DNA of 64,000 nucleotides, taken from Jiangella muralis (lineage in GTDB: Bacteria; Actinomycetota; Actinomycetes; Jiangellales; Jiangellaceae). Numbering within the stretch: the first letter of the stretch is position 1; every line of letters begins with the position of its first letter. The stretch spans positions 1-64,000 of the forward strand of contig NZ_LFXL01000039.1 in assembly GCF_001270745.1 (NCBI RefSeq). Reading direction: 5' to 3'. The position numbers and the translations under genes were made by a program. A model generated the notes under the pieces. The model had not been told where the DNA came from and did no database searches. It saw only the letters and a list, made by a program, of their open reading frames with translations. This document shows, piece by piece, positions 1 through 64,000 of this stretch.

Positions 1-152
1 GTACTCACACCGGCACCCGCCCCGTCGAGCAGGACCCGGCACACCGGATCTTGACAGAGAGATCATGGAGCGGCGCGCCGGCACTGCGGGTCACCCAGAC
101 CACGTTCGCCCGCCGGGGCGAGCCGCTCACCCGGCTCCCGCAGCGACCCATT
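1..152. other. Window edge, no gene recognised
   Basis: No supportable reading frame is seen here. A plus-strand frame open from base 1 to a TGA at 52-54 could be the tail of a gene that starts outside the window, but it is too short to assign. Confidence 0.3.
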
Positions 153-208
153 CCATGATCATCAACCTTCTGTGTCGTCATCACGACACAGAAGGTTGAT
201 GATCATGG
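153..208. terminator. 26-bp perfect hairpin, probable terminator
   Basis: Bases 153-178 are exactly complementary to 183-208, leaving a four-base CATC loop. The ends read CCATGATCATC / GATGATCATGG. It starts 23 bases past the stop of the minus-strand PIG-L gene, so it can end that transcript; being symmetric it could act in both directions. There is no U-tract. The outer bases resemble those of the hairpin at 22010-22070, so it may be a copy of a dispersed palindromic repeat. Confidence 0.75.
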
Positions 209-230
209 TCGAGTGCCGGGTGCGGCGGAA

Positions 231-869
231 TCAGAAGACCAGCGTCGCCTTCGCGACGGTGAACGCTTCGGCGTAGCGGCTGCGGCACTCCATGCCGCGG
301 AGCCGGAGCAGGCCGAGGAACAGCTCCTCGTCCCACCAGTCGCGGTCGGCCTGGGACGGGAAGCAGTCGTCCAGCAGGTCGACCTTGCGGCGGGCCACCT
401 CGGCAGGGAGTGGCACGTAGTGGCTGACGGGGCCGAGGTCGCCGTCCCACTTGGGGATCTCGTAGCCGAGCACCAGCGCGTCGCGCCAGACGGTGGGGAC
501 CAGCTCGGCGATCAGCCGGTGGTCCTGGTGGGCGTCGTCGCGGCGCGGTGCGAAGATGACGTCCGGGCGGCGCAGCGAGCGCGCGGCGTCCTCCAGGGTG
601 TCCTTGACGTCGTCCCAGGCGGCCGGGAGCCGGCCGTCGCGCAGGCCGCCGACCCGGACGTCGACGGCGGCGCCGGGCAGGAACCGCCCGGTCGCCTTCA
701 GCGCCTCGTCGCGCCGCTCGCCGGCGCCGGTGAGGACGAGAGCGGTGGCCCGCACGTCACGGGCGGTCGCCAGGGTCAGCAGGGTGCCGCCGCAGCCGAT
801 CTCGATGTCGTCCGGGTGCGCGCCGAGGCACAGCACCTCCAGCTCGCCGGGCGGCAGCACCAGCGGCAT
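231..869 (-). CDS. PIG-L family deacetylase
   Basis: A 212-residue LmbE/PIG-L-type zinc deacetylase, a family that removes N-acetyl groups from sugar conjugates such as N-acetylglucosaminyl lipids or mycothiol precursors. The zinc motif AHPDD lies at residues 17-21 and the second metal motif HQDH at 114-117. A frame runs further upstream to 1019, but the ATG at 869 is preferred: it overlaps the stop of the upstream nucleotidyltransferase as TGATG, and the family motif begins close behind it. It is the last gene of a four-gene nucleotide-sugar operon, so a substrate on an activated or transferred amino sugar is likely; the exact one cannot be told. Confidence 0.85.
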   Translation of the reverse strand: MPLVLPPGELEVLCLGAHPDDIEIGCGGTLLTLATARDVRATALVLTGAGERRDEALKATGRFLPGAAVDVRVGGLRDGRLPAAWDDVKDTLEDAARSLRRPDVIFAPRRDDAHQDHRLIAELVPTVWRDALVLGYEIPKWDGDLGPVSHYVPLPAEVARRKVDLLDDCFPSQADRDWWDEELFLGLLRLRGMECRSRYAEAFTVAKATLVF

Positions 870-1651
870 CACGGCGCGGTCCGCCAGAGCTCCCAGGGCG
901 CCGCGCCCCGCTTGTGCAGGTCGTCCAGCATCGTCCGCTCCTTCAGCGTGTCCATCGGCGCCCAGAACCCGTCGTACGGGACGGCCAGCATCCGCCCGTC
1001 CTTGGCGGCCCGGGCGCACCCGTGCATCACCAGGTCGTCGCCGGGCTCGAGGTAGTCGAAGATGCTCTGACGCAGCACGAAGAAGCCGCCGTTGATGCGC
1101 ACGTCCATGTCCTCGGCCGGCAGGAACCCGACGATCTTGGAATCGTCGTCGACGTCGACGACGTGGAACGAGTGGTGCGGCCGGACCGTGAGCATGCTCC
1201 CGACGTCGTCGGTGGCGAGGAAACGGTCGACGATCGAGTCCATCGGGGCGTCGGTGAGCACGTCGCCGTAGTTGGCGAGGAACACCTCGTCGCCGTCGAG
1301 ATGGTGCCGCACCCGGCGCAGCCGCTCACCGATCTCGGAGTCCATGCCGGTGTCGGCGAACGTGATGCGCCAGTCGCTGATGTCCGAGCTCAGCAGCTCG
1401 ACCCTGCTGCCGCCGGCACTGAGCACGAAGTCGTTCGACGCGGTCTCGCGGTAGTCGAGGAAGTAGTCCTTCACCGACTGCGCGCCGTATCCGAGGCACA
1501 GGATGAACTCGGTGTGGCCGAAGTGCGCGTAGTAGCGCATGACGTGCCACAGGACCGGCCGGTCGCCGACGGTCATCATCGGCTTCGGCGCGGTGTCCTG
1601 GCCGCTGCGCATGCGCATGCCGTACCCGCCGCAGAACAGCACGACCTTCAT
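869..1651 (-). CDS. Sugar-1-phosphate nucleotidyltransferase (glucose-1-phosphate cytidylyltransferase-like)
   Basis: 260 residues, the size of RfbF-type glucose-1-phosphate cytidylyltransferases, which make CDP-glucose for deoxysugar synthesis. The nucleotide-binding loop is GGYGMRMR at 8-15, followed by PKPM (22-25) and the LWHVMRYYAHFG stretch typical of this group. The loop reads GMRM where classical enzymes have GTRL, so the nucleotide may differ. No CDP-glucose 4,6-dehydratase lies in the window. The start is 7 bases after the methyltransferase stop and the stop overlaps the PIG-L start. Neighbouring epimerase and C-methyltransferase suggest a branched or deoxy sugar for a polysaccharide or glycosylated product. 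Confidence 0.8.
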   Translation of the reverse strand: MKVVLFCGGYGMRMRSGQDTAPKPMMTVGDRPVLWHVMRYYAHFGHTEFILCLGYGAQSVKDYFLDYRETASNDFVLSAGGSRVELLSSDISDWRITFADTGMDSEIGERLRRVRHHLDGDEVFLANYGDVLTDAPMDSIVDRFLATDDVGSMLTVRPHHSFHVVDVDDDSKIVGFLPAEDMDVRINGGFFVLRQSIFDYLEPGDDLVMHGCARAAKDGRMLAVPYDGFWAPMDTLKERTMLDDLHKRGAAPWELWRTAP

Positions 1652-1658
1652 CGTCGGG

Positions 1659-2900
1659 TCACCTCCCGGGGTGGACGATCTCCAGTGACGGCAACGCGAC
1701 CACCAGCTGCCCGCCCCACTCGCGCACGTACTCCAGCTGCGCCGCGATCTCGGTGCGCAGGTTCCACGGCAGGATCAGCACGTAGTCCGGCTTCTCCTCG
1801 GCCAGCCGCTCGACCGGGTGCACCGGGATGTGCGTGCCGGGCAGGAACTTCCCGTGCTTGAACGGGTTGCGGTCGACGGTGAACGCGAGCAGGTCCGACC
1901 GGATCCCGCAGTGGTTGAGCAGCGTGTTGCCCTTGCCTGGCGCGCCGTACCCGGCCACCTTCGCGCCCTTGCGGGAGCACTCGACGAGGAACTCGACGAG
2001 GTCGTTGCGGACGTCGGCGACGGCGACGCTGAAGCCGGCGTGGCCCGCCAGCGTGTGCAGCCCGGCGGCGGCCTCGTCGGCGAGCACCTTCGCGACGGCG
2101 GCGCTGGGCGCGCCCGCGTTCTCGGCCGGCGTCGACCACGTGCGCAGCGAGCCGCCGTGCGTCGGCAGTTCGTCGACGTCGACGACGGTGAGCCCGGCGG
2201 CCGCCAGCACCCGCTGTGTCGTCAGTAGCGACAGGTAGGAGTAGTGCTCGTGGTAGATGGTGTCGTACTCGCGGCCCTCGACCAGCCGCAGCAGGTGCGG
2301 GATCTCGATGCTGACGTAGCCGTCGTCGGCCACCAGCGCCCGCAGCCCCTTCGCGAAGTCGACGATGTCGGGCACGTGCGCGAACACGTTGTTCGCGACG
2401 ACGAGATCGGCCCGGCCGTTGGCCGCCGCCACCTCGGCGCCGGTGGTCTCGCCGAGGAAGCGCACCTCGGTCGGGATGCCCTTGTCCAGCGCCGCCTGCG
2501 CGACGTTCGCGGCCGGCTCGATGCCCAGGCAGCGGATGCCGCGGGCCACCACGTGCTGCAGCAGGTAGCCGTCGTTGCTGGCCACCTCGACGACGAAGGA
2601 GCCGCGCCCGAGCCCGAGCCGGTCGGCGGCGCCGTCGACGAACGTCTTGGCGTGCGCGACCCACGAGTCGCTGTAGGAGGAGAAGTACGCGTAGTGCGTG
2701 AAGATCTCCTCGGCCGGGATGTACGCCGGCAGCTGCACCAGCAGGCACTGCTCGCAGACCCGGACGTGCAGCGGGTAGAACGTCTCGCCGCGGTCGAGCT
2801 GGCCGGCCTCGAGGATCGCCTCGCACGGCGGGGACATGCCGAGGTCGACGAACGTGTGGGTGAGCTCAGTGCCGCAGAGCCGGCAGGCCGGGAGGCTCAT
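1659..2900 (-). CDS. Class I SAM-dependent sugar C-methyltransferase
   Basis: 413 residues with the architecture of NDP-hexose C-methyltransferases (TylC3-like). An N-terminal zinc-binding segment has Cys6/Cys9 and Cys49/Cys52. The SAM-binding motif [12 protein letters not shown] lies near residue 100, and the C-terminal domain carries the family signature [13 protein letters not shown]. The frame is open for 985 codons, but the ATG at 2900 gives the expected length, starts directly before the zinc motif and overlaps the epimerase stop by 4 bases. It should add a methyl to a 4-keto NDP-sugar made by its neighbours; the acceptor is inferred from family only. Confidence 0.85.
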
Positions 2901-3931
2901 CGCGCCACCTGCTCGACCCGCAGGCGCAGCTCGGCGTCCAGCCGGCCGGCGTCGATCAGCTCGCGGACCCGGGCCAGCCGCACGTACCGGGCGCCCTCGA
3001 AGTCGTCGGCGGTGATGCCGATGCGGCCGAAGTCGGCGGACAGCTCGCGGATGCCGTCGGGGACCGTCCACCGCGGCGCGAAGGCCGGCAGCAGCTCGTG
3101 GATCTTGGAGAAGTCGACGCGGTAGTCGCGCTGGTCCGGCCCGGCGTCCTTGGCGAACGTCACCGGCACGCCGACGATCTCGGAGACCTGCTCGGCGATG
3201 TCGCGGATCTGCATGACGTCCTCGTCGCGGCCGACGTTGAACGCCTGGTCGTGGACGATCTCGCGCGGCGCCTCGAGCGCGGCGAGGAACGCCCGCGAGA
3301 TGTCCTCGATGTGCACCAGCGGGCGCCACGGGGTGCCGTCGCTCTGCAGCCGCACCTCGCCGCGGGTGTGTGCGGTGCCGGTGAGGTTGTTGACGACGAT
3401 GTCCGCGCGCAGCCGCGGCGACGAGCCGTACGCCGTGGCGTTGCGCAGGTACGTCGGGCTGAAGTCGTCGCCGGCCAGCTCGGACAGCTGCGCCTCGGCG
3501 ACGACCTTGCTCTCGCCGTACGGCGTGACGGGGTTGAACGGCGCGTCCTCGGCCACCGGCGCGCTGCCGGCGGCGCCGTACAGCGAGCAGGACGACGAGA
3601 ACAGGAACCGCGCGACGCCGGCCTGCTTGGCGGTGCGGGCCAGGTACACCGGCGCGGAGGCGTTGACCGCCAGCGTCGCGTCCGGGTTCAGGTGCCCGAT
3701 CGGGTCGTTCGAGATGGCGGCCAGGTGGATCACCGCGTCGAAGCCCGCGAGGTCGTCGGTCATCACGTCGCGGACGTCGCCGGACCTCGACTCGCCCGGG
3801 TCGAACGTCCCGAAGTCGCAGCCGTCGTACCAGCCGGCGTCGAGCCCCACGACATCGTGACCGTGGCGGCGGAGGAAGGGAACCAGGACGGCGCCGATGT
3901 AGCCACGGTCGCCCGTCACGAGCACACGCAT
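2897..3931 (-). CDS. NAD-dependent epimerase/dehydratase (extended SDR)
   Basis: 344 residues. The Rossmann motif is GDRGYIG at 7-13, the catalytic serine segment SSSCSLYG is mid-protein and the active-site pair YGESK lies near residue 150. The C-terminal half carries the substrate-lid region of NDP-sugar epimerases and dehydratases. First gene of the minus-strand sugar operon, with a 4-base overlap into the methyltransferase. It most likely supplies or remodels a 4-keto sugar nucleotide. The specific reaction is not readable from sequence. Confidence 0.85.
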
Positions 3932-4036
3932 ATTGCCCCCCAGGCACGAAGGCCCGTTGCGGCGTTCCGAGCCCCCCGCCCGGAATACACCTCGAAAGGA
4001 GACTACCGGGCAGGTCGGGACACGTCGAGCCGGAGA

Positions 4037-4564
4037 TCAGCAGTCGCGTTGGAAGGCCAGCGCCTTGATCATCGCGATGTTCTCGTAGAGCACCCGGTAG
4101 ACCTGCTGGGCCAGCCCGTCCTCGCGCACCGTCACCAGGTCGAGGTCGCCGTCGAAGCAGCGCTCCAGCCGGATGCGGGCGCGTTCGGCCTGGCTGGCCG
4201 CCGTCACGACCACCAGGTGGTCCCAGCCCCGCTCGCGGGCCAGCTCGGCCACCATGCGCGCCTCGCCGCGGGTCGTCGACGGCTCCGGCGTCAGGCAGAT
4301 CTCCTCCGGGTCGTCGTCCAGCGGCTCGCACAGCCGCGGGTCCGGCACGAACGTGACGACGACCGGCGCGACGTCGTCGCGGGCGAGGTCCCAGCCGCGG
4401 CCCAGCCGGTCGCCGGGACCGCCCAGGATCACGACGGCGTCGGCCCGCGACGGTGTGTCGGCGGGCGGGAACACGAACAGCCGCAGCTCGACGGCGATCA
4501 CCGCGAGCAGCAACAGCGTGCCCACCACCAGGAGGCGGCGCGGCTTCCCCCCAGGCCAGCGCAC
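4037..4564 (-). CDS. YdcF/DUF218-family membrane-anchored protein
   Basis: 175 residues with one N-terminal membrane segment (about 11-28) and an extracytoplasmic DUF218 domain: ADAVVILGGPGDR at about 41-53, then TTRGEARM and VVTAASQAERA segments. The family includes ElyC/SanA/YdcF proteins linked to cell-envelope polysaccharide assembly, with no firmly known activity. It lies 105 bases upstream of the epimerase start on the same strand and may share its transcript, so a role in handling lipid-linked sugars is plausible but inferred. Confidence 0.75.
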   Translation of the reverse strand: MRWPGGKPRRLLVVGTLLLLAVIAVELRLFVFPPADTPSRADAVVILGGPGDRLGRGWDLARDDVAPVVVTFVPDPRLCEPLDDDPEEICLTPEPSTTRGEARMVAELARERGWDHLVVVTAASQAERARIRLERCFDGDLDLVTVREDGLAQQVYRVLYENIAMIKALAFQRDC

Positions 4565-4663
4565 GAGAGCGATCGTACGGCGTCGACTGTCCCGAATGTC
4601 GAGTGCGGTCTACCATGAGTCAATCCACCGGGCGCGAGGGGGTTCGACCCGGCGGGCTGAGCC

Positions 4664-5845
4664 GTGGGGGGCCACATGGCGGGGTCGGTCGACGCCTCGA
4701 CCGTTTCGACGAACACCGCGTCCGCGCGCCACCGTGCCGCCATCTCGGCCGCGGTGGTCGAGGTCTGCCGTGCCAAGGCGCCGGTGCTGGCCGGCAACGA
4801 CGCGGTGCGCGACGCGTTCGTCACCGCCGTGCGCCATCACCGGGTGGCGCCGCTCGCCCACGTGCTGCTGCGCGAGCCCGACCCGGCCGTCGCCGCCTTG
4901 CTGAAGGCCGACCGCGACGCCGCGATGATCCGTCACCTCACCGCCTCCGTCGTGCTGGACGATCTCGGCCGCACGCTCGGCGAGCTGCCGTGGGTGACGT
5001 TCAAGGGACCGGTGCTGTCCGAGCACGCCCATCCCGCGCCCGGGCTCCGCTCCTACACCGACGTCGACGTGCTGGTGCCGCCGCGGCGGCTGCGCACCGC
5101 GGTCGAGCTGCTGATGGCCGCGGACTGGCAGGTCATCGACTTCCGCGACATGCTCTGCAACGTCCAGACCCCCGGCGAGATGCACCTGGTCAGCCCGCGG
5201 GGCGTGCTGGTCGACCTGCACTGGTCGCTGATCAACATGCAGCAGACCCGGCGCCAGTTCACCGTCGACACCGGCGAGCTGCTGGACCGCCGGGTCAGCC
5301 GGCCGGTCGGCGGCGCCGCGACGTGGACGCTCGACCTCGCGGACTCGCTGATCCACGTGTGCCTGCACGCCGCGCTCACCGGCGCGCACAAGATGCTCTG
5401 GCTGCTCGACGCCGACCAGCTGGCCCGTCAGGTGGACGACTGGGACGAGGTCGCCCGGCGGGCGGCCGGCTGGGGCGCGGCGCCGGCCCTGGCGATCGTG
5501 CTGGCCCGGTCCCGGGCGCTGCTGGGCACGCCGCTGCCTCGCGACCTCGACCGCCGGCTCGGCGTCTCGGCCGGGCTGCGACTGGTCACCGGCGCCGTCG
5601 ACCGGTTCCGGCCGGTGTCGGCACTGACGCAGGAGGCGTCGCTGCCGCGGCTGGTGGCCCGGTCGGCGCGATCCAGCGGCGGGCGGACGCTGTCGGCGAT
5701 CGGGCGGCGCGGGCTGCGCGGCGTCGGCGAGCGGTTGCGGCCGGGCGGGCGGGCCGAGGACGCCGCGGAGCGTGAACCGGCCGACGCGGCGGCGCTGGCC
5801 GCGTACCTGGACGCCGTCGAGGCGCACGCGCGGGCGGTGACCTGA
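4664..5845 (+). CDS. Nucleotidyltransferase family protein (NTP_transf_5 type)
   Basis: 393 residues from the GTG at 4664; an in-frame ATG at 4676 is an alternative. The centre holds the characteristic motif: a KGPVLS segment followed by LRSYTDVDVLVPP, where paired aspartates bind metal, then DLHWSL. The family is found in exopolysaccharide loci and in lasso-peptide loci such as paeninodin. The stop overlaps the start of the ABC transporter (TGATG), so the two are cotranscribed. Since a lasso locus without exporter lies at 24972-28465, this pair may serve it, but a role with the nearby nucleotide-sugar genes is equally possible. Confidence 0.75.
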   Translation: MGGHMAGSVDASTVSTNTASARHRAAISAAVVEVCRAKAPVLAGNDAVRDAFVTAVRHHRVAPLAHVLLREPDPAVAALLKADRDAAMIRHLTASVVLDDLGRTLGELPWVTFKGPVLSEHAHPAPGLRSYTDVDVLVPPRRLRTAVELLMAADWQVIDFRDMLCNVQTPGEMHLVSPRGVLVDLHWSLINMQQTRRQFTVDTGELLDRRVSRPVGGAATWTLDLADSLIHVCLHAALTGAHKMLWLLDADQLARQVDDWDEVARRAAGWGAAPALAIVLARSRALLGTPLPRDLDRRLGVSAGLRLVTGAVDRFRPVSALTQEASLPRLVARSARSSGGRTLSAIGRRGLRGVGERLRPGGRAEDAAEREPADAAALAAYLDAVEAHARAVT

Positions 5846-7848
5846 TGGCGCGGCACGCGGCCGGGCGGTCCGGCGACCGGGCGCGAGCGGCGCGACGCCC
5901 GGTGCACGACAGCGCACCGCCCCGGCCCGGGTCCGGCGGCGCGCAGTTGCCGCCTGTGGACGACGACGTCCCGGCCCAGGCTCCGGACGACGAAGCACCG
6001 GCCAGCGACGACTACGTCGACCTCGCGGCGACCGCGCGGCGGCAGCGCCGGTCGGTGAGCCGGCTGCGCGCGCTGGTCAAGCACAGCATCCGGCTCACCT
6101 GGGCCGCGGACCGGCGAGCGTTCGTCGTCACGACGGTGCTGCAGTTGTTCGGCGCGGCCGTCATCGCGGCACAGGTGCTGATCGTCAAGGCGGTGCTCGA
6201 CGCGATCCTGGTGGTCGGCGACGGCGGCGGGGTCGGGCCGGTCGTACTGCCCGTCGTGCTGCTGGCCACCATCTCGGCGATGGTGGCGGTGGCGGCGGCG
6301 ATCCAGACCAACCAGCAGCGGCTGCTGTCCGAACTGGTGCTGCGCTCCACCTGGCAGCAGCTGCTGGACGTCGCCGGGGCGGTGGGGCTGCGGGCGTTCG
6401 AGTCGCCGGAGTTCTACGACCGGCTGCAGCGGGTGCAGACCAACGCGCTGAGCCGGCCGTACCAGCTCACCCAGGGCCTGGTCGGGCTGGTCGGCGGGCT
6501 GGCCGGTTGTATCGGGCTGTCGATCGCGATCGTCAGCTTCGAGCCGGCGCTACTGCCGATCCTGCTGCTGGCCGGCGTCCCGCTGTTCTTCAGCACCCGC
6601 CGCGAGAGCCGGCTGGAGTTCGACTTCGCCGTCGCGCAGACGCCGCGGCTGCGGCTGCGTCAGTACCTCGGCATGGTGCAGACCGGCCGCGACGAGGCGA
6701 AGGAGGTGCGCGCGTACGGGCTGACCGGCGCGCTGCGGGCCCGCTTCGACGCCGTCTACTCGGCGTACACCGACGACCTGCGGGTGCACCTGCGCCGCCG
6801 CACCCGGCTGTCCGTGGCCGGCAACCTCGCCTCGGCCGCGTTCCTCGCCGCGACGCTGCTGGCGTTGGTCTGGCTGGTCGGCCAGGGCCGGGTCACGCTG
6901 GCCGAGGCCGGCGCGGCGATCGTCGCGATCCGGCTGCTGGCCACCCAGGTCGGCGCCCTGTTCAAGGGCGCCCAGCAGATCTTCGAGTCGGGACTGTTCC
7001 TCGACGACCTCGACCGGTTCGTGGCGATGCGGCCGGTGGCGGAGCAGGCCGAGGCGGGCGCGCCGGCGCCGGCGTCGTTCGGCGCCCTGCACGCCGACAG
7101 CCTCAGCTTCACCTACCCGGGCAGCACGGCGCCGGCGCTGGACGACGTGTCGATCCGGCTGAACGCGGGCGAGATGGTGGCGCTGGTCGGCGAGAACGGC
7201 TCCGGCAAGACGACGCTGGCCAAGCTGCTGGCGGCGCTGTACGAACCGGACGGCGGCGCGATCCGCTGGGACGGCGTCGACGTCGCGACCTACTCGCGGC
7301 CGAGCCTGCGCCGGTCGGTTGCCGTCGTCTTCCAGGACTTCGTCCGCTACCACCTGTCCGCACGCGAGAACGTCGGCCTGGGCGACGCCGACCGCATGGA
7401 CGAGATCGACGCCATCGCGGCGGCCGCCCGCCGGGCCGGCATCGCCGGTGTCATCCAGGATCTCCCGCAGGGCTGGGACACCGCGCTGTCGCGGATGTTC
7501 AAGGGCGGCCGCGACCTCTCGCTGGGTCAGTGGCAGCGGGTCGCGCTGGCCCGGGCGTTCTTCCGCGACGCCCCGTTCGTCATCCTCGACGAGCCGTCGG
7601 CGTCGCTGGACCCGCGGGCTGAACACGCGCTGTTTCAGTCGCTGCGCGACCTGCTCGGCGGCCGGACGGTCTTGTTCATCTCGCACCGCTTCTCCACGGT
7701 CCGCACGGCCGACCGCATCTACGTCCTGGACGGCGGCCGGGTGACGGAGCACGGCTCGCACGACGAGCTGATGGCCCGCGACGGCCACTACGCCGAGCTG
7801 TTCCGTCTGCAGGCGGCCGCCTACCTCTCCCCCGAAGCATCGCGCTGA
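5845..7848 (+). CDS. ABC transporter, fused permease and ATPase
   Basis: 667 residues. An Ala/Pro/Asp-rich, probably disordered tail of about 70 residues precedes an ABC-exporter membrane domain (about 85-380). The ATPase shows Walker A GENGSGKTT near 450, signature LSLGQ near 557, Walker B VILDEPSAS near 578 and switch SHRFS. This is a half-transporter of the exporter class, expected to work as a homodimer. It overlaps the nucleotidyltransferase upstream and ends 3 bases before a small membrane-protein gene. It lacks a peptidase C39 domain. The cargo is unknown: lasso peptide (precedent in other lasso loci) or a glycan-related compound. Confidence 0.88.
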   Translation: MARHAAGRSGDRARAARRPVHDSAPPRPGSGGAQLPPVDDDVPAQAPDDEAPASDDYVDLAATARRQRRSVSRLRALVKHSIRLTWAADRRAFVVTTVLQLFGAAVIAAQVLIVKAVLDAILVVGDGGGVGPVVLPVVLLATISAMVAVAAAIQTNQQRLLSELVLRSTWQQLLDVAGAVGLRAFESPEFYDRLQRVQTNALSRPYQLTQGLVGLVGGLAGCIGLSIAIVSFEPALLPILLLAGVPLFFSTRRESRLEFDFAVAQTPRLRLRQYLGMVQTGRDEAKEVRAYGLTGALRARFDAVYSAYTDDLRVHLRRRTRLSVAGNLASAAFLAATLLALVWLVGQGRVTLAEAGAAIVAIRLLATQVGALFKGAQQIFESGLFLDDLDRFVAMRPVAEQAEAGAPAPASFGALHADSLSFTYPGSTAPALDDVSIRLNAGEMVALVGENGSGKTTLAKLLAALYEPDGGAIRWDGVDVATYSRPSLRRSVAVVFQDFVRYHLSARENVGLGDADRMDEIDAIAAAARRAGIAGVIQDLPQGWDTALSRMFKGGRDLSLGQWQRVALARAFFRDAPFVILDEPSASLDPRAEHALFQSLRDLLGGRTVLFISHRFSTVRTADRIYVLDGGRVTEHGSHDELMARDGHYAELFRLQAAAYLSPEASR

Positions 7849-7851
7849 CCC

Positions 7852-8589
7852 GTGGGCGACGCGCTGCGCCGAGCCCTCGACCGGCCCGTCTTCCTGGTGT
7901 TGCTCGGCACGCTCGGACTGCTGATCGCGCTGTTCGCGGCCGGCCTGGGCGTCTGGTCGCTGGTTCAGCTCGGCAGCCTCGGCGACCTGCGGCCCTGCGA
8001 ACGCGACTTCGCCGGCCGCTGCCTGACCGAGCGCGAGGCGATCGCCGAGGAGGAGTCCTGGAGTGGTGGGCGCAGCGTGGACACCACCCCGACGTGGCTG
8101 CTCACGGTTGCCGGGTCGCTGCCCTCGGCCGAGGACACGGATCGTCTGTACATGGAGTTCCGCCGCCAGGATGATCTCGGCGAGCTACGGCCCGGGATGC
8201 GCGTGACGGTCGTCTTCGCCGGCATGGACGCCGCCTGGTTGCGGCTGCCGTCCGGCGCGACGCTCGAGTCGGAGGAGCATCCCCGGAACACCTGGGCGGC
8301 GTCGCTCGGCGTGGCCCTGATGATCGCCGGGCCGAGCCTCTCCGCCGTCGTCACCGGCGTTCGCGGCCGTCGCGGCGGCTGGGCGGCGCACACGCCCGGC
8401 GCCGGATTCGGCCCCGATCGTTGGTGGCTGCTGTCGGTGGTGGGCCTCGCAGGGTTCGTCGCACAGCTCGCTTTCCCGCGGCCACCGGCCGGCCTCGTGA
8501 TCCTCGGCGTGCTGCTGCTCGGCGGGCTCATCACCCTCGGCGTCTGGCTGGTGCTCCCCCGACGCTCGTCCGGGCGGCATGCCCGCTGA
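7852..8589 (+). CDS. Hypothetical membrane protein
   Basis: 245 residues from GTG 7852, three bases after the ABC transporter stop, so translationally coupled. One membrane segment near residues 13-38, an extracytoplasmic loop of about 100 residues with two Cys (CERDFAGRC), then about three membrane segments (around 148-165, 187-205, 212-235). The loop looks like the globular DUF3592-type domain found between membrane segments, but I do not recognise the family with certainty. Position suggests a partner of the exporter. Confidence 0.6.
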   Translation: MGDALRRALDRPVFLVLLGTLGLLIALFAAGLGVWSLVQLGSLGDLRPCERDFAGRCLTEREAIAEEESWSGGRSVDTTPTWLLTVAGSLPSAEDTDRLYMEFRRQDDLGELRPGMRVTVVFAGMDAAWLRLPSGATLESEEHPRNTWAASLGVALMIAGPSLSAVVTGVRGRRGGWAAHTPGAGFGPDRWWLLSVVGLAGFVAQLAFPRPPAGLVILGVLLLGGLITLGVWLVLPRRSSGRHAR

Positions 8590-9051
8590 CACCGCCCGTG
8601 TCACAGTCGCCGGCCCGATGTCACGAGAGCGGCCTGCAGCACGACGAGGGGACGCCGGAGGCGATCGGCAGCCGGGTGCCCCGGCACCGGCCGCGGCGCA
8701 CACCGTCGCTCATCAGCGCAGACCAGCGCCGGTTTCGATCAGTGAATCAGCGGGCCCGCGAAGATCGGCGTCATTACACCAGAACGGGGTGAGATATCGC
8801 GAATGCCGGACTTCCCGCGCGTCTCGTGGCTCCCGATGTTTCAACGTGTCACACGTCGGGCGGTGACGCCGCATGATCGTGTGGGGAGTGTCACTCTGGT
8901 GACATCTTCAGCAGAGTGCGAGGGGACGGCCCATGGCGATCGGGGTGCGCCGAGCGGCTGTCGACCGCGCACCACAGGCCGGCGTGGCGGCCGGTCGGAC
9001 CAGCCAGGTCCCGGCCGCCACGCCTGATCAACGAAACGGGGAACGAGTCAC
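8590..9051. other. Intergenic region with small palindromes
   Basis: No gene is seen in these 462 bases. It holds an exact 13-base palindrome, ACGTGT-C-ACACGT (8844-8856), and an inverted repeat GTCAC-TCTG-GTGAC (8890-8903), with GTGTCAC also at 8598. They could be operators for the gene at 9052; nothing ties them to a given regulator. Confidence 0.35.
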
Positions 9052-9381
9052 GTGAGCCAGCCCGCTCAACTTCCGCGCCGCTTCGGCCTGCACCGCCGCT
9101 ACGACGTCACCGGAGTCTCCGGAACCGGCCTCGTCGCCTACGGCACGCAGTACCCCACCGGCCGCGTCACCCTGGCCTGGTGTTGCTCGGACGTCCAGTC
9201 GGTCGCCGTCTACGACGACATCGACGACATCCAGCGCATCCACGGCCACGGCGGCCTCACAGAGGTCCGCTGGATCGACCCGCCGCCCGAGCCCGAGCCC
9301 ACGGCGAGCGCCCACCCGACCGGGTTCACCGTGCTCAACGGCAAGGCCCGCTGCGCCACCGCCGCCCAGCAGACCGCGTAG
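9052..9381 (+). CDS. Small conserved-type hypothetical protein
   Basis: 109 residues from GTG 9052, preceded by GGGGAACGAG. Content looks genuine: a GTGLVAYGTQYPTGRVTLAWCC stretch resembles a short beta-sheet domain, followed by SVAVYDDIDDIQRIHGHGGLTEVRWID. I believe proteins with this pattern are scattered in actinobacteria and their phages, with no known function. It ends 4 bases before the stop of the convergent oxidoreductase gene. Confidence 0.55.
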   Translation: MSQPAQLPRRFGLHRRYDVTGVSGTGLVAYGTQYPTGRVTLAWCCSDVQSVAVYDDIDDIQRIHGHGGLTEVRWIDPPPEPEPTASAHPTGFTVLNGKARCATAAQQTA

Positions 9382-9385
9382 GCGG

Positions 9386-10369
9386 CTACAGCACGACCGG
9401 TGCGCCGCCGGCGGCGGACCGACGGGCCGCCAGCGCGACCCGGGTCGCCGCCAGCCCGTCCTCACCGGTGACGGCCGGACGGCGCCGGTGGCGGGCCGCG
9501 TCGAGGAACTCCTCGATCATGGCCTGGTTGGCGTCCGATCCCCACATCGGCCAGTCCAGCCGCCCGGGCGGCGTGCTGTGGACGGTGAGGTGCTGGCTGA
9601 AGGCGTCGACCGCGATCGTGCCGTGCTCGCCGACCAGCTCGAGGGTGAGCCCGCCCCAGGTCGGATACCCCTCCGGCCGGCTCCAGCTGGAGTCGATGGT
9701 CGCGAACACGCCGCCGGGGTAGCCGAGCATCACCAGCGCACCGGTCTCGACGGCGACGGTGTCGCGGTGCAGCACCCGGTTGGTGGCCGCGTACACCTCG
9801 ACCGGGTCCTGGCCCAGGTACCAGCGCAGGACGTCGGCCAGATGGACCACGTGGTCCATGACGGCGCCGCCGCCGGCCAGCACGGGGTCGGCGAACCAGG
9901 CGCCGTGGCTCGTGGGCAGCACGCTCTGGTTCGTGCCGGTGCACGCGTAGACCTGGCCGAGCGCGCCGTCGGCGAGCAGCGCCGCGGACTCGCGCAGCGG
10001 CGGGCTGAACCGCATGGGGAACGCCGTCATCAGCGGCACGCCCGCCGCGGCGCACACGTCGACGATGGCGCGGGCGTCGTCGTCGTTGGTGGCGAGTGGC
10101 TTCTCGCAGAGGACGGCGACGCCGGCCGCCGCCGCCTGCTCGACCAGGCGGCGGTGGTGCACCGTCTCCGACCCGACGACGACCGCGTCGACGGTGTCCA
10201 GCAGCCGCTCCGGCGAGGCGAACCACGGCACGGCGTGCGCGTCCGCCCACCGGGTGCCGCGCCCGGTGTCGTCGTCGGTGACGCCGGCCGCCTCGGCCCC
10301 GGCGGCCCGGACGTTCTCGACGTAGGCGTCGACGTGCACGTGAGCGGTCGACAGGAACCCGACTCTCAT
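9386..10369 (-). CDS. Gfo/Idh/MocA family oxidoreductase
   Basis: 327 residues. N-terminal Rossmann fold starting MRVGFLSTAHVHV, the CEKPLAT motif that positions the nicotinamide near residue 90, and a C-terminal substrate domain with GGGAVMDHVVHLADVLRW carrying the conserved Asp/His pair. The first loop lacks the usual GxGxxG, reading STAHVH instead, so cofactor binding may be altered. The ATG at 10369 overlaps the preceding oxidoreductase stop by 4 bases. Last gene of the ABC importer operon; expected to oxidise or reduce the imported sugar or its keto form. Confidence 0.82.
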   Translation of the reverse strand: MRVGFLSTAHVHVDAYVENVRAAGAEAAGVTDDDTGRGTRWADAHAVPWFASPERLLDTVDAVVVGSETVHHRRLVEQAAAAGVAVLCEKPLATNDDDARAIVDVCAAAGVPLMTAFPMRFSPPLRESAALLADGALGQVYACTGTNQSVLPTSHGAWFADPVLAGGGAVMDHVVHLADVLRWYLGQDPVEVYAATNRVLHRDTVAVETGALVMLGYPGGVFATIDSSWSRPEGYPTWGGLTLELVGEHGTIAVDAFSQHLTVHSTPPGRLDWPMWGSDANQAMIEEFLDAARHRRRPAVTGEDGLAATRVALAARRSAAGGAPVVL

Positions 10370-11361
10370 GCGGCCACCTCCACGTCCGCGGGCCGGCCGG
10401 TGGCGATCGACTCCCCGACCGCCGTCGCGATGCGCACCGCGGCGAGTGCGTCGTCGGCGGTCACGATCGGCGCCGCGGCGCCGCGGACGACGTCGAGGAA
10501 GTGCCGCAACTGGGTCGTGTAGGGCGACTCGGCGAGCGGGCTGGACGGCAGCGGCATCGCCCCGGCGCCGGCCACGGCCCGCAGGTTCGGGCGCACCGGC
10601 GCGCTGCGGTCGGAGTCGAGTTCGAGCAGGCCGCCGGTCCCGGCGATCTCGGCCCGGGTGCGAAACGTCGGCGGCGGGTGCGCCCACGAGGCCTCGACGT
10701 GGCTGATCGCGCCCGGCGCGTGCCGCAGGATGGCCAGGACGTGGTCCGTGCCGGCGTCCGGACGGGCGGCCCGGACGCTGCGCGCGTGCACGCCCACGAC
10801 CTCGCCGGCGACCCAGCGGGCGTAGTCGAGGTCGTGCACCATCAGGTCGAAGTGCAGCCCGCCCGAGCGGGCCTCGTCGAGGTACCAGCCACCCGGTGGC
10901 TGGAACGACGCCCGGGTCAGCCGGACCACGGCCGGTTCGCCGATCGCGCCGGCGTCGACCGCCGCCTTGGCCGCCGCGTACTCGGGGAAGAACCGCACGA
11001 CGTGCGCGGGCAGCAGCGGGACACCGGCCTCCCGGCACACCGCGATCATGTCCGCCGCCTCGGCGGGCGTCCGGGCCAGCGGCTTCTCGCAGACGACGGC
11101 GCGTCCGGCGCGGGCGGCCCGGACGGTGACCTCGTGGTGCCGGTCGGTGGGGACGCAGACGTCGACCACGTCGACCTGGTCGAGCAGCTCGTCCAGGCCG
11201 GCGCAGACCCGCATGCCGTACTCGTCCGCCAGCCGCGTGGGTGCGCCGCCGGACCCGCCGACGAGCGCGGTCAGCCGGGCGTCCGGGCAGGCCGCCCACG
11301 CCGCCGCGTGGACCGACCCCATGAAGCCGGCCCCGACGATGCCGATGCGCGTCCGGCTCAC
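10366..11361 (-). CDS. Gfo/Idh/MocA family oxidoreductase
   Basis: 331 residues from the GTG at 11361, chosen because it gives a GTGA overlap with the permease stop and places GIVGAGFMGSVHA at the N-terminus as the dinucleotide fold. CEKPLAR follows near residue 95, and the substrate domain holds GGLHFDLMVHDLDYARW with the catalytic His/Asp. A longer frame to 11556 has no family content. With the adjacent paralogue it gives two NAD(P)-dependent sugar oxidoreductases in one importer operon, a pattern seen in inositol, 3-keto-glycoside and rare-sugar pathways. Confidence 0.87.
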   Translation of the reverse strand: MSRTRIGIVGAGFMGSVHAAAWAACPDARLTALVGGSGGAPTRLADEYGMRVCAGLDELLDQVDVVDVCVPTDRHHEVTVRAARAGRAVVCEKPLARTPAEAADMIAVCREAGVPLLPAHVVRFFPEYAAAKAAVDAGAIGEPAVVRLTRASFQPPGGWYLDEARSGGLHFDLMVHDLDYARWVAGEVVGVHARSVRAARPDAGTDHVLAILRHAPGAISHVEASWAHPPPTFRTRAEIAGTGGLLELDSDRSAPVRPNLRAVAGAGAMPLPSSPLAESPYTTQLRHFLDVVRGAAAPIVTADDALAAVRIATAVGESIATGRPADVEVAA

Positions 11362-12245
11362 TTGATCGCTCCCGACGTCAGGCCGCGGACGAACTGCCGC
11401 GAGAAGATGATGAACAGCGCCAGCATCGGCAGCGCCGCCAGCGTCAGCACCGCGAGCACGGCGTTCCAGTCGCTGACGAACTGCCCGAGGAACAGCTGGG
11501 TGCCGAGCGTGACGGTGCGGACCCCCTCTCCGGGCGTGAGGATCAGCGGGAACCACAGGTCGTTCCAGATCGGCAGCATGGTGTACACGCCGATGGCCGC
11601 CAACCCGGGTCGCACCAGCGGCAGCGCCAGCGAGTACACCCGGTACTCGCTCGCACCGTCGATGCGGGCCGCGTCCTTCAGGTCACCGGGCACCTGTTTG
11701 AAGAACGCGGTCAGCACGAACACGGCCAGTGGCAACCCCATCGCCGTGTACACCAGCACCAGTCCGGCCAGCGAGTTCACCAGGTTCAGCCGGACCATGA
11801 GGTCGAGGATGCCGACCGTCCCGAGCCGGATCGGGATCATGATCCCCACCGCCAGGTAGATCGACACGAGCGTGATGCCGGTGAACCGGTACTCGGCCAG
11901 GGCGAACGCGGCCATCGACCCGAGCAGCAGCACCAGGACCACCGTGCTGACGGTGACGATGAAACTGTTGAGGAAGTACAGCTCGAACCGGGCCCGGGTG
12001 AAGACCGTCTCGAAGCCGCCGAGGTCCAACGTCGACGGCGTCGGGAAGGCGAACGGCTCCTCGAAGATCGCCTGACGGGACTTGAACGCGTTCATGACGA
12101 TCAGCGCGATCGGCCCGCACGCCACGACGACGTAGGCGATCAGGATGAGGTGCGGGACGGCCACACCGGCCCGCGCCCGCCAGGTCCGGCCCGTCCGCGA
12201 CGCCACGGGTGGGGTGCTCACAGCGGTCAACTCGGGGCTCCTCAT
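11358..12245 (-). CDS. Carbohydrate ABC transporter permease (MalG type)
   Basis: 295 residues, six membrane segments, and the cytoplasmic EAA loop with DAARIDGASEYRVYSLALPLVRPG that docks on the ATPase. The start at 12245 overlaps the stop of the partner permease by 4 bases. No ATPase gene is in the operon, so a shared MsiK-like ATPase encoded elsewhere is expected, as is usual in actinomycetes. Confidence 0.92.
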   Translation of the reverse strand: MRSPELTAVSTPPVASRTGRTWRARAGVAVPHLILIAYVVVACGPIALIVMNAFKSRQAIFEEPFAFPTPSTLDLGGFETVFTRARFELYFLNSFIVTVSTVVLVLLLGSMAAFALAEYRFTGITLVSIYLAVGIMIPIRLGTVGILDLMVRLNLVNSLAGLVLVYTAMGLPLAVFVLTAFFKQVPGDLKDAARIDGASEYRVYSLALPLVRPGLAAIGVYTMLPIWNDLWFPLILTPGEGVRTVTLGTQLFLGQFVSDWNAVLAVLTLAALPMLALFIIFSRQFVRGLTSGAIK

Positions 12246-13201
12246 AGCTGGTAGCTCTGGATGCGCCGCTGCCAGCCGAAGAAGTACGCCAGCACGCCGG
12301 CCAGGATGAGCAGGAACATCATGGTGGCGACCGTGGCGCCCATGGTGCTGGAGCCCTGCTGGAGCTGGAAGCCGAAGAAGGTGCGGAAGAACAGCGTCCC
12401 CATGATGTCCGAGGCGAAGTCCGGACCGGCCAGGGCGCCCTTGACGGTGTAGATCAGGTCGAAGGCGTTCATGTTCGCCACGTAGGTGATGACGGAGACG
12501 ATGCCGACGGTGGGCAGGATCAGCGGGAACTTGACCCGCCAGAACGTCGACCACGCGCCGGCGCCGTCGACCGTCGCCGCCTCGATCAGCTCGTCCGGGA
12601 TGCTGATGAGGACGGCGTAGAAGAGGATCATCGGGATGCCGATGTACTGCCACACCGACATCAGCGCGAGCGTCACCAGGGCGGTGCTCGACTGCCCGAG
12701 CAGCGGGGTCTCGACGAACCCCCACACCGGGCTGATGATCAGCTGCCAGATGAACCCGACGATGACCACGCTCAGCGTCGTCGGGAGGAACAGCAGCGTG
12801 CGGTAGGTCGACCGGCCCTTCAGCGTGGGCGCGGCCAGCAGCGCCGCGAGCAGCAGCCCGATCGGGTTCTGGACGAAGAAGTGCACGGCGAAGAACACCA
12901 GGTTGTTCCACACCGCGTTCCAGAACGCGTCGGAGAGCAGGTCGTCGGAGAGCAGGTGGACGAAGTTGTCCAGCCCGACGAACGTCTGGACGCCGTCGAC
13001 CGGCGCGTACAGGCTCAGCCGCAGCGAGTCGAGCAGCGGGTAGACCATGAAGATCGTGTAGATCGCCGCCGCCGGCGCGATGAACACGAACACGTGGGTG
13101 CGGAACCGGCGACGCGGGCGGGCGGCGGGCGCCGGCGCCACGGCCGGTTCGCTCGCGGCCGTGGCGTCGATGCCGATCCCCTCGGGTGGCGCCGAGGTCA
13201 T
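12242..13201 (-). CDS. Carbohydrate ABC transporter permease (MalF type)
   Basis: 319 residues from ATG 13201. A proline/alanine-rich cytoplasmic N-terminus of about 30 residues, then six membrane segments and the EAA loop EAATVDGAGAWSTFWRVKFPLILP. It forms the membrane channel with the MalG-type partner. The start lies 8 bases after the binding-protein stop. Confidence 0.92.
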   Translation of the reverse strand: MTSAPPEGIGIDATAASEPAVAPAPAARPRRRFRTHVFVFIAPAAAIYTIFMVYPLLDSLRLSLYAPVDGVQTFVGLDNFVHLLSDDLLSDAFWNAVWNNLVFFAVHFFVQNPIGLLLAALLAAPTLKGRSTYRTLLFLPTTLSVVIVGFIWQLIISPVWGFVETPLLGQSSTALVTLALMSVWQYIGIPMILFYAVLISIPDELIEAATVDGAGAWSTFWRVKFPLILPTVGIVSVITYVANMNAFDLIYTVKGALAGPDFASDIMGTLFFRTFFGFQLQQGSSTMGATVATMMFLLILAGVLAYFFGWQRRIQSYQL

Positions 13202-13209
13202 GCGTGCTC

Positions 13210-14532
13210 CTACCGCTGCTGCGGCTCGTACCAGCGCTCCAGGCCCGACTGGGCCTGGGCCGCGGCATCGGCCGGCTGGACGGTGCCGTTGAGGATCTGC
13301 GCGCTGAGGTCCCACAGCTGGTTCTCCAGGTTGGGCTCACCGCGCGAGAGGATCTGGTACGAGTTCCGGATGGTCGACTCGCAGTCGTCGCGCCAGCTGA
13401 GGAACTCCTGCGCCAGCGGGTCGTCGACCTCGACGTCGTGATCGGACATCGGGAAGAACCCCGGCAGCGCGTTGGCGTACAGGTCGGCGAACTCGGCCGA
13501 AGTGGTCCACTCCAGGAACGTCCTGACCTCCTCCGGATGCTCGGTGGCCGCGTTCATGCCGATGCCGATGTCGGTGTGGTCGCTGATGTAACAGGTGTCC
13601 TGGCCCTCCGGCAGCGGCGGGGCGAACGCGCCCATCTCGAAGTCCGCCTGCTCGTTGAAGAGCGCGATCTCCCAGGAACCGGCGGGGAAGATCGCCCCAC
13701 GGCCGAGGGTGAACAGGTTCTGCGCGTCGGGGTAGGTCAACGACTCGTAGCCGCTGGGCAGGTACTCCGCCCACGACGCGAGCTCGGTGAAGGCGGCGAC
13801 GTACTGCTCGTCGTCGAACCGCTGGGCGCCGTCGATGAGCGCCTGCCGGCCCTCCTCGCCGTTCCAGTAGTTCGGGCCGATGTTCTGCAGGCCCATGGTC
13901 GCCGCCTCCCACTGGTCGGCGCTGCCCATCACCAGCGGGGCATAGGTGCCGTCGGCGGCGATCGCGCCGAGCAGCTCGTGGAACTGCTCCTCCGTCTCCG
14001 GCGGCGTGAGGCCGAGCTCGTCGAACGCCGCCGTGTTGTAGAGGAACCCGTGGATCACCGACGCCATCGGGACGCAGAACGCCTCCGACCCGTCGTCGGT
14101 CGACCACGCGGCCCGGGCGACGTCGCCGAACTCCTCCATGCCCGGCAGGTCGGTGAGCGAGGCGAGGTGGCCCTCCTCGAAGAGGCGCAGGGACACGTCG
14201 AACGGCCGGCAGGTGATCAGGTCGCCCGCCGTGCCGCCGGAGAGCTTGGCGTCGAGCGCGGCGTCGTACTCGTCCGGCGCCGTCGGCTGGAAGGTGACCT
14301 GGATGTTCGGGTGCTGCTCGTGGAACGCGGGCAGGATGACGTCCTCCCAGATGGCGAGGTCGTCGTTGCGCCAGCTCTCCATGACCAGCGTGACCTGGCC
14401 GCCGCTGCTGCCGCCGTCGTCACCGCCGCCGGCGGCGTCGGTGTCCTCTCGTGGATCGGCGCTCTCGCCGCAGGCGGCGAGCACCAGGGCGGCGCCCACG
14501 ACCGGCGCCAGCCAGCCGAGTCGGTTCGACAT
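13210..14532 (-). CDS. Sugar-binding lipoprotein of the ABC importer
   Basis: 440 residues. A signal peptide ends in the lipobox ALVLAAC with the lipidated Cys at 21, followed by an Asp/Gly/Ser-rich linker. The mature part has the family-1 binding-protein fold (VTLVMESWRNDDLAIWEDVILPAFHEQHPNIQVTF region). First gene of the operon with two permeases and two oxidoreductases; delivers a carbohydrate to them. The sugar is not identifiable, but the adjacent secreted DUF1080 protein hints at a glycoside or its 3-keto form. Confidence 0.92.
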   Translation of the reverse strand: MSNRLGWLAPVVGAALVLAACGESADPREDTDAAGGGDDGGSSGGQVTLVMESWRNDDLAIWEDVILPAFHEQHPNIQVTFQPTAPDEYDAALDAKLSGGTAGDLITCRPFDVSLRLFEEGHLASLTDLPGMEEFGDVARAAWSTDDGSEAFCVPMASVIHGFLYNTAAFDELGLTPPETEEQFHELLGAIAADGTYAPLVMGSADQWEAATMGLQNIGPNYWNGEEGRQALIDGAQRFDDEQYVAAFTELASWAEYLPSGYESLTYPDAQNLFTLGRGAIFPAGSWEIALFNEQADFEMGAFAPPLPEGQDTCYISDHTDIGIGMNAATEHPEEVRTFLEWTTSAEFADLYANALPGFFPMSDHDVEVDDPLAQEFLSWRDDCESTIRNSYQILSRGEPNLENQLWDLSAQILNGTVQPADAAAQAQSGLERWYEPQQR

Positions 14533-14563
14533 GAGATCTCCCGTGATGTTCGAGGGGTTGAGG

Positions 14564-14608
14564 GTCCGGCGCCGGCGCCGGCCCGCGACTGGCGGGCCGG
14601 CGCCGGAC
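14564..14608 (-). terminator. GC-rich hairpin between the secreted sugar dehydrogenase and the binding protein
   Basis: GTCCGGCGCCGG (14564-14575) pairs with CCGGCGCCGGAC (14597-14608), and further GC pairing (CCGGCCCGC with GGCGGGCCGG) lies inside. It starts 19 bases past the stop at 14627 and ends before the importer operon start, so it probably separates the two minus-strand transcripts. Confidence 0.6.
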
Positions 14609-14626
14609 GTCGGCTGTCAGCGATGG

Positions 14627-17600
14627 TCAGGACATGGACCACGACATCCGGGTGGATGCCGCGCGTCCGACGTCGCTGCGGGCGGCGGTGTTGAGGATGT
14701 CGCGGCGCTCCCTGGCGGTGAGCACGCCGTCGGTCACCAGCTGGCTGGTCACCTCCCCGGCGTGCCGCACGAAGGCGCCGTGGCTGGCCCACTCGCCGTC
14801 GTCGAGGATGAGGTCGTTGACCGTGCATCCGCCGTCGAGGACGTAGCTGGGTACGCCGCTGTCGAGGTCGCCGATCATGACGGTCTCCCGCGGGTCCGGC
14901 TCCGGGCAGTCGCCCGGGTCGCCGTCGCCGATGGTGAACTCGACCGTCTGCCAGTCCTCGGTGTGACCGGCCACGTCCGTCGACCGGAACTCGACGGCGT
15001 GGTCGCCGGGCTCGGTGACGGTGATCGGCTCGGTGTAGGCCACCGGCTCCTCCGTGCCGGCCATCCGGTACTGCGTCGCGGCGACACCGGACGTGGCGTC
15101 CTGCCCGTTCAGGGTCACCGTCACCGGGCCGGTGTAGACGTAGCCGGACTGCTCGCCGGCCAGCGACGCCGTGCTGGTGGGCGCCGTCTGGTCGATGAGG
15201 AACTCGATCTCCTCGATCCCGGTCTCCACCGGCGGCTGGCCGGTGGACGGCGTCACCTCGAACTTCGCGACCATCCCGGCCCAGGTCGTGGGATCGGCCG
15301 GGTTGGGCCGGTTGGAGTGCGGCGTGCAGTACACGTAGTACGTGCCGACCTCGGCCGCGTCGTAGAAGAACGGGTCGTCGACCCAGTCGTCGCCGAGCGG
15401 ACGGGACGCCAGCACCGCACCGTTCTCGTCGGTGATCACGACGTCGTGTGCGTACCCGGGGACCAACTGGAACTTGACGGTGTCGCCCTGCGCCACGCTG
15501 AAGTCGGTCTCGCTGAATCCGAAACCGCCCGAGCCGACGAGGATCTCCTTCTCAGTCGGCTCGCCGCCGCTGCCGGGCACCACCGCCTTGTAGTCGATGT
15601 TGTAGACGCCGTCGGCGTCGAACGGCACCGGCTCGGTCCAGGTGCGCCATTCCGTCTCGTCCGTCCGCGGCCGCCAGAACAGCTCTGCGTCCGCGTTGTT
15701 GGACTCGAGGCCGAGCGTGACCGGCGAGACGTACCAGCCGTTGGCGCCGTCGGGCTCGGGCGGCGTCAGCGACGCGTCGACCGTCAGCTCGTCCTCGACC
15801 TCCTTGATCCAGACGTTGCGGAACTCCACGCTCTCACCGGCCGCCTGGCCCGACGAGTGGTTCTGCAGACCGACGTAACCCTCCAGGGGGCGGGTGCCGT
15901 CGCCGGTGAAGTTGGTGACCTCGACGCCGTTGAGCGTGACGCGGTACTCCTGGCCGATCACCTCCATCTCCATCGTGTTCCACTCGCCGATGGGTTTGGT
16001 GGCCAAGGGGTCGGCCGGTGCGAAGTTGTAGATCGCGCCGGTCCGGGTATTCGGGTTGTCGGTGGCGTCGTAGATCTGCACCTCGTGGCCCTCGTTCACC
16101 GGCCGGCCGGGGTCGCCCTGCGGGTCGGGGAAGCGGAGGAACACGCCGGAGTTGTCGGTCGGCGCCTTGACCCGGAAGTCGACCCGCATCACGTAGTCGG
16201 AGAACGTCTTCTGGTCGTACCAGAGCAGGCCCATGCCGCCGTGCGGCTCGAGCAGCCCGCACTCGTCGATCTCGAAGCCGCCCGGACCGGCCATGGTCCA
16301 GCCGTCCAGCGTCTCGCCGTCGTACAGCGGCACGAAGCCCGCCGGCGGCGTCTCCGGCTCGGGGCACTGGGTGTCGCCGAGCTCCTTGATCCAGATGTCG
16401 CGGTAGAACACGTTGTCCGACACCCGGTTGTTCTGAATGCCGACGAAGCCGGAGGCGAGGTCGCGCCCGGATCCCGCCGGATTCTCGTACTCGTTGACCA
16501 GCACGTCGTTGATCCAGACCCGGACCATCGGGTCCTCGACCTCGATCTCCATCTCGTTCCACTGGCCGGCGACGGTCGGGAACGACGTCGGCGCCTGGAA
16601 CGTGTAGATCGAACCGGTCTTGGACTTGTCCTGGGCACCCGGCGAGCCGCCGGTGTCGTCGATCTGGATCTCGTAGCCCTCGCGCACCGCGACGAACGGG
16701 TCGTCACCGGGGTCGGGGAACCCGAAGAACACACCGGAGTTGTCGTCCACGGCCACGGCCTTGAAGTCGAGATGCAGCCGGTAGGACTCGAACTCCTCCT
16801 CGTGCCACAACATCCCCAAGCCGGCCGGATCGCCGATCGACTCGAGAGCACACGAGCCGGCCCGCTCCCCGTCCGGGACGACGGCGAACCCGCCCGGCCC
16901 GGACTGGTTCCAGCCGGTCAGCGTGGCGCCGTCCCACAGCGGCCGGTACCCGTCGTCGACCGCCGGGGCGGCACACGCGGGCTCCTCCGGGACGCACAGC
17001 GAGTAGTCGGAGAACGTCGCGGTCAGCGGGGTCGTGATCTCGCTCGGACCATGGGCGGCGAAGAAGCCGAACTGGGGCGCCTCGTACTGCGAGATCGGCG
17101 CCGGTCGCCCGACGTTGACCCAGGTCACGCCGTCGAGGGAGTAGGCAGCCCGCACGTTCTCACCGTCACCGCTCAACCGGAGGTGCAGCGTCCGCGGCGC
17201 ATCGGTGATGGTGGGGTTGTCGACCCCGCCCTGATAGCGGATCTCTCCGTTCTGGTGGAAGAGGTACTCCATCCGCCCATTGACCGCGGTGCCGTACGGC
17301 GGGAAGTAGGCCGCCTTGGTGAAGTTCTGGTCGTCGGAGTAGATGATGAACCCGGCCTGGTCGTGACTGACCGACTCCGCCGGTAGGTCGACGGTGACCT
17401 TGGCCTCCCAGCGCCCGTCGGGCACCGGAGTCATGATCATGTTCTGCGCGGTGGTGTTGATGTTGCCGCTCAGGTGGTTGCTGATCATGTCGCCCTGCAG
17501 CATGTCGATCTCGAGGGCGCCGTCGGTCTGCCGGTAGCCGGCCGCGTTCTCGCGCACGATCGTCGGCCACAGCTCGCGGTCCAGCTCGGTACCAGCGAAG

Positions 17601-19165
17601 TCGTCGGTCACGCACTGCCCGGGACCGGTGTCGGGCACATAGTCGACCCGGTACAGGCCGGCGTTCGGGTTGTCCCCGAACGAGCCGCCCTCCAGCACGT
17701 ACAGCGAACCGTCCGGGCCGAACTCGCCGTCCATCAGGCCGGACCAGGTCTGGCCGGGCATGAAGTCGTCGATCGCCTCGACCTGCTCGTTCGCATCCAG
17801 CGAGACCGTCTTCACGTGGCCGCGGTGGAAGTCGAGCAGGAACCAGCGCCCGTCGTAGTGCTCGGGGAACTTGGTGTCGGACTGCAGCGCCGCGTCGTAG
17901 CGGTAGACCGGGCCCGACATCGGGCCACCCGCGCCGGAGCCCATGTTGAGGAACGGCTCCGGGATCGGGTTGATCTCCTGCGCCGGCCAGCCGACCCACG
18001 ACTCGGGCCAGCCCGCCCAGCTGCGCGGGTAGTAGATCGTCGCCGGCGTCACCGGCGGGAGCTGGTCCAGCCCGGTGTTGTTCGGCGAGTCGTTGACCGG
18101 GCCGTTCTCGCAGTCGTAGAAGTCACCGAGCGGCTGGTTGGTCGCGTAGTCCCACGGCCGGTACGGGTAGTTGTTCCCGATGCAGAACGGGTACCCGAAG
18201 TTGGCCGCCTCGGACGTCGCCATGTACTGGTCGAAGCCCCACGGGCCGCGCTCGGTCCACTCGCCCAGCCGGTCCGGGCCGTAGTTGCCGATGTGCAGCC
18301 GGTCGGTCGCGGGGTCGAGCGAGATGCGGAACGGGTTGCGGAACCCCATGGCGAAGATCTCCGCCCGGGTCTTGCCGCCGCCGTCCTCGTCGCCGGTGAA
18401 CAGGTTCCCGTCCGGAATGGTGTACGTGCCGTCCGGCTGCGGGGTGATGCGCAGGACCTTGCCGCGCAGGTCGTTCGTGTTGCCGGAGGTCCGGCGGTCG
18501 TCGTTGTACCAGTGCGTCGGGCGGCTGTCGAGCGGCGAGTACTGCTGGTTGAGGTCCGGCGGCGACTCGTCGCCGGTGCTCAGGTACAGGTTGCCGGCGG
18601 AGTCGAAGTCGACGTCACCGGCGACGTGGCAGCAGTTCGTCTTGTTGTACGGAACCTTCAGCATGACGATCTCGGATGCGACGTCGAGCTGGTCGCCCTC
18701 GACGTGGAACCGGGACAGGTAGTGCGCGTTCTCGGCGCGGCTGGTGTAGTACACGTACATCCAGCCGTTCGTCTCGAAGTCCGGGTCCAGGGCCAGGCCC
18801 AGCAGGCCGCCCTCCTGGTTCTTCGACCCTTCGAAGTCGGGGTTCTGCGGCAGCGGGTGGTCGTCGAAGACGTCCAGTTCCGCCACCACGCCCACGTGCC
18901 CCATGCCTGGGTGATACACGCGGATGACGCCGTCGCGGCTGGTCATGTACACCCGGCCGTCGTCGGCGATGTCCATGTTCATCGGCTGCGAGATCCCGGG
19001 TGCCACCGGCACCTTCTCGAACTGGTCGGCCGCCGACAGTTCGGCGAACGTCGCGTCGGGGTTCTCGGCAGCCCCGGCCGGCTGCGCGGCGGCCGGGGCA
19101 CTGACCATGACTGACATCAACAGAGCCAGGAAAAGTAGTAACGCTGCGGATCGCTTGCCCAACAT
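14627..19165 (-). CDS. Secreted multidomain sugar dehydrogenase / DUF1080 / cupredoxin protein
   Basis: 1512 residues from ATG 19165, which follows a GGGAGG ribosome site and opens a clear signal peptide (cleavage near residue 30). Domains in order: glucose/sorbosone-dehydrogenase-type propeller (about 40-500, with GISQPMNMDIADDGRVY and MGFRNPFRISLDP); a concanavalin-like domain (about 510-705); two DUF1080/3-keto-disaccharide hydrolase-like domains (about 715-900 and 905-1095), each with GWNQSG/GWTMAG and SGVFFGFPDP/SGVFLRFPDP; a chitobiase-C-like segment; a cupredoxin with copper ligands about His1240, Cys1280, His1283, Met1298; an OmpL47-like Ig segment; and a C-terminal module (1424-1505) also present in the protein at 34056. 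Likely oxidises and cleaves glycosides outside the cell; the coupling is inferred. Confidence 0.85.
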   Translation of the reverse strand: MLGKRSAALLLFLALLMSVMVSAPAAAQPAGAAENPDATFAELSAADQFEKVPVAPGISQPMNMDIADDGRVYMTSRDGVIRVYHPGMGHVGVVAELDVFDDHPLPQNPDFEGSKNQEGGLLGLALDPDFETNGWMYVYYTSRAENAHYLSRFHVEGDQLDVASEIVMLKVPYNKTNCCHVAGDVDFDSAGNLYLSTGDESPPDLNQQYSPLDSRPTHWYNDDRRTSGNTNDLRGKVLRITPQPDGTYTIPDGNLFTGDEDGGGKTRAEIFAMGFRNPFRISLDPATDRLHIGNYGPDRLGEWTERGPWGFDQYMATSEAANFGYPFCIGNNYPYRPWDYATNQPLGDFYDCENGPVNDSPNNTGLDQLPPVTPATIYYPRSWAGWPESWVGWPAQEINPIPEPFLNMGSGAGGPMSGPVYRYDAALQSDTKFPEHYDGRWFLLDFHRGHVKTVSLDANEQVEAIDDFMPGQTWSGLMDGEFGPDGSLYVLEGGSFGDNPNAGLYRVDYVPDTGPGQCVTDDFAGTELDRELWPTIVRENAAGYRQTDGALEIDMLQGDMISNHLSGNINTTAQNMIMTPVPDGRWEAKVTVDLPAESVSHDQAGFIIYSDDQNFTKAAYFPPYGTAVNGRMEYLFHQNGEIRYQGGVDNPTITDAPRTLHLRLSGDGENVRAAYSLDGVTWVNVGRPAPISQYEAPQFGFFAAHGPSEITTPLTATFSDYSLCVPEEPACAAPAVDDGYRPLWDGATLTGWNQSGPGGFAVVPDGERAGSCALESIGDPAGLGMLWHEEEFESYRLHLDFKAVAVDDNSGVFFGFPDPGDDPFVAVREGYEIQIDDTGGSPGAQDKSKTGSIYTFQAPTSFPTVAGQWNEMEIEVEDPMVRVWINDVLVNEYENPAGSGRDLASGFVGIQNNRVSDNVFYRDIWIKELGDTQCPEPETPPAGFVPLYDGETLDGWTMAGPGGFEIDECGLLEPHGGMGLLWYDQKTFSDYVMRVDFRVKAPTDNSGVFLRFPDPQGDPGRPVNEGHEVQIYDATDNPNTRTGAIYNFAPADPLATKPIGEWNTMEMEVIGQEYRVTLNGVEVTNFTGDGTRPLEGYVGLQNHSSGQAAGESVEFRNVWIKEVEDELTVDASLTPPEPDGANGWYVSPVTLGLESNNADAELFWRPRTDETEWRTWTEPVPFDADGVYNIDYKAVVPGSGGEPTEKEILVGSGGFGFSETDFSVAQGDTVKFQLVPGYAHDVVITDENGAVLASRPLGDDWVDDPFFYDAAEVGTYYVYCTPHSNRPNPADPTTWAGMVAKFEVTPSTGQPPVETGIEEIEFLIDQTAPTSTASLAGEQSGYVYTGPVTVTLNGQDATSGVAATQYRMAGTEEPVAYTEPITVTEPGDHAVEFRSTDVAGHTEDWQTVEFTIGDGDPGDCPEPDPRETVMIGDLDSGVPSYVLDGGCTVNDLILDDGEWASHGAFVRHAGEVTSQLVTDGVLTARERRDILNTAARSDVGRAASTRMSWSMS

Positions 19166-19551
19166 GGCATCCTCCCGGGCGGGGTACCGGTCGATGTGAA
19201 ATAGCGCCGTGTTGATTCGCTGGTCGCCGTCATGACTTCCAGATGGAAGACGTGCTGCTCCCCGTGATCCGGATTCCGCGGAATCGCATCCGGAACGCGG
19301 GCGGTCGACCGCTGGCACCGATGCCGGTCGGTAACGCAACGGGTGTGCTCGTCAGGCGAGAACGCAGGTGTGGTCGGGTGTGCCCGAGCCGACGGGGCGC
19401 CGCGCGTCTCCGGAGTCGCGCCGCGCTGTCGCTGGCCGCCCCGCCGCACGCCTGATGGCTCGCGTTGGACCGTGCCTAGACTTAGTAAGGAAGCCTTCCT
19501 CACTATGTAACGTAAGATCACTATGTTGGTACGACACGTCGGTGTCAAGGG
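19166..19551. promoter_or_regulatory. Divergent promoter region with three palindromes
   Basis: This 386-base gap separates the secreted dehydrogenase (minus) from the ROK regulator (plus). It contains CTTCCA-GA-TGGAAG (19236-19249), the exact palindrome GATTCCG-CGGAATC (19272-19285) and a 21-base inverted repeat at 19484-19504. The density of symmetric sites suggests sugar-responsive control of one or both genes. No small gene is seen. Confidence 0.5.
19484..19504. promoter_or_regulatory. Candidate ROK operator
   Basis: AGTAAGGAAG - C - CTTCCTCACT: two 10-base arms around one base with 9 of 10 pairs matching. It is AT-richer than its surroundings and lies 47 bases upstream of the ROK gene, in the region divergent from the dehydrogenase. 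ROK repressors of this type often control themselves and the adjacent sugar genes. Confidence 0.55.
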
Positions 19552-20766
19552 GTGGCTGTGACACAACTCGGACATGGAAGCGGCCCACAGGTCCTACGTC
19601 TCATGAACTGCGCGGCGGTCCTCGCCGCCATCCGCGCCGCGGGCACTGCCCGCGTCACCGAACTCGTCCGGGCGACCGGCCTGTCCCGCCCCACGGTCAC
19701 CGCGGCGGTGTCGACGCTGATGGCCGACGGCTGGGTCGAGGAGACCGAGGCGCCCGAGATCGACGCGCCGCGCATGGGCCGACCCGCGCGCGTGCTCAGA
19801 TTCCGCGCCGACGCCAGGCACGTCCTCGGCATCGACGTCGGACCACACCGGATCTACTGCGCCGTCGCCGACCTCAGCGGGACCGTCGTCGCGCACGCGC
19901 GTCACGACGTCGCCGTGGCGAGCACCCACGCGCAACTGCTCGACCAGGTCGAGTCGACGATGCGCAAGGCGCTCGCCACGGTGCCGGTGCGGCTGCCGGA
20001 CCTCGCGGCGGTGGGCATCGGCACGCCCGGCATCGTCGACGACCAACGCGGCGCCGTCGTCCAGGCGCCGTCCGTGCCCGGATGGAGCTCGCTCGAGCTC
20101 GGCAGCCTGATCCGGCAGAGCCTCGACTGCCCCGTGCGGGTCGAGAACGACGTCAACCTCGCGGTGATGGCCGAGCGGTGGAACGGCAGCGGCGGCAACG
20201 CCGAGAACCTGATCCTCGTGCAGTGGGGCGCCCGGATCGGCGCGGCCGTGCTGATGGAGGGACAGGTACATCGCGGTGCCCATGGGGCGGCCGGCGAGAT
20301 CGGGTTCCTCGAACTCGAGGAGGAGCCGCAGGGGACGCAGGCGGACGGGCTCGGCCCGCTGGAGTCCGCCGTCGGGACGGCGTGGATCCTGCAACGCGCG
20401 CGCAGCCTCGGCGACGACGAGAGTCCCGACGCCGCCGCCGTCCTCGTCGCGGCCGCCGGTGGTGATCCGCGGGCGCTGCAGGCGATCGACGAGGCCTGCG
20501 CCAGGCTGGCCCGCGGCCTCGCCTCCTTCGTCTCCGCCATCGATCCCGAACTGGTCGTGATCGGCGGCAGCATCACGCTGGCCGGCGACACGATCCTGGC
20601 CGGGCTGCGACGCCACCTGAGCCGGCGCGCGCTCGTGCAGCCGCGGCTGGAGCTGTCCCGGCTCGGTGACGACGCGGTCGCGCTCGGCGCCGTGCGGCTC
20701 GCCCTCGCCGACGCCGAACGGCGCCTGCTCGACGTCTACGCGACGTCGGCGGCCGAGCACCCGTGA
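19552..20766 (+). CDS. ROK family transcriptional regulator
   Basis: 404 residues from GTG 19552 (GTG 19558 is also possible, better placed after AAGGGG). N-terminal winged helix (about 20-80, TELVRATGLSRPTVTAAVSTL), then the ROK sugar-kinase fold: phosphate loop GIDVGPH near 94, ENDVNLAVMAE with the catalytic-type Asp near 200, and GAHGAAGEIGFL. The zinc motif CxCGxxGC expected just after this is absent, replaced by EEEPQGTQADGLGPLES. Transcribed away from the secreted dehydrogenase and importer operon, which it probably represses in the absence of a sugar ligand. Confidence 0.85.
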   Translation: MAVTQLGHGSGPQVLRLMNCAAVLAAIRAAGTARVTELVRATGLSRPTVTAAVSTLMADGWVEETEAPEIDAPRMGRPARVLRFRADARHVLGIDVGPHRIYCAVADLSGTVVAHARHDVAVASTHAQLLDQVESTMRKALATVPVRLPDLAAVGIGTPGIVDDQRGAVVQAPSVPGWSSLELGSLIRQSLDCPVRVENDVNLAVMAERWNGSGGNAENLILVQWGARIGAAVLMEGQVHRGAHGAAGEIGFLELEEEPQGTQADGLGPLESAVGTAWILQRARSLGDDESPDAAAVLVAAAGGDPRALQAIDEACARLARGLASFVSAIDPELVVIGGSITLAGDTILAGLRRHLSRRALVQPRLELSRLGDDAVALGAVRLALADAERRLLDVYATSAAEHP

Positions 20767-20774
20767 CGGCTGCC

Positions 20775-20805
20775 TTGCCTTGACGCGCGCGTCAAGGATT
20801 ACCGT
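20775..20805 (+). promoter_or_regulatory. MerR-type promoter with 20-bp perfect operator
   Basis: A -35 element TTGCCT (20775-20780) and a -10 element TACCGT (20800-20805) are separated by 19 bases, the long spacer typical of MerR-activated promoters. The perfect palindrome CCTTGACGCG/CGCGTCAAGG (20778-20797) sits within it. Transcription from this -10 would start at about 20812, the A of the start codon, giving a leaderless transcript. Confidence 0.7.
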
Positions 20806-20811
20806 CGAGGC

Positions 20812-21183
20812 ATGCGAATCGGCGACCTCGCGCAACGCGCCGGCACCACCACCCGGGCGCTGCGGTTCTACGAGTCACAGGGCCTGCTGATGGCGCAACG
20901 CGCCCCCAACGGCTATCGCGAGTACGACGAGGACGACCTGCGGCTGGTCACCGAGATCCAGACGCTGCAGGACATCGGCTTCAGCCTCGACGACACCCGT
21001 CCGTTCGTGGAGTGCCTGCGCTCCGGGCACGCCTCCGGCGACTCCTGCGCGGACTCGATCGAGACGTACCGGCGCAAGCTCGCCGAGGTCGACGGCTACC
21101 TCGACCGCCTGACGGCGATCCGCGCCGGCATCCAGGCCAAGCTCGACGACGCCCAGGCACGGCAGCAGGGAGACCACGCATGA
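20812..21183 (+). CDS. MerR family transcriptional regulator
   Basis: 123 residues. Winged helix at 1-70 (MRIGDLAQRAGTTTRALRFY, then NGYREYDEDDLRLV), followed by a dimerisation helix (about 80-118). Between them lies VECLRSGHASGDSC with two cysteines ten residues apart (about Cys65 and Cys76), which could bind metal or sense redox state. The gene shares its last bases with a thioredoxin (ATGA overlap), so redox sensing is favoured by context. Probably autoregulated through the palindrome in its own promoter. Confidence 0.88.
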   Translation: MRIGDLAQRAGTTTRALRFYESQGLLMAQRAPNGYREYDEDDLRLVTEIQTLQDIGFSLDDTRPFVECLRSGHASGDSCADSIETYRRKLAEVDGYLDRLTAIRAGIQAKLDDAQARQQGDHA

Positions 21184-21503
21184 CGCTCACCGTCACCACC
21201 GAGACGTTCGACCACGAGGTGCTGCGCAGCGACCTTCCCGTGCTGGTCGACTTCTGGGCCGAATGGTGCCCGCCGTGTCACATGATCGCGCCCATGCTGG
21301 ACCAGTTGGCCGGTGAGCTCGAGGGCACCGTCGCCATCCGCAAGATCAACAACGACGAGCACCCCGAGGTCGGCGCACGATACCGCGTCATGTCCCTGCC
21401 CACCCTCATGCTGTTCGTCGACGGCGAGCCGGTGCAGGCGCTGGTCGGGGCGCGGCCGAAGGCCCGGCTGCTGAAGGAGCTGGAGGACGCGCTCTCGCGC
21501 TAG
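21180..21503 (+). CDS. Thioredoxin
   Basis: 107 residues, one thioredoxin domain with active site WCPPC at about 29-33 in VDFWAEWCPPCHMIAPML and the cis-proline segment MSLPTLMLF near 74. The WCPPC dipeptide instead of WCGPC is an uncommon but known variant that changes redox potential. The start overlaps the MerR stop, so the two are coexpressed; a disulfide reductant made on demand by its own sensor is the natural reading. No signal peptide, so cytoplasmic. Confidence 0.92.
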   Translation: MTLTVTTETFDHEVLRSDLPVLVDFWAEWCPPCHMIAPMLDQLAGELEGTVAIRKINNDEHPEVGARYRVMSLPTLMLFVDGEPVQALVGARPKARLLKELEDALSR

Positions 21504-21571
21504 CTGAGTGAGTCCGTTTGGTCGGGTGGACGGTTCGCCGTTGTCCCGCAGTGCGCCGCTTTGCGGCAGTG

Positions 21572-22178
21572 GGCCGTCCCCCTGCTGCCCATTTTCTCAG
21601 CCGCGGACCGCGCCTCAAGCGGAGCCCAACGGCGCTTCGCGCGGCGATGACCGCTTGACCCGCGGCACCGCGGCCCCGGGCGCTATCAGGGGGACGCGGG
21701 AAGTGCGGGCAGAGGCCCGCCCCGGGTGCACCGTTCGCCTGGCCGATGTCTGTTGGCCGTTCGTGCCGGTGCACCGTTGGGTTTGTCCTCGACTCCCGGA
21801 GCCGTCTTCGATGGCGGGAGTCGTGTTCCGGGCGCCGTTGGACGATTCTGGCCATCGAAGACGTCCCAGGCCGTCGACGTCACTCGCGTGGTGGGCACCT
21901 CACCCGCCGCAGCAACGAATGAGAGCCGTCGGCGGCGGTTATGCGGTGCTGGCGCGGGTGAGGTGCATCCGCCGCGCGTGAAGTGGCCGCCCCCCACCCC
22001 CGGGTGGCTGTTGATCATGGGCACATCGGGGTTCCCAGCGACCGGGAACCCCGATTTCGCCATGATCAACTCGGGCGGGTGGGTGTGCCGTGGCGGACCC
22101 CCGCCGCGCGAAGCGCCCACTCGGGTCCACTTGAGGCGCGGTCACGCGGCTAAGAAAATGGGCGCCAGGGGGACGGCC
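21572..22178. repeat. Non-coding element bounded by ~75-bp imperfect inverted repeats
   Basis: The left arm (21572-21645) begins GGCCGTCCCCCTG and runs through GCCCATTTTCT, CCGCGCCTCAAG and GCGCTTCGCGCGGCG. The right arm (22102-22178), read in reverse complement, repeats these blocks in the same order with a few substitutions and one-base gaps. The 607-base interior has no gene and several internal hairpins. It looks like a MITE-like or REP-cluster element that could be moved by an enzyme encoded elsewhere. Target-site duplications were not established. Confidence 0.6.
22010..22070. repeat. Double hairpin with GTTGATCATGG ends
   Basis: Outer arms GTTGATCATGG (22010-22020) and CCATGATCAAC (22060-22070) enclose an inner 12-base stem ATCGGGGTTCCC (22025-22036) and GGGAACCCCGAT (22044-22055), with a 4-by-4 internal loop between. 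The outer ends resemble those of the hairpin at 153-208, suggesting a family of dispersed palindromes. Confidence 0.65.
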
Positions 22179-22518
22179 AACCTGCGGCCACCGACGAACG
22201 CGGCGACGTCAGGCCAACGCGAATCAGTCAGCCAGCGAGGTTGGCCTCGGACCACCGAGCCGGTGGGGGGTGAGGTACGCAGACCGGCGGAACCGTGACC
22301 GGCGCGTCCCCTTTGCACGATCCCCACCTCACTGTGTGGATCCGCTGCGCCGAGTGGGGTCGATCACTGTTGCCCTGACGACAGCGACGCCACCCGCCAC
22401 GCACAGTGATCTCGCATCGATCACGCAGCGATCCCACACCGTTGCGCCATGCCTGCGGGGCGCCGCCACCGGCTGCAAAACTCGGTTCGAGTGTCGGAGT
22501 TTCGGAGACCAAGCGGAA

Positions 22519-22923
22519 TTAGGGGATGTACGGGTCCCACCAGCCGGGCTCGGGGTCGGTCTGCTCGACGACGTCGACCCATTGGCCGGCCGGGTCGACC
22601 AGCCCGAAGCGGCGCTGCCCCCACGGCTCGTCGGTCAGCGGCAGGGCGAACCGCACGCCGCCGGCTCGCAGCGCCTCGTATTCGGCGGCGACGTCGGTCA
22701 CTTGGACGGTGAGGAACGCGCCGTCGCCGGTGTGCGGGCCGGGCGACGGCGGTGCCGACGGGTGCTCCGGGCGCATGAACGCGACCGCGACGCCGCCGCC
22801 GTCCAGCAACACGAACCAGTCGGCCTCGAACACGACGGCGAAGCCGAGCCGGCCGGCGTAGAAGTCGCGGCACTCGCGCAGCCGGTCCGTGACGACGACG
22901 GCGTACCCGCCGACCACCCGCAT
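22519..22923 (-). CDS. VOC family protein (glyoxalase/bleomycin-resistance fold)
   Basis: 134 residues with paired beta-alpha-beta-beta-beta modules: VVVTDRLRECRDFYAGRLGF near the N-terminus and FLTVQVTDVAAEYEALRAGGVRF then FGLVDPAGQWVDVVEQ in the second half. The family covers dioxygenases, isomerases and antibiotic-binding proteins, so no substrate is assigned. It lies 10 bases after the methyltransferase stop and is probably cotranscribed with it. Confidence 0.8.
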   Translation of the reverse strand: MRVVGGYAVVVTDRLRECRDFYAGRLGFAVVFEADWFVLLDGGGVAVAFMRPEHPSAPPSPGPHTGDGAFLTVQVTDVAAEYEALRAGGVRFALPLTDEPWGQRRFGLVDPAGQWVDVVEQTDPEPGWWDPYIP

Positions 22924-22933
22924 GGGCCCTCCT

Positions 22934-23719
22934 TCAGCGCCGCAGCCCGCGGACCGCCCAGGCGCGCGCCGTCAGTGAGATCGAGCCGTCGGCGGCGACC
23001 GGCAGCCGGGCCCGCACCGCCGCGCGGATCGCGTCCTGCCGCGACGGCGGGAGCGTGGCCAGGTAGCCGGGGGCGGCGCCCTGCCCGCCGAGGAATGGGC
23101 GCCAGTAGTCGTCGAACGACGCGAACGATGTCGGGATCTCGATGGATCGGACGTCGACGTCGGCCAGGCCGGCCGCCAGCCACAGGTGCACCAGTGGTTC
23201 GGGCCGGCACAGCGGGAACCGGGCGCCCTCGTCCAGACCGGCGACGTCCGGGTCGACGTCCGCGGCGGCCGCCCAGAAGTGCCGCATGAGCTGCATGCCG
23301 TCGGCGTAGTCCCACACGTACGCGGCCACGACGGCGCCGGGCGCGGCCACCCGGACGAACTCCGCGGCGGCCGCCGCCGCGTCGGGCACGAAGTTCAGCG
23401 TCAGCCCGCTCACCACGGCATCGGCGGCGCCGTCGGCGACCGGCAGCGCCGCGGCGTCGCCGGCCTCGAACGTCGCGGCCGGGACCTGCTCGCGGGCGGT
23501 GCCGAGGAACCCGGTGGACGGGTCGACGCCGAGGACGGAGGCGGGCGCGGCCAGCGTCAGCACGGCCTCGGTCAGTGCGCCGGTGCCGCAGCCGACGTCG
23601 ATCCACCGAGCGCCGCCGGGGACGTCCAGCCAGGGCACGAACGCGGCGGCGACCCGGCGGCTCCACCGTCCGACGTACGCCTCATAGGCGTCGCCCTCGG
23701 CCCAGACGTCCGGCGCCAT
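22934..23719 (-). CDS. Class I SAM-dependent methyltransferase
   Basis: 261 residues with a Methyltransf_11-type fold: SAM motif WIDVGCGTGALTE at about 39-51, acidic LGVDPS after strand 2, and GLTLNFVPD at the post-II position. The acceptor is unknown. First of two genes with the VOC protein; a divergent lysozyme gene starts 32 bases away, so both promoters share a short region. Confidence 0.82.
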   Translation of the reverse strand: MAPDVWAEGDAYEAYVGRWSRRVAAAFVPWLDVPGGARWIDVGCGTGALTEAVLTLAAPASVLGVDPSTGFLGTAREQVPAATFEAGDAAALPVADGAADAVVSGLTLNFVPDAAAAAAEFVRVAAPGAVVAAYVWDYADGMQLMRHFWAAAADVDPDVAGLDEGARFPLCRPEPLVHLWLAAGLADVDVRSIEIPTSFASFDDYWRPFLGGQGAAPGYLATLPPSRQDAIRAAVRARLPVAADGSISLTARAWAVRGLRR

Positions 23720-23751
23720 GAGCCGACGATACGACCAGCCGGGCCGATAAA

Positions 23752-24471
23752 GTGACGGACGAAGGCCACGGATCGGGGGAATCGGGTATGCGCCGTCGCA
23801 TCATCGTCACCGTTTCGGTGGTGGTGGCCGCGGCGTTGAGCCTGGGCGCGGTGCTCTGGTTCGGCATCGTCCCGCACTGGCGGCCGGCGCTGGAGAACGG
23901 CGAGCGCTACGGCATCGACGTCTCCGCCCACCAGGACGAGATCGACTGGGATGCCGTCGCCGGCGACGGCATCCAGTTCGCCTACATCAAGGCCAGCGAG
24001 GGCCAGGGCTGGGTCGACGAATGGTTCGATGAGAACTGGGCCGGCGCCGCCCGGGCCGGGCTCGACCGCGGCGCCTACCACTTCTTCACGCTCTGCGCAC
24101 CGGGCGAGGCACAGGCCGAGAACTTCCTCGCCGTCGCGCCGCCCGACGACAACGCCCTGCCGCCCGTCATCGACCTCGAGCTGACCGGCAACTGCAGCGA
24201 CCGGCCGCCGGCCGACCGGGTCGCCGCCGAGGTCGACGCATTCGTGCAGCTGGTCGAGCGGGCCTGGGCCCGCGACCTGCTGTTCTACGTCCGTCCCGAC
24301 TGGGACGACGTCTACCCCGTCCGCGACGGCCTGGACCGCCGGCTCTGGGACTACCGTTTCTTCCGTCGCCCCACCGACGAACGCTGGCACGTCTGGCAGG
24401 TCAACACGTTCGCCCGGGTCGACGGCATCGACGGGCCGGTCGACCTCGACATCATGCGCAACGTCGAGTAG
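23752..24471 (+). CDS. GH25 family lysozyme
   Basis: 239 residues from GTG 23752; an in-frame ATG at 23788 just before the membrane segment is an attractive alternative. One N-terminal membrane segment (about 17-40), then a GH25 muramidase domain: YGIDVSAHQDEIDWDAVAGDG with the first catalytic-site Asp, FAYIKASEG, GAYHFF, and PPVIDLEL with the acidic pair expected to act in catalysis. It should cleave the N-acetylmuramyl bond in peptidoglycan while held at the membrane or secreted, a role in wall turnover. No wall-binding repeats. Confidence 0.87.
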   Translation: MTDEGHGSGESGMRRRIIVTVSVVVAAALSLGAVLWFGIVPHWRPALENGERYGIDVSAHQDEIDWDAVAGDGIQFAYIKASEGQGWVDEWFDENWAGAARAGLDRGAYHFFTLCAPGEAQAENFLAVAPPDDNALPPVIDLELTGNCSDRPPADRVAAEVDAFVQLVERAWARDLLFYVRPDWDDVYPVRDGLDRRLWDYRFFRRPTDERWHVWQVNTFARVDGIDGPVDLDIMRNVE

Positions 24472-24551
24472 CGGTGTGCCGGGTTTGCCCCGATGTGGGC
24501 GCGGGAAGAGTGGACTACTGACACGCAGCCTGCCACCCGAAGGGATCCGGC

Positions 24552-24965
24552 ATGATCGTGCTCGGACTGATCCTCATCATCGTTGCCGCGGCAGCGGTGG
24601 TCGTCGCCGTCATCGCCGGTGGCGACAGCGTCACGCTCAGCGCGTTCGACGTCGATCTCGACTCGCCGGTCTGGGGCGTCTTCGCCGCGGGCGTCGCCGC
24701 CGGCCTGCTCCTCATGCTCGGGATCCTGGCCATCGTTGCCGGGGTGAACCGCTCGCGGTCGCGGCGCGAGGAGATCGAGTACCTGCGCGAGCAGGTCGCC
24801 CGCCACGAGCGCAAGACCGGCCGCGAGGCCGACGAGCCCGAGGTGAGCGACTGGCTCGGCCAGGCCCACCGCGCCGCAACCGGGACCGGGACCGCCAGCC
24901 CGGCCGAGCCGGTGGCCCGCTCGGGCGCGACGTCCGGCGCCGCGCCGCTGTACCGGCAGGGCTGA
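24552..24965 (+). CDS. Small membrane protein, LapA-like
   Basis: 137 residues with two membrane segments (about 2-23 and 41-63) separated by a short loop, then a charged coiled-coil stretch SRREEIEYLREQVARHERK and a disordered Ala/Thr/Gly-rich tail. The layout matches LapA/DUF1049-type envelope proteins. It ends 6 bases before the stop of the convergent lasso kinase gene. Function is not known. Confidence 0.6.
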   Translation: MIVLGLILIIVAAAAVVVAVIAGGDSVTLSAFDVDLDSPVWGVFAAGVAAGLLLMLGILAIVAGVNRSRSRREEIEYLREQVARHERKTGREADEPEVSDWLGQAHRAATGTGTASPAEPVARSGATSGAAPLYRQG

Positions 24966-24971
24966 CGGCGC

Positions 24972-25928
24972 TCAGCCCACGCTCGCCCCGAGCCCGACGG
25001 CGTCGGCGATGGCCGGCGCGATCGCCGGCGAGAACGGCGGGCCCCACGGCACGTGCGCCACGAACACCGGGACCCGCTCGACCAGCTCGCCGGCCTGCTG
25101 GAACTGCCGGTCCAGGATCTCCGGGTCGGTCCAGCCGAGCAGCCGCGGGAACCGCAGCAACGTGATCAGCGCGTCCATGGCGCCCATCCGGGTCAGCTCG
25201 ATCGACGCGCGCTCCCGGTCGGGCAGCGGGAACACGATCCCGGCCAGCGGCACCCGGTCGGCCCGCGACGGCGCCACGCTCAGCGCGTCGCGGGCGTCAC
25301 TGGTGAGCCGGCTGGACGGGGCGACGGCGAACTGCTCGACCAGCTCGGCGGCGGACTTGCGCAGCCGCAGCTCCGTCGCGCCCAGCCGGCAGACCGGCCG
25401 GCCGTCACCGTCGTCGTCCAGGCAGAGGACGTCGTCGGTGATCAACGCGCCACCGGCCGCGCACATCAACGTCGCCATCGTCGACTTGCCCATGCCGGAG
25501 CGGCCGACGAACGCCACCGCGCCGCCGCCGACCTGCACGGCACTCGCGTGCAGCACGACGTCGCCGCGCACCGTCACGAGGAACGACAGCAGTGCCCCGG
25601 CGGTGAGGATCCCGGCGATCCCCGGGTCGGCCCCCTCGACGACGTGCACCCGCACCGAGCGGCCGTCCGGCGCGACGACGAAGTCGCAGGTCCGATAGAA
25701 CCGCAGCAGCCAGCCGCCGTCGGCCACCTGGGTGAACGTGTAGTACGGCTGGTCGGTCTCCAGGTGCGCCAGCACCCGTCCGGCCGGCGCGTGCGTCGTC
25801 AGCGGCACCGGGTCGCCCCACCGGATATCGACGTCCGGCTCCCTTTCCGCCGCGACGGCCCGTTCCTGGTGCAACGGGACCTCCGAGGCCACCCGAAGCC
25901 CGTAGAGCAGCTGCCGCTCCGTCCTCAT
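24972..25928 (-). CDS. HPr-kinase-like protein, putative lasso peptide kinase
   Basis: 318 residues. The C-terminal half is an HprK/P-type kinase domain: Walker A GRSGMGKST at about 159-167 after LHASAVQVGGGAVAFV, then ALITDDVLCLD with the catalytic-type Asp pair. The N-terminal half (FTQVADGGWLLRFY, LETDQPYYTF) matches the extension of lasso-associated kinases. Such enzymes (PadeK, ThcoK) phosphorylate the C-terminal Ser of lasso precursors, and both precursors here end in Ser. Overlaps the upstream leader-peptidase gene by 4 bases; last gene of the lasso operon. Family membership is clear; the peptide substrate is inferred from context. Confidence 0.85.
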   Translation of the reverse strand: MRTERQLLYGLRVASEVPLHQERAVAAEREPDVDIRWGDPVPLTTHAPAGRVLAHLETDQPYYTFTQVADGGWLLRFYRTCDFVVAPDGRSVRVHVVEGADPGIAGILTAGALLSFLVTVRGDVVLHASAVQVGGGAVAFVGRSGMGKSTMATLMCAAGGALITDDVLCLDDDGDGRPVCRLGATELRLRKSAAELVEQFAVAPSSRLTSDARDALSVAPSRADRVPLAGIVFPLPDRERASIELTRMGAMDALITLLRFPRLLGWTDPEILDRQFQQAGELVERVPVFVAHVPWGPPFSPAIAPAIADAVGLGASVG

Positions 25929-26380
25929 CGTGTCCCGCCCATCGCCTCGAACGTCCGGTACGTGGCCGCGCCGACCGGGTCCAGGCTGACGCCGTCGATC
26001 TCCAGCCACGCGTGCGCCTGGATCCGGCCCTCGACCTTCGCGACACCGACCCGCAGCACCGGCTTCCGGCGGCGCAGCACATGCCCGCTGACCAGCGCGC
26101 GACGCAGACAGGTGTCGCCGAACGGCCAGTGCCGCAGCACGCGCCAGGCGGCACGCAACCGCCGCCGCTCGGTCTCGGACAGCCGCGCCGTCGCATCGCC
26201 GGCCGGCATCAGCGGCGACTCCTGCTCCAACCCCAGCGGGGCGCCCAGCCAGGCGGCCAGCCGCGGCAGCCGCGCGACCCGCAGGCCGATCTCGACCGTC
26301 GCGGCGATGACGGTGGCCGCCCAGACGGACGGCCACTCGCGCAGCGGTACGGCCCGGACCAGCGTCAGGGGATTCCTCAT
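25925..26380 (-). CDS. Lasso peptide leader peptidase (B2, transglutaminase-like)
   Basis: 151 residues. The papain/transglutaminase-like core shows the catalytic Cys in DTCLRRALV (near 91), the His in AHAWLEIDG (near 124) and the Asp in LDPVG (near 136), the triad of lasso B2 proteins that remove the leader before cyclisation. The N-terminal 80 residues are the usual Arg/Leu-rich region. The start at 26380 overlaps the cyclase stop by 4 bases and the stop overlaps the kinase start. It needs the separate PqqD-like protein at 28202 to bring in the leader. Confidence 0.88.
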   Translation of the reverse strand: MRNPLTLVRAVPLREWPSVWAATVIAATVEIGLRVARLPRLAAWLGAPLGLEQESPLMPAGDATARLSETERRRLRAAWRVLRHWPFGDTCLRRALVSGHVLRRRKPVLRVGVAKVEGRIQAHAWLEIDGVSLDPVGAATYRTFEAMGGTR

Positions 26381-27591
26381 TCGGTACCTCGCGGAGGGCT
26401 GGGCTGCGCGGCCAGCCAGGCCTGCTGCAGCAGCGTGCCGGACAGGGTCGAGGGCCGGTCGGACAGCCAACCGGCCCGCAGCGCCTCGGGATCGACGAGT
26501 TCGGCGTCCACGCCCGAGCCGTCCCAGTCGCGGGCGAACGCGCGTGTCGGCTCGCCCATGTAGGCGCGGTCGAAGCTGGCCTTGCTGGACCGGCGCAGGA
26601 TCTCGTCGGGCAGCACATCGGAGAAGAGGATGCGCATCAGCGCGGTGCGCCCGGCGAACCCCCACCGGCCGCCGAACCGGGTGAGCGCGGCCAGGAACCC
26701 GGTGTCGAGCAGCGGATGCCCGACGGCGACGTCGAACTCGGCGCCCAGCGCGGCATAGTTGGCGACGACGGCGTCGACGGCGCGGCGGTGCCGCACCCAC
26801 CACAGCGACCGGTCCCACGCCAGCGGCTCGGACCCCTCGTCGGCGGCGAGCAGCCGGCGGTGCCGGCGGGCGACCGCCGGACGCAGCCACGGCTGCTGGG
26901 CGTCGCCAGTCATCTGGCGGCGCACCCGGAACGCGCGCACCGGGCCCGGCGCCAGCGCGGCGGCGGTCGCGGCCAGCAGTTCCGGACGGGGCCGACGCCG
27001 CTTGCGCACCAGCAGCGTCACCGGCGTCGTGCGGCGCGGCCCGATGATCTCGTCGCCGCCCTCACCGGTGAGGACCGACCCGCCCGCGACGGTCTCGAAC
27101 AGCCGGTCCTTGACGTGGAACGGCGGCGGCCAGAGCACGCCGCGACGCAGCAGGCTGGCCCGTGCGCCGTCGCCCAGCAGGTCGCTCTCGCCCCGGATCG
27201 GCAGCCGGACCCACTCGGTCAGACCGAGGTGATCGACGACCAGCCGTTGCCAGTCCGCCTCGTCGGCGTCGGGAACGTCCGGGTAGACCTCGGTGACGGG
27301 GACCGGGTCGGCGTGCCCCTCACGCCGGGCCAGCGCCGTCGCGGCCGCCAGGATGGCCGACGAGTCCCGCCCGCCGGAGAACGAGACGAAGCAGGGCGCG
27401 CGCAGCAGCGCCGCGCGCAGGGCGTCGTCGAGCGCCTCGCGTGGAGTCGCGGCCGTCTCCGGATACGGTGCCACCGGCAACGAGCCGTGCACCCAGGACG
27501 TGGCGATCTCGAACGAGGAAAGCCGGAAATAGCGCGGTGTGGAATGCGCCGGATCGGCGCCCATTCGCACTGCGGCGGAATGTAGATTCAC
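26377..27591 (-). CDS. Asparagine-synthetase-like lasso cyclase (C protein), short form
   Basis: 404 residues from GTG 27591, chosen for the GGGGGAG ribosome site 6 bases upstream; GTG 27612 would add 7 residues. The AANH synthetase domain starts by residue 50, with ATP PP-loop SGGRDSS at 72-78 and EVYPDVPDADEADW and GEGGDEIIGPRR further on. It should adenylate the Asp9 side chain of the core and close the lactam. Typical lasso cyclases are near 600 residues, with an N-terminal glutaminase-like domain of about 200; that domain is missing here, and no lost frame for it is seen upstream, where the precursor genes lie. Confidence 0.82.
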   Translation of the reverse strand: MNLHSAAVRMGADPAHSTPRYFRLSSFEIATSWVHGSLPVAPYPETAATPREALDDALRAALLRAPCFVSFSGGRDSSAILAAATALARREGHADPVPVTEVYPDVPDADEADWQRLVVDHLGLTEWVRLPIRGESDLLGDGARASLLRRGVLWPPPFHVKDRLFETVAGGSVLTGEGGDEIIGPRRTTPVTLLVRKRRRPRPELLAATAAALAPGPVRAFRVRRQMTGDAQQPWLRPAVARRHRRLLAADEGSEPLAWDRSLWWVRHRRAVDAVVANYAALGAEFDVAVGHPLLDTGFLAALTRFGGRWGFAGRTALMRILFSDVLPDEILRRSSKASFDRAYMGEPTRAFARDWDGSGVDAELVDPEALRAGWLSDRPSTLSGTLLQQAWLAAQPSPPRGTE

Positions 27592-27620
27592 GCGATGCTC
27601 CCCCGACACCACGAGCGAGA

Positions 27621-27658
27621 CACGGCGGAGTCACCGATGACCGGACGACTCCGCCGTG
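27621..27658 (-). terminator. Attenuator-like hairpin between precursor and cyclase
   Basis: CACGGCGGAGTC (27621-27632) and GACTCCGCCGTG (27647-27658) form a perfect 12-bp stem with a 14-base loop. It begins 16 bases after the second precursor stop and lies just upstream of the cyclase start. Partial termination here would keep precursor mRNA in excess of enzyme mRNA, an arrangement known from other lasso operons. No U-tract follows. Confidence 0.7.
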
Positions 27659-27674
27659 CCCCTGGTTGACGGCG

Positions 27675-27818
27675 TCAGGAGAGGCCGCCACCGCCCGGCG
27701 GCTTGTCGTTCCCCCACTTGAACCAGAGGAACTGGTCCGACGAGCCCTGGCCGCCCTGCGCGAGTGTCAACTCACGGACGGATCCGACCTCTTCCAACAC
27801 GGGTGGCTGATACGCCAT
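27675..27818 (-). CDS. Lasso precursor peptide 2
   Basis: 47 residues. Leader MAYQPPVLEEVGSVRELTL carries the lasso pattern P-x-L-x3-G with Thr18 two places before the cleavage site. The predicted core is 28 residues: ring AQGGQGSSD, closed between Ala1 and Asp9, then a tail with aromatic residues (F, W, F, W) suited as steric plugs, a GNDKPP turn and the end GGGGLS. A GGGGGG run 8 bases upstream of ATG 27818 is the ribosome site. Leader nearly identical to precursor 1. Core boundary is inferred from the Thr(-2) rule. Missed by ordinary length cut-offs. Confidence 0.85.
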   Translation of the reverse strand: MAYQPPVLEEVGSVRELTLAQGGQGSSDQFLWFKWGNDKPPGGGGLS

Positions 27819-27863
27819 GGCCGTGCCCCCCTTCTACGGAGCCTCACTTGCGGAGGCGATAAC

Positions 27864-27889
27864 GGCAGCGCATCCACCAACGCGCTGCC
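27864..27889 (-). promoter_or_regulatory. Hairpin between the two precursor genes
   Basis: GGCAGCGC (27864-27871) and GCGCTGCC (27882-27889) pair perfectly around a 10-base loop, within the 178-base gap between the precursors. It may stabilise the mRNA of precursor 1 or weaken readthrough into precursor 2. Confidence 0.45.
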
Positions 27890-27996
27890 TTCTAACAGGC
27901 CGAGATCGTACCGCCGGAATGCCGTTGTCGGAGGCTTTTGCGCTCATTTCCTCGATCAACCGTTTCCGCCCGGTCCGTTCCGGCCGACCGGGGGCG

Positions 27997-28131
27997 TCAG
28001 GACAGCACGCCACCGGGGTCGTTGTTGTAACGGAACCACTGGACCTGGTCGGATCGACCGCGACCGCTCGCGGCGAGTGTGAGCTCGCGGACCGAGCCGA
28101 TCTCCTCGAGCGTCGGTGCTTCGTAGGCCAT
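27997..28131 (-). CDS. Lasso precursor peptide 1
   Basis: 44 residues. Leader MAYEAPTLEEIGSVRELTL, differing from precursor 2 at only four positions, has the P-x-L-x3-G motif and Thr18 at -2. The predicted 25-residue core has ring AASGRGRSD (Ala1 to Asp9) and a tail with Trp, Phe and Tyr, then NNDPGGVLS. Two ring Arg make it more basic than precursor 2. The last residue is Ser, as needed by a C-terminal lasso kinase. GTGGGG stands 5 bases before ATG 28131. It follows the PqqD-like gene by 70 bases and precedes precursor 2. Confidence 0.85.
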   Translation of the reverse strand: MAYEAPTLEEIGSVRELTLAASGRGRSDQVQWFRYNNDPGGVLS

Positions 28132-28201
28132 CAGAGCCCCACTTTCGTTTCTGCGGATGGATGAACTGCCGGACCGGCGGTATTCGCCGCCGGGACGGAC
28201 A

Positions 28202-28465
28202 CTAGGAATCGGCGGTGTCGAGAAGGTTCCGCTCGCGCAGCATGGCGACGAACGTCTCGGTATCCGCCGTGGCTTGGTCGGCCGGAATGCCGTACTCCTC
28301 GACGAGGCCGTCGGCGAGTTCCGCGGTGGTGCGTTCCTCGGACAGCAGCCGCATGATGGTCGAGCCCGCGGCGTTGGTCTTCAGATACGTGGACGACGAG
28401 AGATCCAGAATGACCGTCTCACCGTCGATCTCGCGCCAGCTGACGCTATTGGTGCGCAGTTTCAT
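28202..28465 (-). CDS. PqqD-like leader-recognition protein (lasso B1)
   Basis: 87 residues, the RiPP recognition element fold: three beta-strands (VSWREIDGETVILDLSSSTYLKTN) then helices with NAAGSTIMRLLSEERTTAELADGLVEEYG. It binds the precursor leader and presents it to the B2 protease. First gene of the lasso operon, upstream of the precursors rather than between cyclase and protease as in many loci. The start is 46 bases from the cysN stop, so the promoter must lie in this short gap or within cysN. Confidence 0.88.
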   Translation of the reverse strand: MKLRTNSVSWREIDGETVILDLSSSTYLKTNAAGSTIMRLLSEERTTAELADGLVEEYGIPADQATADTETFVAMLRERNLLDTADS

Positions 28466-28511
28466 CGGCCCCCCAAGAATCCTGCTATGGCGAACTGTAG
28501 CGCACCTTCGC

Positions 28512-29762
28512 TCAGCTCGCCGAGGTGATCATGCCGGCGCCCACGGTGCGGTTGGTGGCCTCGTCGATGAGGATGAAGCCGCCGGTCTGCCGGTTGCGGC
28601 GGTACTCGTCGGCGAGCAGCGGGACGGTGGTGCGCAGCCGCACGCGGCCGATGTCGTTGAGGCCGAGTTGCGTGGCGGTGTCGTCGCGGTGCAGCGAGTT
28701 GACGTCGAGGCGGTACTGCAGTTCCTTCACCAGCGCCCGTGCCGACCGCGTGGTGTGCTTGATGGCGAGCTTCTGCCCCGGCGCCAGCGGCGTCTCAGCC
28801 ATCCAGCAGACCATGGCGTCGATGTCCTGCGCGACCGCCGGCTGGTTGTGCGGACGGCAGATCATGTCGCCACGGGAGATGTCGATCTCGTCCTCCAGCC
28901 GGACGGTCACCGACATCGGCGCGAACGCCTCACCCACCGGGCCGTCGGCGGTCTCGATGCCGGCGATGCGGGTGGTGAACCCGCTGGGCAGCACCATGAC
29001 CTCGTCGCCGGCCTTGAGGACGCCGCCGGCGACCTGGCCGGCGTAGGCGCGGTAGTCGGTGCGCTGCAGCGACTGCGGCCGGATGACGTACTGCACAGGG
29101 AAGCGGACGTCGACGAGGTTGCGGTCGCTGGCGATGTGCACGTGCTCGAGGTGGTGCAGCAGCGACGGCCCCTCGTACCACGGCATGTTCGGCGACCGGC
29201 TGACGATGTTGTCGCCGTGCAGGGCGGAGATCGGGACGACGGTGAGGTCGGGGACGTCGAGCTTGGTCGCGAACGAGGAGAATTCCTTCTCGATGCCCTC
29301 GAACACCTCCTGCGACCAGTCGACGAGGTCCATCTTGTTCACCGCGAGCACGAGGTGCGGCACCCGCAGCAGCGACACCAGGAAGGCGTGCCGGCGGCTC
29401 TGCTCGACCATCCCCTTGCGGGCGTCGACCAGCACGATGGCGAGGTCGGCCGTCGAGGCGCCGGTGACCATGTTGCGGGTGTACTGGATGTGCCCGGGGG
29501 TGTCGGCGATGATGAACTTGCGCCGCGGCGTGGCGAAGTAGCGGTACGCCACGTCGATGGTGATGCCCTGCTCGCGCTCGGCCCGCAGGCCATCGGTGAG
29601 CAGCGAGAGGTCGGTGTACTCGTCGCCGCGTTGCTGGCTGGTGCGTTCGACGCTCTCCAGCTGGTCGGTGAAGATCGCCTTCGAGTCGAACAGCAGCCGC
29701 CCGATCAGCGTGCTCTTGCCGTCGTCGACGGAGCCGGCGGTGGCGAACCTGAGCAGGTCCAT
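28512..29762 (-). CDS. Sulfate adenylyltransferase subunit 1 (GTPase)
   Basis: 416 residues. GTPase motifs: GSVDDGKST at 10-18, DTPGH near 90, NKMDLVD near 145; then two beta-barrel domains as in elongation factors. CysN uses GTP hydrolysis to drive APS formation by CysD in the cytoplasm. There is no C-terminal APS kinase fusion. The start ATG shares a base with the cysD stop. Confidence 0.93.
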   Translation of the reverse strand: MDLLRFATAGSVDDGKSTLIGRLLFDSKAIFTDQLESVERTSQQRGDEYTDLSLLTDGLRAEREQGITIDVAYRYFATPRRKFIIADTPGHIQYTRNMVTGASTADLAIVLVDARKGMVEQSRRHAFLVSLLRVPHLVLAVNKMDLVDWSQEVFEGIEKEFSSFATKLDVPDLTVVPISALHGDNIVSRSPNMPWYEGPSLLHHLEHVHIASDRNLVDVRFPVQYVIRPQSLQRTDYRAYAGQVAGGVLKAGDEVMVLPSGFTTRIAGIETADGPVGEAFAPMSVTVRLEDEIDISRGDMICRPHNQPAVAQDIDAMVCWMAETPLAPGQKLAIKHTTRSARALVKELQYRLDVNSLHRDDTATQLGLNDIGRVRLRTTVPLLADEYRRNRQTGGFILIDEATNRTVGAGMITSAS

Positions 29763-30670
29763 CAGAAGTAGCCTTCCTTCTTCCGGTCCTCCATCGCGGC
29801 CTCGCTGACGCGATCGTCGCCCCGGGTGGCGCCACGCTCGGTGAGCCGGGTGGCGGCGACCTCCTCGATCACCTTCTCGACGGTGTCGGCGTCGGAGCGC
29901 ACCGCCGCGGTCAGCGACGCGTCGCCGACGGTGCGGTAGCGGACCGTCGTGACGAACGTCGTCTCGCCCTCGCGTGGGCGGCAGAACTCGTTGTTCGCGA
30001 ACAGCATGCCGTCGCGCTCGAACACCTCGCGCTGGTGCGCGTAGTAGATCGACGGGACGGCGATCTCCTCGCGCTGGATGTAGTGCCAGACGTCCAGCTC
30101 GGTCCAGTTCGACAGCGGGAACACCCGGATGCTCTCGCCCAGGTGGATGCGGCCGTTGTACAGGTTCCACAGCTCCGGGCGCTGGTTCTTCGGGTCCCAC
30201 TGGCCGAAGTCGTCGCGGAAGGAGAACACCCGCTCCTTGGCCCGTGCCTTCTCCTCGTCGCGGCGGGCGCCGCCGAACAGCGCGCTGAACCGGTGCTTCT
30301 CGACCGCCTCCAGCAGCACCGGCGTCTGGATGCGGTTGCGCGAGCCGTTCGGCTCCTCGGCCACCAGCCCGCGCTCGATGGCGTCGGGCACGGACGCGAC
30401 CACGAGGTTGACGCCCAGCTCGGCGACCCGGCGGTCGCGGAACTCCAGCACCTCGGGGAAGTTGTGCCCGGTGTCGACGTGCATGACGGGGAACGGCATC
30501 GGGGCCGGCCAGAACGCCTTCTCGGCCAGCCGGAGCATGACGATGGAGTCCTTGCCCCCGGAGAACAGCAGCACCGGGCGCTCCAGCTCGGCGGCGACCT
30601 CGCGGAAGACGTGCACCGCCTCGGCCTCGAGATAGTCGAGCTGCGAGAGCTGGTACTCGTGGATCGTCAT
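29762..30670 (-). CDS. Sulfate adenylyltransferase subunit 2
   Basis: 302 residues. PP-loop SGGKDS at 38-43 and the CysD-specific segments HVDTGHNFPEV, FGGARRDEEKARAKERVFSFRD and IYYAHQREVFERDG. It transfers AMP from ATP to sulfate to make APS. Overlaps the cysQ stop by 4 bases upstream and the cysN start downstream, so the three are one operon. No APS reductase or kinase gene is next to it. Confidence 0.94.
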   Translation of the reverse strand: MTIHEYQLSQLDYLEAEAVHVFREVAAELERPVLLFSGGKDSIVMLRLAEKAFWPAPMPFPVMHVDTGHNFPEVLEFRDRRVAELGVNLVVASVPDAIERGLVAEEPNGSRNRIQTPVLLEAVEKHRFSALFGGARRDEEKARAKERVFSFRDDFGQWDPKNQRPELWNLYNGRIHLGESIRVFPLSNWTELDVWHYIQREEIAVPSIYYAHQREVFERDGMLFANNEFCRPREGETTFVTTVRYRTVGDASLTAAVRSDADTVEKVIEEVAATRLTERGATRGDDRVSEAAMEDRKKEGYF

Positions 30671-31428
30671 GCGGACCTCACGGGTTCGGCGACGGCGGCC
30701 AGGAGCGCGTCGGCGAGCTCCGGGCGGGCGACGAGCAGGTCGGGGAGGTACGGGTCGGCCTCGTTGTACCGCAGCGGCGACCCGTCGACGCGGCTGGTGA
30801 AGAGGCCGGCGGCGCGGGCGACGGCCACCGGCGCGGCGGAGTCCCACTCGTACTGGCCGCCGGCGTGGACGTACGCGTCGGCCTCGCCGCGCACGACGGC
30901 GGCGACCTTGAATCCGGCCGAGCCCATCGGCGCCAGCTCGGCGCCCAGGGCGGCCGCGGCTCGCTGGGCGGCGACGGGCGGACGGCTGCGGCTGACGGCG
31001 ATGCGCGGCGGCGCACCCTCGGCCGGGCCGGGCGGGACGACGGCGGCGGGGTCGCTGGTCAGCGTGGCGCCGAGGCCGGGCAGCGCGACGGCGCCGGCGG
31101 CCAGCTCGCCGTCCTGCCACAGCGCCACGTGCACCGCCCAGTCGTCGCGGCCGTCGCCGAACTCGCGGGTGCCGTCGAGAGGGTCGATGATCCAGACCCG
31201 TCGGGCGGTCAGGCGCTCGACGGTGTCGGGCGCCTCCTCGCTGAGGACGGCGTCGCCGGGCCGCTGGTCGGCCAGCGCGGCGGCGAGGAACCGGTGCGCA
31301 GAGCGGTCGCCCGCGTCGCGCAGCGCCTGAGTGCCGGCGGCCGGATCGTGGTCGCGGCGCAGCGCGAGCAGCAGCGCGCCCGCCTCGGTGGCGAGGCGGG
31401 CGGCCAGGATCGCGTCAGTGGATGCCAC
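30667..31428 (-). CDS. 3'(2'),5'-bisphosphate nucleotidase (CysQ/inositol phosphatase family)
   Basis: 253 residues from GTG 31428, placed after AGGAG. Metal-binding motifs of the family: SEEAPD near 70, WIIDPLDGTREF near 87-98 and EWDSAAPVAVARAAG near 195. CysQ removes the 3'-phosphate from PAP left by sulfotransferases or PAPS reduction. A longer frame to 31782 has no family content. First gene of the cysQ-cysD-cysN operon, which suggests that PAPS is used by a sulfotransferase somewhere in this genome. Confidence 0.87.
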   Translation of the reverse strand: MASTDAILAARLATEAGALLLALRRDHDPAAGTQALRDAGDRSAHRFLAAALADQRPGDAVLSEEAPDTVERLTARRVWIIDPLDGTREFGDGRDDWAVHVALWQDGELAAGAVALPGLGATLTSDPAAVVPPGPAEGAPPRIAVSRSRPPVAAQRAAAALGAELAPMGSAGFKVAAVVRGEADAYVHAGGQYEWDSAAPVAVARAAGLFTSRVDGSPLRYNEADPYLPDLLVARPELADALLAAVAEPVRSA

Positions 31429-31546
31429 GGATCTCCTCGAAGCCGGTCTCGAACGACCCAGCCTAGGGTGAACCCGCCCGGAATCACTCGCTCGCCCATC
31501 ATCCGAGACGCCGCGTCCAGCATCCGGGCATCCCGGGAGAGTGCCC

Positions 31547-33019
31547 CTAGCGCCGGTCGGCGCGGTGCGGAACGACGTCGCACGTCTCGTGGAACCAGGT
31601 GAGCAGGCGATCCCCGAGCTCCGCCCGCACCTGGGCGAGGCCGGGATCGTCGATCCGGTTGACCAGTTCTCCCGGGTCGGCGCGGAGGTCGTAGAGCTCG
31701 TCCTTCTCGTAGAGCCTGCGGACGTACTTGTGGTCCCGGGTCCGGCACATGACGGCCTTGGTGTGTTCCGGACCGGGGCCACGTTGGAGCTCGAGCCGGG
31801 GCCAGTACCGGCTGTCCTCCGGCCGGCCGCCCGGCGGGGTGCTCTGCAACTCCATCGCCTGCTCCTCGCCGGCGAGCCGGCCGCCTTCGCTGAACACCGC
31901 GTCCCGGTGGTCGTCAGCCGCGCCGGTGAGGAGCGGAACCAGCGACCGGCCGAAATGGGTGTGCTCGGGCGTCAACCCGACCAGATCCTCGATCGTCGCC
32001 GGCACGTCGACCAGCTCGACGAGGGCGTCGGCGATGCCGGGCCGCACCGGTGTCGACCTCGGCGGCTTGATCACCAGCGGCACGCGGGTCAGGCAGTCCT
32101 CGAACGTGTTCTGGGTCTTCTCCACCAGCCCGTAGTCACCGGTGAAGTCCCCGTGATCGGGAAAGACGAACACGGCTGTGTCGTCGTAGCTGCCGGCGCG
32201 GCGCAGCGCGTCGAGGACCAGCCCCAGCTGGTGATCGACCCGGGCGCACATGCCGTAGTAGGTGGCCCGCAGTTCGGTCCACTGATCGTCGCTCCAGGCC
32301 TCGAGCCGCTGCCGGTCGCGGATACCTGAGAGGATGCTCGGCTTGCCGGCCCACTCCGGCTCCGGACGCCGGTCCGGCATCGCGGCGCGATCGATCATGG
32401 AGAACCACGGGTCCTCGACGGCGTACGGCGGGTGCGGATACGTCAACGGCAGGTAGACGCAGAACGGCTGGTCCCGGTCCCAGGACGTGATGAGGTCGAT
32501 CGCCGCCTGGACGTGCGCCCAGTCGCTGTCCGGGTACGAGTGCCCGTCGGGGACGTCGAGCCTGCCGACGTGGAAGCCGTAGAGGTCGGGCGTGCTCGCC
32601 GGGTCCCGCCGCGGGCCGAACATCGGCAGGGTGTCCGGCGGCACGGCGTGCTTGACGTCGCAGTAGTCGTCGAAGCCGTTCTGGGCCGGGACGAGGTCGT
32701 TCTTGCCGCCCCACCAGACGAAGTAGCCCGCGTCGCGCAGCGACCGGAGCAGGTTCGGCTCGTCGGGCTGCAGCATGTGATGCATGGTGCGATGCCCGCG
32801 CACATGCGGATACCAGCCGGTCATGAACGAGCACCGCGACGGTGTGCACACCGGGTTCTGGGCGAAGGCGCCGGTGAAAGAAACGGCGTCCTCGGCGGCC
32901 AGCCGATCGAGCGTCGGTGTCACCGCGGCCGGGTTTCCCGCGTGGCCGAGGACGTCCCCGCGCCATTGGTCCGGGTTGAAGATCACGAGGTTCGGCGGAC
33001 GCGTCGGACGGTGGGTCAT
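31547..33019 (-). CDS. Sulfatase
   Basis: 490 residues, type I sulfatase. The formylglycine motif CTPSRCSFMTG (Cys at about 59) matches C-x-P-S-R for the Cys-type, needing the formylglycine-generating enzyme. Metal ligands are in NPDQWRGD near the N-terminus and FPDHGDFTGDYG near 320. No signal peptide, so the substrate is desulfated in the cytoplasm or the protein leaves by another path. Last gene of an eight-gene operon; start overlaps the SGNH hydrolase stop by 4 bases. It should release sulfate from an imported sugar fragment. Confidence 0.9.
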   Translation of the reverse strand: MTHRPTRPPNLVIFNPDQWRGDVLGHAGNPAAVTPTLDRLAAEDAVSFTGAFAQNPVCTPSRCSFMTGWYPHVRGHRTMHHMLQPDEPNLLRSLRDAGYFVWWGGKNDLVPAQNGFDDYCDVKHAVPPDTLPMFGPRRDPASTPDLYGFHVGRLDVPDGHSYPDSDWAHVQAAIDLITSWDRDQPFCVYLPLTYPHPPYAVEDPWFSMIDRAAMPDRRPEPEWAGKPSILSGIRDRQRLEAWSDDQWTELRATYYGMCARVDHQLGLVLDALRRAGSYDDTAVFVFPDHGDFTGDYGLVEKTQNTFEDCLTRVPLVIKPPRSTPVRPGIADALVELVDVPATIEDLVGLTPEHTHFGRSLVPLLTGAADDHRDAVFSEGGRLAGEEQAMELQSTPPGGRPEDSRYWPRLELQRGPGPEHTKAVMCRTRDHKYVRRLYEKDELYDLRADPGELVNRIDDPGLAQVRAELGDRLLTWFHETCDVVPHRADRR

Positions 33020-34056
33020 GTCGCCTCCCGGACCAGCGGACGCAGCGCCCGCTCGTAGGCGTCGGCGTAGCGGACCATCCCCAGGTCGCTGGGGTGTGAC
33101 CCGTCGGTGGTGGCCTCGCCGTCGTCGCCCAGCAGATCGTCGCCCTCCAGGTAGCGCAGGTGCTCGACCCCGTCCTGACGGAACCGCCGGAACGCGTCGC
33201 GGAGGGCCTGCCGGCGCACATCGTGCTGGTCCCGCGTCACCGGCGACAGCCAGGCCCGCTGGAGGGTGCGGTCCTCGACCAGCACGATGGGCGTCCCGGG
33301 CCGCGCTTCTCGCAACGTGCGCACCAGTGGCTCGGTGCGCTCGGCCACCTGCGCCGCATTCATGTTGGGCAGGCAGTCGATCACGTACACGACGGGGTCG
33401 AGCTCGGCCAGGAGCTCCACGACCGGTGCATCCATGCGCCCCGAGGCCGCGAATCCGAGGTTGACCGTCGGCACCCCCAGGCGGCGGCCGACCTGTGCCG
33501 TGATCGCCATCCCCGGCCGGGACGCGCAGGACCCATGCATGATCGACGTTCCGTAGAACACGATCGGCTTGTCGGTGCGCGGCGCCACCGGGGTGAACGT
33601 CGCGTCGGCCGCCACCCCGAGCTCCAGGCGCAGGACCTGGTTGCGCAGCGGCAGGTGCAGCGTGTAGTCGTGCGCTCCCGGTGCGAGATCCGACACCAGG
33701 CCGTAGTCCACCGTGAGACCGGTCAGCCACGGAATCTCCGGTCGGGCCGTGGCCACCCACCGGTCCCGCCCGGTGTCGTCGCGGGCGTACAGGTCGACGC
33801 CGCTGGAGCCGGTGGCGGCCATCGTCGCCCTGGTGATGCGCTCGTCCCCGAGCGTGTAGCGGACCCGCACGACGGGCGAGTCGGTGCTGAACCGGGCGAG
33901 CAGGCCCGCCGACTCACGGCTGAGCAGCCAGACCGGCTCCGGCACGGTCTCCCGTGCCCTGGCCGGGAACCGGTCGTAGTAGGACGCGGTGTCGTCCCAG
34001 GCCCGGCCCTCGACGCCCCACTCGGAGACGTCGTACCAGGTCAGTTCGTCTCCCAT
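33016..34056 (-). CDS. SGNH/GDSL hydrolase with GxDLY domain
   Basis: 346 residues. The N-terminal beta-domain ends with GVDLYARDD, the GxDLY signature, followed by an SGNH hydrolase domain: YGTSIMHGS with the nucleophile Ser (about 172), NLGFAASG, DCLPNMN and DGSHPSDLG with the catalytic Asp/His. Such enzymes are carbohydrate acyl-esterases. No signal peptide. The start shares a base with the M14 gene stop. Within this operon it probably removes acetyl or similar groups from the same glycan that the sulfatase acts on. Confidence 0.85.
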   Translation of the reverse strand: MGDELTWYDVSEWGVEGRAWDDTASYYDRFPARARETVPEPVWLLSRESAGLLARFSTDSPVVRVRYTLGDERITRATMAATGSSGVDLYARDDTGRDRWVATARPEIPWLTGLTVDYGLVSDLAPGAHDYTLHLPLRNQVLRLELGVAADATFTPVAPRTDKPIVFYGTSIMHGSCASRPGMAITAQVGRRLGVPTVNLGFAASGRMDAPVVELLAELDPVVYVIDCLPNMNAAQVAERTEPLVRTLREARPGTPIVLVEDRTLQRAWLSPVTRDQHDVRRQALRDAFRRFRQDGVEHLRYLEGDDLLGDDGEATTDGSHPSDLGMVRYADAYERALRPLVREAT

Positions 34057-36416
34057 CAGCGACCCACGCCCGAGGTGGCCGCAGCCCGCGTGATGCCGCC
34101 CGCCTGCCGGTCGTCGATGGTTCCGTCGTCGACGAGGCCGCTGAGGACGTCGTCGACGTGGCGGACGAAGGCGCCCTGGCTCGGCCAGACCTGCTCGTCG
34201 GCGATGAGGTCGTTGATCGAGCAGCCGACCTCATCGATCTGGTTCGGCACCCCGGTGTCGGCGCCGCCCACCACGACGGTCGCGCGGCGATCGTCCAGCC
34301 GGACGGCGTCGACCATCCCGAGGTTGGGAGTGCCGACCGGACGCACCGCGGTGTCCAGGTCCGGATCCAGCAGGAAGGGGATGACGGCCCGCATCCGCTG
34401 GCCGAGCAACACCTGCGCGAACCCGCCGCCGATCTCCTCGACCTCGACGCCATGGGCGGCGAGACGCTCGCCGACGGTGTGCGACGTCCACTCCTCCCCG
34501 GCCCGCTCCCCGATGAGGGTGCCGTTCTCGCGGAGGGCGAGCTGCTCGTCCGTCAGGCGATAGCCGCACGGCGGCGGGTCCAGCGACACGGTGTTCCGCT
34601 CGTTCCGCGGCGGGTGGAACGGCGGCTCGTAGGCTCCGTCGAGGTAGACGGGTCCGTCGTTCGCCTCCTGCCGCGTTTCGGCGGCGGTGATGGCCGCCCG
34701 GATCGCTTCGAGGTTCTCGTGGTGGTAGTCGAGAAGGGTGTGGAACGACCACAGCTGCGTGTAGACGCGCCGCCGCAGGTTCGGCGGCGAGTTGGTCGGT
34801 GCTTCCGGCCGGGTCACCGACGAGCCGCTCGGAGTCTCGAGCAACTGCCCCATGGCGTTCTTCAGGCCGGCGACGTTGTGCAGCCAGTTCTCCCAGTTGT
34901 CGTAGCCCCAGCCGTCGTAGGGAAGGAGCGACCAGCCGGCCGCGTGACCGGCGGTGAAATGCCAGCCGAGCGTCAGGTCGTCCTGGCTCAGCCGCCACAG
35001 CGGCTCGTCGACGTTCAGGCTGCGCGGCCACATCGGCGCGGTGTCCGCACCGGCCGGCGCTTCGTGTGCGTCGACGACGAGGTCGGGCCGGTGGTCGCGG
35101 ATCACCTCGGCCAGGGCGAACGACTCCGGGTGCCGCAGGGGCAGGTTATCCCGATTGAGGTCCTGATCCGCCGCGTTCGTCCGCCGCCCGACGGCCTGGC
35201 CGTCGGGATTGGCGGTCGGGTTGATCAGGACGGTCGTGCGGTCGAGCACGGCGGTGACCCACGGGTCGTCCGAGTACGCCAGCTCGCGGAGCAGGATCAG
35301 GCACGCCTCGCGCCCGGACCGTTCGGCCCCGTGCACCGTGCAGCTGATGAGGATCGACGGCTTGTCCGCTCCCCCGTCGCCGACGACGGCGAGGTGGATC
35401 GGCCGTCCCTCGTAGGTCTCGCCGATCGTCTCCAGGCGCACCCGGTCGCTTCCGGCCGCGATCGACTCCAGGACACCCATCTCCTCCGCGTGGGAGGTCC
35501 ACGACGCCGCGTTGCTGCGTTCGAACCCCGTCTGCAACTCCGGCGGCGCCGTCACGGCCTCGGTCTCACCGTCGACCGGCGCCGACCACTCTCCGGCGAC
35601 GCCGTCGGTGACGGCGCGCACCCGCCAGCGGTAGCGCTCGCCCAGGGCGAAGCCGGAGTCGGCGAAGGTCGTGACGCCGGCCGGTTCGCCGTCGGCGCCG
35701 ACGTGACGGTCCGGCAGCCATCGGCCGACGACCGCTCCCGGGCCGTCCGGCTGGTCGCCGTCCATGGGTGTGCGTTCGATCTGGTACTCGTTCGCCGTCT
35801 CGACCGGGTCCCAGGCCACGGTCGCGAACCCGTACTCCTGCGTGACCGTCAGGCCGGTGGGGACGCCCGGCGGCTGCGGCGGATCGGCGGGATCGCTGAA
35901 GCGGACGGCGTCGGCGATGACGTAGGTCTGCGACGAGCCCGACGCGACGGCGTCGTTCACCACCAGTTCGACGTACTCGTCGCCGCTGCCGTCGAAGGGC
36001 AGCGAGTTGGGTCCCCGCTGCCAGTAGCCTCCGGCCTGCTGCTGATCGACCTCGAACGTGGTCACCTGGCCCGCGTGGTGGACCCGGTAGGTCACCGCCG
36101 GCGATCGCTGGTCGTTGCCGTGCGGCAGCCACACCGCGATGGCGTAGTCGCCGGCACCGGGGAGCTGCGGTTGCCACCGCGCGACCGGCTCGGCCGGACC
36201 GGGCCGCGCGTGCGAATAGTTGGCGCCGTAGTAGGCGGGGAGGGACGACGACCGGCTCCACGCATCGGCCGGGGTCAGGGCCGCTTCGGTGTTGTCGACC
36301 ACGACGCTGGACTGCTGTGCGGCGCCGGCCGGCTCGTCCGCCGCGGTCGCGGTCGAGAGCCCGGCGGCCAGGAGGCCGGACATCGTGAGCAACGCGATCA
36401 TCCGGTGCCGCATCAT
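34056..36416 (-). CDS. Secreted M14 metallocarboxypeptidase-like protein
   Basis: 786 residues with a signal peptide (about 1-26). Residues 38-175 form a golvesin-C-like beta-domain (YRVHHAGQVTTFEVDQ), 183-285 an FN3 domain, and from about 325 an M14 zinc peptidase domain: His362 and Glu365 in VHGAERSGRE, NPDG and DLNRD near 403-423, His451 in VVDAHEAP. The C-terminal 70 residues (GCSINDLIADEQVWPSQGAF onward) repeat the end of the dehydrogenase at 14627. Starts at ATG 36416 after GGAGGA, overlapping the GH30-like stop. A peptidase inside a glycan operon is unusual and points to a peptide-bearing substrate. Confidence 0.85.
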   Translation of the reverse strand: MMRHRMIALLTMSGLLAAGLSTATAADEPAGAAQQSSVVVDNTEAALTPADAWSRSSSLPAYYGANYSHARPGPAEPVARWQPQLPGAGDYAIAVWLPHGNDQRSPAVTYRVHHAGQVTTFEVDQQQAGGYWQRGPNSLPFDGSGDEYVELVVNDAVASGSSQTYVIADAVRFSDPADPPQPPGVPTGLTVTQEYGFATVAWDPVETANEYQIERTPMDGDQPDGPGAVVGRWLPDRHVGADGEPAGVTTFADSGFALGERYRWRVRAVTDGVAGEWSAPVDGETEAVTAPPELQTGFERSNAASWTSHAEEMGVLESIAAGSDRVRLETIGETYEGRPIHLAVVGDGGADKPSILISCTVHGAERSGREACLILLRELAYSDDPWVTAVLDRTTVLINPTANPDGQAVGRRTNAADQDLNRDNLPLRHPESFALAEVIRDHRPDLVVDAHEAPAGADTAPMWPRSLNVDEPLWRLSQDDLTLGWHFTAGHAAGWSLLPYDGWGYDNWENWLHNVAGLKNAMGQLLETPSGSSVTRPEAPTNSPPNLRRRVYTQLWSFHTLLDYHHENLEAIRAAITAAETRQEANDGPVYLDGAYEPPFHPPRNERNTVSLDPPPCGYRLTDEQLALRENGTLIGERAGEEWTSHTVGERLAAHGVEVEEIGGGFAQVLLGQRMRAVIPFLLDPDLDTAVRPVGTPNLGMVDAVRLDDRRATVVVGGADTGVPNQIDEVGCSINDLIADEQVWPSQGAFVRHVDDVLSGLVDDGTIDDRQAGGITRAAATSGVGR

Positions 36417-39400
36417 GAGTTCCTCCGTCGATGTGCGGGCCGGGCGGTCACCCAGAACTGGAGACTCTCCGGCGCCAGTGCGCAGGTGAGGGTCGGTCCC
36501 GACGCCGTTCCGAGGTCGGTGAAGCGCTGCTCGCGCGAGAAGCCGTGGCCGACGAGGCGGTCCGGCGCTCCGACGTCGATCGAGATCTCCGCCGGTTCGG
36601 CGGCCCCGTTGAGGACGACGACCCCGCGGCTGCCGTCCGGCGCCTCGAACGCCATGACCTTGTGATCGGGGTCGGCGGCGACGTCGCCCAGGACGGAGTA
36701 CCGCACGGCGTCGTGCGGCATCAGCTTCACGAAGCCGGCGATGGGATGCCAGTTGATCCCGACGTAGTCCCAGTGGCCGACCTCGAGGTGGCCGTACTCG
36801 CCGCCGACAGAGTCGTCGGTCTCCGGCCGCCACACCCCGAGCGCGCGGGTCTCGCCGAAGTTGGAGTTCGTCGGCTGCAGCGCGTGCAGCCAGTACCAGG
36901 TCGGCGATCCGTAGTAGAGGAAGTGGAACAGGATGTTCTTCGCCGTGTTGACGAAGTCCGCCCCGTCGTCGCCCGAATAGGAGTACTCGGTGTTGACCAG
37001 CGGCCGGTCACCCAGGTTCCGCCAGGTGCCCCCCGGCTCGATCAGCGCCTCGGGATGGTGCGAGATGCCGCCGTTGTGCCACGACCAGGACTCCATGAGG
37101 CTCGACGCCTCGGCGTCGGGGGTGATCTCGTCGATCCAGGTATGGCTGTGCCCACTGTCCGGGCCGAAGATGTGCAGCTCCGGGTGGTCCGAGCGGATCC
37201 GCGGGGCGACGGCATTGAACGTGGTGACGTAGTCCGGCGGCGCGTAGTAGCACATCGAGTACGGGCCGGCGGACTGGTTCGGCGGGCGGTTCTGCGGCTC
37301 GTTCTGCAGCGACCAGGCACCTACGGGCACGCCGCGCGCCTTCAACGTGTCGATGTCCGCGGACATCGCGTCGGCCAGGTCGCCGAGGAAGGACGGGTCG
37401 TCCGCGGCGAGCTGCCCACCTAGCAGGCTGCCGGTGGATTTGAAGTACGGCGGCGGGGACCAGTAGGTCGGGGTCACCGTGGCACCGGAGCGCTGCGCCG
37501 ACTCGGCGATGTCGTCGATCTGCCCCGGGTAGGCATCGAGGATCTGCCGGCCCTCGTCGTCGGTGCCTCGCAGGTACAGCCCCATGGCCAGGCGGATGTG
37601 CCGGAACCCGGTGAGCATCTCGTCGTACCACCGCTGCCGCTCGGAGTCGGTCAGCGACTGCGGGACCCGCTCGATGGTGCACGCCAGCTGGCCACCCGGC
37701 TGGAGGCAGTCGTAGAGGATCTCCACCCCGATGCCCTCGATGAGCTGCTGGGGATCGGTCCAGTCGACGCGGTAGCCGGCGGCGGAGGTCTCGGCCGCCG
37801 GCAGCAGCCGGACCGCGTCGGCGACGACATACCCGCCGGCGGAGCTCGCGAGCCGCACGTGGTGCCCCGCCGACGCGTCGATAGTGAACAGCCCGTCGCC
37901 CAGCCTGACCCAGTGGCATCCGGCGCCGCGCTGGTCGACGGTGATGGTGTCCTCGCCGCCGGCGTGCGCCACGGTGAAGGGGGCGCTGCTCGCGGCGTCG
38001 GCGGCACCGTGGGGGAACCAGACCCAGACGCTGAACTCGCCGCTCGTGCCGGGCGCCGGGGTGAACGTGGCCACGGCGTCCGCCCCGGGCTGGGCGACCA
38101 TCGCGTCGTGCCCCCGGTACCCGGGCATGATCGCGGACGCGGTCCACTCGCCGGTGAACTCAGCGTCCGCGTGGTCGATGACGAGCTCGATGCTGGTCCC
38201 GGGGACGGCCGAGGCCTGGTACGACGCGCGCACCGCCGCACCGTCGGGTCCCGCGGCGCGCACGACGTAGTGGTGGACGAATCCGGGCTCCACGTCGCGG
38301 TCGATGTATGACGGCTCGGTGGTCTCGGCGACCGTCGTGAACGCCAGGGCCCGGCGTCCGACCCCGACGGCCCGTTGGACCTGGTAGGTCTCAGCGTCGT
38401 CGGTCGGATGCCAGGCGAGGTGCACGGCGCCGGCCGCCGCCGTCGCCACGAGCCCGTGCGGCGTGAGCAGCGGCGGCCCGGCCGGCCGGGCGACCAGCGG
38501 GTTCGTCGCGGGTCCCTCCCCGCCGGCGTTGGCGGCCGTCACGGTGAAGTGGGCGTCGACCCCGTTCTCCAGCCGGACGACCGTGAACGTGGTGCGCACG
38601 ACCCGATCGGCCACCACGACGGACGTGCCACCGGACTCGTGGCGGCGCACGACGTAGTGACTCGCCCGCTCCACGGGTTGCCAGGTCAGGGTGACCTGCT
38701 GGTTGCCGGCCGTCGCGACCGGCGTGCCGGGCGCCTCGCCGGGCGGCGCTGGGCGCTGGACGTCCACCCGCGCCGACTGCGCGCCTTCGCCACCGGGTCC
38801 GGCGGCGGCCACCGTGTAGGTGAAGTCACCGGTGCCGGTGTCCTCGTCGAGATACGACCCGCCGAGCACGAGGCCGGCCACGACCTCGAGCGGCCCGGTG
38901 GGTGTGATGCTGCGCCGCACGACGTAGTAGTCGGCCTCGGCGGCGATCTCCCACGCGACCTCGATGCCACCGCCGACGACCCAGGTGGCCGCGACGTCGG
39001 CCGGCACCGCGGGAACGTACGGTTCCACGAACCGGGCGGCATCGGCGTTGACGTGCACCACCGGCGGCCGGGCGTCCGCCACCACCAACTCCACGTACTC
39101 CGAGCCGTCGGCGGCGAACGTCAACGGCCCGGTCGAGCCGCGCCAGTAGCCACCACCGATCGTCTGATCCAGCTCGAGCGTCGTCACCTGCCCCGCATGG
39201 TGGACGCGGTAGACGGCGGCGGTGGACCGGTTCCGGTCACCGTCGGGCAGCCACAGCTGGACGACGTACTCGCCGGGCGACGGAAGCTCCGGCGTCCAGC
39301 GGGCGACGGCCGTCGACGACGAGCTCCATGCGGAGTTCGCATAGTTCGTCCCGTAGAAGCCGTTCGCATAGCTCGACGTCGGCCACGAACCGGCGGGCAG

Positions 39401-39556
39401 GAGCTCGGCCTGCGGGTTGTCGACGACGACGTCGACGACCGCCGCGGCGTGCGCGGTGGGGAGGTTCTTCGCGAAGACGAGGGTCGTCGCGGCGGCGGCC
39501 GAGTAGGTGAGGAACCGGCGACGGCTGATGGCAGGAGGAAGCGGCTGGTGTTCCAT
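36413..39556 (-). CDS. Secreted GH30-like glycoside hydrolase with carbohydrate-binding-type modules
   Basis: 1047 residues. A twin-arginine signal (SRRRFLTYSAAAATTLVFA) indicates folded export. Then a golvesin-C-like domain (about 40-170, sharing YRVHHAGQVTT with the M14 protein), three FN3 domains (about 178-460), a second golvesin-like domain (about 465-595) and a GH-A-clan catalytic domain (about 600-1040): acid/base Glu in WSLQNEP near 751 and nucleophile Glu in LVNTEYSYS near 856, as in GH30. It should make the first cuts in the polymer outside the cell. The bond specificity cannot be read. Confidence 0.82.
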   Translation of the reverse strand: MEHQPLPPAISRRRFLTYSAAAATTLVFAKNLPTAHAAAVVDVVVDNPQAELLPAGSWPTSSYANGFYGTNYANSAWSSSSTAVARWTPELPSPGEYVVQLWLPDGDRNRSTAAVYRVHHAGQVTTLELDQTIGGGYWRGSTGPLTFAADGSEYVELVVADARPPVVHVNADAARFVEPYVPAVPADVAATWVVGGGIEVAWEIAAEADYYVVRRSITPTGPLEVVAGLVLGGSYLDEDTGTGDFTYTVAAAGPGGEGAQSARVDVQRPAPPGEAPGTPVATAGNQQVTLTWQPVERASHYVVRRHESGGTSVVVADRVVRTTFTVVRLENGVDAHFTVTAANAGGEGPATNPLVARPAGPPLLTPHGLVATAAAGAVHLAWHPTDDAETYQVQRAVGVGRRALAFTTVAETTEPSYIDRDVEPGFVHHYVVRAAGPDGAAVRASYQASAVPGTSIELVIDHADAEFTGEWTASAIMPGYRGHDAMVAQPGADAVATFTPAPGTSGEFSVWVWFPHGAADAASSAPFTVAHAGGEDTITVDQRGAGCHWVRLGDGLFTIDASAGHHVRLASSAGGYVVADAVRLLPAAETSAAGYRVDWTDPQQLIEGIGVEILYDCLQPGGQLACTIERVPQSLTDSERQRWYDEMLTGFRHIRLAMGLYLRGTDDEGRQILDAYPGQIDDIAESAQRSGATVTPTYWSPPPYFKSTGSLLGGQLAADDPSFLGDLADAMSADIDTLKARGVPVGAWSLQNEPQNRPPNQSAGPYSMCYYAPPDYVTTFNAVAPRIRSDHPELHIFGPDSGHSHTWIDEITPDAEASSLMESWSWHNGGISHHPEALIEPGGTWRNLGDRPLVNTEYSYSGDDGADFVNTAKNILFHFLYYGSPTWYWLHALQPTNSNFGETRALGVWRPETDDSVGGEYGHLEVGHWDYVGINWHPIAGFVKLMPHDAVRYSVLGDVAADPDHKVMAFEAPDGSRGVVVLNGAAEPAEISIDVGAPDRLVGHGFSREQRFTDLGTASGPTLTCALAPESLQFWVTARPAHRRRNS

Positions 39557-39621
39557 GGCGGATCTCCCATCGTGCGGGCATGCTGACGCACGCCCTTTCC
39601 GGTAGGGGCGAAGCGGTCGGC

Positions 39622-41127
39622 TCAGGAGATGCCGAGCTCGGTCAACTGGTCGATCCCGCTGTCGACGAACTGCTGGAGGCCGAACTGGCTCGACAGGGTT
39701 TCGAGGAAGGCGTCGTACTCGTCCAGCGGTCGCTGGCCGGTGACGAAGGCGATGATCCCCTCCTGGGCGAACCGCCCGGCGTCGGCCGGGTTGTAGCCCT
39801 CGGGCGCCAGGACCAGGCTGTTGTACGTCTGCAGCTTCGGCTGGTTCTCCGCGAACTCGATCACATCGATGTCGTCGGCGAACTTCACGCGCATGTACTC
39901 GGCTTCGTCGCGACCGGTGAACTGGTAGATCCAGAAGTACCCGCCGTCGCTGTCGAGCAGGTCGGTCGGCACGACGGTGTCACCGTCGAGGTTGTAGTGC
40001 TCGCCCTCGATGCCGAACGAGGTGAGCCGCCGGCCCTCCTCGGTGGTCGAGTACGCGATCAGCTCGAACAGTTTCTCCAGCTTCTCCGGCTCGTTCTCCA
40101 GGGTGCGCGGAATGCCGTACATCCGGGTGGCCGTGTTGTCCCACGGGTACGCGCCCTCGCCGCCGGGTCCGGACGGAGGGTTGATCTGGATCCATTCGGC
40201 GTCGGGCTGCACCGTCTTGTACTGGTCGACGAACTCCGGCTTGGTCATGTTCGGCCAGGTGGTGTTCATGATGCCGGCCATGCCCTGCATCGCGCGCTCC
40301 TGCGCCTGGGCGTCGTCCTGGGTCATGAAGTCCGGATCGACCGCGCCACTCTCCACCAGGCTGCGGAAGTACTCCAGTGCGTCGACGGTGTCAGGGTCGT
40401 AGAACCCGTTGACCAGCTCGGAGCCGTCCAGGTAGAAGGCGCCGCCGCGTTCGCCGTACGCCGGGCCGATCCCACCGGAGCCGAACGCCGCCCACAGGGG
40501 ATTCCACAGGCCGCCGCTGTTGCCGCCGGTGAGGCCATAGGTGTCGTCATGGCCGTTGCCGTCGGGGTCGTCCTGAGCGAAGGCGACCGCGACGTCGAAG
40601 AAGTCGTCGGTGGTCTCGGGCACCTCGAGCCCGAGGTTGTCCAACCAGTCCTTGCGGATCCAGTAGGAGCTGTAGTTGTAGCCCGACGGCGTCACGACGC
40701 CGTAGTCCGTGCCGTCGATGTTGCCCAGCGCCCGGAGGTCGGGCTCGACGGCGTCGGTGTAGGCGGCCAGCTCGTCGTCCAGGTAGTCGGAGATGTCCAG
40801 GAGCAGGCCCTGTTCGGCCAGTTGCTCCAGTCGCGGCCGGTCGACCTGGAAGAGGTCGGAGAGGTTGCCGGCCGCCGAGTCCGCGGAGAGCTGGGTGTAG
40901 TACTCGGCGGCGGCGGTCGTGATCATGTCGAGGTCGACCCCGACCTCCTCGTCGAGCGCCGCCTTGATCGGGTCGTCGTCCGGTACCGGATCGGCCGCCT
41001 GCACGCTGATGCGCAGCGACGCGATACCGCCGCCGCCCGAGCCGTCGCCGTCGTCGGAACCGCACGACGCCAGTGGCGCCGCGGCGATGATGAGGAGCAG
41101 CGGAACTCGTCGAACAGCCCTGGTCAT
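39622..41127 (-). CDS. Sugar-binding lipoprotein (LplA type)
   Basis: 501 residues from ATG 41127 after GGAGGA. Lipobox APLASC with Cys22, then an Asp/Gly-rich linker and a large family-1 binding-protein fold with DWLDNLGLEVPETTDDFFDVAVAFAQDDPDGNGHDDTYG, typical of LplA-like proteins. Partner of the two permeases upstream. Its size fits oligosaccharide rather than monosaccharide capture. Confidence 0.92.
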   Translation of the reverse strand: MTRAVRRVPLLLIIAAAPLASCGSDDGDGSGGGGIASLRISVQAADPVPDDDPIKAALDEEVGVDLDMITTAAAEYYTQLSADSAAGNLSDLFQVDRPRLEQLAEQGLLLDISDYLDDELAAYTDAVEPDLRALGNIDGTDYGVVTPSGYNYSSYWIRKDWLDNLGLEVPETTDDFFDVAVAFAQDDPDGNGHDDTYGLTGGNSGGLWNPLWAAFGSGGIGPAYGERGGAFYLDGSELVNGFYDPDTVDALEYFRSLVESGAVDPDFMTQDDAQAQERAMQGMAGIMNTTWPNMTKPEFVDQYKTVQPDAEWIQINPPSGPGGEGAYPWDNTATRMYGIPRTLENEPEKLEKLFELIAYSTTEEGRRLTSFGIEGEHYNLDGDTVVPTDLLDSDGGYFWIYQFTGRDEAEYMRVKFADDIDVIEFAENQPKLQTYNSLVLAPEGYNPADAGRFAQEGIIAFVTGQRPLDEYDAFLETLSSQFGLQQFVDSGIDQLTELGIS

Positions 41128-41170
41128 GAGTCCTCCGATGAAGTAGGGCACGCTCGGTGCCGGCGGTGGG

Positions 41171-42025
41171 TCAGCCCTTGACGGAGCCGAGGGTGACGCC
41201 CTTCTGGAAGTGCTTCTGGATGAACGGGTAGACGGCGATCATCGGGGCGGCCGCCACGACGATCGCCGCCATCTGCAGCGTCACGGTGGGGACCGCGGCC
41301 TCGAGGTTCTGGGAGGACTGCGCCCTCGCGAGCAGGTTGTGGATCACGACCTGCAGCGGGTAGAGGCTGTCATCGCGGATGTACAGGATCGCCTGCATGA
41401 ATTCGTTCCAGTGACCGACGCCGTAGAACAGCGTGAGCGTCAGGAGCACCGGCACCGAGAGCGGCAGCACGATCCGGACGAGAATGCGGAACTCACCCGC
41501 GCCGTCGATGCGCGCCGATTCGAACAACTCCTGCGGCAGCCGTTCGAAGAACGTCTTCATCACCAGGAGGTTGAACACCCACACGGCGTTGGGGATGATC
41601 AGCGACCAGATCGAGTCGACCAGCCCCGTCGCCTGGACCACGAGGAAGGTCGGGATCATTCCGGCGTTGAACAGCATGGTGAACAGGACCGCGAACAGGA
41701 TGAACCCGCGGCCCGGCAGGTTCCTGATCGACAGCGGATAGGCCAGGAGCATGGTGAGCACCATGTTGAGCGCGGTCCCCACGATGGTGATGAACGCCGT
41801 GACACCCAGCGCCCGGGGAATCGCCGGCTCGGCGAACAGGCTCCGGTAGGCGTCGAAGGTGAACTCGCGCGGGATCACCACATACCCGCCGTTGCGGAGG
41901 ATCTCGCTGTACGGCGTCAACGACGCGGACACCACGAACATCAGCGGGAAGACCGACACCACCGCGACCAGGATCAGCGCGATGTTGACGCCGCCGTTGA
42001 CGATGCGATCCTCTCTGGACGTCAC
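41171..42025 (-). CDS. Carbohydrate ABC transporter permease (LplC/YtcP type)
   Basis: 284 residues from GTG 42025, favoured because it overlaps the partner permease stop as GTGA; ATG 42043 would add 6 residues. Six membrane segments and the EAA loop ESARIDGAGEFRILVRIVLPLSVP. Forms the channel with the LplB-type partner. Confidence 0.9.
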   Translation of the reverse strand: MTSREDRIVNGGVNIALILVAVVSVFPLMFVVSASLTPYSEILRNGGYVVIPREFTFDAYRSLFAEPAIPRALGVTAFITIVGTALNMVLTMLLAYPLSIRNLPGRGFILFAVLFTMLFNAGMIPTFLVVQATGLVDSIWSLIIPNAVWVFNLLVMKTFFERLPQELFESARIDGAGEFRILVRIVLPLSVPVLLTLTLFYGVGHWNEFMQAILYIRDDSLYPLQVVIHNLLARAQSSQNLEAAVPTVTLQMAAIVVAAAPMIAVYPFIQKHFQKGVTLGSVKG

Positions 42026-43017
42026 CACAGCTGGCCATCCCATCGTCGAGCCAGCCGATTGGCGATCAGGACGAGTCCCAGCCCGATCACGGACTTGAAC
42101 ATGCCCACGGCCGCGGCCAAGGAGAAGTTGAGGTCTTCCAGGCCGGTCCGGAAGACCCAGGTGTCGATGATGTCGCCCACCGGATACACCTGCGGGTTGT
42201 AGAACACGTAGACGTGCTCGAATCCCGCTTCCAGGATCTGCCCGAGCTTGAGAACGAACAGCAGGATGATGACCGACCGGATGCCGGGCAGCGTGATGTG
42301 CCAGATCTGCCGCAGGCGGCCCGCTCCGTCGACGCGCGCCGCCTCATAGTGCTCCTGGTCGATCCCCATCATCGCGGCGAAATAGATGATGGCGCCCCAC
42401 CCCAGGTCCTTCCACATGTCGGTCCCGACCAGGACGGACCGGAACCAGTCGGTCGACGTGAGGAAGGCGATCGGGCCGAGGTCCACGCCGTCCAGCCAGC
42501 GATTCACCAGGCCGGTGCTCGGCGACAGGAACGCCAACGCGATCCCGAAGATGATCACCCACGACAGGAAGTGCGGCATGTAGCTCAGCGTCTGCACCCA
42601 CCGGCGCATCCACGTCAGCCGGCATTCGTAGAGAAGGAGCGCCAGGAAGATCGAGGGAACCGTGCCCCAGAAGATCTTGTAGACCGAGATCAGCGCGGTG
42701 TTCGTGAGCAGCTGGCCGAAGTACGGCGACTCGTAGAACTGGCGGAAGTACTTGAACCACGGGTCCGCCCACGGGCTGTCCATGATCCCGAGGCCGAGGT
42801 TGTAGTCCTTGAACGCGATGACCAGTCCGGCCATCGGGGCATAGCGGTAGACGACGAACCAGATGAGCGCCGGCGCCATCATGAGGTAGAGCGCGCGGTA
42901 CCTCCAGAAGCGCGACCTCCTGAACCGCTCCCAGCGCGTGGGGGTGCCGCCGCCCGTCGTGCGGCGCCGGCGCTGCGAGGCGCTCTGGTCGACGGTGGCG
43001 GTGGCCTGGGCGCTCAC
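42022..43017 (-). CDS. Carbohydrate ABC transporter permease (LplB type)
   Basis: 331 residues from GTG 43017, which overlaps the DUF624 stop as GTGA. A basic N-terminus, six membrane segments and the EAA loop EAARVDGAGRLRQIWHITLPGIR. The FKDYNLGLGIMDSPW segment is characteristic of LplB-family permeases for oligosaccharides from plant or host glycans. No ATPase is encoded in the operon. Confidence 0.92.
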   Translation of the reverse strand: MSAQATATVDQSASQRRRRTTGGGTPTRWERFRRSRFWRYRALYLMMAPALIWFVVYRYAPMAGLVIAFKDYNLGLGIMDSPWADPWFKYFRQFYESPYFGQLLTNTALISVYKIFWGTVPSIFLALLLYECRLTWMRRWVQTLSYMPHFLSWVIIFGIALAFLSPSTGLVNRWLDGVDLGPIAFLTSTDWFRSVLVGTDMWKDLGWGAIIYFAAMMGIDQEHYEAARVDGAGRLRQIWHITLPGIRSVIILLFVLKLGQILEAGFEHVYVFYNPQVYPVGDIIDTWVFRTGLEDLNFSLAAAVGMFKSVIGLGLVLIANRLARRWDGQLW

Positions 43018-43640
43018 GACGCCGGCACCCCGGACCGCACGGTCGTCGCGGCGACCGCACGCATGGACCAGCGGTACACGGCTCCGGCCACGAGGCTCCC
43101 CGCCAGCACCGGCGTCAACGGGAACACATAGGTCGCCGCGCAGGCGGCAGCGATCACGGCCAGGCACGCCAGGGTGGTCGCGGGCTTGCCGATGGCGAAC
43201 ATCAGGGCCGATCGCACCAGCCGGCGCAGCGGCAGGTCGTACGTCACCATCAACGGGAAGAGGTAGACCGAGGTCGCCACGACGACGACGACGGCGATGG
43301 CCGCGATCGCACCGAGCGTGGACGCGATCGGCGGGGCCAGCGCTCCGGCGATCACGAGGTCGGCGAACAGCAACGACGCCACCGCGACGCCGGCCAGGCC
43401 GCTGATCAGGCCCTGCCGCAGGTTCTCCCGGAAGTAGCGAGCGAACGCCGGGACGGCCGGGACGTCGCGGCCCGCCTCCCAGCCGCGCACGACCGCGAAC
43501 ATCGCCGCCGTGGCCGGCCCGGCGGTGACCACCGGCAGACAGGCGATCGCCCACACGGCGCTGAGCAGCACGGTGTCGCTGAATCGCTGCAGAGCCGCGT
43601 ACCACCGGCCTTCGAGCACGTTCGCGTCCGTCGATGCCAT
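43014..43640 (-). CDS. DUF624/YesL family membrane protein
   Basis: 208 residues with about five membrane segments. The opening FSDTVLLSAVWAIACLPVVTAGPATAAMF is the DUF624 signature. YesL-like proteins accompany Lpl-type sugar importers; their role is unknown. First gene of the eight-gene operon; its start faces the IclR gene across 85 bases. Confidence 0.85.
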   Translation of the reverse strand: MASTDANVLEGRWYAALQRFSDTVLLSAVWAIACLPVVTAGPATAAMFAVVRGWEAGRDVPAVPAFARYFRENLRQGLISGLAGVAVASLLFADLVIAGALAPPIASTLGAIAAIAVVVVVATSVYLFPLMVTYDLPLRRLVRSALMFAIGKPATTLACLAVIAAACAATYVFPLTPVLAGSLVAGAVYRWSMRAVAATTVRSGVPAS

Positions 43641-43692
43641 CGCACCTGCCCTTCCGCGGGGAGACTCGTCGTCGAGTCCTTCACCGATCTCC

Positions 43693-43724
43693 TTGCTATC
43701 GGCGCGGCGATGCTAACATAGCAA
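43693..43724. promoter_or_regulatory. Inverted repeat in the divergent IclR/DUF624 promoter
   Basis: TTGCTAT (43693-43699) and ATAGCAA (43718-43724) flank 18 bases immediately before the IclR ATG at 43726. TAACAT (43714-43719) is placed as a -10 for transcription starting at the ATG. Likely binding site of the IclR protein, controlling both directions. Confidence 0.55.
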
Positions 43725-43725
43725 C

Positions 43726-44477
43726 ATGCTCCCAGCGCAACCCAACCAGTCCTTGATCGACGGGCTGGCCTGCCTCCAGACTCTGGCGTCCAGCGAGGCT
43801 CCGATCGGATCGCGTGAGATGGCGCGCCTGCTCGGACTCGAGATCACCAGGGTCAATCGCCTGCTCAAGACGCTCGCCGCTCTCGGCCTGGCCGAGCAGG
43901 ACGAGCGCCGGAAATACCGGCCGGGCCCGGCCATTCACGTGCTCGCGGCACAGAGCCTGTTCGGCTCGGGGCTACTGCGCCGAGCCATCGGGCCGATGGA
44001 GTCGCTCTACGCCTTCGGCCATGTGGTGGCGCTCGGCGTGCTGTGGCGGGACAAGACCGCGTATCTGTTCCACGGACACCCGTCGCATCCGGCCTCGCAC
44101 GGACTCGGGCACGAACGCCTCTACCCCGCCGCGTCCTCCGGCATCGGCCTGATCCTGCTCGCCCATCGCACCGAGGACGAGGTCCGCGCCCTCTATGCCG
44201 ACCCGCCGGTCAGGCTCGAGCGCACGATCCCGCCGGAAGAGGTCGTTCCGGACCTCGACGGCACGAACGGCCTGCTCGCCCGCCTGGCACGCATCCGTGC
44301 CGACGGATGGGCACTGGCACCCATCCCCGGAAGTCCCAACCGAACGCTCGCCGTCGGACTGGGCGACCAGCCCGACGCCGGGATCGGTGTTTCCGGCCGG
44401 TTCGGCGATCACCAGATCGACGAACTGCTGGGAGCACTGCACGACGTCGCCGACCAGATCGTCCAGAAGGAGCAGCA

Positions 44478-44481
<4 letters not shown>
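43726..44481 (+). CDS. IclR-type transcriptional regulator
   Basis: 251 residues. N-terminal winged helix (about 8-65: SREMARLLGLEITRVNRLLKTLAALGLAEQ), then an effector domain of IclR type with PAASSGIGLILLAH at 145-160 and a ligand-pocket half near the C-terminus. Divergent from the importer/hydrolase operon and overlapping the next gene (GTGA), so it probably regulates both arms of the glycan system according to a sugar intermediate. Confidence 0.8.
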
Positions 44482-50388
<5,907 letters not shown>

Positions 50389-50517
50389 GGCCCCCCCAAG
50401 GCTCCGATACCCCCCGCCGGCCCATTATCAAGCCGACGAAACTGGGACGGACTATACGCGCAAGGGTCGAACGGGACCAGTCGAATGAGTCTATTTCGGA
50501 CGAGGGCCCGCGACGGC

Positions 50518-51099
50518 TCAGCCGTTGTAGTGGTTCTGGGCGTAGGTCAGGCCGTCGACGACCACCGCTTCGGCGGCGTCTGCGGCGCGGTCGACCTCGA
50601 GGTCGATCTCCCGCTTCTCAGCAGTGGAGAACGGCTTGAGCACGAACGCGGCAGGGTCCATGCGACCGGGCGGGCGGCCGATGCCGAACCGCAGCCGGCA
50701 GTAGTCGCCGGTGCCGATGCGGGCGCGTACGGAGCGCAGCCCGTTGTGACCGTTGTCACCCCCGCCGAGCTTCAGCCGCACCGTGCCGAACGGGAGGTCC
50801 AACTCGTCGTGCACGACCAGCAGCCGGTCGGGGGTGATCTTGTAGAAGTCGGCGAGCAGCGCGACCGGCCCGCCGGACTCGTTCATGTACGTGTGCGGCT
50901 TGGCCAGCACGGCGCGCGACCCGGGAAGGTCGCCGAGGCGCACCTCGGCGACGTCGGCCCGGAACTTGCGCTGCGACTTCAGCGGCGCGCCGGTCCGCTC
51001 GGCGAGCAGATCGACCACCATGGCCCCGGCGTTGTGCCGGGTGCCGGCATATGTCGGGCCGGGGTTGCCCAGCCCGACCACCAACCACGCGTCGGACAT
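50518..51099 (-). CDS. Peptidyl-tRNA hydrolase
   Basis: 193 residues. GLGNPG at 9-14, catalytic His in GTRHNAGAM (about 22), MNESGGP near 71 and [11 protein letters not shown] near 113 match bacterial Pth. It frees tRNA from stalled peptidyl-tRNA. Order L25 - Pth downstream of Prs and GlmU is conserved in actinobacteria. Confidence 0.96.
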
Positions 51100-51130
51100 C
51101 GGCAGGCTCCCCGGCCCGGCGGAAGTGAAC

Positions 51131-51778
51131 TCAGGACTCGTCGGCAGGCGCCTCGGCCGGTGCCTCCTCGGCGGCGGCCTCGGTGGCCTCGCCCTCGGCG
51201 ACGGCGGCCTCTTCGGTCTCGCCCTCCATCTGCTCAGCGGTCGGGGCGGCGGTGACGTTGACGACCAGCTGGTCGGGGTCGCCCGCCAGCGACGAGCCGC
51301 GCGCCAGGACGAGGTCCTGGGCCAGGATCTGGGTGCCCTCGGCGAGGCCCTCGACGGAGACCTCGATGCTCTCGGGCAGGTGCGTCGCCTCGGCCTCGAT
51401 GGAGACCGTCGGCTGGTCGAGGTTGACCAGCGTGCCCGGCGCCGCCTCGCCCGTGACGTGCACCGCGACCTCGACGGTGACCTTCTCGCCGCGCTTGACC
51501 AGCAGCAGGTCGACGTGCTCGATGAAGCCCTTGAGAGGGTCGCGCTGGACGTGCTTCGGCAGCGCCAACTCGCTGCCCCGGCCCTCGATGTCGAGCGTGA
51601 GGAGCACGTTGGCGGTCTTCAGCGCGAGCATGGTGTCGTGGCCCGGCAGCGCCAGATGGACGGGGTCGGTCCCATGCCCGTAGAGGACCGCGGGAACCTT
51701 GGCAGCGCGGCGGAGGCGGCGCGCGGCGCCCTTGCCGAACTCGGTACGCAGCTCGGCGGCGATCTTGACGTCGGACAC
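51131..51778 (-). CDS. 50S ribosomal protein L25/general stress protein Ctc
   Basis: 215 residues from GTG 51778 after GAGGAG. N-terminal 5S-rRNA-binding L25 domain (about 1-95, [21 protein letters not shown]), the TL5-type C-terminal beta-domain (about 100-185) and an acidic Glu/Ala tail usual in actinobacteria. It lies 31 bases upstream of pth. Confidence 0.95.
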
Positions 51779-51962
51779 GGTGAGAACTCCTCGAAACACG
51801 GTGGGCGGTCAGCGGCACGTCGGGCTCGGGCAAGGGCGCGCACCGACTGCGCACCGCGTCGATCACGGTGGCAGCAGAAACTGCACCCTCGCCGAGGCAA
51901 CCGTCGAAGTCTAGCCCTGGAGCAGCCCCGTTGTGAAACCGACCCCGGACCTCCCCCGGCGG

Positions 51963-52943
51963 CTACGCGTTGCCGTTGAAGAGGCTGGTGACCGAACCCT
52001 CTTCGAACACCTCGTGAATCGCCCGGGCGACCAGCGGCGCGATGGACAGCACCGTCAGCTTGTCGAACCGGCGCTCCTGCGGGATCGGCAGCGTGTTGGT
52101 GACGATGACTTCCTTGATGCTGGCCGAGTTCTTCAGCCGGTCGACCGCCGGGCCGGACAGGACGGCGTGCGTGGCGGCGACGAGGACACCCTCGGCGCCC
52201 GCCTCCATCAGCGCCTCGGCGGCCTGGGTGATGGTGCCGGCGGTGTCGATCATGTCGTCGACCAGCAGGCAGGTGCGGCCCTCGACGTCGCCGACGACCT
52301 CGTGCACCTTCACCTCGTTGGCGACCTCGGGGTTGCGCCGCTTGTGGATGATCGCCAGCGGCGTGCCCAGGCGGTCGGCCCAGACGTCGGCCACCCGCAC
52401 CCGGCCGGCGTCCGGCGACACCACCGTCATGTTCTCGGGCGCGTAGTTCTCCTGCACGTGGCCCGCCAGGATCGGCAGCGCCCACAGGTGGTCGACCGGG
52501 CCGTCGAAGAAGCCCTGGATCTGCGCGGTGTGCAGGTCGACGGCCATCAGGCGGTCGGCGCCGGCGGTCCTGAACATGTCGGCGACCAGTCGCGCGGAGA
52601 TCGGCTCGCGGCCGCGGTGCTTCTTGTCCTGCCGGGCGTACCCGTAGAACGGCATGACCACGGTGATCTGCTTGGCCGACGCCCGCTTGAGCGCGTCGAC
52701 CATGATCAGCTGCTCCATGATCCATTCGTTGATCGGCGCGGTGTGGCTCTGGATGACGAACGCGTCGCTGCCGCGCACGCTCTCTTCGAACCGCACGTAG
52801 ATCTCGCCGTTGGCGAAGTTGAAGGTCTTGCTCGGCACCAGGCTGACCCCCAGGTGCTCGGCGACCTCCTCGTTCAGCTCGGGGTGCGCGCGGCCCCCGA
52901 ACAGCATCAGCGTCTTGGTGCCGGTGGCGCGGATCCCCGTCAC
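51963..52943 (-). CDS. Ribose-phosphate pyrophosphokinase
   Basis: 326 residues, class I PRPP synthetase. NFANGEIYVRFEESVRG, the flexible-loop residues KRRNPEVANE and the PRPP site LLVDDMIDTAGT are present. Makes PRPP for nucleotide, His and Trp synthesis. GTG start overlaps the glmU stop. Confidence 0.97.
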   Translation of the reverse strand: MTGIRATGTKTLMLFGGRAHPELNEEVAEHLGVSLVPSKTFNFANGEIYVRFEESVRGSDAFVIQSHTAPINEWIMEQLIMVDALKRASAKQITVVMPFYGYARQDKKHRGREPISARLVADMFRTAGADRLMAVDLHTAQIQGFFDGPVDHLWALPILAGHVQENYAPENMTVVSPDAGRVRVADVWADRLGTPLAIIHKRRNPEVANEVKVHEVVGDVEGRTCLLVDDMIDTAGTITQAAEALMEAGAEGVLVAATHAVLSGPAVDRLKNSASIKEVIVTNTLPIPQERRFDKLTVLSIAPLVARAIHEVFEEGSVTSLFNGNA

Positions 52944-54394
52944 GGCTCGTCCCCCTCGTTCGTCCCCGTGGTGTCACCGGCGGCGGCCTCGGCCGCAGCG
53001 GCGGTCTTGGTGCCGGGACGCTTGCGCGCCACCCAGCCCGCGATGTTGCGCTGCCGGCCGCGCGCGACGGCCAACTCGCCCGGCTCCGTCGCCGACACGA
53101 CCGTCGACCCGGCCGCGACGTAGCTGCCGTCGGCCAGCTCGACCGGCGCGACCAGCACGGAGTCGCTGCCGACGAACACGTGCTTGCCGACCGTGGTCGG
53201 GTGCTTGGCGACGCCGTCGTAGTTGGCGAAGATCGTGCCGGCGCCGATGTTCGCGCCCTCGCCGATGGTGGCGTCGCCGACGTACGTCAGGTGCGGCACC
53301 TTGGCGCCGGGGCCGACCGTCGACTTCTTGATCTCGACGTACGCGCCGGCCTTCGACTTCGTCTCCAGCACCGCGCCCGGCCGCAGGTAGGTGTACGGGC
53401 CCACCGCGGCCTCGGCGCCGATCTGCGCGCCATTGGCGTGCACCCGCACGACGCTGGCGCCCGGCCCGACGACGGTGTCGATGAGCGTGGAGTCGGGGCC
53501 GACCTCGGCGCCGGCGGCGATCTCGGTGCGGCCGCGCAGCTGCACGCCCGGCCGCAGCACGACGTCGCGCTCGAGCACGACGGTGACGTCGATGAACGTG
53601 CTGGCGGGGTCGATCATGGTGACGCCGGAGCGCATCCACTTCTCGGTGACGCGCCGGTTGAACTCGCGGTTCACGGCGGCCAGCTGGACGCGGTCGTTGA
53701 CGCCCTCGGTCTGCCAGGCGTCGCCGGTGACGACGGCGCCGACGCGGCGGCCGTCCTGGCGCGCCAGCCCGAGCACGTCCGTCAGGTACAGCTCGCCCTG
53801 CGCGTTCTGCGTGGTGATGCGGCCCAGCCCGGCGCGCAGCACGGCGGCGTCGAAGGCGTAGATGCCGGAGTTGATCTCGGTGATCGCCAGCGTCGCTTCG
53901 TCGGCGTCCTTGTGCTCGACGATGCGGCCCACCCCGCCGTCGGCCTCGCGCACGATGCGGCCGTACCCGGTGGGATCGGCGACGTGCGCGGTGAGCACGG
54001 TGGCCGCGTTGCCGTCGGCCACGTGCTGCTCGACCAGCTCGTGCAGGGTGTCGCCGGTCAACAGCGGCACGTCGCCGTACGTCACCACGACGACGCCGTC
54101 GAGCTCGGGCAGCGTCTCCAGCGCGACACCGACGGCGTGGCCGGTGCCGAGCTGCTGCTCCTGGACGGCGGTGGTGACGCCCGGCGCGACCTCGGCGAGG
54201 TGCGCGGCGACGAGATCACGGCCATGCCCGATGACCACGCTCAGGTGGTCGGGCTTCAGCTCCTGCGCGGCGGCGACGGCATGCCCGACGAGGCTGCGGC
54301 CGGCCACTTCGTGCAGGACCTTCGGGGTGGACGACTTCATCCGTGTGCCCTCGCCAGCGGCGAGAACGACGACGGCTGCCGGGCGCGTAGTCAC
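52940..54394 (-). CDS. Bifunctional GlcNAc-1-phosphate uridyltransferase / GlcN-1-phosphate acetyltransferase
   Basis: 484 residues. N-terminal pyrophosphorylase with LAAGEGTRMKSSTPKVLHEVAG (about 12-33), then a left-handed beta-helix from about 260 with hexapeptide repeats and the acetyltransferase residues in YVEIKKSTVGPG. Makes UDP-GlcNAc for wall synthesis. Ala-rich C-terminal tail is usual in actinobacteria. Confidence 0.97.
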   Translation of the reverse strand: MTTRPAAVVVLAAGEGTRMKSSTPKVLHEVAGRSLVGHAVAAAQELKPDHLSVVIGHGRDLVAAHLAEVAPGVTTAVQEQQLGTGHAVGVALETLPELDGVVVVTYGDVPLLTGDTLHELVEQHVADGNAATVLTAHVADPTGYGRIVREADGGVGRIVEHKDADEATLAITEINSGIYAFDAAVLRAGLGRITTQNAQGELYLTDVLGLARQDGRRVGAVVTGDAWQTEGVNDRVQLAAVNREFNRRVTEKWMRSGVTMIDPASTFIDVTVVLERDVVLRPGVQLRGRTEIAAGAEVGPDSTLIDTVVGPGASVVRVHANGAQIGAEAAVGPYTYLRPGAVLETKSKAGAYVEIKKSTVGPGAKVPHLTYVGDATIGEGANIGAGTIFANYDGVAKHPTTVGKHVFVGSDSVLVAPVELADGSYVAAGSTVVSATEPGELAVARGRQRNIAGWVARKRPGTKTAAAAEAAAGDTTGTNEGDEP

Positions 54395-54499
54395 GCGTTC
54401 GTGCTCCTCGGCTTCGGTGGCGGGCTCGGTTCCGAGGGTACCTGCCCGGTGTCGCCGACGAGAACTCGATCAGCGACCTGATCGGGGATTCGAACCACG

Positions 54500-54574
54500 C
54501 TCCGCCGCCAGGACTCGAACCTGGACCGAAACACCTTCAAAGGGTGCCGTGCTAACCGATTACACTACGGCGGA
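54500..54574 (-). tRNA. tRNA-Gln (anticodon TTG)
   Basis: Cloverleaf on the minus strand: acceptor TCCGCCG with CGGCGGA, anticodon stem GCACC/GGTGT, loop CTTTGAA with anticodon TTG, T-arm CCAGG-TTCGAGT-CCTGG. Discriminator G; CCA is not encoded. Confidence 0.93.
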
Positions 54575-54618
54575 AGGATGGCGCTCGACTGTCACATCGC
54601 CGCCCGCACCCCACTACG

Positions 54619-55458
54619 TTATCGCCTCGATCGCACGGCTCCCGCCACTGCCGACCACCAGCCGTTCATGATCCGGTACTCCGGCGCGCCCTTCGACACC
54701 CGCACGACCAGGCAACCCCGGTAGCCCTCGTTGACGTTCTTGCGCACCGTCTTCGGGTTGTGCTTCTTGAGCGTGGCCCGGGCGAACCGTTCGACCGGCA
54801 CACCCACGACCTCGGCCCAGTACGCCGTGGCCGCTGCCACGTCGGCGGACTCGTGAATCGACAACCGGAACCGCAGCCGCCCCGGGTCGACCCCGAGCAC
54901 CGCCAGCCATTCCAGGTGGAGGCGGATCATGTCCGGATCGCTGTTGATGAAGCTCAGGTCCTCGGCGGGGTTCCACGGTTTCGACTTGGCACCCTCGGCC
55001 CAGTACGCCACGGCGCCGGCGATCAGCAGTTCACGGTCGGTCAATTCGCCGAACGTTGCCACGATGGTGCGGGTGATCCGCTCGCGTTCGGCGGCGGTCT
55101 GCGCCTTCCTGTGCCGCCACCCGGCCCGAGATGCCTCAGCACGTGCTTCTGCGCGATCTTCGGTCAGAGTCCACGGGAGGTCCTTCGTGATCAGCCATGC
55201 GGTGCTCTTGGCCAGGCCCAGTTCCGCGGCGATCTCCGGCACCGACCGCCCATCGGCGCGCAGCGCTCGCGCGCGCCCGCGCAACTCGTCGGTCACCCGA
55301 GGCCGAGCCCGTCCCTTCCCGTACACGCCGAGGATCCGGCTGATCGTGCTGGCGCCGATACCCAGCTCGGTCTTGATCTCGACGTAGGTCTTTCCATCGG
55401 CGCGCATCGCGTGCACGCGCGCGGCCAGTTCGGTGTCGTCCACGAGGCGTTCGATCAT
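54619..55458 (-). CDS. HTH protein with homing-endonuclease-like C-terminal domain
   Basis: 279 residues. Two helix-turn-helix units in tandem: about 10-45 (TYVEIKTELGIGASTISRILG) and 60-92 (SVPEIAAELGLAKSTAWLI). The C-terminal part (about 135-270: AVAYWAEGAKSKPW, LSFINSDPDMIRLHLEWL, FRLSIHESAD, TLKKHNPKTVRKN) resembles LAGLIDADG-type folds and occurs, as far as I recall, in scattered actinobacterial and phage proteins. It lies 45 bases downstream of tRNA-Gln, a usual place for mobile genes. Function unknown; DNA binding is safe to infer, nuclease activity is a guess. Confidence 0.65.
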   Translation of the reverse strand: MIERLVDDTELAARVHAMRADGKTYVEIKTELGIGASTISRILGVYGKGRARPRVTDELRGRARALRADGRSVPEIAAELGLAKSTAWLITKDLPWTLTEDRAEARAEASRAGWRHRKAQTAAERERITRTIVATFGELTDRELLIAGAVAYWAEGAKSKPWNPAEDLSFINSDPDMIRLHLEWLAVLGVDPGRLRFRLSIHESADVAAATAYWAEVVGVPVERFARATLKKHNPKTVRKNVNEGYRGCLVVRVSKGAPEYRIMNGWWSAVAGAVRSRR

Positions 55459-55579
55459 GACTATAGCTTTGCATTGCTACGGATAGTCATCAACTCGTGT
55501 CGCCGGCAGCCTGTGGACAACCCATATCGGTCCAGACAGGCCGAAGCCGTACACATCGGGAGATCCGGGCTATACGACC

Positions 55580-55607
55580 TACGGCATCGTAGGTTACGGT
55601 GCCGTAA
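55580..55607. promoter_or_regulatory. Tandem operators upstream of the desaturase
   Basis: Two related 12-mers lie 15 bases apart: TACGGCATCGTA (55580-55591) and TACGGTGCCGTA (55595-55606). Each is the centre of a longer inverted repeat: ACCTACG-GCAT-CGTAGGT (55577-55583 with 55588-55594) and TTACGG-TG-CCGTAA (55594-55607). Probable sites of the TetR regulator encoded at 56659, 30 bases before the desaturase start. Confidence 0.65.
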
Positions 55608-55636
55608 GGAAGGTTCCCCTTACACACGGAGACTCC

Positions 55637-56635
55637 ATGGCTTCCACGGACACGGCGAACAGCCCGCAGTCCCCGCCGGCGCCGAGCGACCTCCCTCGCG
55701 GCACGCTGTCGGGCGACACTCAGACGCTCGGCGAACGCATCACGATCGGCGCCTTCATCGCCGTCCCGTTCGTCGCACTCGTGGCCGCCATCCCCGTCGC
55801 GTGGATGGGTGGCTATCTGAGCTGGCTCGACGTCGTGCTCGCCGTGGCCTTCTACGCGTTCACCGGGCACGGAGTCACCGTCGGGTTCCACCGCTACTTC
55901 ACCCACCGGGCCTTCAAGGCGAACCGCGCGGTGAAGAACACGCTGGCCATCGCCGGCAGCATGGCCGTCGAGGGGCCGGTCATCCGCTGGGTGGCCGACC
56001 ACCGCCGGCACCACAAATTCGCCGACAAAGAGGGCGACCCGCACTCCCCGTGGCGCTACGGCGAGACCGTCCCGGCCCTGATCAAGGGGATGTTCTTCGC
56101 CCACATGGGCTGGCTGTTCGACGTCGAGCAGACCGACGCGCGCAAGTTCGCGCCGGACCTCATCAAGGACAACGACATCCGCCGCATCAGCAAGCTGTTC
56201 CCGCTGTGGGTCGCGCTGTCGCTGCTGCTGCCGCCGATCATCGGCGGGCTGGCCACGTGGTCGTGGCACGGCGCGCTGACGGCGTTCTTCTGGGCCACGC
56301 TGGTCCGGGTCGGCCTGCTGCACCATGTCACGTGGTCGATCAACTCCATCTGCCACGCCATCGGCGAGCGGCCGTTCGAGAGCCGCGACAAGTCGGGCAA
56401 CGTGTGGTGGCTGGCGTTCCTGTCGATGGGCGAGTCGTGGCACAACCTGCACCACGCCGACCCCACCTGCGCGCGGCACGGCGTGCTGAAGGGCCAGATC
56501 GACTCCAGCGCCCGGGTCATCTGGGCGCTCGAGAAGGCCGGCTGGGTGTGGGACGTGCGCTGGCCGAGCCCGGAACGCATCCAGTCCAAGCGCGTCGACG
56601 ACTACGGCGGCGAAGCCAACCTCATCGCGGACTGA
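55637..56635 (+). CDS. Acyl-CoA desaturase (delta-9 type)
   Basis: 332 residues, membrane di-iron desaturase. Histidine boxes GFHRYFTHRAF (about 84-94), DHRRHHKFAD (about 120) and ESWHNLHHADP (about 273), with four membrane helices. It inserts a cis double bond in a saturated fatty acyl chain, controlling membrane fluidity. The following TetR gene starts 23 bases after its stop, and paired operators precede it, so the pair is likely a self-regulated unit. Confidence 0.93.
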   Translation: MASTDTANSPQSPPAPSDLPRGTLSGDTQTLGERITIGAFIAVPFVALVAAIPVAWMGGYLSWLDVVLAVAFYAFTGHGVTVGFHRYFTHRAFKANRAVKNTLAIAGSMAVEGPVIRWVADHRRHHKFADKEGDPHSPWRYGETVPALIKGMFFAHMGWLFDVEQTDARKFAPDLIKDNDIRRISKLFPLWVALSLLLPPIIGGLATWSWHGALTAFFWATLVRVGLLHHVTWSINSICHAIGERPFESRDKSGNVWWLAFLSMGESWHNLHHADPTCARHGVLKGQIDSSARVIWALEKAGWVWDVRWPSPERIQSKRVDDYGGEANLIAD

Positions 56636-56658
56636 GACTTCTTTCGCACGACGGGAGC

Positions 56659-57318
56659 ATGATGGGGCGCGTGACCGACGACGTCGCTACGAGACCGCGC
56701 GCCACGCCCAGCAGAGTCCGCATGACCGGCAAGCAGCGCCGCGAGCAGCTGCTCGACGTCGGGCGGGCACTGTTCGCCGAGCGCGGCTACGACGGCACGT
56801 CCATCGAGGAGATCGCGGCCCGGGCCGGCGTCTCCAAGCCGGTGGTCTACGAGCACTTCGGCGGCAAGGAAGGGCTGTACGCCGTCGTCGTCGACCGCGA
56901 GATGGAGCTGCTGCTCGACCGCATCACGACGGCGCTCGCGTCGGCCGCGCACCCGCGGGTCATCCTCGAGCGGGCCGCGCTGACACTGCTCGACTACATC
57001 GAGACGTCCACCGACGGCTTCCGCATCCTGGTCCGCGACTCCCCCGTCGCGCACTCGACCGGCGGGTTCGCCAGCCTCATCTCCGACGCCGCCAGCCAGG
57101 TCGAGCACCTCCTGGCCGCGCAGTTCAAGGCGCGCGGGTTCGCCACGAAGCACGCACCCATGTACGCGCAGATGCTGGTCGGCATGGTCGCGCTGACCGG
57201 CCAGTGGTGGCTGGAGGTCCGCTCGCCGAAGAAGGCCGACGTCGCCGCGCACCTGGTCAACCTCGCCTGGAACGGGCTGTCCGGGCTGGAGCACAAGCCC
57301 CGCCTCACCGACGACTGA
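56659..57318 (+). CDS. TetR family regulator of the desaturase
   Basis: 219 residues from ATG 56659 (ATG 56662 and GTG 56671 also in frame). N-terminal HTH: REQLLDVGRALFAERGYDGTSIEEIAARAGVSKPVVYEHFGGKEGLY (about 28-75), then a helical ligand domain. By position it represses the desaturase in answer to an acyl-CoA or free fatty acid. Ends 3 bases before the stop of the convergent proline-rich gene. Confidence 0.9.
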   Translation: MMGRVTDDVATRPRATPSRVRMTGKQRREQLLDVGRALFAERGYDGTSIEEIAARAGVSKPVVYEHFGGKEGLYAVVVDREMELLLDRITTALASAAHPRVILERAALTLLDYIETSTDGFRILVRDSPVAHSTGGFASLISDAASQVEHLLAAQFKARGFATKHAPMYAQMLVGMVALTGQWWLEVRSPKKADVAAHLVNLAWNGLSGLEHKPRLTDD

Positions 57319-57321
57319 GGC

Positions 57322-58002
57322 TCACAGGCAGATCTCGATCCCCAGCACCTCGAGGCAGATCAGCGAGCCGCCGTCGCCCCCGTCCGGCGGCGGCGTGGAC
57401 GGCTTCGGCTTCTCCGGCGGTTCCTGGGTCGGCGTCGGCTTCGGCTCGGGCGGCTTCGGCGGGGTGGTCGGCGGCTTCGCCGACGGCTGCGGCGTCGGCT
57501 CGTGGCTCGGCGGCGGGGGTGTGGACGACGGTGACGGCTGCGGCTCGTGCGTCTCGCCGTCGGGCGGCGACGACGGCGGCGCGCCGGTGTCGTCGTCGGA
57601 CGGGGTGCCCGGCGGCGTCCCCGGGGGCGCGTCGTCGACGGCGTCGGCCTGCGGCCGGCCCGTCCCATCACCCGTCGACGGGGTGGAGCCCGGGTCCGGC
57701 GGCGGGCCGGCCGCATCGGGCCGGCCCGCCGTCGGCTGGGGTGCGGGGGTGGCCGACGCCGGAGGCGATGCCGGTGACGTCGGTGTGCCCGTGGACTCGC
57801 CCAAGTCGCGGAGCTCCGGATCCTGCCCCTCCGAGAGATCCGGTGTCCGGTCGCGCCCGAAGATCGCCGGCTCGCCCTGGCTCGCCACGACGGCGACGAC
57901 CGGGACGGTGAGCGCGGCGAGCGCCACGAACCGCAGGGTGTGCCGGCGGACGTGGCGCAGCGCCTGAGCGGCGCCGCTGGGCGCTCGTTTGTGTCCCCCC
58001 AC
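57322..58002 (-). CDS. Membrane-anchored proline-rich protein
   Basis: 226 residues. Basic cytoplasmic start, one membrane segment (about 22-42, LRFVALAALTVPVVAVVAS), then about 150 residues dominated by Pro, Thr, Ser, Asp, Glu and Lys, with PPxP and KPPxxP repeats, as in a wall-spanning stalk. The last 14 residues are hydrophobic with two cysteines, LICLEVLGIEICL. No known domain. A stalk with a small C-terminal tag reaching through the peptidoglycan is the simplest view. Confidence 0.6.
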   Translation of the reverse strand: MGGHKRAPSGAAQALRHVRRHTLRFVALAALTVPVVAVVASQGEPAIFGRDRTPDLSEGQDPELRDLGESTGTPTSPASPPASATPAPQPTAGRPDAAGPPPDPGSTPSTGDGTGRPQADAVDDAPPGTPPGTPSDDDTGAPPSSPPDGETHEPQPSPSSTPPPPSHEPTPQPSAKPPTTPPKPPEPKPTPTQEPPEKPKPSTPPPDGGDGGSLICLEVLGIEICL

Positions 58003-58089
58003 GAGGAACGAAGGTATCGCCTGACGATCACCCTGCGTGGCGAAATGCCAGAACTCGTGCCGATGCGGTGCCGTTTGGGGCGGTCGGCG

Positions 58090-59124
58090 TCACTGTGCGT
58101 GGCTTCGCAGCGGCTCACCGACGTCGTGCATGTGCCGGAGCGCGATGCGATACGACTCGATCAGCGTGGTCTCGGCGTACGAGACGCCCAGCGCCGCGCA
58201 GTGCTGCCGGACGATCGGCTTCGCCTTGCGCAGGTTCGGCGTCGGCATGCTCGGGAACAGGTGGTGCTCGATCTGATGGTTGAGACCGCCCAGCGCGACG
58301 TCCATGAGCGCGCCGCCGCTGACGTTGCGCGAGGTGAGCACCTGCTTGCGCAGGTAGTCCAGCTCGTCCTCGGCGGTGAGCGTCGGCATGCCCTTGTGGT
58401 TCGGCGCGAACGTGCAGCCGAGGTAGATGCCGAACAGCGCCTGGTGCAGGACGATGAACGCGACGGCTTTGCCGGGCGGCAGCACGGCGAAGACCGCCGC
58501 GAGGTAGCCGGCGATGTGGGCGAGCAGCAGACCCAGTTCCAGCCGCCGCCGCTTCAGCCGCGGGTCGAGGGTGGCCCGGACGCTGGCGACGTGCAGGTTG
58601 AACCCCTCCAGCGTCAGCAGCGGGAAGAACAGGAACGCCTGGCGCGCGGCGATGACGCGGGTCAGCCCGCTGGCCTTGCCGGCCTGACGCTCGGACCAGA
58701 CGAGGATCTCCGGCGAGACGTCGGGGTCGAGCTCCTCGTGGTTCGGGTTGGCGTGGTGTCTCGTGTGCTTGTCCTGCCACCAGCCGTAGCTCATGCCGAT
58801 GCCGAGGTTGCCGGCGATGCGCCCGGCGATCTCGCTGGGCCGCCGGGTACGGAACACCTGCCGGTGCGCGAGGTCGTGGGCGACGAGCGCGACCTGCGCG
58901 AAGACGACGGCCAGCACGGCGGCGAGGGCCAGCGTCCACCACGAGTCACCGACGGCGGCGAACACGCTCCAGGCCGCCGCGTAGGCCACGGCGACGAGCC
59001 CGATGCGGACGGCGTAGTAGCCGGGCCGGCGGTCCAGCAGCCCCGCGTCGGCGACCTTCCGGGACAGCCGGGCGAAGTCGCTGCCGGGCCGCGGAGGAGG
59101 GGGGAGATCGGTCTCAGTGGTCAT
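58090..59124 (-). CDS. Fatty acid desaturase (front-end/linoleoyl type)
   Basis: 344 residues from ATG 59124. Histidine boxes HDLAH (about 90), HTRHHANPNH (about 124) and HQIEHH (about 290), with membrane helices around 45-85 and 160-225. The HQIEHH third box (His-x2-His-His with Gln in front) is typical of the linoleoyl-CoA/DesA3-unlike branch, distinct from the delta-9 enzyme at 55637. Needs an electron donor encoded elsewhere. Substrate position is unknown. Confidence 0.88.
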   Translation of the reverse strand: MTTETDLPPPPRPGSDFARLSRKVADAGLLDRRPGYYAVRIGLVAVAYAAAWSVFAAVGDSWWTLALAAVLAVVFAQVALVAHDLAHRQVFRTRRPSEIAGRIAGNLGIGMSYGWWQDKHTRHHANPNHEELDPDVSPEILVWSERQAGKASGLTRVIAARQAFLFFPLLTLEGFNLHVASVRATLDPRLKRRRLELGLLLAHIAGYLAAVFAVLPPGKAVAFIVLHQALFGIYLGCTFAPNHKGMPTLTAEDELDYLRKQVLTSRNVSGGALMDVALGGLNHQIEHHLFPSMPTPNLRKAKPIVRQHCAALGVSYAETTLIESYRIALRHMHDVGEPLRSHAQ

Positions 59125-59194
59125 GCCTCGATCGTCGGAGCAGTGACCCGTCCGGGGACATCCCGCCACCACCCGTCCGGCCCTGGGGACAGCC

Positions 59195-59953
59195 CTACCC
59201 CGAGCGGCCCACGGCGAAGATGCGCCGGTACGGCAGCACGGTCCCGTGCCGGCCGGGCGGGTAGGCGGCGCGCAGCAGGTCGCGGTACTCGGCGACGAAG
59301 ACCTCGCGGGCGGCGTCGTCCAGCGCGGCGAGGTACGGACGCAGCCCCGTCCCGCTCATCCACTCCAGCACGGCGTCGTCGCCCGGCAGCAACTGGACGT
59401 ACGTGGTCTCCCAGACGTCGGCGGCGAACCCGAGGTCGAGCAGCGCGTCGAGGTAGGTCGCGGGCTCGTGCGCGGACGGCCGCTCGAGGTCGTGCAGCAT
59501 CGGCCACCGGTCGCCGGCGGCCAGCTCGCGCAGCAGGACGTGCGTGGGCTCGGCGAAGTTGCCGGGGAGTTGGAAGGCGAGCCAACCGCCGGCGGCGACG
59601 TGCCCGGCCAGCCGCGGCAGCAGGTCGAGGTGACCGGGCACCCACTGCAGCGTCGCGTTGCTGATCAGCACGTCGACGGGGCGCTGCGGCGTCCAGTCGC
59701 GCAGGTCGGCGTGGACGAACTCGACCCCGGCGGGCGGGTCGGCGGGCGTCGCGGCGATCATCTCCGCGGACGAGTCGACGCCGACGACGTGCGCTCCCGG
59801 CCAGTGCCGCGCGAGGCCGGCGGTGAGCGTGCCCGGCCCGCAGCCGAGGTCCGCGACCTCCGTCACATCCGTGGCCCGCACTTGCGCCAGCAGGTCGGCG
59901 AACGGCCGCGCCCGCTGCGCGGCGAAGGTCAGGTAGCGGTCCGGATCCCACAT
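59195..59953 (-). CDS. Trans-aconitate 2-methyltransferase-like
   Basis: 252 residues from ATG 59953, preferred over 59971 because GAGGTGGAG precedes it and MWDPDRYL matches family starts. SAM motif VADLGCGPGTLTAGLA near 34-49, NATLQWVPGHLDLLPRL near 97, and the Tam-like QLPGNFAEPTH. Methylates trans-aconitate to relieve inhibition of aconitase in known members. Divergent from a MarR gene that may control it. Confidence 0.85.
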   Translation of the reverse strand: MWDPDRYLTFAAQRARPFADLLAQVRATDVTEVADLGCGPGTLTAGLARHWPGAHVVGVDSSAEMIAATPADPPAGVEFVHADLRDWTPQRPVDVLISNATLQWVPGHLDLLPRLAGHVAAGGWLAFQLPGNFAEPTHVLLRELAAGDRWPMLHDLERPSAHEPATYLDALLDLGFAADVWETTYVQLLPGDDAVLEWMSGTGLRPYLAALDDAAREVFVAEYRDLLRAAYPPGRHGTVLPYRRIFAVGRSG

Positions 59954-59969
59954 CGCTCCACCTCTCATC

Positions 59970-60019
59970 ATCTTGAGACCAAGATAAATCAGAACACTCT
60001 CTCGACGTCAAGAAACTTG
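59970..60019. promoter_or_regulatory. Candidate MarR operators
   Basis: ATCTTG-AGAC-CAAGAT (59970-59985) is a 16-base inverted repeat close to the usual MarR-type pattern. A second, CAAG-AAA-CTTG (60009-60019), lies 23 bases further. Both sit between the divergent methyltransferase and MarR starts. Confidence 0.6.
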
Positions 60020-60041
60020 GCGGAGGCCGTAGAGTCGGACC

Positions 60042-60542
60042 ATGGCGCAGGACGAGGTCGATCGGCTGACCGAGGCGTGGCGGCACGAGCGGCCCGACCT
60101 CGACGTCAGCCCCATGGAGGTGCTGTCCCGCGTCAGCCGGCTGGCCCGGCATCTCGACCGCGAGCGGCGGGCCGCGTTCGCCGAGCACGGGCTGGAGCCG
60201 TGGGAGTTCGACGTCCTCGCCGCACTGCGCCGGGGCGGCGAGCCGTACGAGCTGTCGCCCGGCGTCCTGCTCGGCCAGACGCTGGTCACCAGCGGCACCA
60301 TGACGGCGCGGGTCGACAAGCTGACCGCGCGTGGGCTGGTCAGCCGGCGCCGCGACGAGGACGACCGCCGTGCCGTCCGGGTCCGCCTCACCGAGTTCGG
60401 CAAGAAGTCCGTCGACGCCGCGCTGGAGGGGCTGCTGGCGAACGAACGGCGGCTGCTGGCCGGGCTCGGCGCCGAGGAGCGCGACCAGCTCTCCGGCCTG
60501 CTGCGCACCCTCGTCCTGCCGTTCGACGACGCACCGAGCTGA
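60042..60542 (+). CDS. MarR family regulator
   Basis: 166 residues. Winged helix (about 50-110): EFDVLAALRRGG, LSPGVLLGQTLVTSGTMTARVDKLTARGLVSRRRDEDDRRAVRVRLT, then a dimer helix. Probably represses itself and the divergent methyltransferase through the inverted repeats at 59970-60019. No cysteine sensor is seen, so the signal is likely a small aromatic ligand. Confidence 0.9.
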   Translation: MAQDEVDRLTEAWRHERPDLDVSPMEVLSRVSRLARHLDRERRAAFAEHGLEPWEFDVLAALRRGGEPYELSPGVLLGQTLVTSGTMTARVDKLTARGLVSRRRDEDDRRAVRVRLTEFGKKSVDAALEGLLANERRLLAGLGAEERDQLSGLLRTLVLPFDDAPS

Positions 60543-60579
60543 CCGCTCGCCGCGCACAATGGTTAGTCTGACCTCGACC

Positions 60580-61827
60580 ATGGGCCCCGTACTGCGCTCC
60601 CCCCGCAGCCGCCGCGTCTGGATCGTGCCGGTGGCGGCGCTCGTCGTGCTCGGCACCGGCGCCCTGCTGCCGGCGCACGCCGAAGTGCCGGTCGAGACGC
60701 CCGCGGGCAGCGAGACGCCCGCGCCGCCCGGCACGCCGTCGCCCACCGTCCTGATGCCGCCGGCCGACTCTCCCGTCGACGAGGTCGTCGGCGGCGAGGA
60801 GCTGGCCGCCACCGGCGTCGCGCTGGTGTCGCCGACGGCGCCGCCGCTGCCCGTCCTCGACGCCCAGGCCTGGCTGGTCGCCGACACCGAGACCGGCGAC
60901 GTGCTGGCCGCGTACAGCCCGCACGAGCGCCGTCCGCCGGCCAGCACGATCAAGCTGCTGACGGCGCTGGCCACCGACACCGCGCTGGAGCCCGACGAGA
61001 CCTACGTCGCCACCGAGGCCGACGCGTCGGTCGAGGGCAGCCGCGTCGGCATCGTCGCCGCCCAGACCTACACCGTCGACCAGCTGCTGCACGGCCTGAT
61101 CCTCGCGTCCGGCAACGACGCCGCGCACGCCATCGCCGAAGCGGCCGGCGGCCAGGAGGTCACCGTCGACAAGATGAACGACGAGGCCCGCAGGCTCGGC
61201 GCGTTCGACACCAAGGCCATCACGCCGCACGGTCTCGACTCCCCCGGCCAGCTGTCGTCGGCCTACGACCTCGCGCTGATCGGCCGCGAGGCCCTTGGCG
61301 ACGCCACCATCGCCGAGCTGGCCGCCACGCCCGTCTACGACTTCCCGGACGTCGGCGGCGCGACGTTCCAGATCCAGAACCAGAACCGGCTGCTCGGTTC
61401 CTACGACGGCGCCATCGGCCTGAAGACCGGCTACACCACGCTCGCCGGCCATACCTTCGTCGGCGCGGTCGAACGCGACGGCCGCACCCTCATCGTCACG
61501 GTCCTCGGCGCCGAGGGCCGGGCCGAGGACGCCGCCGCCGCGCTGTTCGACTGGGCCTACGCCACACCCGAGACCCCTGCCGTCGGCCACCTCGTCGCGC
61601 CCGACGAGGTCGAGGCCATGGTGACCGAGGCGGCCGACGATGGCGACATCCTCGGCCGCAACCCGCTCCAGGACTACGGCGACGCTCTGAGCAGCCCCGG
61701 CGGCAGCTCCGACGACGTCCCCCCGGTGGTCTGGCTCAGCCTGGCCGCGGCGGCGCTCGCCGGCGGCCTCGGCTTCGTGCTGCGGCGCCGCCGGCCGAAG
61801 TCGTCCGGCCGCTACTCGTCGCGCTGA
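60580..61827 (+). CDS. D-alanyl-D-alanine carboxypeptidase (S11)
   Basis: 415 residues from ATG 60580; ATG 60559 would add 7. Signal segment (about 13-32), a Pro/Thr linker, then the penicillin-binding domain with PPASTIKLL (SxxK, about 116-119), SGNDAAH (SxN, about 177) and GLKTGYTT (KTG, about 283), and a C-terminal membrane helix (about 382-402) with a basic tail. Trims the terminal D-Ala of peptidoglycan pentapeptides at the outer membrane face. Its last 16 bases overlap the convergent YihY gene. Confidence 0.92.
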   Translation: MGPVLRSPRSRRVWIVPVAALVVLGTGALLPAHAEVPVETPAGSETPAPPGTPSPTVLMPPADSPVDEVVGGEELAATGVALVSPTAPPLPVLDAQAWLVADTETGDVLAAYSPHERRPPASTIKLLTALATDTALEPDETYVATEADASVEGSRVGIVAAQTYTVDQLLHGLILASGNDAAHAIAEAAGGQEVTVDKMNDEARRLGAFDTKAITPHGLDSPGQLSSAYDLALIGREALGDATIAELAATPVYDFPDVGGATFQIQNQNRLLGSYDGAIGLKTGYTTLAGHTFVGAVERDGRTLIVTVLGAEGRAEDAAAALFDWAYATPETPAVGHLVAPDEVEAMVTEAADDGDILGRNPLQDYGDALSSPGGSSDDVPPVVWLSLAAAALAGGLGFVLRRRRPKSSGRYSSR

Positions 61828-62852
61828 CGGCGCACCGCGAAGCGCAGGGCCTTGGCGGCCCGGGTCGTGAGGACGGCCAGCGCCAGGCCGGCCGCGCCGA
61901 GCACCGCGCCGGCCGCCACCTCCGTCACCCTGGCCTGCCCCGCCGAGAGGACGCCGGCCGGTCCGGCCGCGGCGGCGCCGCCGGTCGTGGCGGCCGCGCG
62001 CTCGTCCTCCGCCCGCTCGTCCTCCTCGAGCTCGTCGATCGCGCTCTCGGCCGTCAGCGCCGCCGCGACCATGAGCAGCCGCGTCACCAGGTAGATCCAG
62101 GCCAGCAGGGCCAGCGGTGCGGCGAACGCCGCGTACGAGCTCTGCGTCGCCGTCCCGACGACGTACTGGACCAGGAACTGCTTGAGGACCTCGAAGACGA
62201 CGGCGCTGAGCAGCGACACGAGGGCGAGATTGCGCACCGGGACCACGATCCGCGGCAGGCCGGACAGCATGTAGGCGAACAGCGCCATGCTGCCGCCCAC
62301 CGAGATCAGGCCGCTGACCAGCCGGAGCATCCAGCTGCCGTTGTCGAACCCGAGCCAGTCGAGCACGTCGCCGGCGTAGGAGACGAGGATGACGCTGGCG
62401 CCGGACGACACCAGGATCAGCACACCGAGCCCGGCCAGCGACACGACGTCGAGGCCCTTGCGCACGAGGAAGTTGCCGGGCTGGTCGTCCAGCCCCCACA
62501 TGGAGCGGACCGCCGCCCGGACCGAGTCGACCCAGCCGAGCCCGGTGAACAGCAGCACGCCGGCGCCGATCACCCCGAGCGTCCCGGCGTTGTTATGGAA
62601 CGTCGCGACGTCGATGTTCAGACCGGGCAGGTTGTCGTCGACGATCTCCTGCACGGTCTCGACGCCGGCCGGGCCGGCGATGGCGCTGACGATGGCGGCG
62701 GCCAGCACCAGCAGCGGAAACAGTGAGACGAACCCGTAGAAACTGGACGCTCCGGCCAGCCGGTTCCCGCGCAGGTCACCGTAGCGCTTCCAGGCGCGTA
62801 GCGGCAGCGTTCGCTGCAGCCGCTCCCAGCTGGCGCGGAGCCGGGCGATCAC
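61812..62852 (-). CDS. YihY/BrkB-type membrane protein
   Basis: 346 residues from GTG 62852, overlapping the preceding stop as GTGA. Six membrane segments and YihY-family features: GASSFYGFVSLFPLLVLAAAI, NLPGLNIDV, GLGWVDSVRAAVRSMWGL. A charged stretch ELEEDERAEDERAA and one more hydrophobic segment end the protein. Function in the family is uncertain (transport or envelope integrity). Confidence 0.85.
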   Translation of the reverse strand: MIARLRASWERLQRTLPLRAWKRYGDLRGNRLAGASSFYGFVSLFPLLVLAAAIVSAIAGPAGVETVQEIVDDNLPGLNIDVATFHNNAGTLGVIGAGVLLFTGLGWVDSVRAAVRSMWGLDDQPGNFLVRKGLDVVSLAGLGVLILVSSGASVILVSYAGDVLDWLGFDNGSWMLRLVSGLISVGGSMALFAYMLSGLPRIVVPVRNLALVSLLSAVVFEVLKQFLVQYVVGTATQSSYAAFAAPLALLAWIYLVTRLLMVAAALTAESAIDELEEDERAEDERAAATTGGAAAAGPAGVLSAGQARVTEVAAGAVLGAAGLALAVLTTRAAKALRFAVRRQRDE

Positions 62853-63400
62853 ACTCGCACTGCCTCCCCCGTCAGGACGAAGTCGCGTTCCCGCCGCCAG
62901 TAGCCGTCGTCGCCGTGCTCGTACAGGCTGAACGCGGCGACGTCGAAACCGGCGTCGTAGCCGGCGAGGGTGTCGAAGGCGTTGTCCATCGCCTCCTCGG
63001 ACACGTGGTGGGCGACGGTGACGTGCGGGTGGTACGGGAAGGACAGCTCGATGTCGAGCGGCCCCGTGCGGATGGCCCCGGACAGCCGCTCGCACGCCGA
63101 GATGCCCTGCGCGAGCGCCACGAACACCACCGGCGACACCGGCAGGAACGTCGCCGTGCCGCGCAGGTGGACGCGGAACGGCGCGAACCGCGCGGCCACC
63201 TTGCCGAGGTGCTCGTACACGCCGGCGCGGTCGGCGTCGGCGATGGCCGTCGGCGGCAGCAGCGTGATGTGCGCCGGGATGGCGTCGGCCAGCGGGTCGC
63301 CGAACGAGCGGCGCCAGTCCTGCAGCTCGCGGCCGTAGGGCTCGGGGATCGGGACGGCCAGGCCGATCGTCTGGCCGGCGGGCCGGGGGGCGTCAGTCAC
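62849..63400 (-). CDS. 2'-5' RNA ligase family protein
   Basis: 183 residues from GTG 63400. Two H-x-T motifs, HITL (about 44) and HVTV (about 125), mark the 2H phosphoesterase fold, one in each half. Family members cleave or join 2'-5' bonds or act on cyclic phosphates; substrate not predicted. Between trpS and the YihY gene in one minus-strand unit. Confidence 0.85.
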   Translation of the reverse strand: MTDAPRPAGQTIGLAVPIPEPYGRELQDWRRSFGDPLADAIPAHITLLPPTAIADADRAGVYEHLGKVAARFAPFRVHLRGTATFLPVSPVVFVALAQGISACERLSGAIRTGPLDIELSFPYHPHVTVAHHVSEEAMDNAFDTLAGYDAGFDVAAFSLYEHGDDGYWRRERDFVLTGEAVRV

Positions 63401-63404
63401 CTGG

Positions 63405-64000
63405 TCACCGCGCGGCGACGAACCCGACGCGCTCGTACACCGTGGCGAGCATCGGCGCGGCCACCTCGCGGGCCTTCTGCGCACCTCGGGCGAGGACGGC
63501 GTCCAACTCGGCGGGGTCGTCGAGGAGCTCCTGGACCCGCTGCTGGAACGGAACGACGACGTCGAGCACCGCCGCCGCCACCTCCTTCTTCAGGTCGCCG
63601 TACCCCCGCCCGGCGAAGTCCTGCTCGATCTGGGCGACCGAGCGACCGCTGAACGCAGCCAGGATAGTGATGAGATTGGTGACACCGGGCTTGTTCTGCG
63701 CATCGGCCACGATCTCGCGCCCGGTGTCGGTGACGGCGCTCTTGATGCGCTTCTCGATGGTCTTGGGCGGGTCGAGCAGCTCGATGAGGCCGGACCCGGC
63801 GATGCTCTTGCTCATCTTCGCCGTGGGTTCCTGGAGATCGTAGATCTTCGCCGTCGCCTCGGGGATGTACGCCTTGGGCAGCACGAACGTCTCACCGAAC
63901 CGGGTGTTGAACCGGCCGCCGAGGTCGCGGGTCAGCTCGATGTGCTGACGCTGGTCCTCGCCGACCGGGACCTGGTCGGCGCTGTAGATCAGGATGTCGG
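63405..64000 (-). CDS. Tryptophanyl-tRNA synthetase, C-terminal part
   Basis: The gene runs off the window end; about 197 residues are visible. YSADQVPVGEDQRQHIELTRD and the KMSKS motif of class I synthetases identify TrpS. The end is complete (…YERVGFVAAR). It charges tRNA-Trp. The 2'-5' ligase-like gene starts 4 bases after its stop. Confidence 0.95.
   Translation of the reverse strand, partial: DILIYSADQVPVGEDQRQHIELTRDLGGRFNTRFGETFVLPKAYIPEATAKIYDLQEPTAKMSKSIAGSGLIELLDPPKTIEKRIKSAVTDTGREIVADAQNKPGVTNLITILAAFSGRSVAQIEQDFAGRGYGDLKKEVAAAVLDVVVPFQQRVQELLDDPAELDAVLARGAQKAREVAAPMLATVYERVGFVAAR

Follow-up and report, generated by a model that had tools for sequence, protein, structure and literature searches.

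Two putative class II lasso peptides of Jiangella, predicted to be tailored at the C-terminal serine

Within a 64,000-nucleotide stretch of Jiangella muralis DNA (the window, meaning its whole length) we found a chromosomal cluster that probably makes two class II lasso peptides, LP1 and LP2, tailored at the C-terminal serine. By the open reading frames of the window, the genes of this locus lie in the order B1-A1-A2-C-B2-K at 24972-28465 on the minus strand. The original prediction of a lasso-peptide locus at this site is borne out, as all six frames are found there on one strand and A1, A2 and B2 pass the cut-offs of lasso models. In the mechanism that we propose, B1 would bind the YxxPxL leader of each precursor, assist the kinase K in phosphorylating the last serine of the linear peptide, and pass the precursor to B2, which would cleave after the -1 residue, next after Thr(-2). 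C would form the ring by joining the amine of Ala1 to Asp9, a nucleotidyltransferase (N) may put a sugar or nucleotide on the phosphate, and an ABC transporter (D) would export the finished product.

Enzymes and precursors of the locus

B1 (28202-28465, minus strand) encodes an 87-aa PqqD-like RiPP recognition element (RRE), the predicted leader binder. It matches PF05402 (PqqD) at 60.0 bits against a cut-off of 23.4, its match to the lasso-specific model NF033530 (lasso_PqqD_Strm; E 4.9e-13, 49.1 bits) lies below the cut-off of 70, and the closest solved chain is TbiB1 (5v1u, E 1.3e-7). C (26377-27612, minus strand, 411 aa) is an asparagine-synthetase-like macrolactam synthetase that matches PF00733 at 60.1 bits (cut-off 21); the sole lasso-cyclase model matched, the cyanobacterial NF033535, scored 18.1 and its cut-off of 525 was not reached. 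In 11 other Jiangellaceae genomes C has 58-96% identity. Its start codon is uncertain and possibly a GTG near 27591, after GGGGGAG. B2 (25925-26380, minus strand, 151 aa) is a transglutaminase-like leader peptidase matching both NF033537 (lasso_biosyn_B2; 58.4 bits, cut-off 33) and PF13471 (47.4 bits, cut-off 26), and its predicted Cys/His/Asp set corresponds to C91, H123 and D134, invariant in 15/15 aligned proteins. C and B2 are both present at 12/12 Jiangellaceae loci; the stop counted in two of the C genes is the normal last codon. The names first given to the six frames fit their family matches (PF05402, NF033521, PF00733 and NF033537), with K below the HPr-kinase cut-offs.

The precursor A1 (27997-28131, minus strand, 44 aa) consists of the leader MAYEAPTLEEIGSVRELTL and the 25-aa core LP1, AASGRGRSDQVQWFRYNNDPGGVLS, and A2 (27675-27818, minus strand, 47 aa) of the leader MAYQPPVLEEVGSVRELTL and the 28-aa core LP2, AQGGQGSSDQFLWFKWGNDKPPGGGGLS. 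In profile searches they matched NF033521 (lasso_leader_L3) at 34.3 and 33.0 bits, respectively, over a cut-off of 19. Both carry the leader features named beforehand, Y-x-x-P-x-L-x3-G and Thr at -2, and the two cores share Gly4, Gly6, Asp9 and a terminal serine. With Asp at core position 9 of LP1 and LP2, the Ala1-Asp9 rings predicted earlier would fit, and because the cores are without Cys they are placed in class II. The C-terminal serine of both cores had been overlooked in the original prediction, as had a hairpin at 27617-27662 and the genes D and N; K had been assigned no role there, and only dehydrated masses were predicted.

That the two short frames are real genes, as first claimed, is evident from comparison: counting the window, 22 precursors with the same leader occur at 12 Jiangellaceae loci, and the LP1 core is nearly frozen, with a pooled dN/dS of 0.06 across eight Jiangella loci. 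For LP2 the leader is conserved and the core is variable (dN/dS 0.48). Purifying selection is strong on LP1 and much weaker on LP2. We considered whether LP1 and LP2 might be a two-component pair that must act jointly, as A1 and A2 types are both kept in 10 of the 12 Jiangellaceae loci, share their leader type and enzymes, and have cores that evolve at very different rates. However, only an A2-type precursor was found in G017 and only an A1-type in G016 (loci L022 and L024), and lasso clusters with several precursors are already known (PMC13381572); we regard an obligatory pair as very unlikely.

The presence of C and B2 also bears on the possibility that the enzymes serve another RiPP class, for example the linear polyphosphorylated peptides (LPPs), whose Bacillota clusters are described in PMC13381572 as having an RRE, an HprK-like kinase, an NTP transferase and an MsbA-like transporter. 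LPP clusters, however, are without a macrolactam synthetase and have a signal-peptidase-like protease, whereas the family studied here has C and B2 at every one of its 12 loci and the window cores have Asp9, making this reading extremely improbable.

The gene order was first described as uncommon. This holds against kinase-less actinobacterial clusters, in which C stands before B1 (L127, L131, L134-L136, L139 and L143) or after B1-B2 (L148, L149 and L156), but not within the kinase-bearing branch, where 17 of 45 loci besides the window have exactly B1-A(-A)-C-B2-K and five more differ in the strand of B1 only. B1-A(-A)-C-B2-K is a shared order of that branch. Between the last precursor and C lies the hairpin (27617-27662, minus strand; -38.8 kcal/mol, z -5.7), which has no U tract. 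Of 27 loci, 24 have a hairpin with z <= -2.7 at this position, following the final precursor; the 27 are a hand-chosen set made up of the window, L014-L024 and 15 others ordered A-C-B2-K or nearly so, in which precursors not ending in serine were skipped. This hairpin probably sets the ratio of precursor to enzyme mRNA, and would leave more of the former.

The kinase and the terminal serine

K (24972-25928, minus strand) is a 318-aa protein of the HPr-kinase/PEPCK fold by prediction. Its residues H127, K148, D165 and D166 are invariant among 31 aligned K proteins, and correspond to the H-K-D-D residues reported as essential for known lasso kinases (PMC9266682, PMC10368454). K misses the cut-off of every HPr-kinase model (PF07475, 22.1 of 33.3 bits; TIGR00679, 19.2 of 240; TIGR04352, 26.3 of 200) and is therefore not classed as an HPr kinase proper. 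A search with its predicted structure (model pLDDT 95.9) returned the PEPCK fold (Z 17.2), with PEPCKs as the best fold matches and no HPr kinase among the best 50 listed for either fold search. The kinship of K to HprK rests on its motifs and on sequence matches to the HprK chains 1ko7 and 2qmh (E about 1e-4). With a dN/dS of 0.28, K evolves under purifying selection. As both cores end in serine and K has the H-K-D-D set, it is likely that K phosphorylates the C-terminal serine of A1 and A2.

A terminal serine is indeed frequent beside K. At 45 loci with a full-length K (window excluded; four loci, L025-L028, that duplicate others removed), 52 of 55 precursors end in serine, 20 of the 55 being from Jiangellaceae, as compared with 1 of 14 precursors from 28 kinase-less control clusters (Fisher p 2e-10, relatedness ignored). 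The controls are 28 of 40 regions; the 12 excluded were ten with a K match together with the K-free L161, a locus truncated by a contig end in which no precursor was found, and the K-free L165, whose two precursors would bring the control count to 3/16. Control precursors were chosen by eye and came from 13 of the 28 loci, the remaining loci giving none; candidates in L128, L132 (the second), L142, L145, L149 and L152 were discarded as low-scoring or misplaced.

Members of the same C clade in which K was undetected also have serine endings, in 9/9 precursors. Seven of these (7/7) come from six loci, of which five end at a contig edge and one, L088, spans a full 13 kb, and the other two (2/2) from L165, which covers 12 kb. 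Where the kinase match is no more than weak, 10 of 19 precursors end in serine. The ending is therefore not cleanly tied to K and may mark the C clade rather than K itself, and the two serine endings of L165 lowered our confidence in phosphorylation and raised that in a rival account. According to this rival, LP1 and LP2 stay unphosphorylated, K is a degenerate or regulatory relative of HPr kinase, and N, perhaps with D, serves a neighbouring polysaccharide pathway. The model cut-offs that K misses and the nine serine endings without a detected K speak for it; the four catalytic residues kept in all 31 K proteins and the dN/dS of K speak against it, and we judge it unlikely, if the strongest of the rivals.

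Phosphorylation by K, which we favour, could also take place within the ring, at Ser3 or Ser8, rather than at the C-terminal serine. BsfK is described as phosphorylating Ser3 (PMC10368454), and the window cores offer candidates at both positions, Ser3 in LP1 and Ser8 in LP1 and LP2 alike. Across the 22 Jiangellaceae precursors, however, Ser3 occurs in 10 (LP2 is without it, and the A2 core of L021 carries it) and Ser8 in 19, whereas the last serine is present in all 22. A ring serine is accordingly a doubtful target, less probable than the absence of phosphorylation.

Exporter, nucleotidyltransferase and a split cluster

The limits 24972-28465 first given to the locus proved too narrow, as they leave out the gene of an exporter and that of a probable tailoring enzyme, both within 4664-7848. 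D (5845-7848, plus strand) is an ABC exporter (PF00005) that is convergent with K at a distance of 17 kb, and N (4664-5845, plus strand) is a PF14907 nucleotidyltransferase (132.7 bits, cut-off 31.2), the sole match to this family in the genome, so that D and N lie 17 to 19 kb from K. The genes at 7849-24971, between D-N and K, are unrelated (sugar metabolism, regulators, GH25, methyltransferase) and are largely the same in the closest relatives, G014, G005 and G013.

D is tied to the lasso genes by co-occurrence. In 22 Jiangellaceae genomes a D orthologue is present in 12/12 lasso-positive and 0/10 lasso-negative ones (p 1.5e-6), with three genera (g1, g2 and g5) each holding both kinds of genome; its absence from all ten lasso-negative genomes also counts against the unphosphorylated reading. 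Of 34 loci, 29 have K and D in convergent orientation; outside Jiangellaceae the two genes face each other in this way at 22 of 27 loci. The gap between them is only 0.8-5.4 kb in G017, G018, G011, G007, G008 and G016. By Pfam matches, the neighbours of K in eight distant loci include an ABC transporter in five (L034, L036, L044, L069 and L091) and PF14907 in L029; neither was found in the frames tried near K in L032 and L040. We predict that D exports the lasso peptides.

N is found in all 12 lasso-positive Jiangellaceae genomes and in one of the ten lasso-negative ones (G001), and in G007 and G012 it lies apart from D and has only 50-52% identity. A PF14907 gene adjoins K in two Occultella loci. 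In the window N lies near the sugar-nucleotide genes PF00483 and PF01370, and G001, which has no lasso gene, keeps N beside such genes, with no trace of lasso genes in the interval from cysN to N; both points favour the view that N serves a polysaccharide pathway. In the phosphorylation pathway that we prefer, N is a probable further modifier of the phosphoserine, less certain than D as exporter.

Two other neighbours were left out of the cluster. The gene at 7852-8589 adjoining D has no Pfam match and stands beside D in only two (L189 and L201) of 15 stretches. A link to sulfate activation was considered as well, since cysN adjoins B1 in the window; among the loci compared, however, cysN matches occur only in those of Jiangellaceae, and the gap from cysN to B1 is at least 1 kb in L017, L018, L022, L023 and L024, which we took to reflect a shared location rather than a shared function.

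Relation to known lasso peptides and significance

By the published descriptions (PMC9266682, PMC8498205), the locus resembles that of paeninodin from Paenibacillus dendritiformis (PadeK; compare ThcoK and SyanK) in its split B1 and B2, C, an HprK-like kinase with H-K-D-D and a precursor ending in serine. In those systems phosphorylation takes place on the linear precursor. The reviews place paeninodin-type clusters in Firmicutes and Proteobacteria, whereas the window is from Actinomycetota and has two precursors, the order B1-A-A-C-B2-K, and a pump and nucleotidyltransferase 17-19 kb off. The pseudomycoidin cluster of Bacillus pseudomycoides combines a kinase (PsmK) with a nucleotidyltransferase gene (PsmN), beside which N can be set by description, and its product bears a phosphate and a hexose on the last serine (PMC9266682); N of the window, however, lies outside the operon. 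The Bsf lasso cluster of Bradymonas sediminis also has an HprK-like kinase, BsfK, assisted by B1, but differs in Ile(-2), a C-terminal Asp and phosphate on Ser3, as opposed to Thr(-2) and a C-terminal serine here (PMC10368454). Kinase-less actinobacterial clusters share separate B1 and B2, the YxxPxL leader and Thr(-2), and differ in their gene orders, in having no nearby kinase found and in the rarity of precursors ending in serine.

In the literature searched we found neither a Jiangella lasso cluster nor an actinobacterial lasso kinase, and the data of Tietz 2017, Zhu 2016 (JBC) and Zyubko 2019 may well include such clusters. Where Jiangella and lasso peptides are named together, the lasso passages, in the portions available, concern other genera, and the word lasso is absent from the main text of the J. 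gansuensis genome paper.

A bolder reading, which we offer tentatively and consider unlikely as a whole, is that these loci form a branch of their own within Actinomycetota, with lasso peptides that are tailored by phosphate and a single operon yielding two products that serve different purposes. The near-invariant LP1 would act on a fixed partner, such as the producer's own regulator or envelope, and the faster-changing LP2 against changing competitors; on both, K and N would build a phospho- or phosphosugar-serine, and both would be exported by D, split off by 17 kb of insertions yet functionally tied.

C-terminal phosphorylation of lasso peptides has been described in reviews for Firmicutes and Proteobacteria (PMC8498205 and PMC9266682). 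Full-length relatives of K stand beside lasso genes in many Actinomycetota, including Jiangella, Phytoactinopolyspora, Occultella, Terrabacter, Nocardioides, Isoptericola, Amycolatopsis, Prauserella and others, which opens an entire branch of possibly tailored products to testing. Searches confined to the operon can overlook both an exporter and a tailoring gene, which co-occurrence across genomes recovers. Finally, two precursors in one operon under very different selection provide a natural setting in which to study the purpose of lasso peptides.

The lasso operon and its two precursors

The minus strand carries six reading frames between 28465 and 24972, in the order B1, A1, A2, C, B2 and K, all of them present as the original prediction had placed them. 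Its interpretation as a lasso-peptide locus was also right: A1, A2 and B2 exceed the cut-offs of curated lasso models, and curated models likewise identify B1 as an RRE of the PqqD family and the macrolactam synthetase C as a relative of asparagine synthetase. The solved structures closest to B1 by sequence are TbiB1 (5v1u), 9x8z_B and TfuB1 (6jx3), and Cys91, His123 and Asp134 of the leader peptidase B2 are invariant among 15 proteins. The locus is a lasso-peptide system, with every enzyme step of its pathway predicted from families and residues. It resides in a genome of 7.27 Mb in 76 contigs, and lasso C was found in 12 of the 22 Jiangellaceae genomes examined.

The 12 family loci, window included, contain 22 precursors; both types occur in 10 of them, with only an A1-type precursor found in G016 and only an A2-type in G017. 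All 22 end in Ser, while Ser3 is present in 10 and Ser8 in 19. Across eight Jiangella loci the A1 core (LP1) shows a mean identity of 95% and a pooled dN/dS of 0.06, the A2 core (LP2) varies in length and shows 78% and 0.48, the leaders give dN/dS of 0.09 (A1) and 0.06 (A2), and the four enzymes range from 0.18 to 0.41; these dN/dS figures are descriptive and carry no tests, since sequence pairs are not independent. Such conservation over the eight loci provides good evidence that the short A1 and A2 frames are translated genes.

A hairpin separates A2 from C (-38.8 kcal/mol, z -5.7). Among 27 loci examined, 24 have a fold with z <= -2.7 after their last precursor, all but L031, L033 and L063; where there are two precursors, such a fold comes after the first one in only a single case of 10 (L023). 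The stem sequences vary between loci. Because the A2-C hairpin has no U tract, it likely provides partial termination or 3′-end protection of the precursor message.

The order B1-A-A-C-B2-K had been called uncommon, which holds against kinase-less controls but not among kinase loci. In controls with readable order, C comes before B1 in seven loci and after B1-B2 in three, whereas B1-A-C-B2-K is the commonest order among kinase loci, exact in 17 of 45, with B1 on the opposite strand in 5 more. An Amycolatopsis/Prauserella group is arranged B1-B2-K-A-C or B2-K-A-A-C. In five loci from these two genera (L047, L049, L051, L061 and L071) lasso C is matched twice, at sites about 5 kb from each other, and three of the five have two precursors, as though a separate cyclase served each precursor.

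The kinase K and the terminal serine

K contains H127 within LHAS, the P-loop GRSGMGKS and D165-D166, and H127, K148, D165 and D166 are invariant among 31 aligned K proteins; a further alignment covered a separate set of 18. Its predicted structure (pLDDT 95.9) resembles phosphoenolpyruvate carboxykinases along its whole length in a fold search (Z 17.2, 265 residues, rmsd 4.0), and its sequence profile retrieves two HPr kinases (1ko7 and 2qmh, E ~1e-4) amid P-loop matches of other kinds. HPr kinases and phosphoenolpyruvate carboxykinases are structural relatives. K matches at E 1e-20 or better occur in 18 of 396 genomes sampled from the phylum, own genome included, and at 1e-60 or better in 6, while lasso B2 is present in 98 of 393 genomes sampled from the class. 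According to two papers (PMC9266682, PMC10368454), lasso kinases depend on these same H, K, D and D residues and modify the precursor while it is still linear. Paeninodin, ThcoA and SyanA are phosphorylated at the C-terminal Ser, pseudomycoidin carries a K-dependent phosphate at its last Ser, and in BsfA the target is Ser3 instead.

Ser is the last residue of 52 of 55 precursors at 45 loci with full-length K (E below 1e-60; four duplicates dropped, window excluded); the exceptions belong to L037, L043 and L052. In 28 kinase-less control clusters 14 precursors were picked, and one of them has a terminal Ser. Six loci that belong to the same C clade but in which K was not detected also have terminal Ser, in 7 of 7 precursors; five of the six are cut by a contig end, and L088 spans a full 13 kb. 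The residue is further present in 10 of 19 precursors from loci with only weak kinase matches. A test case for whether the residue is tied to kinase or to clade is L165, a kinase-less 12 kb stretch of G082 with a close C relative, outside the control set, whose two precursors both end in Ser. Terminal Ser may therefore be a mark of the C clade no less than of K. The system in the window is probably of the phosphorylated kind. The predicted lasso forms would have masses of 2718.301 Da (LP1) and 2859.336 Da (LP2), rising to 2798.267 and 2939.303 Da with a phosphate and to 2960.320 and 3101.356 Da with a phosphate plus hexose.

In seven other loci (L072, L074, L078-L081 and L085) another kinase-like gene, more distantly related, is encoded on the opposite strand from C. 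The precursor lies downstream of this gene, and the C-terminal residues of these precursors are mixed (Ser, Arg, Leu, Asn, Phe). These loci possibly represent a different type of lasso tailoring.

The predicted exporter D and the nucleotidyltransferase N

When eight distant loci were tested, an ABC transporter lay beside K in five and a PF14907 nucleotidyltransferase in one. The sole PF14907 match of the window's genome, N (4664-5845), lies inside the window and is directly followed by the ABC transporter D (5845-7848). Orthologues of D (72-94% identity, >980 bits) occur in the same 12 family genomes as lasso C. Among the matches listed for the remaining 10 genomes, the highest score is 289 bits (37% identity, G006). 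This co-occurrence is not confined to one branch, since genera g1, g2 and g5 each include lasso-positive and lasso-negative genomes. N was found in the 12 lasso-positive genomes and in G001, and adjoins D in 10 of the 12 (in G013 across a contig break). We are less sure of its membership in the lasso system, because in G007 and G012 it is more divergent and away from D. These copies (G007:C60 and G012:C1:859108-860202) are only 50-52% identical to the window's N, perhaps a replacement, and the same two Jiangella genomes have the LP2 cores that differ most (ALNGWGSSD, ALNGFGSSD). A 245-aa open frame without a Pfam match follows D (7852-8589); it adjoins D in G014 and G012, and no copy turned up in the remaining stretches of the synteny comparison.

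K and D stand tail to tail in all seven family stretches holding both, with gaps, measured between ends of matches, of 0.8 kb (G017), 1.7 kb (G018), 2.1 kb (G011), 4.6 kb (G007), 5.2 kb (G008), 5.4 kb (G016) and 16 kb (G013); in G002 they lie on separate short contigs, and in the window the gap is 17.1 kb by coordinates. Outside the family K and D face each other in 22 of 27 loci with both (not in L035, L037, L045, L067 and L091), 18 of these 22 having a gap of 21-264 bp. Therefore, the compact convergent arrangement looks ancestral, and we infer that the window's lineage gained about 15 kb of unrelated genes between K and D.

Genomic surroundings and place among lasso systems

Directly upstream of B1 are cysN-, cysD- and cysQ-like genes of sulfate activation (28512-31430; named by eye from sequence), a neighbourhood retained in most Jiangellaceae loci; in G001, N adjoins cysN with no lasso genes. 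A 1563-aa frame at 14627-19318 matches glucose/sorbosone dehydrogenase and 3-keto-disaccharide hydrolase, and a sulfatase lies at 31547-33760, which together suggest that a polysaccharide-degradation region surrounds the lasso genes. Several family genomes carry a different, additional lasso B2 gene elsewhere (G005:C4:646804-647154, G012:C1:4811203-4811571, and in G006, G010 and G020), and therefore a second lasso system exists in Jiangellaceae.

In the open-access literature searched, the reviews consulted give no phosphorylated lasso systems from Actinomycetota, and an earlier listing in genome-mining supplements is possible. The window holds a lasso system of this phylum, probably a phosphorylated one, with twin precursors and a displaced unit predicted to serve export and tailoring.
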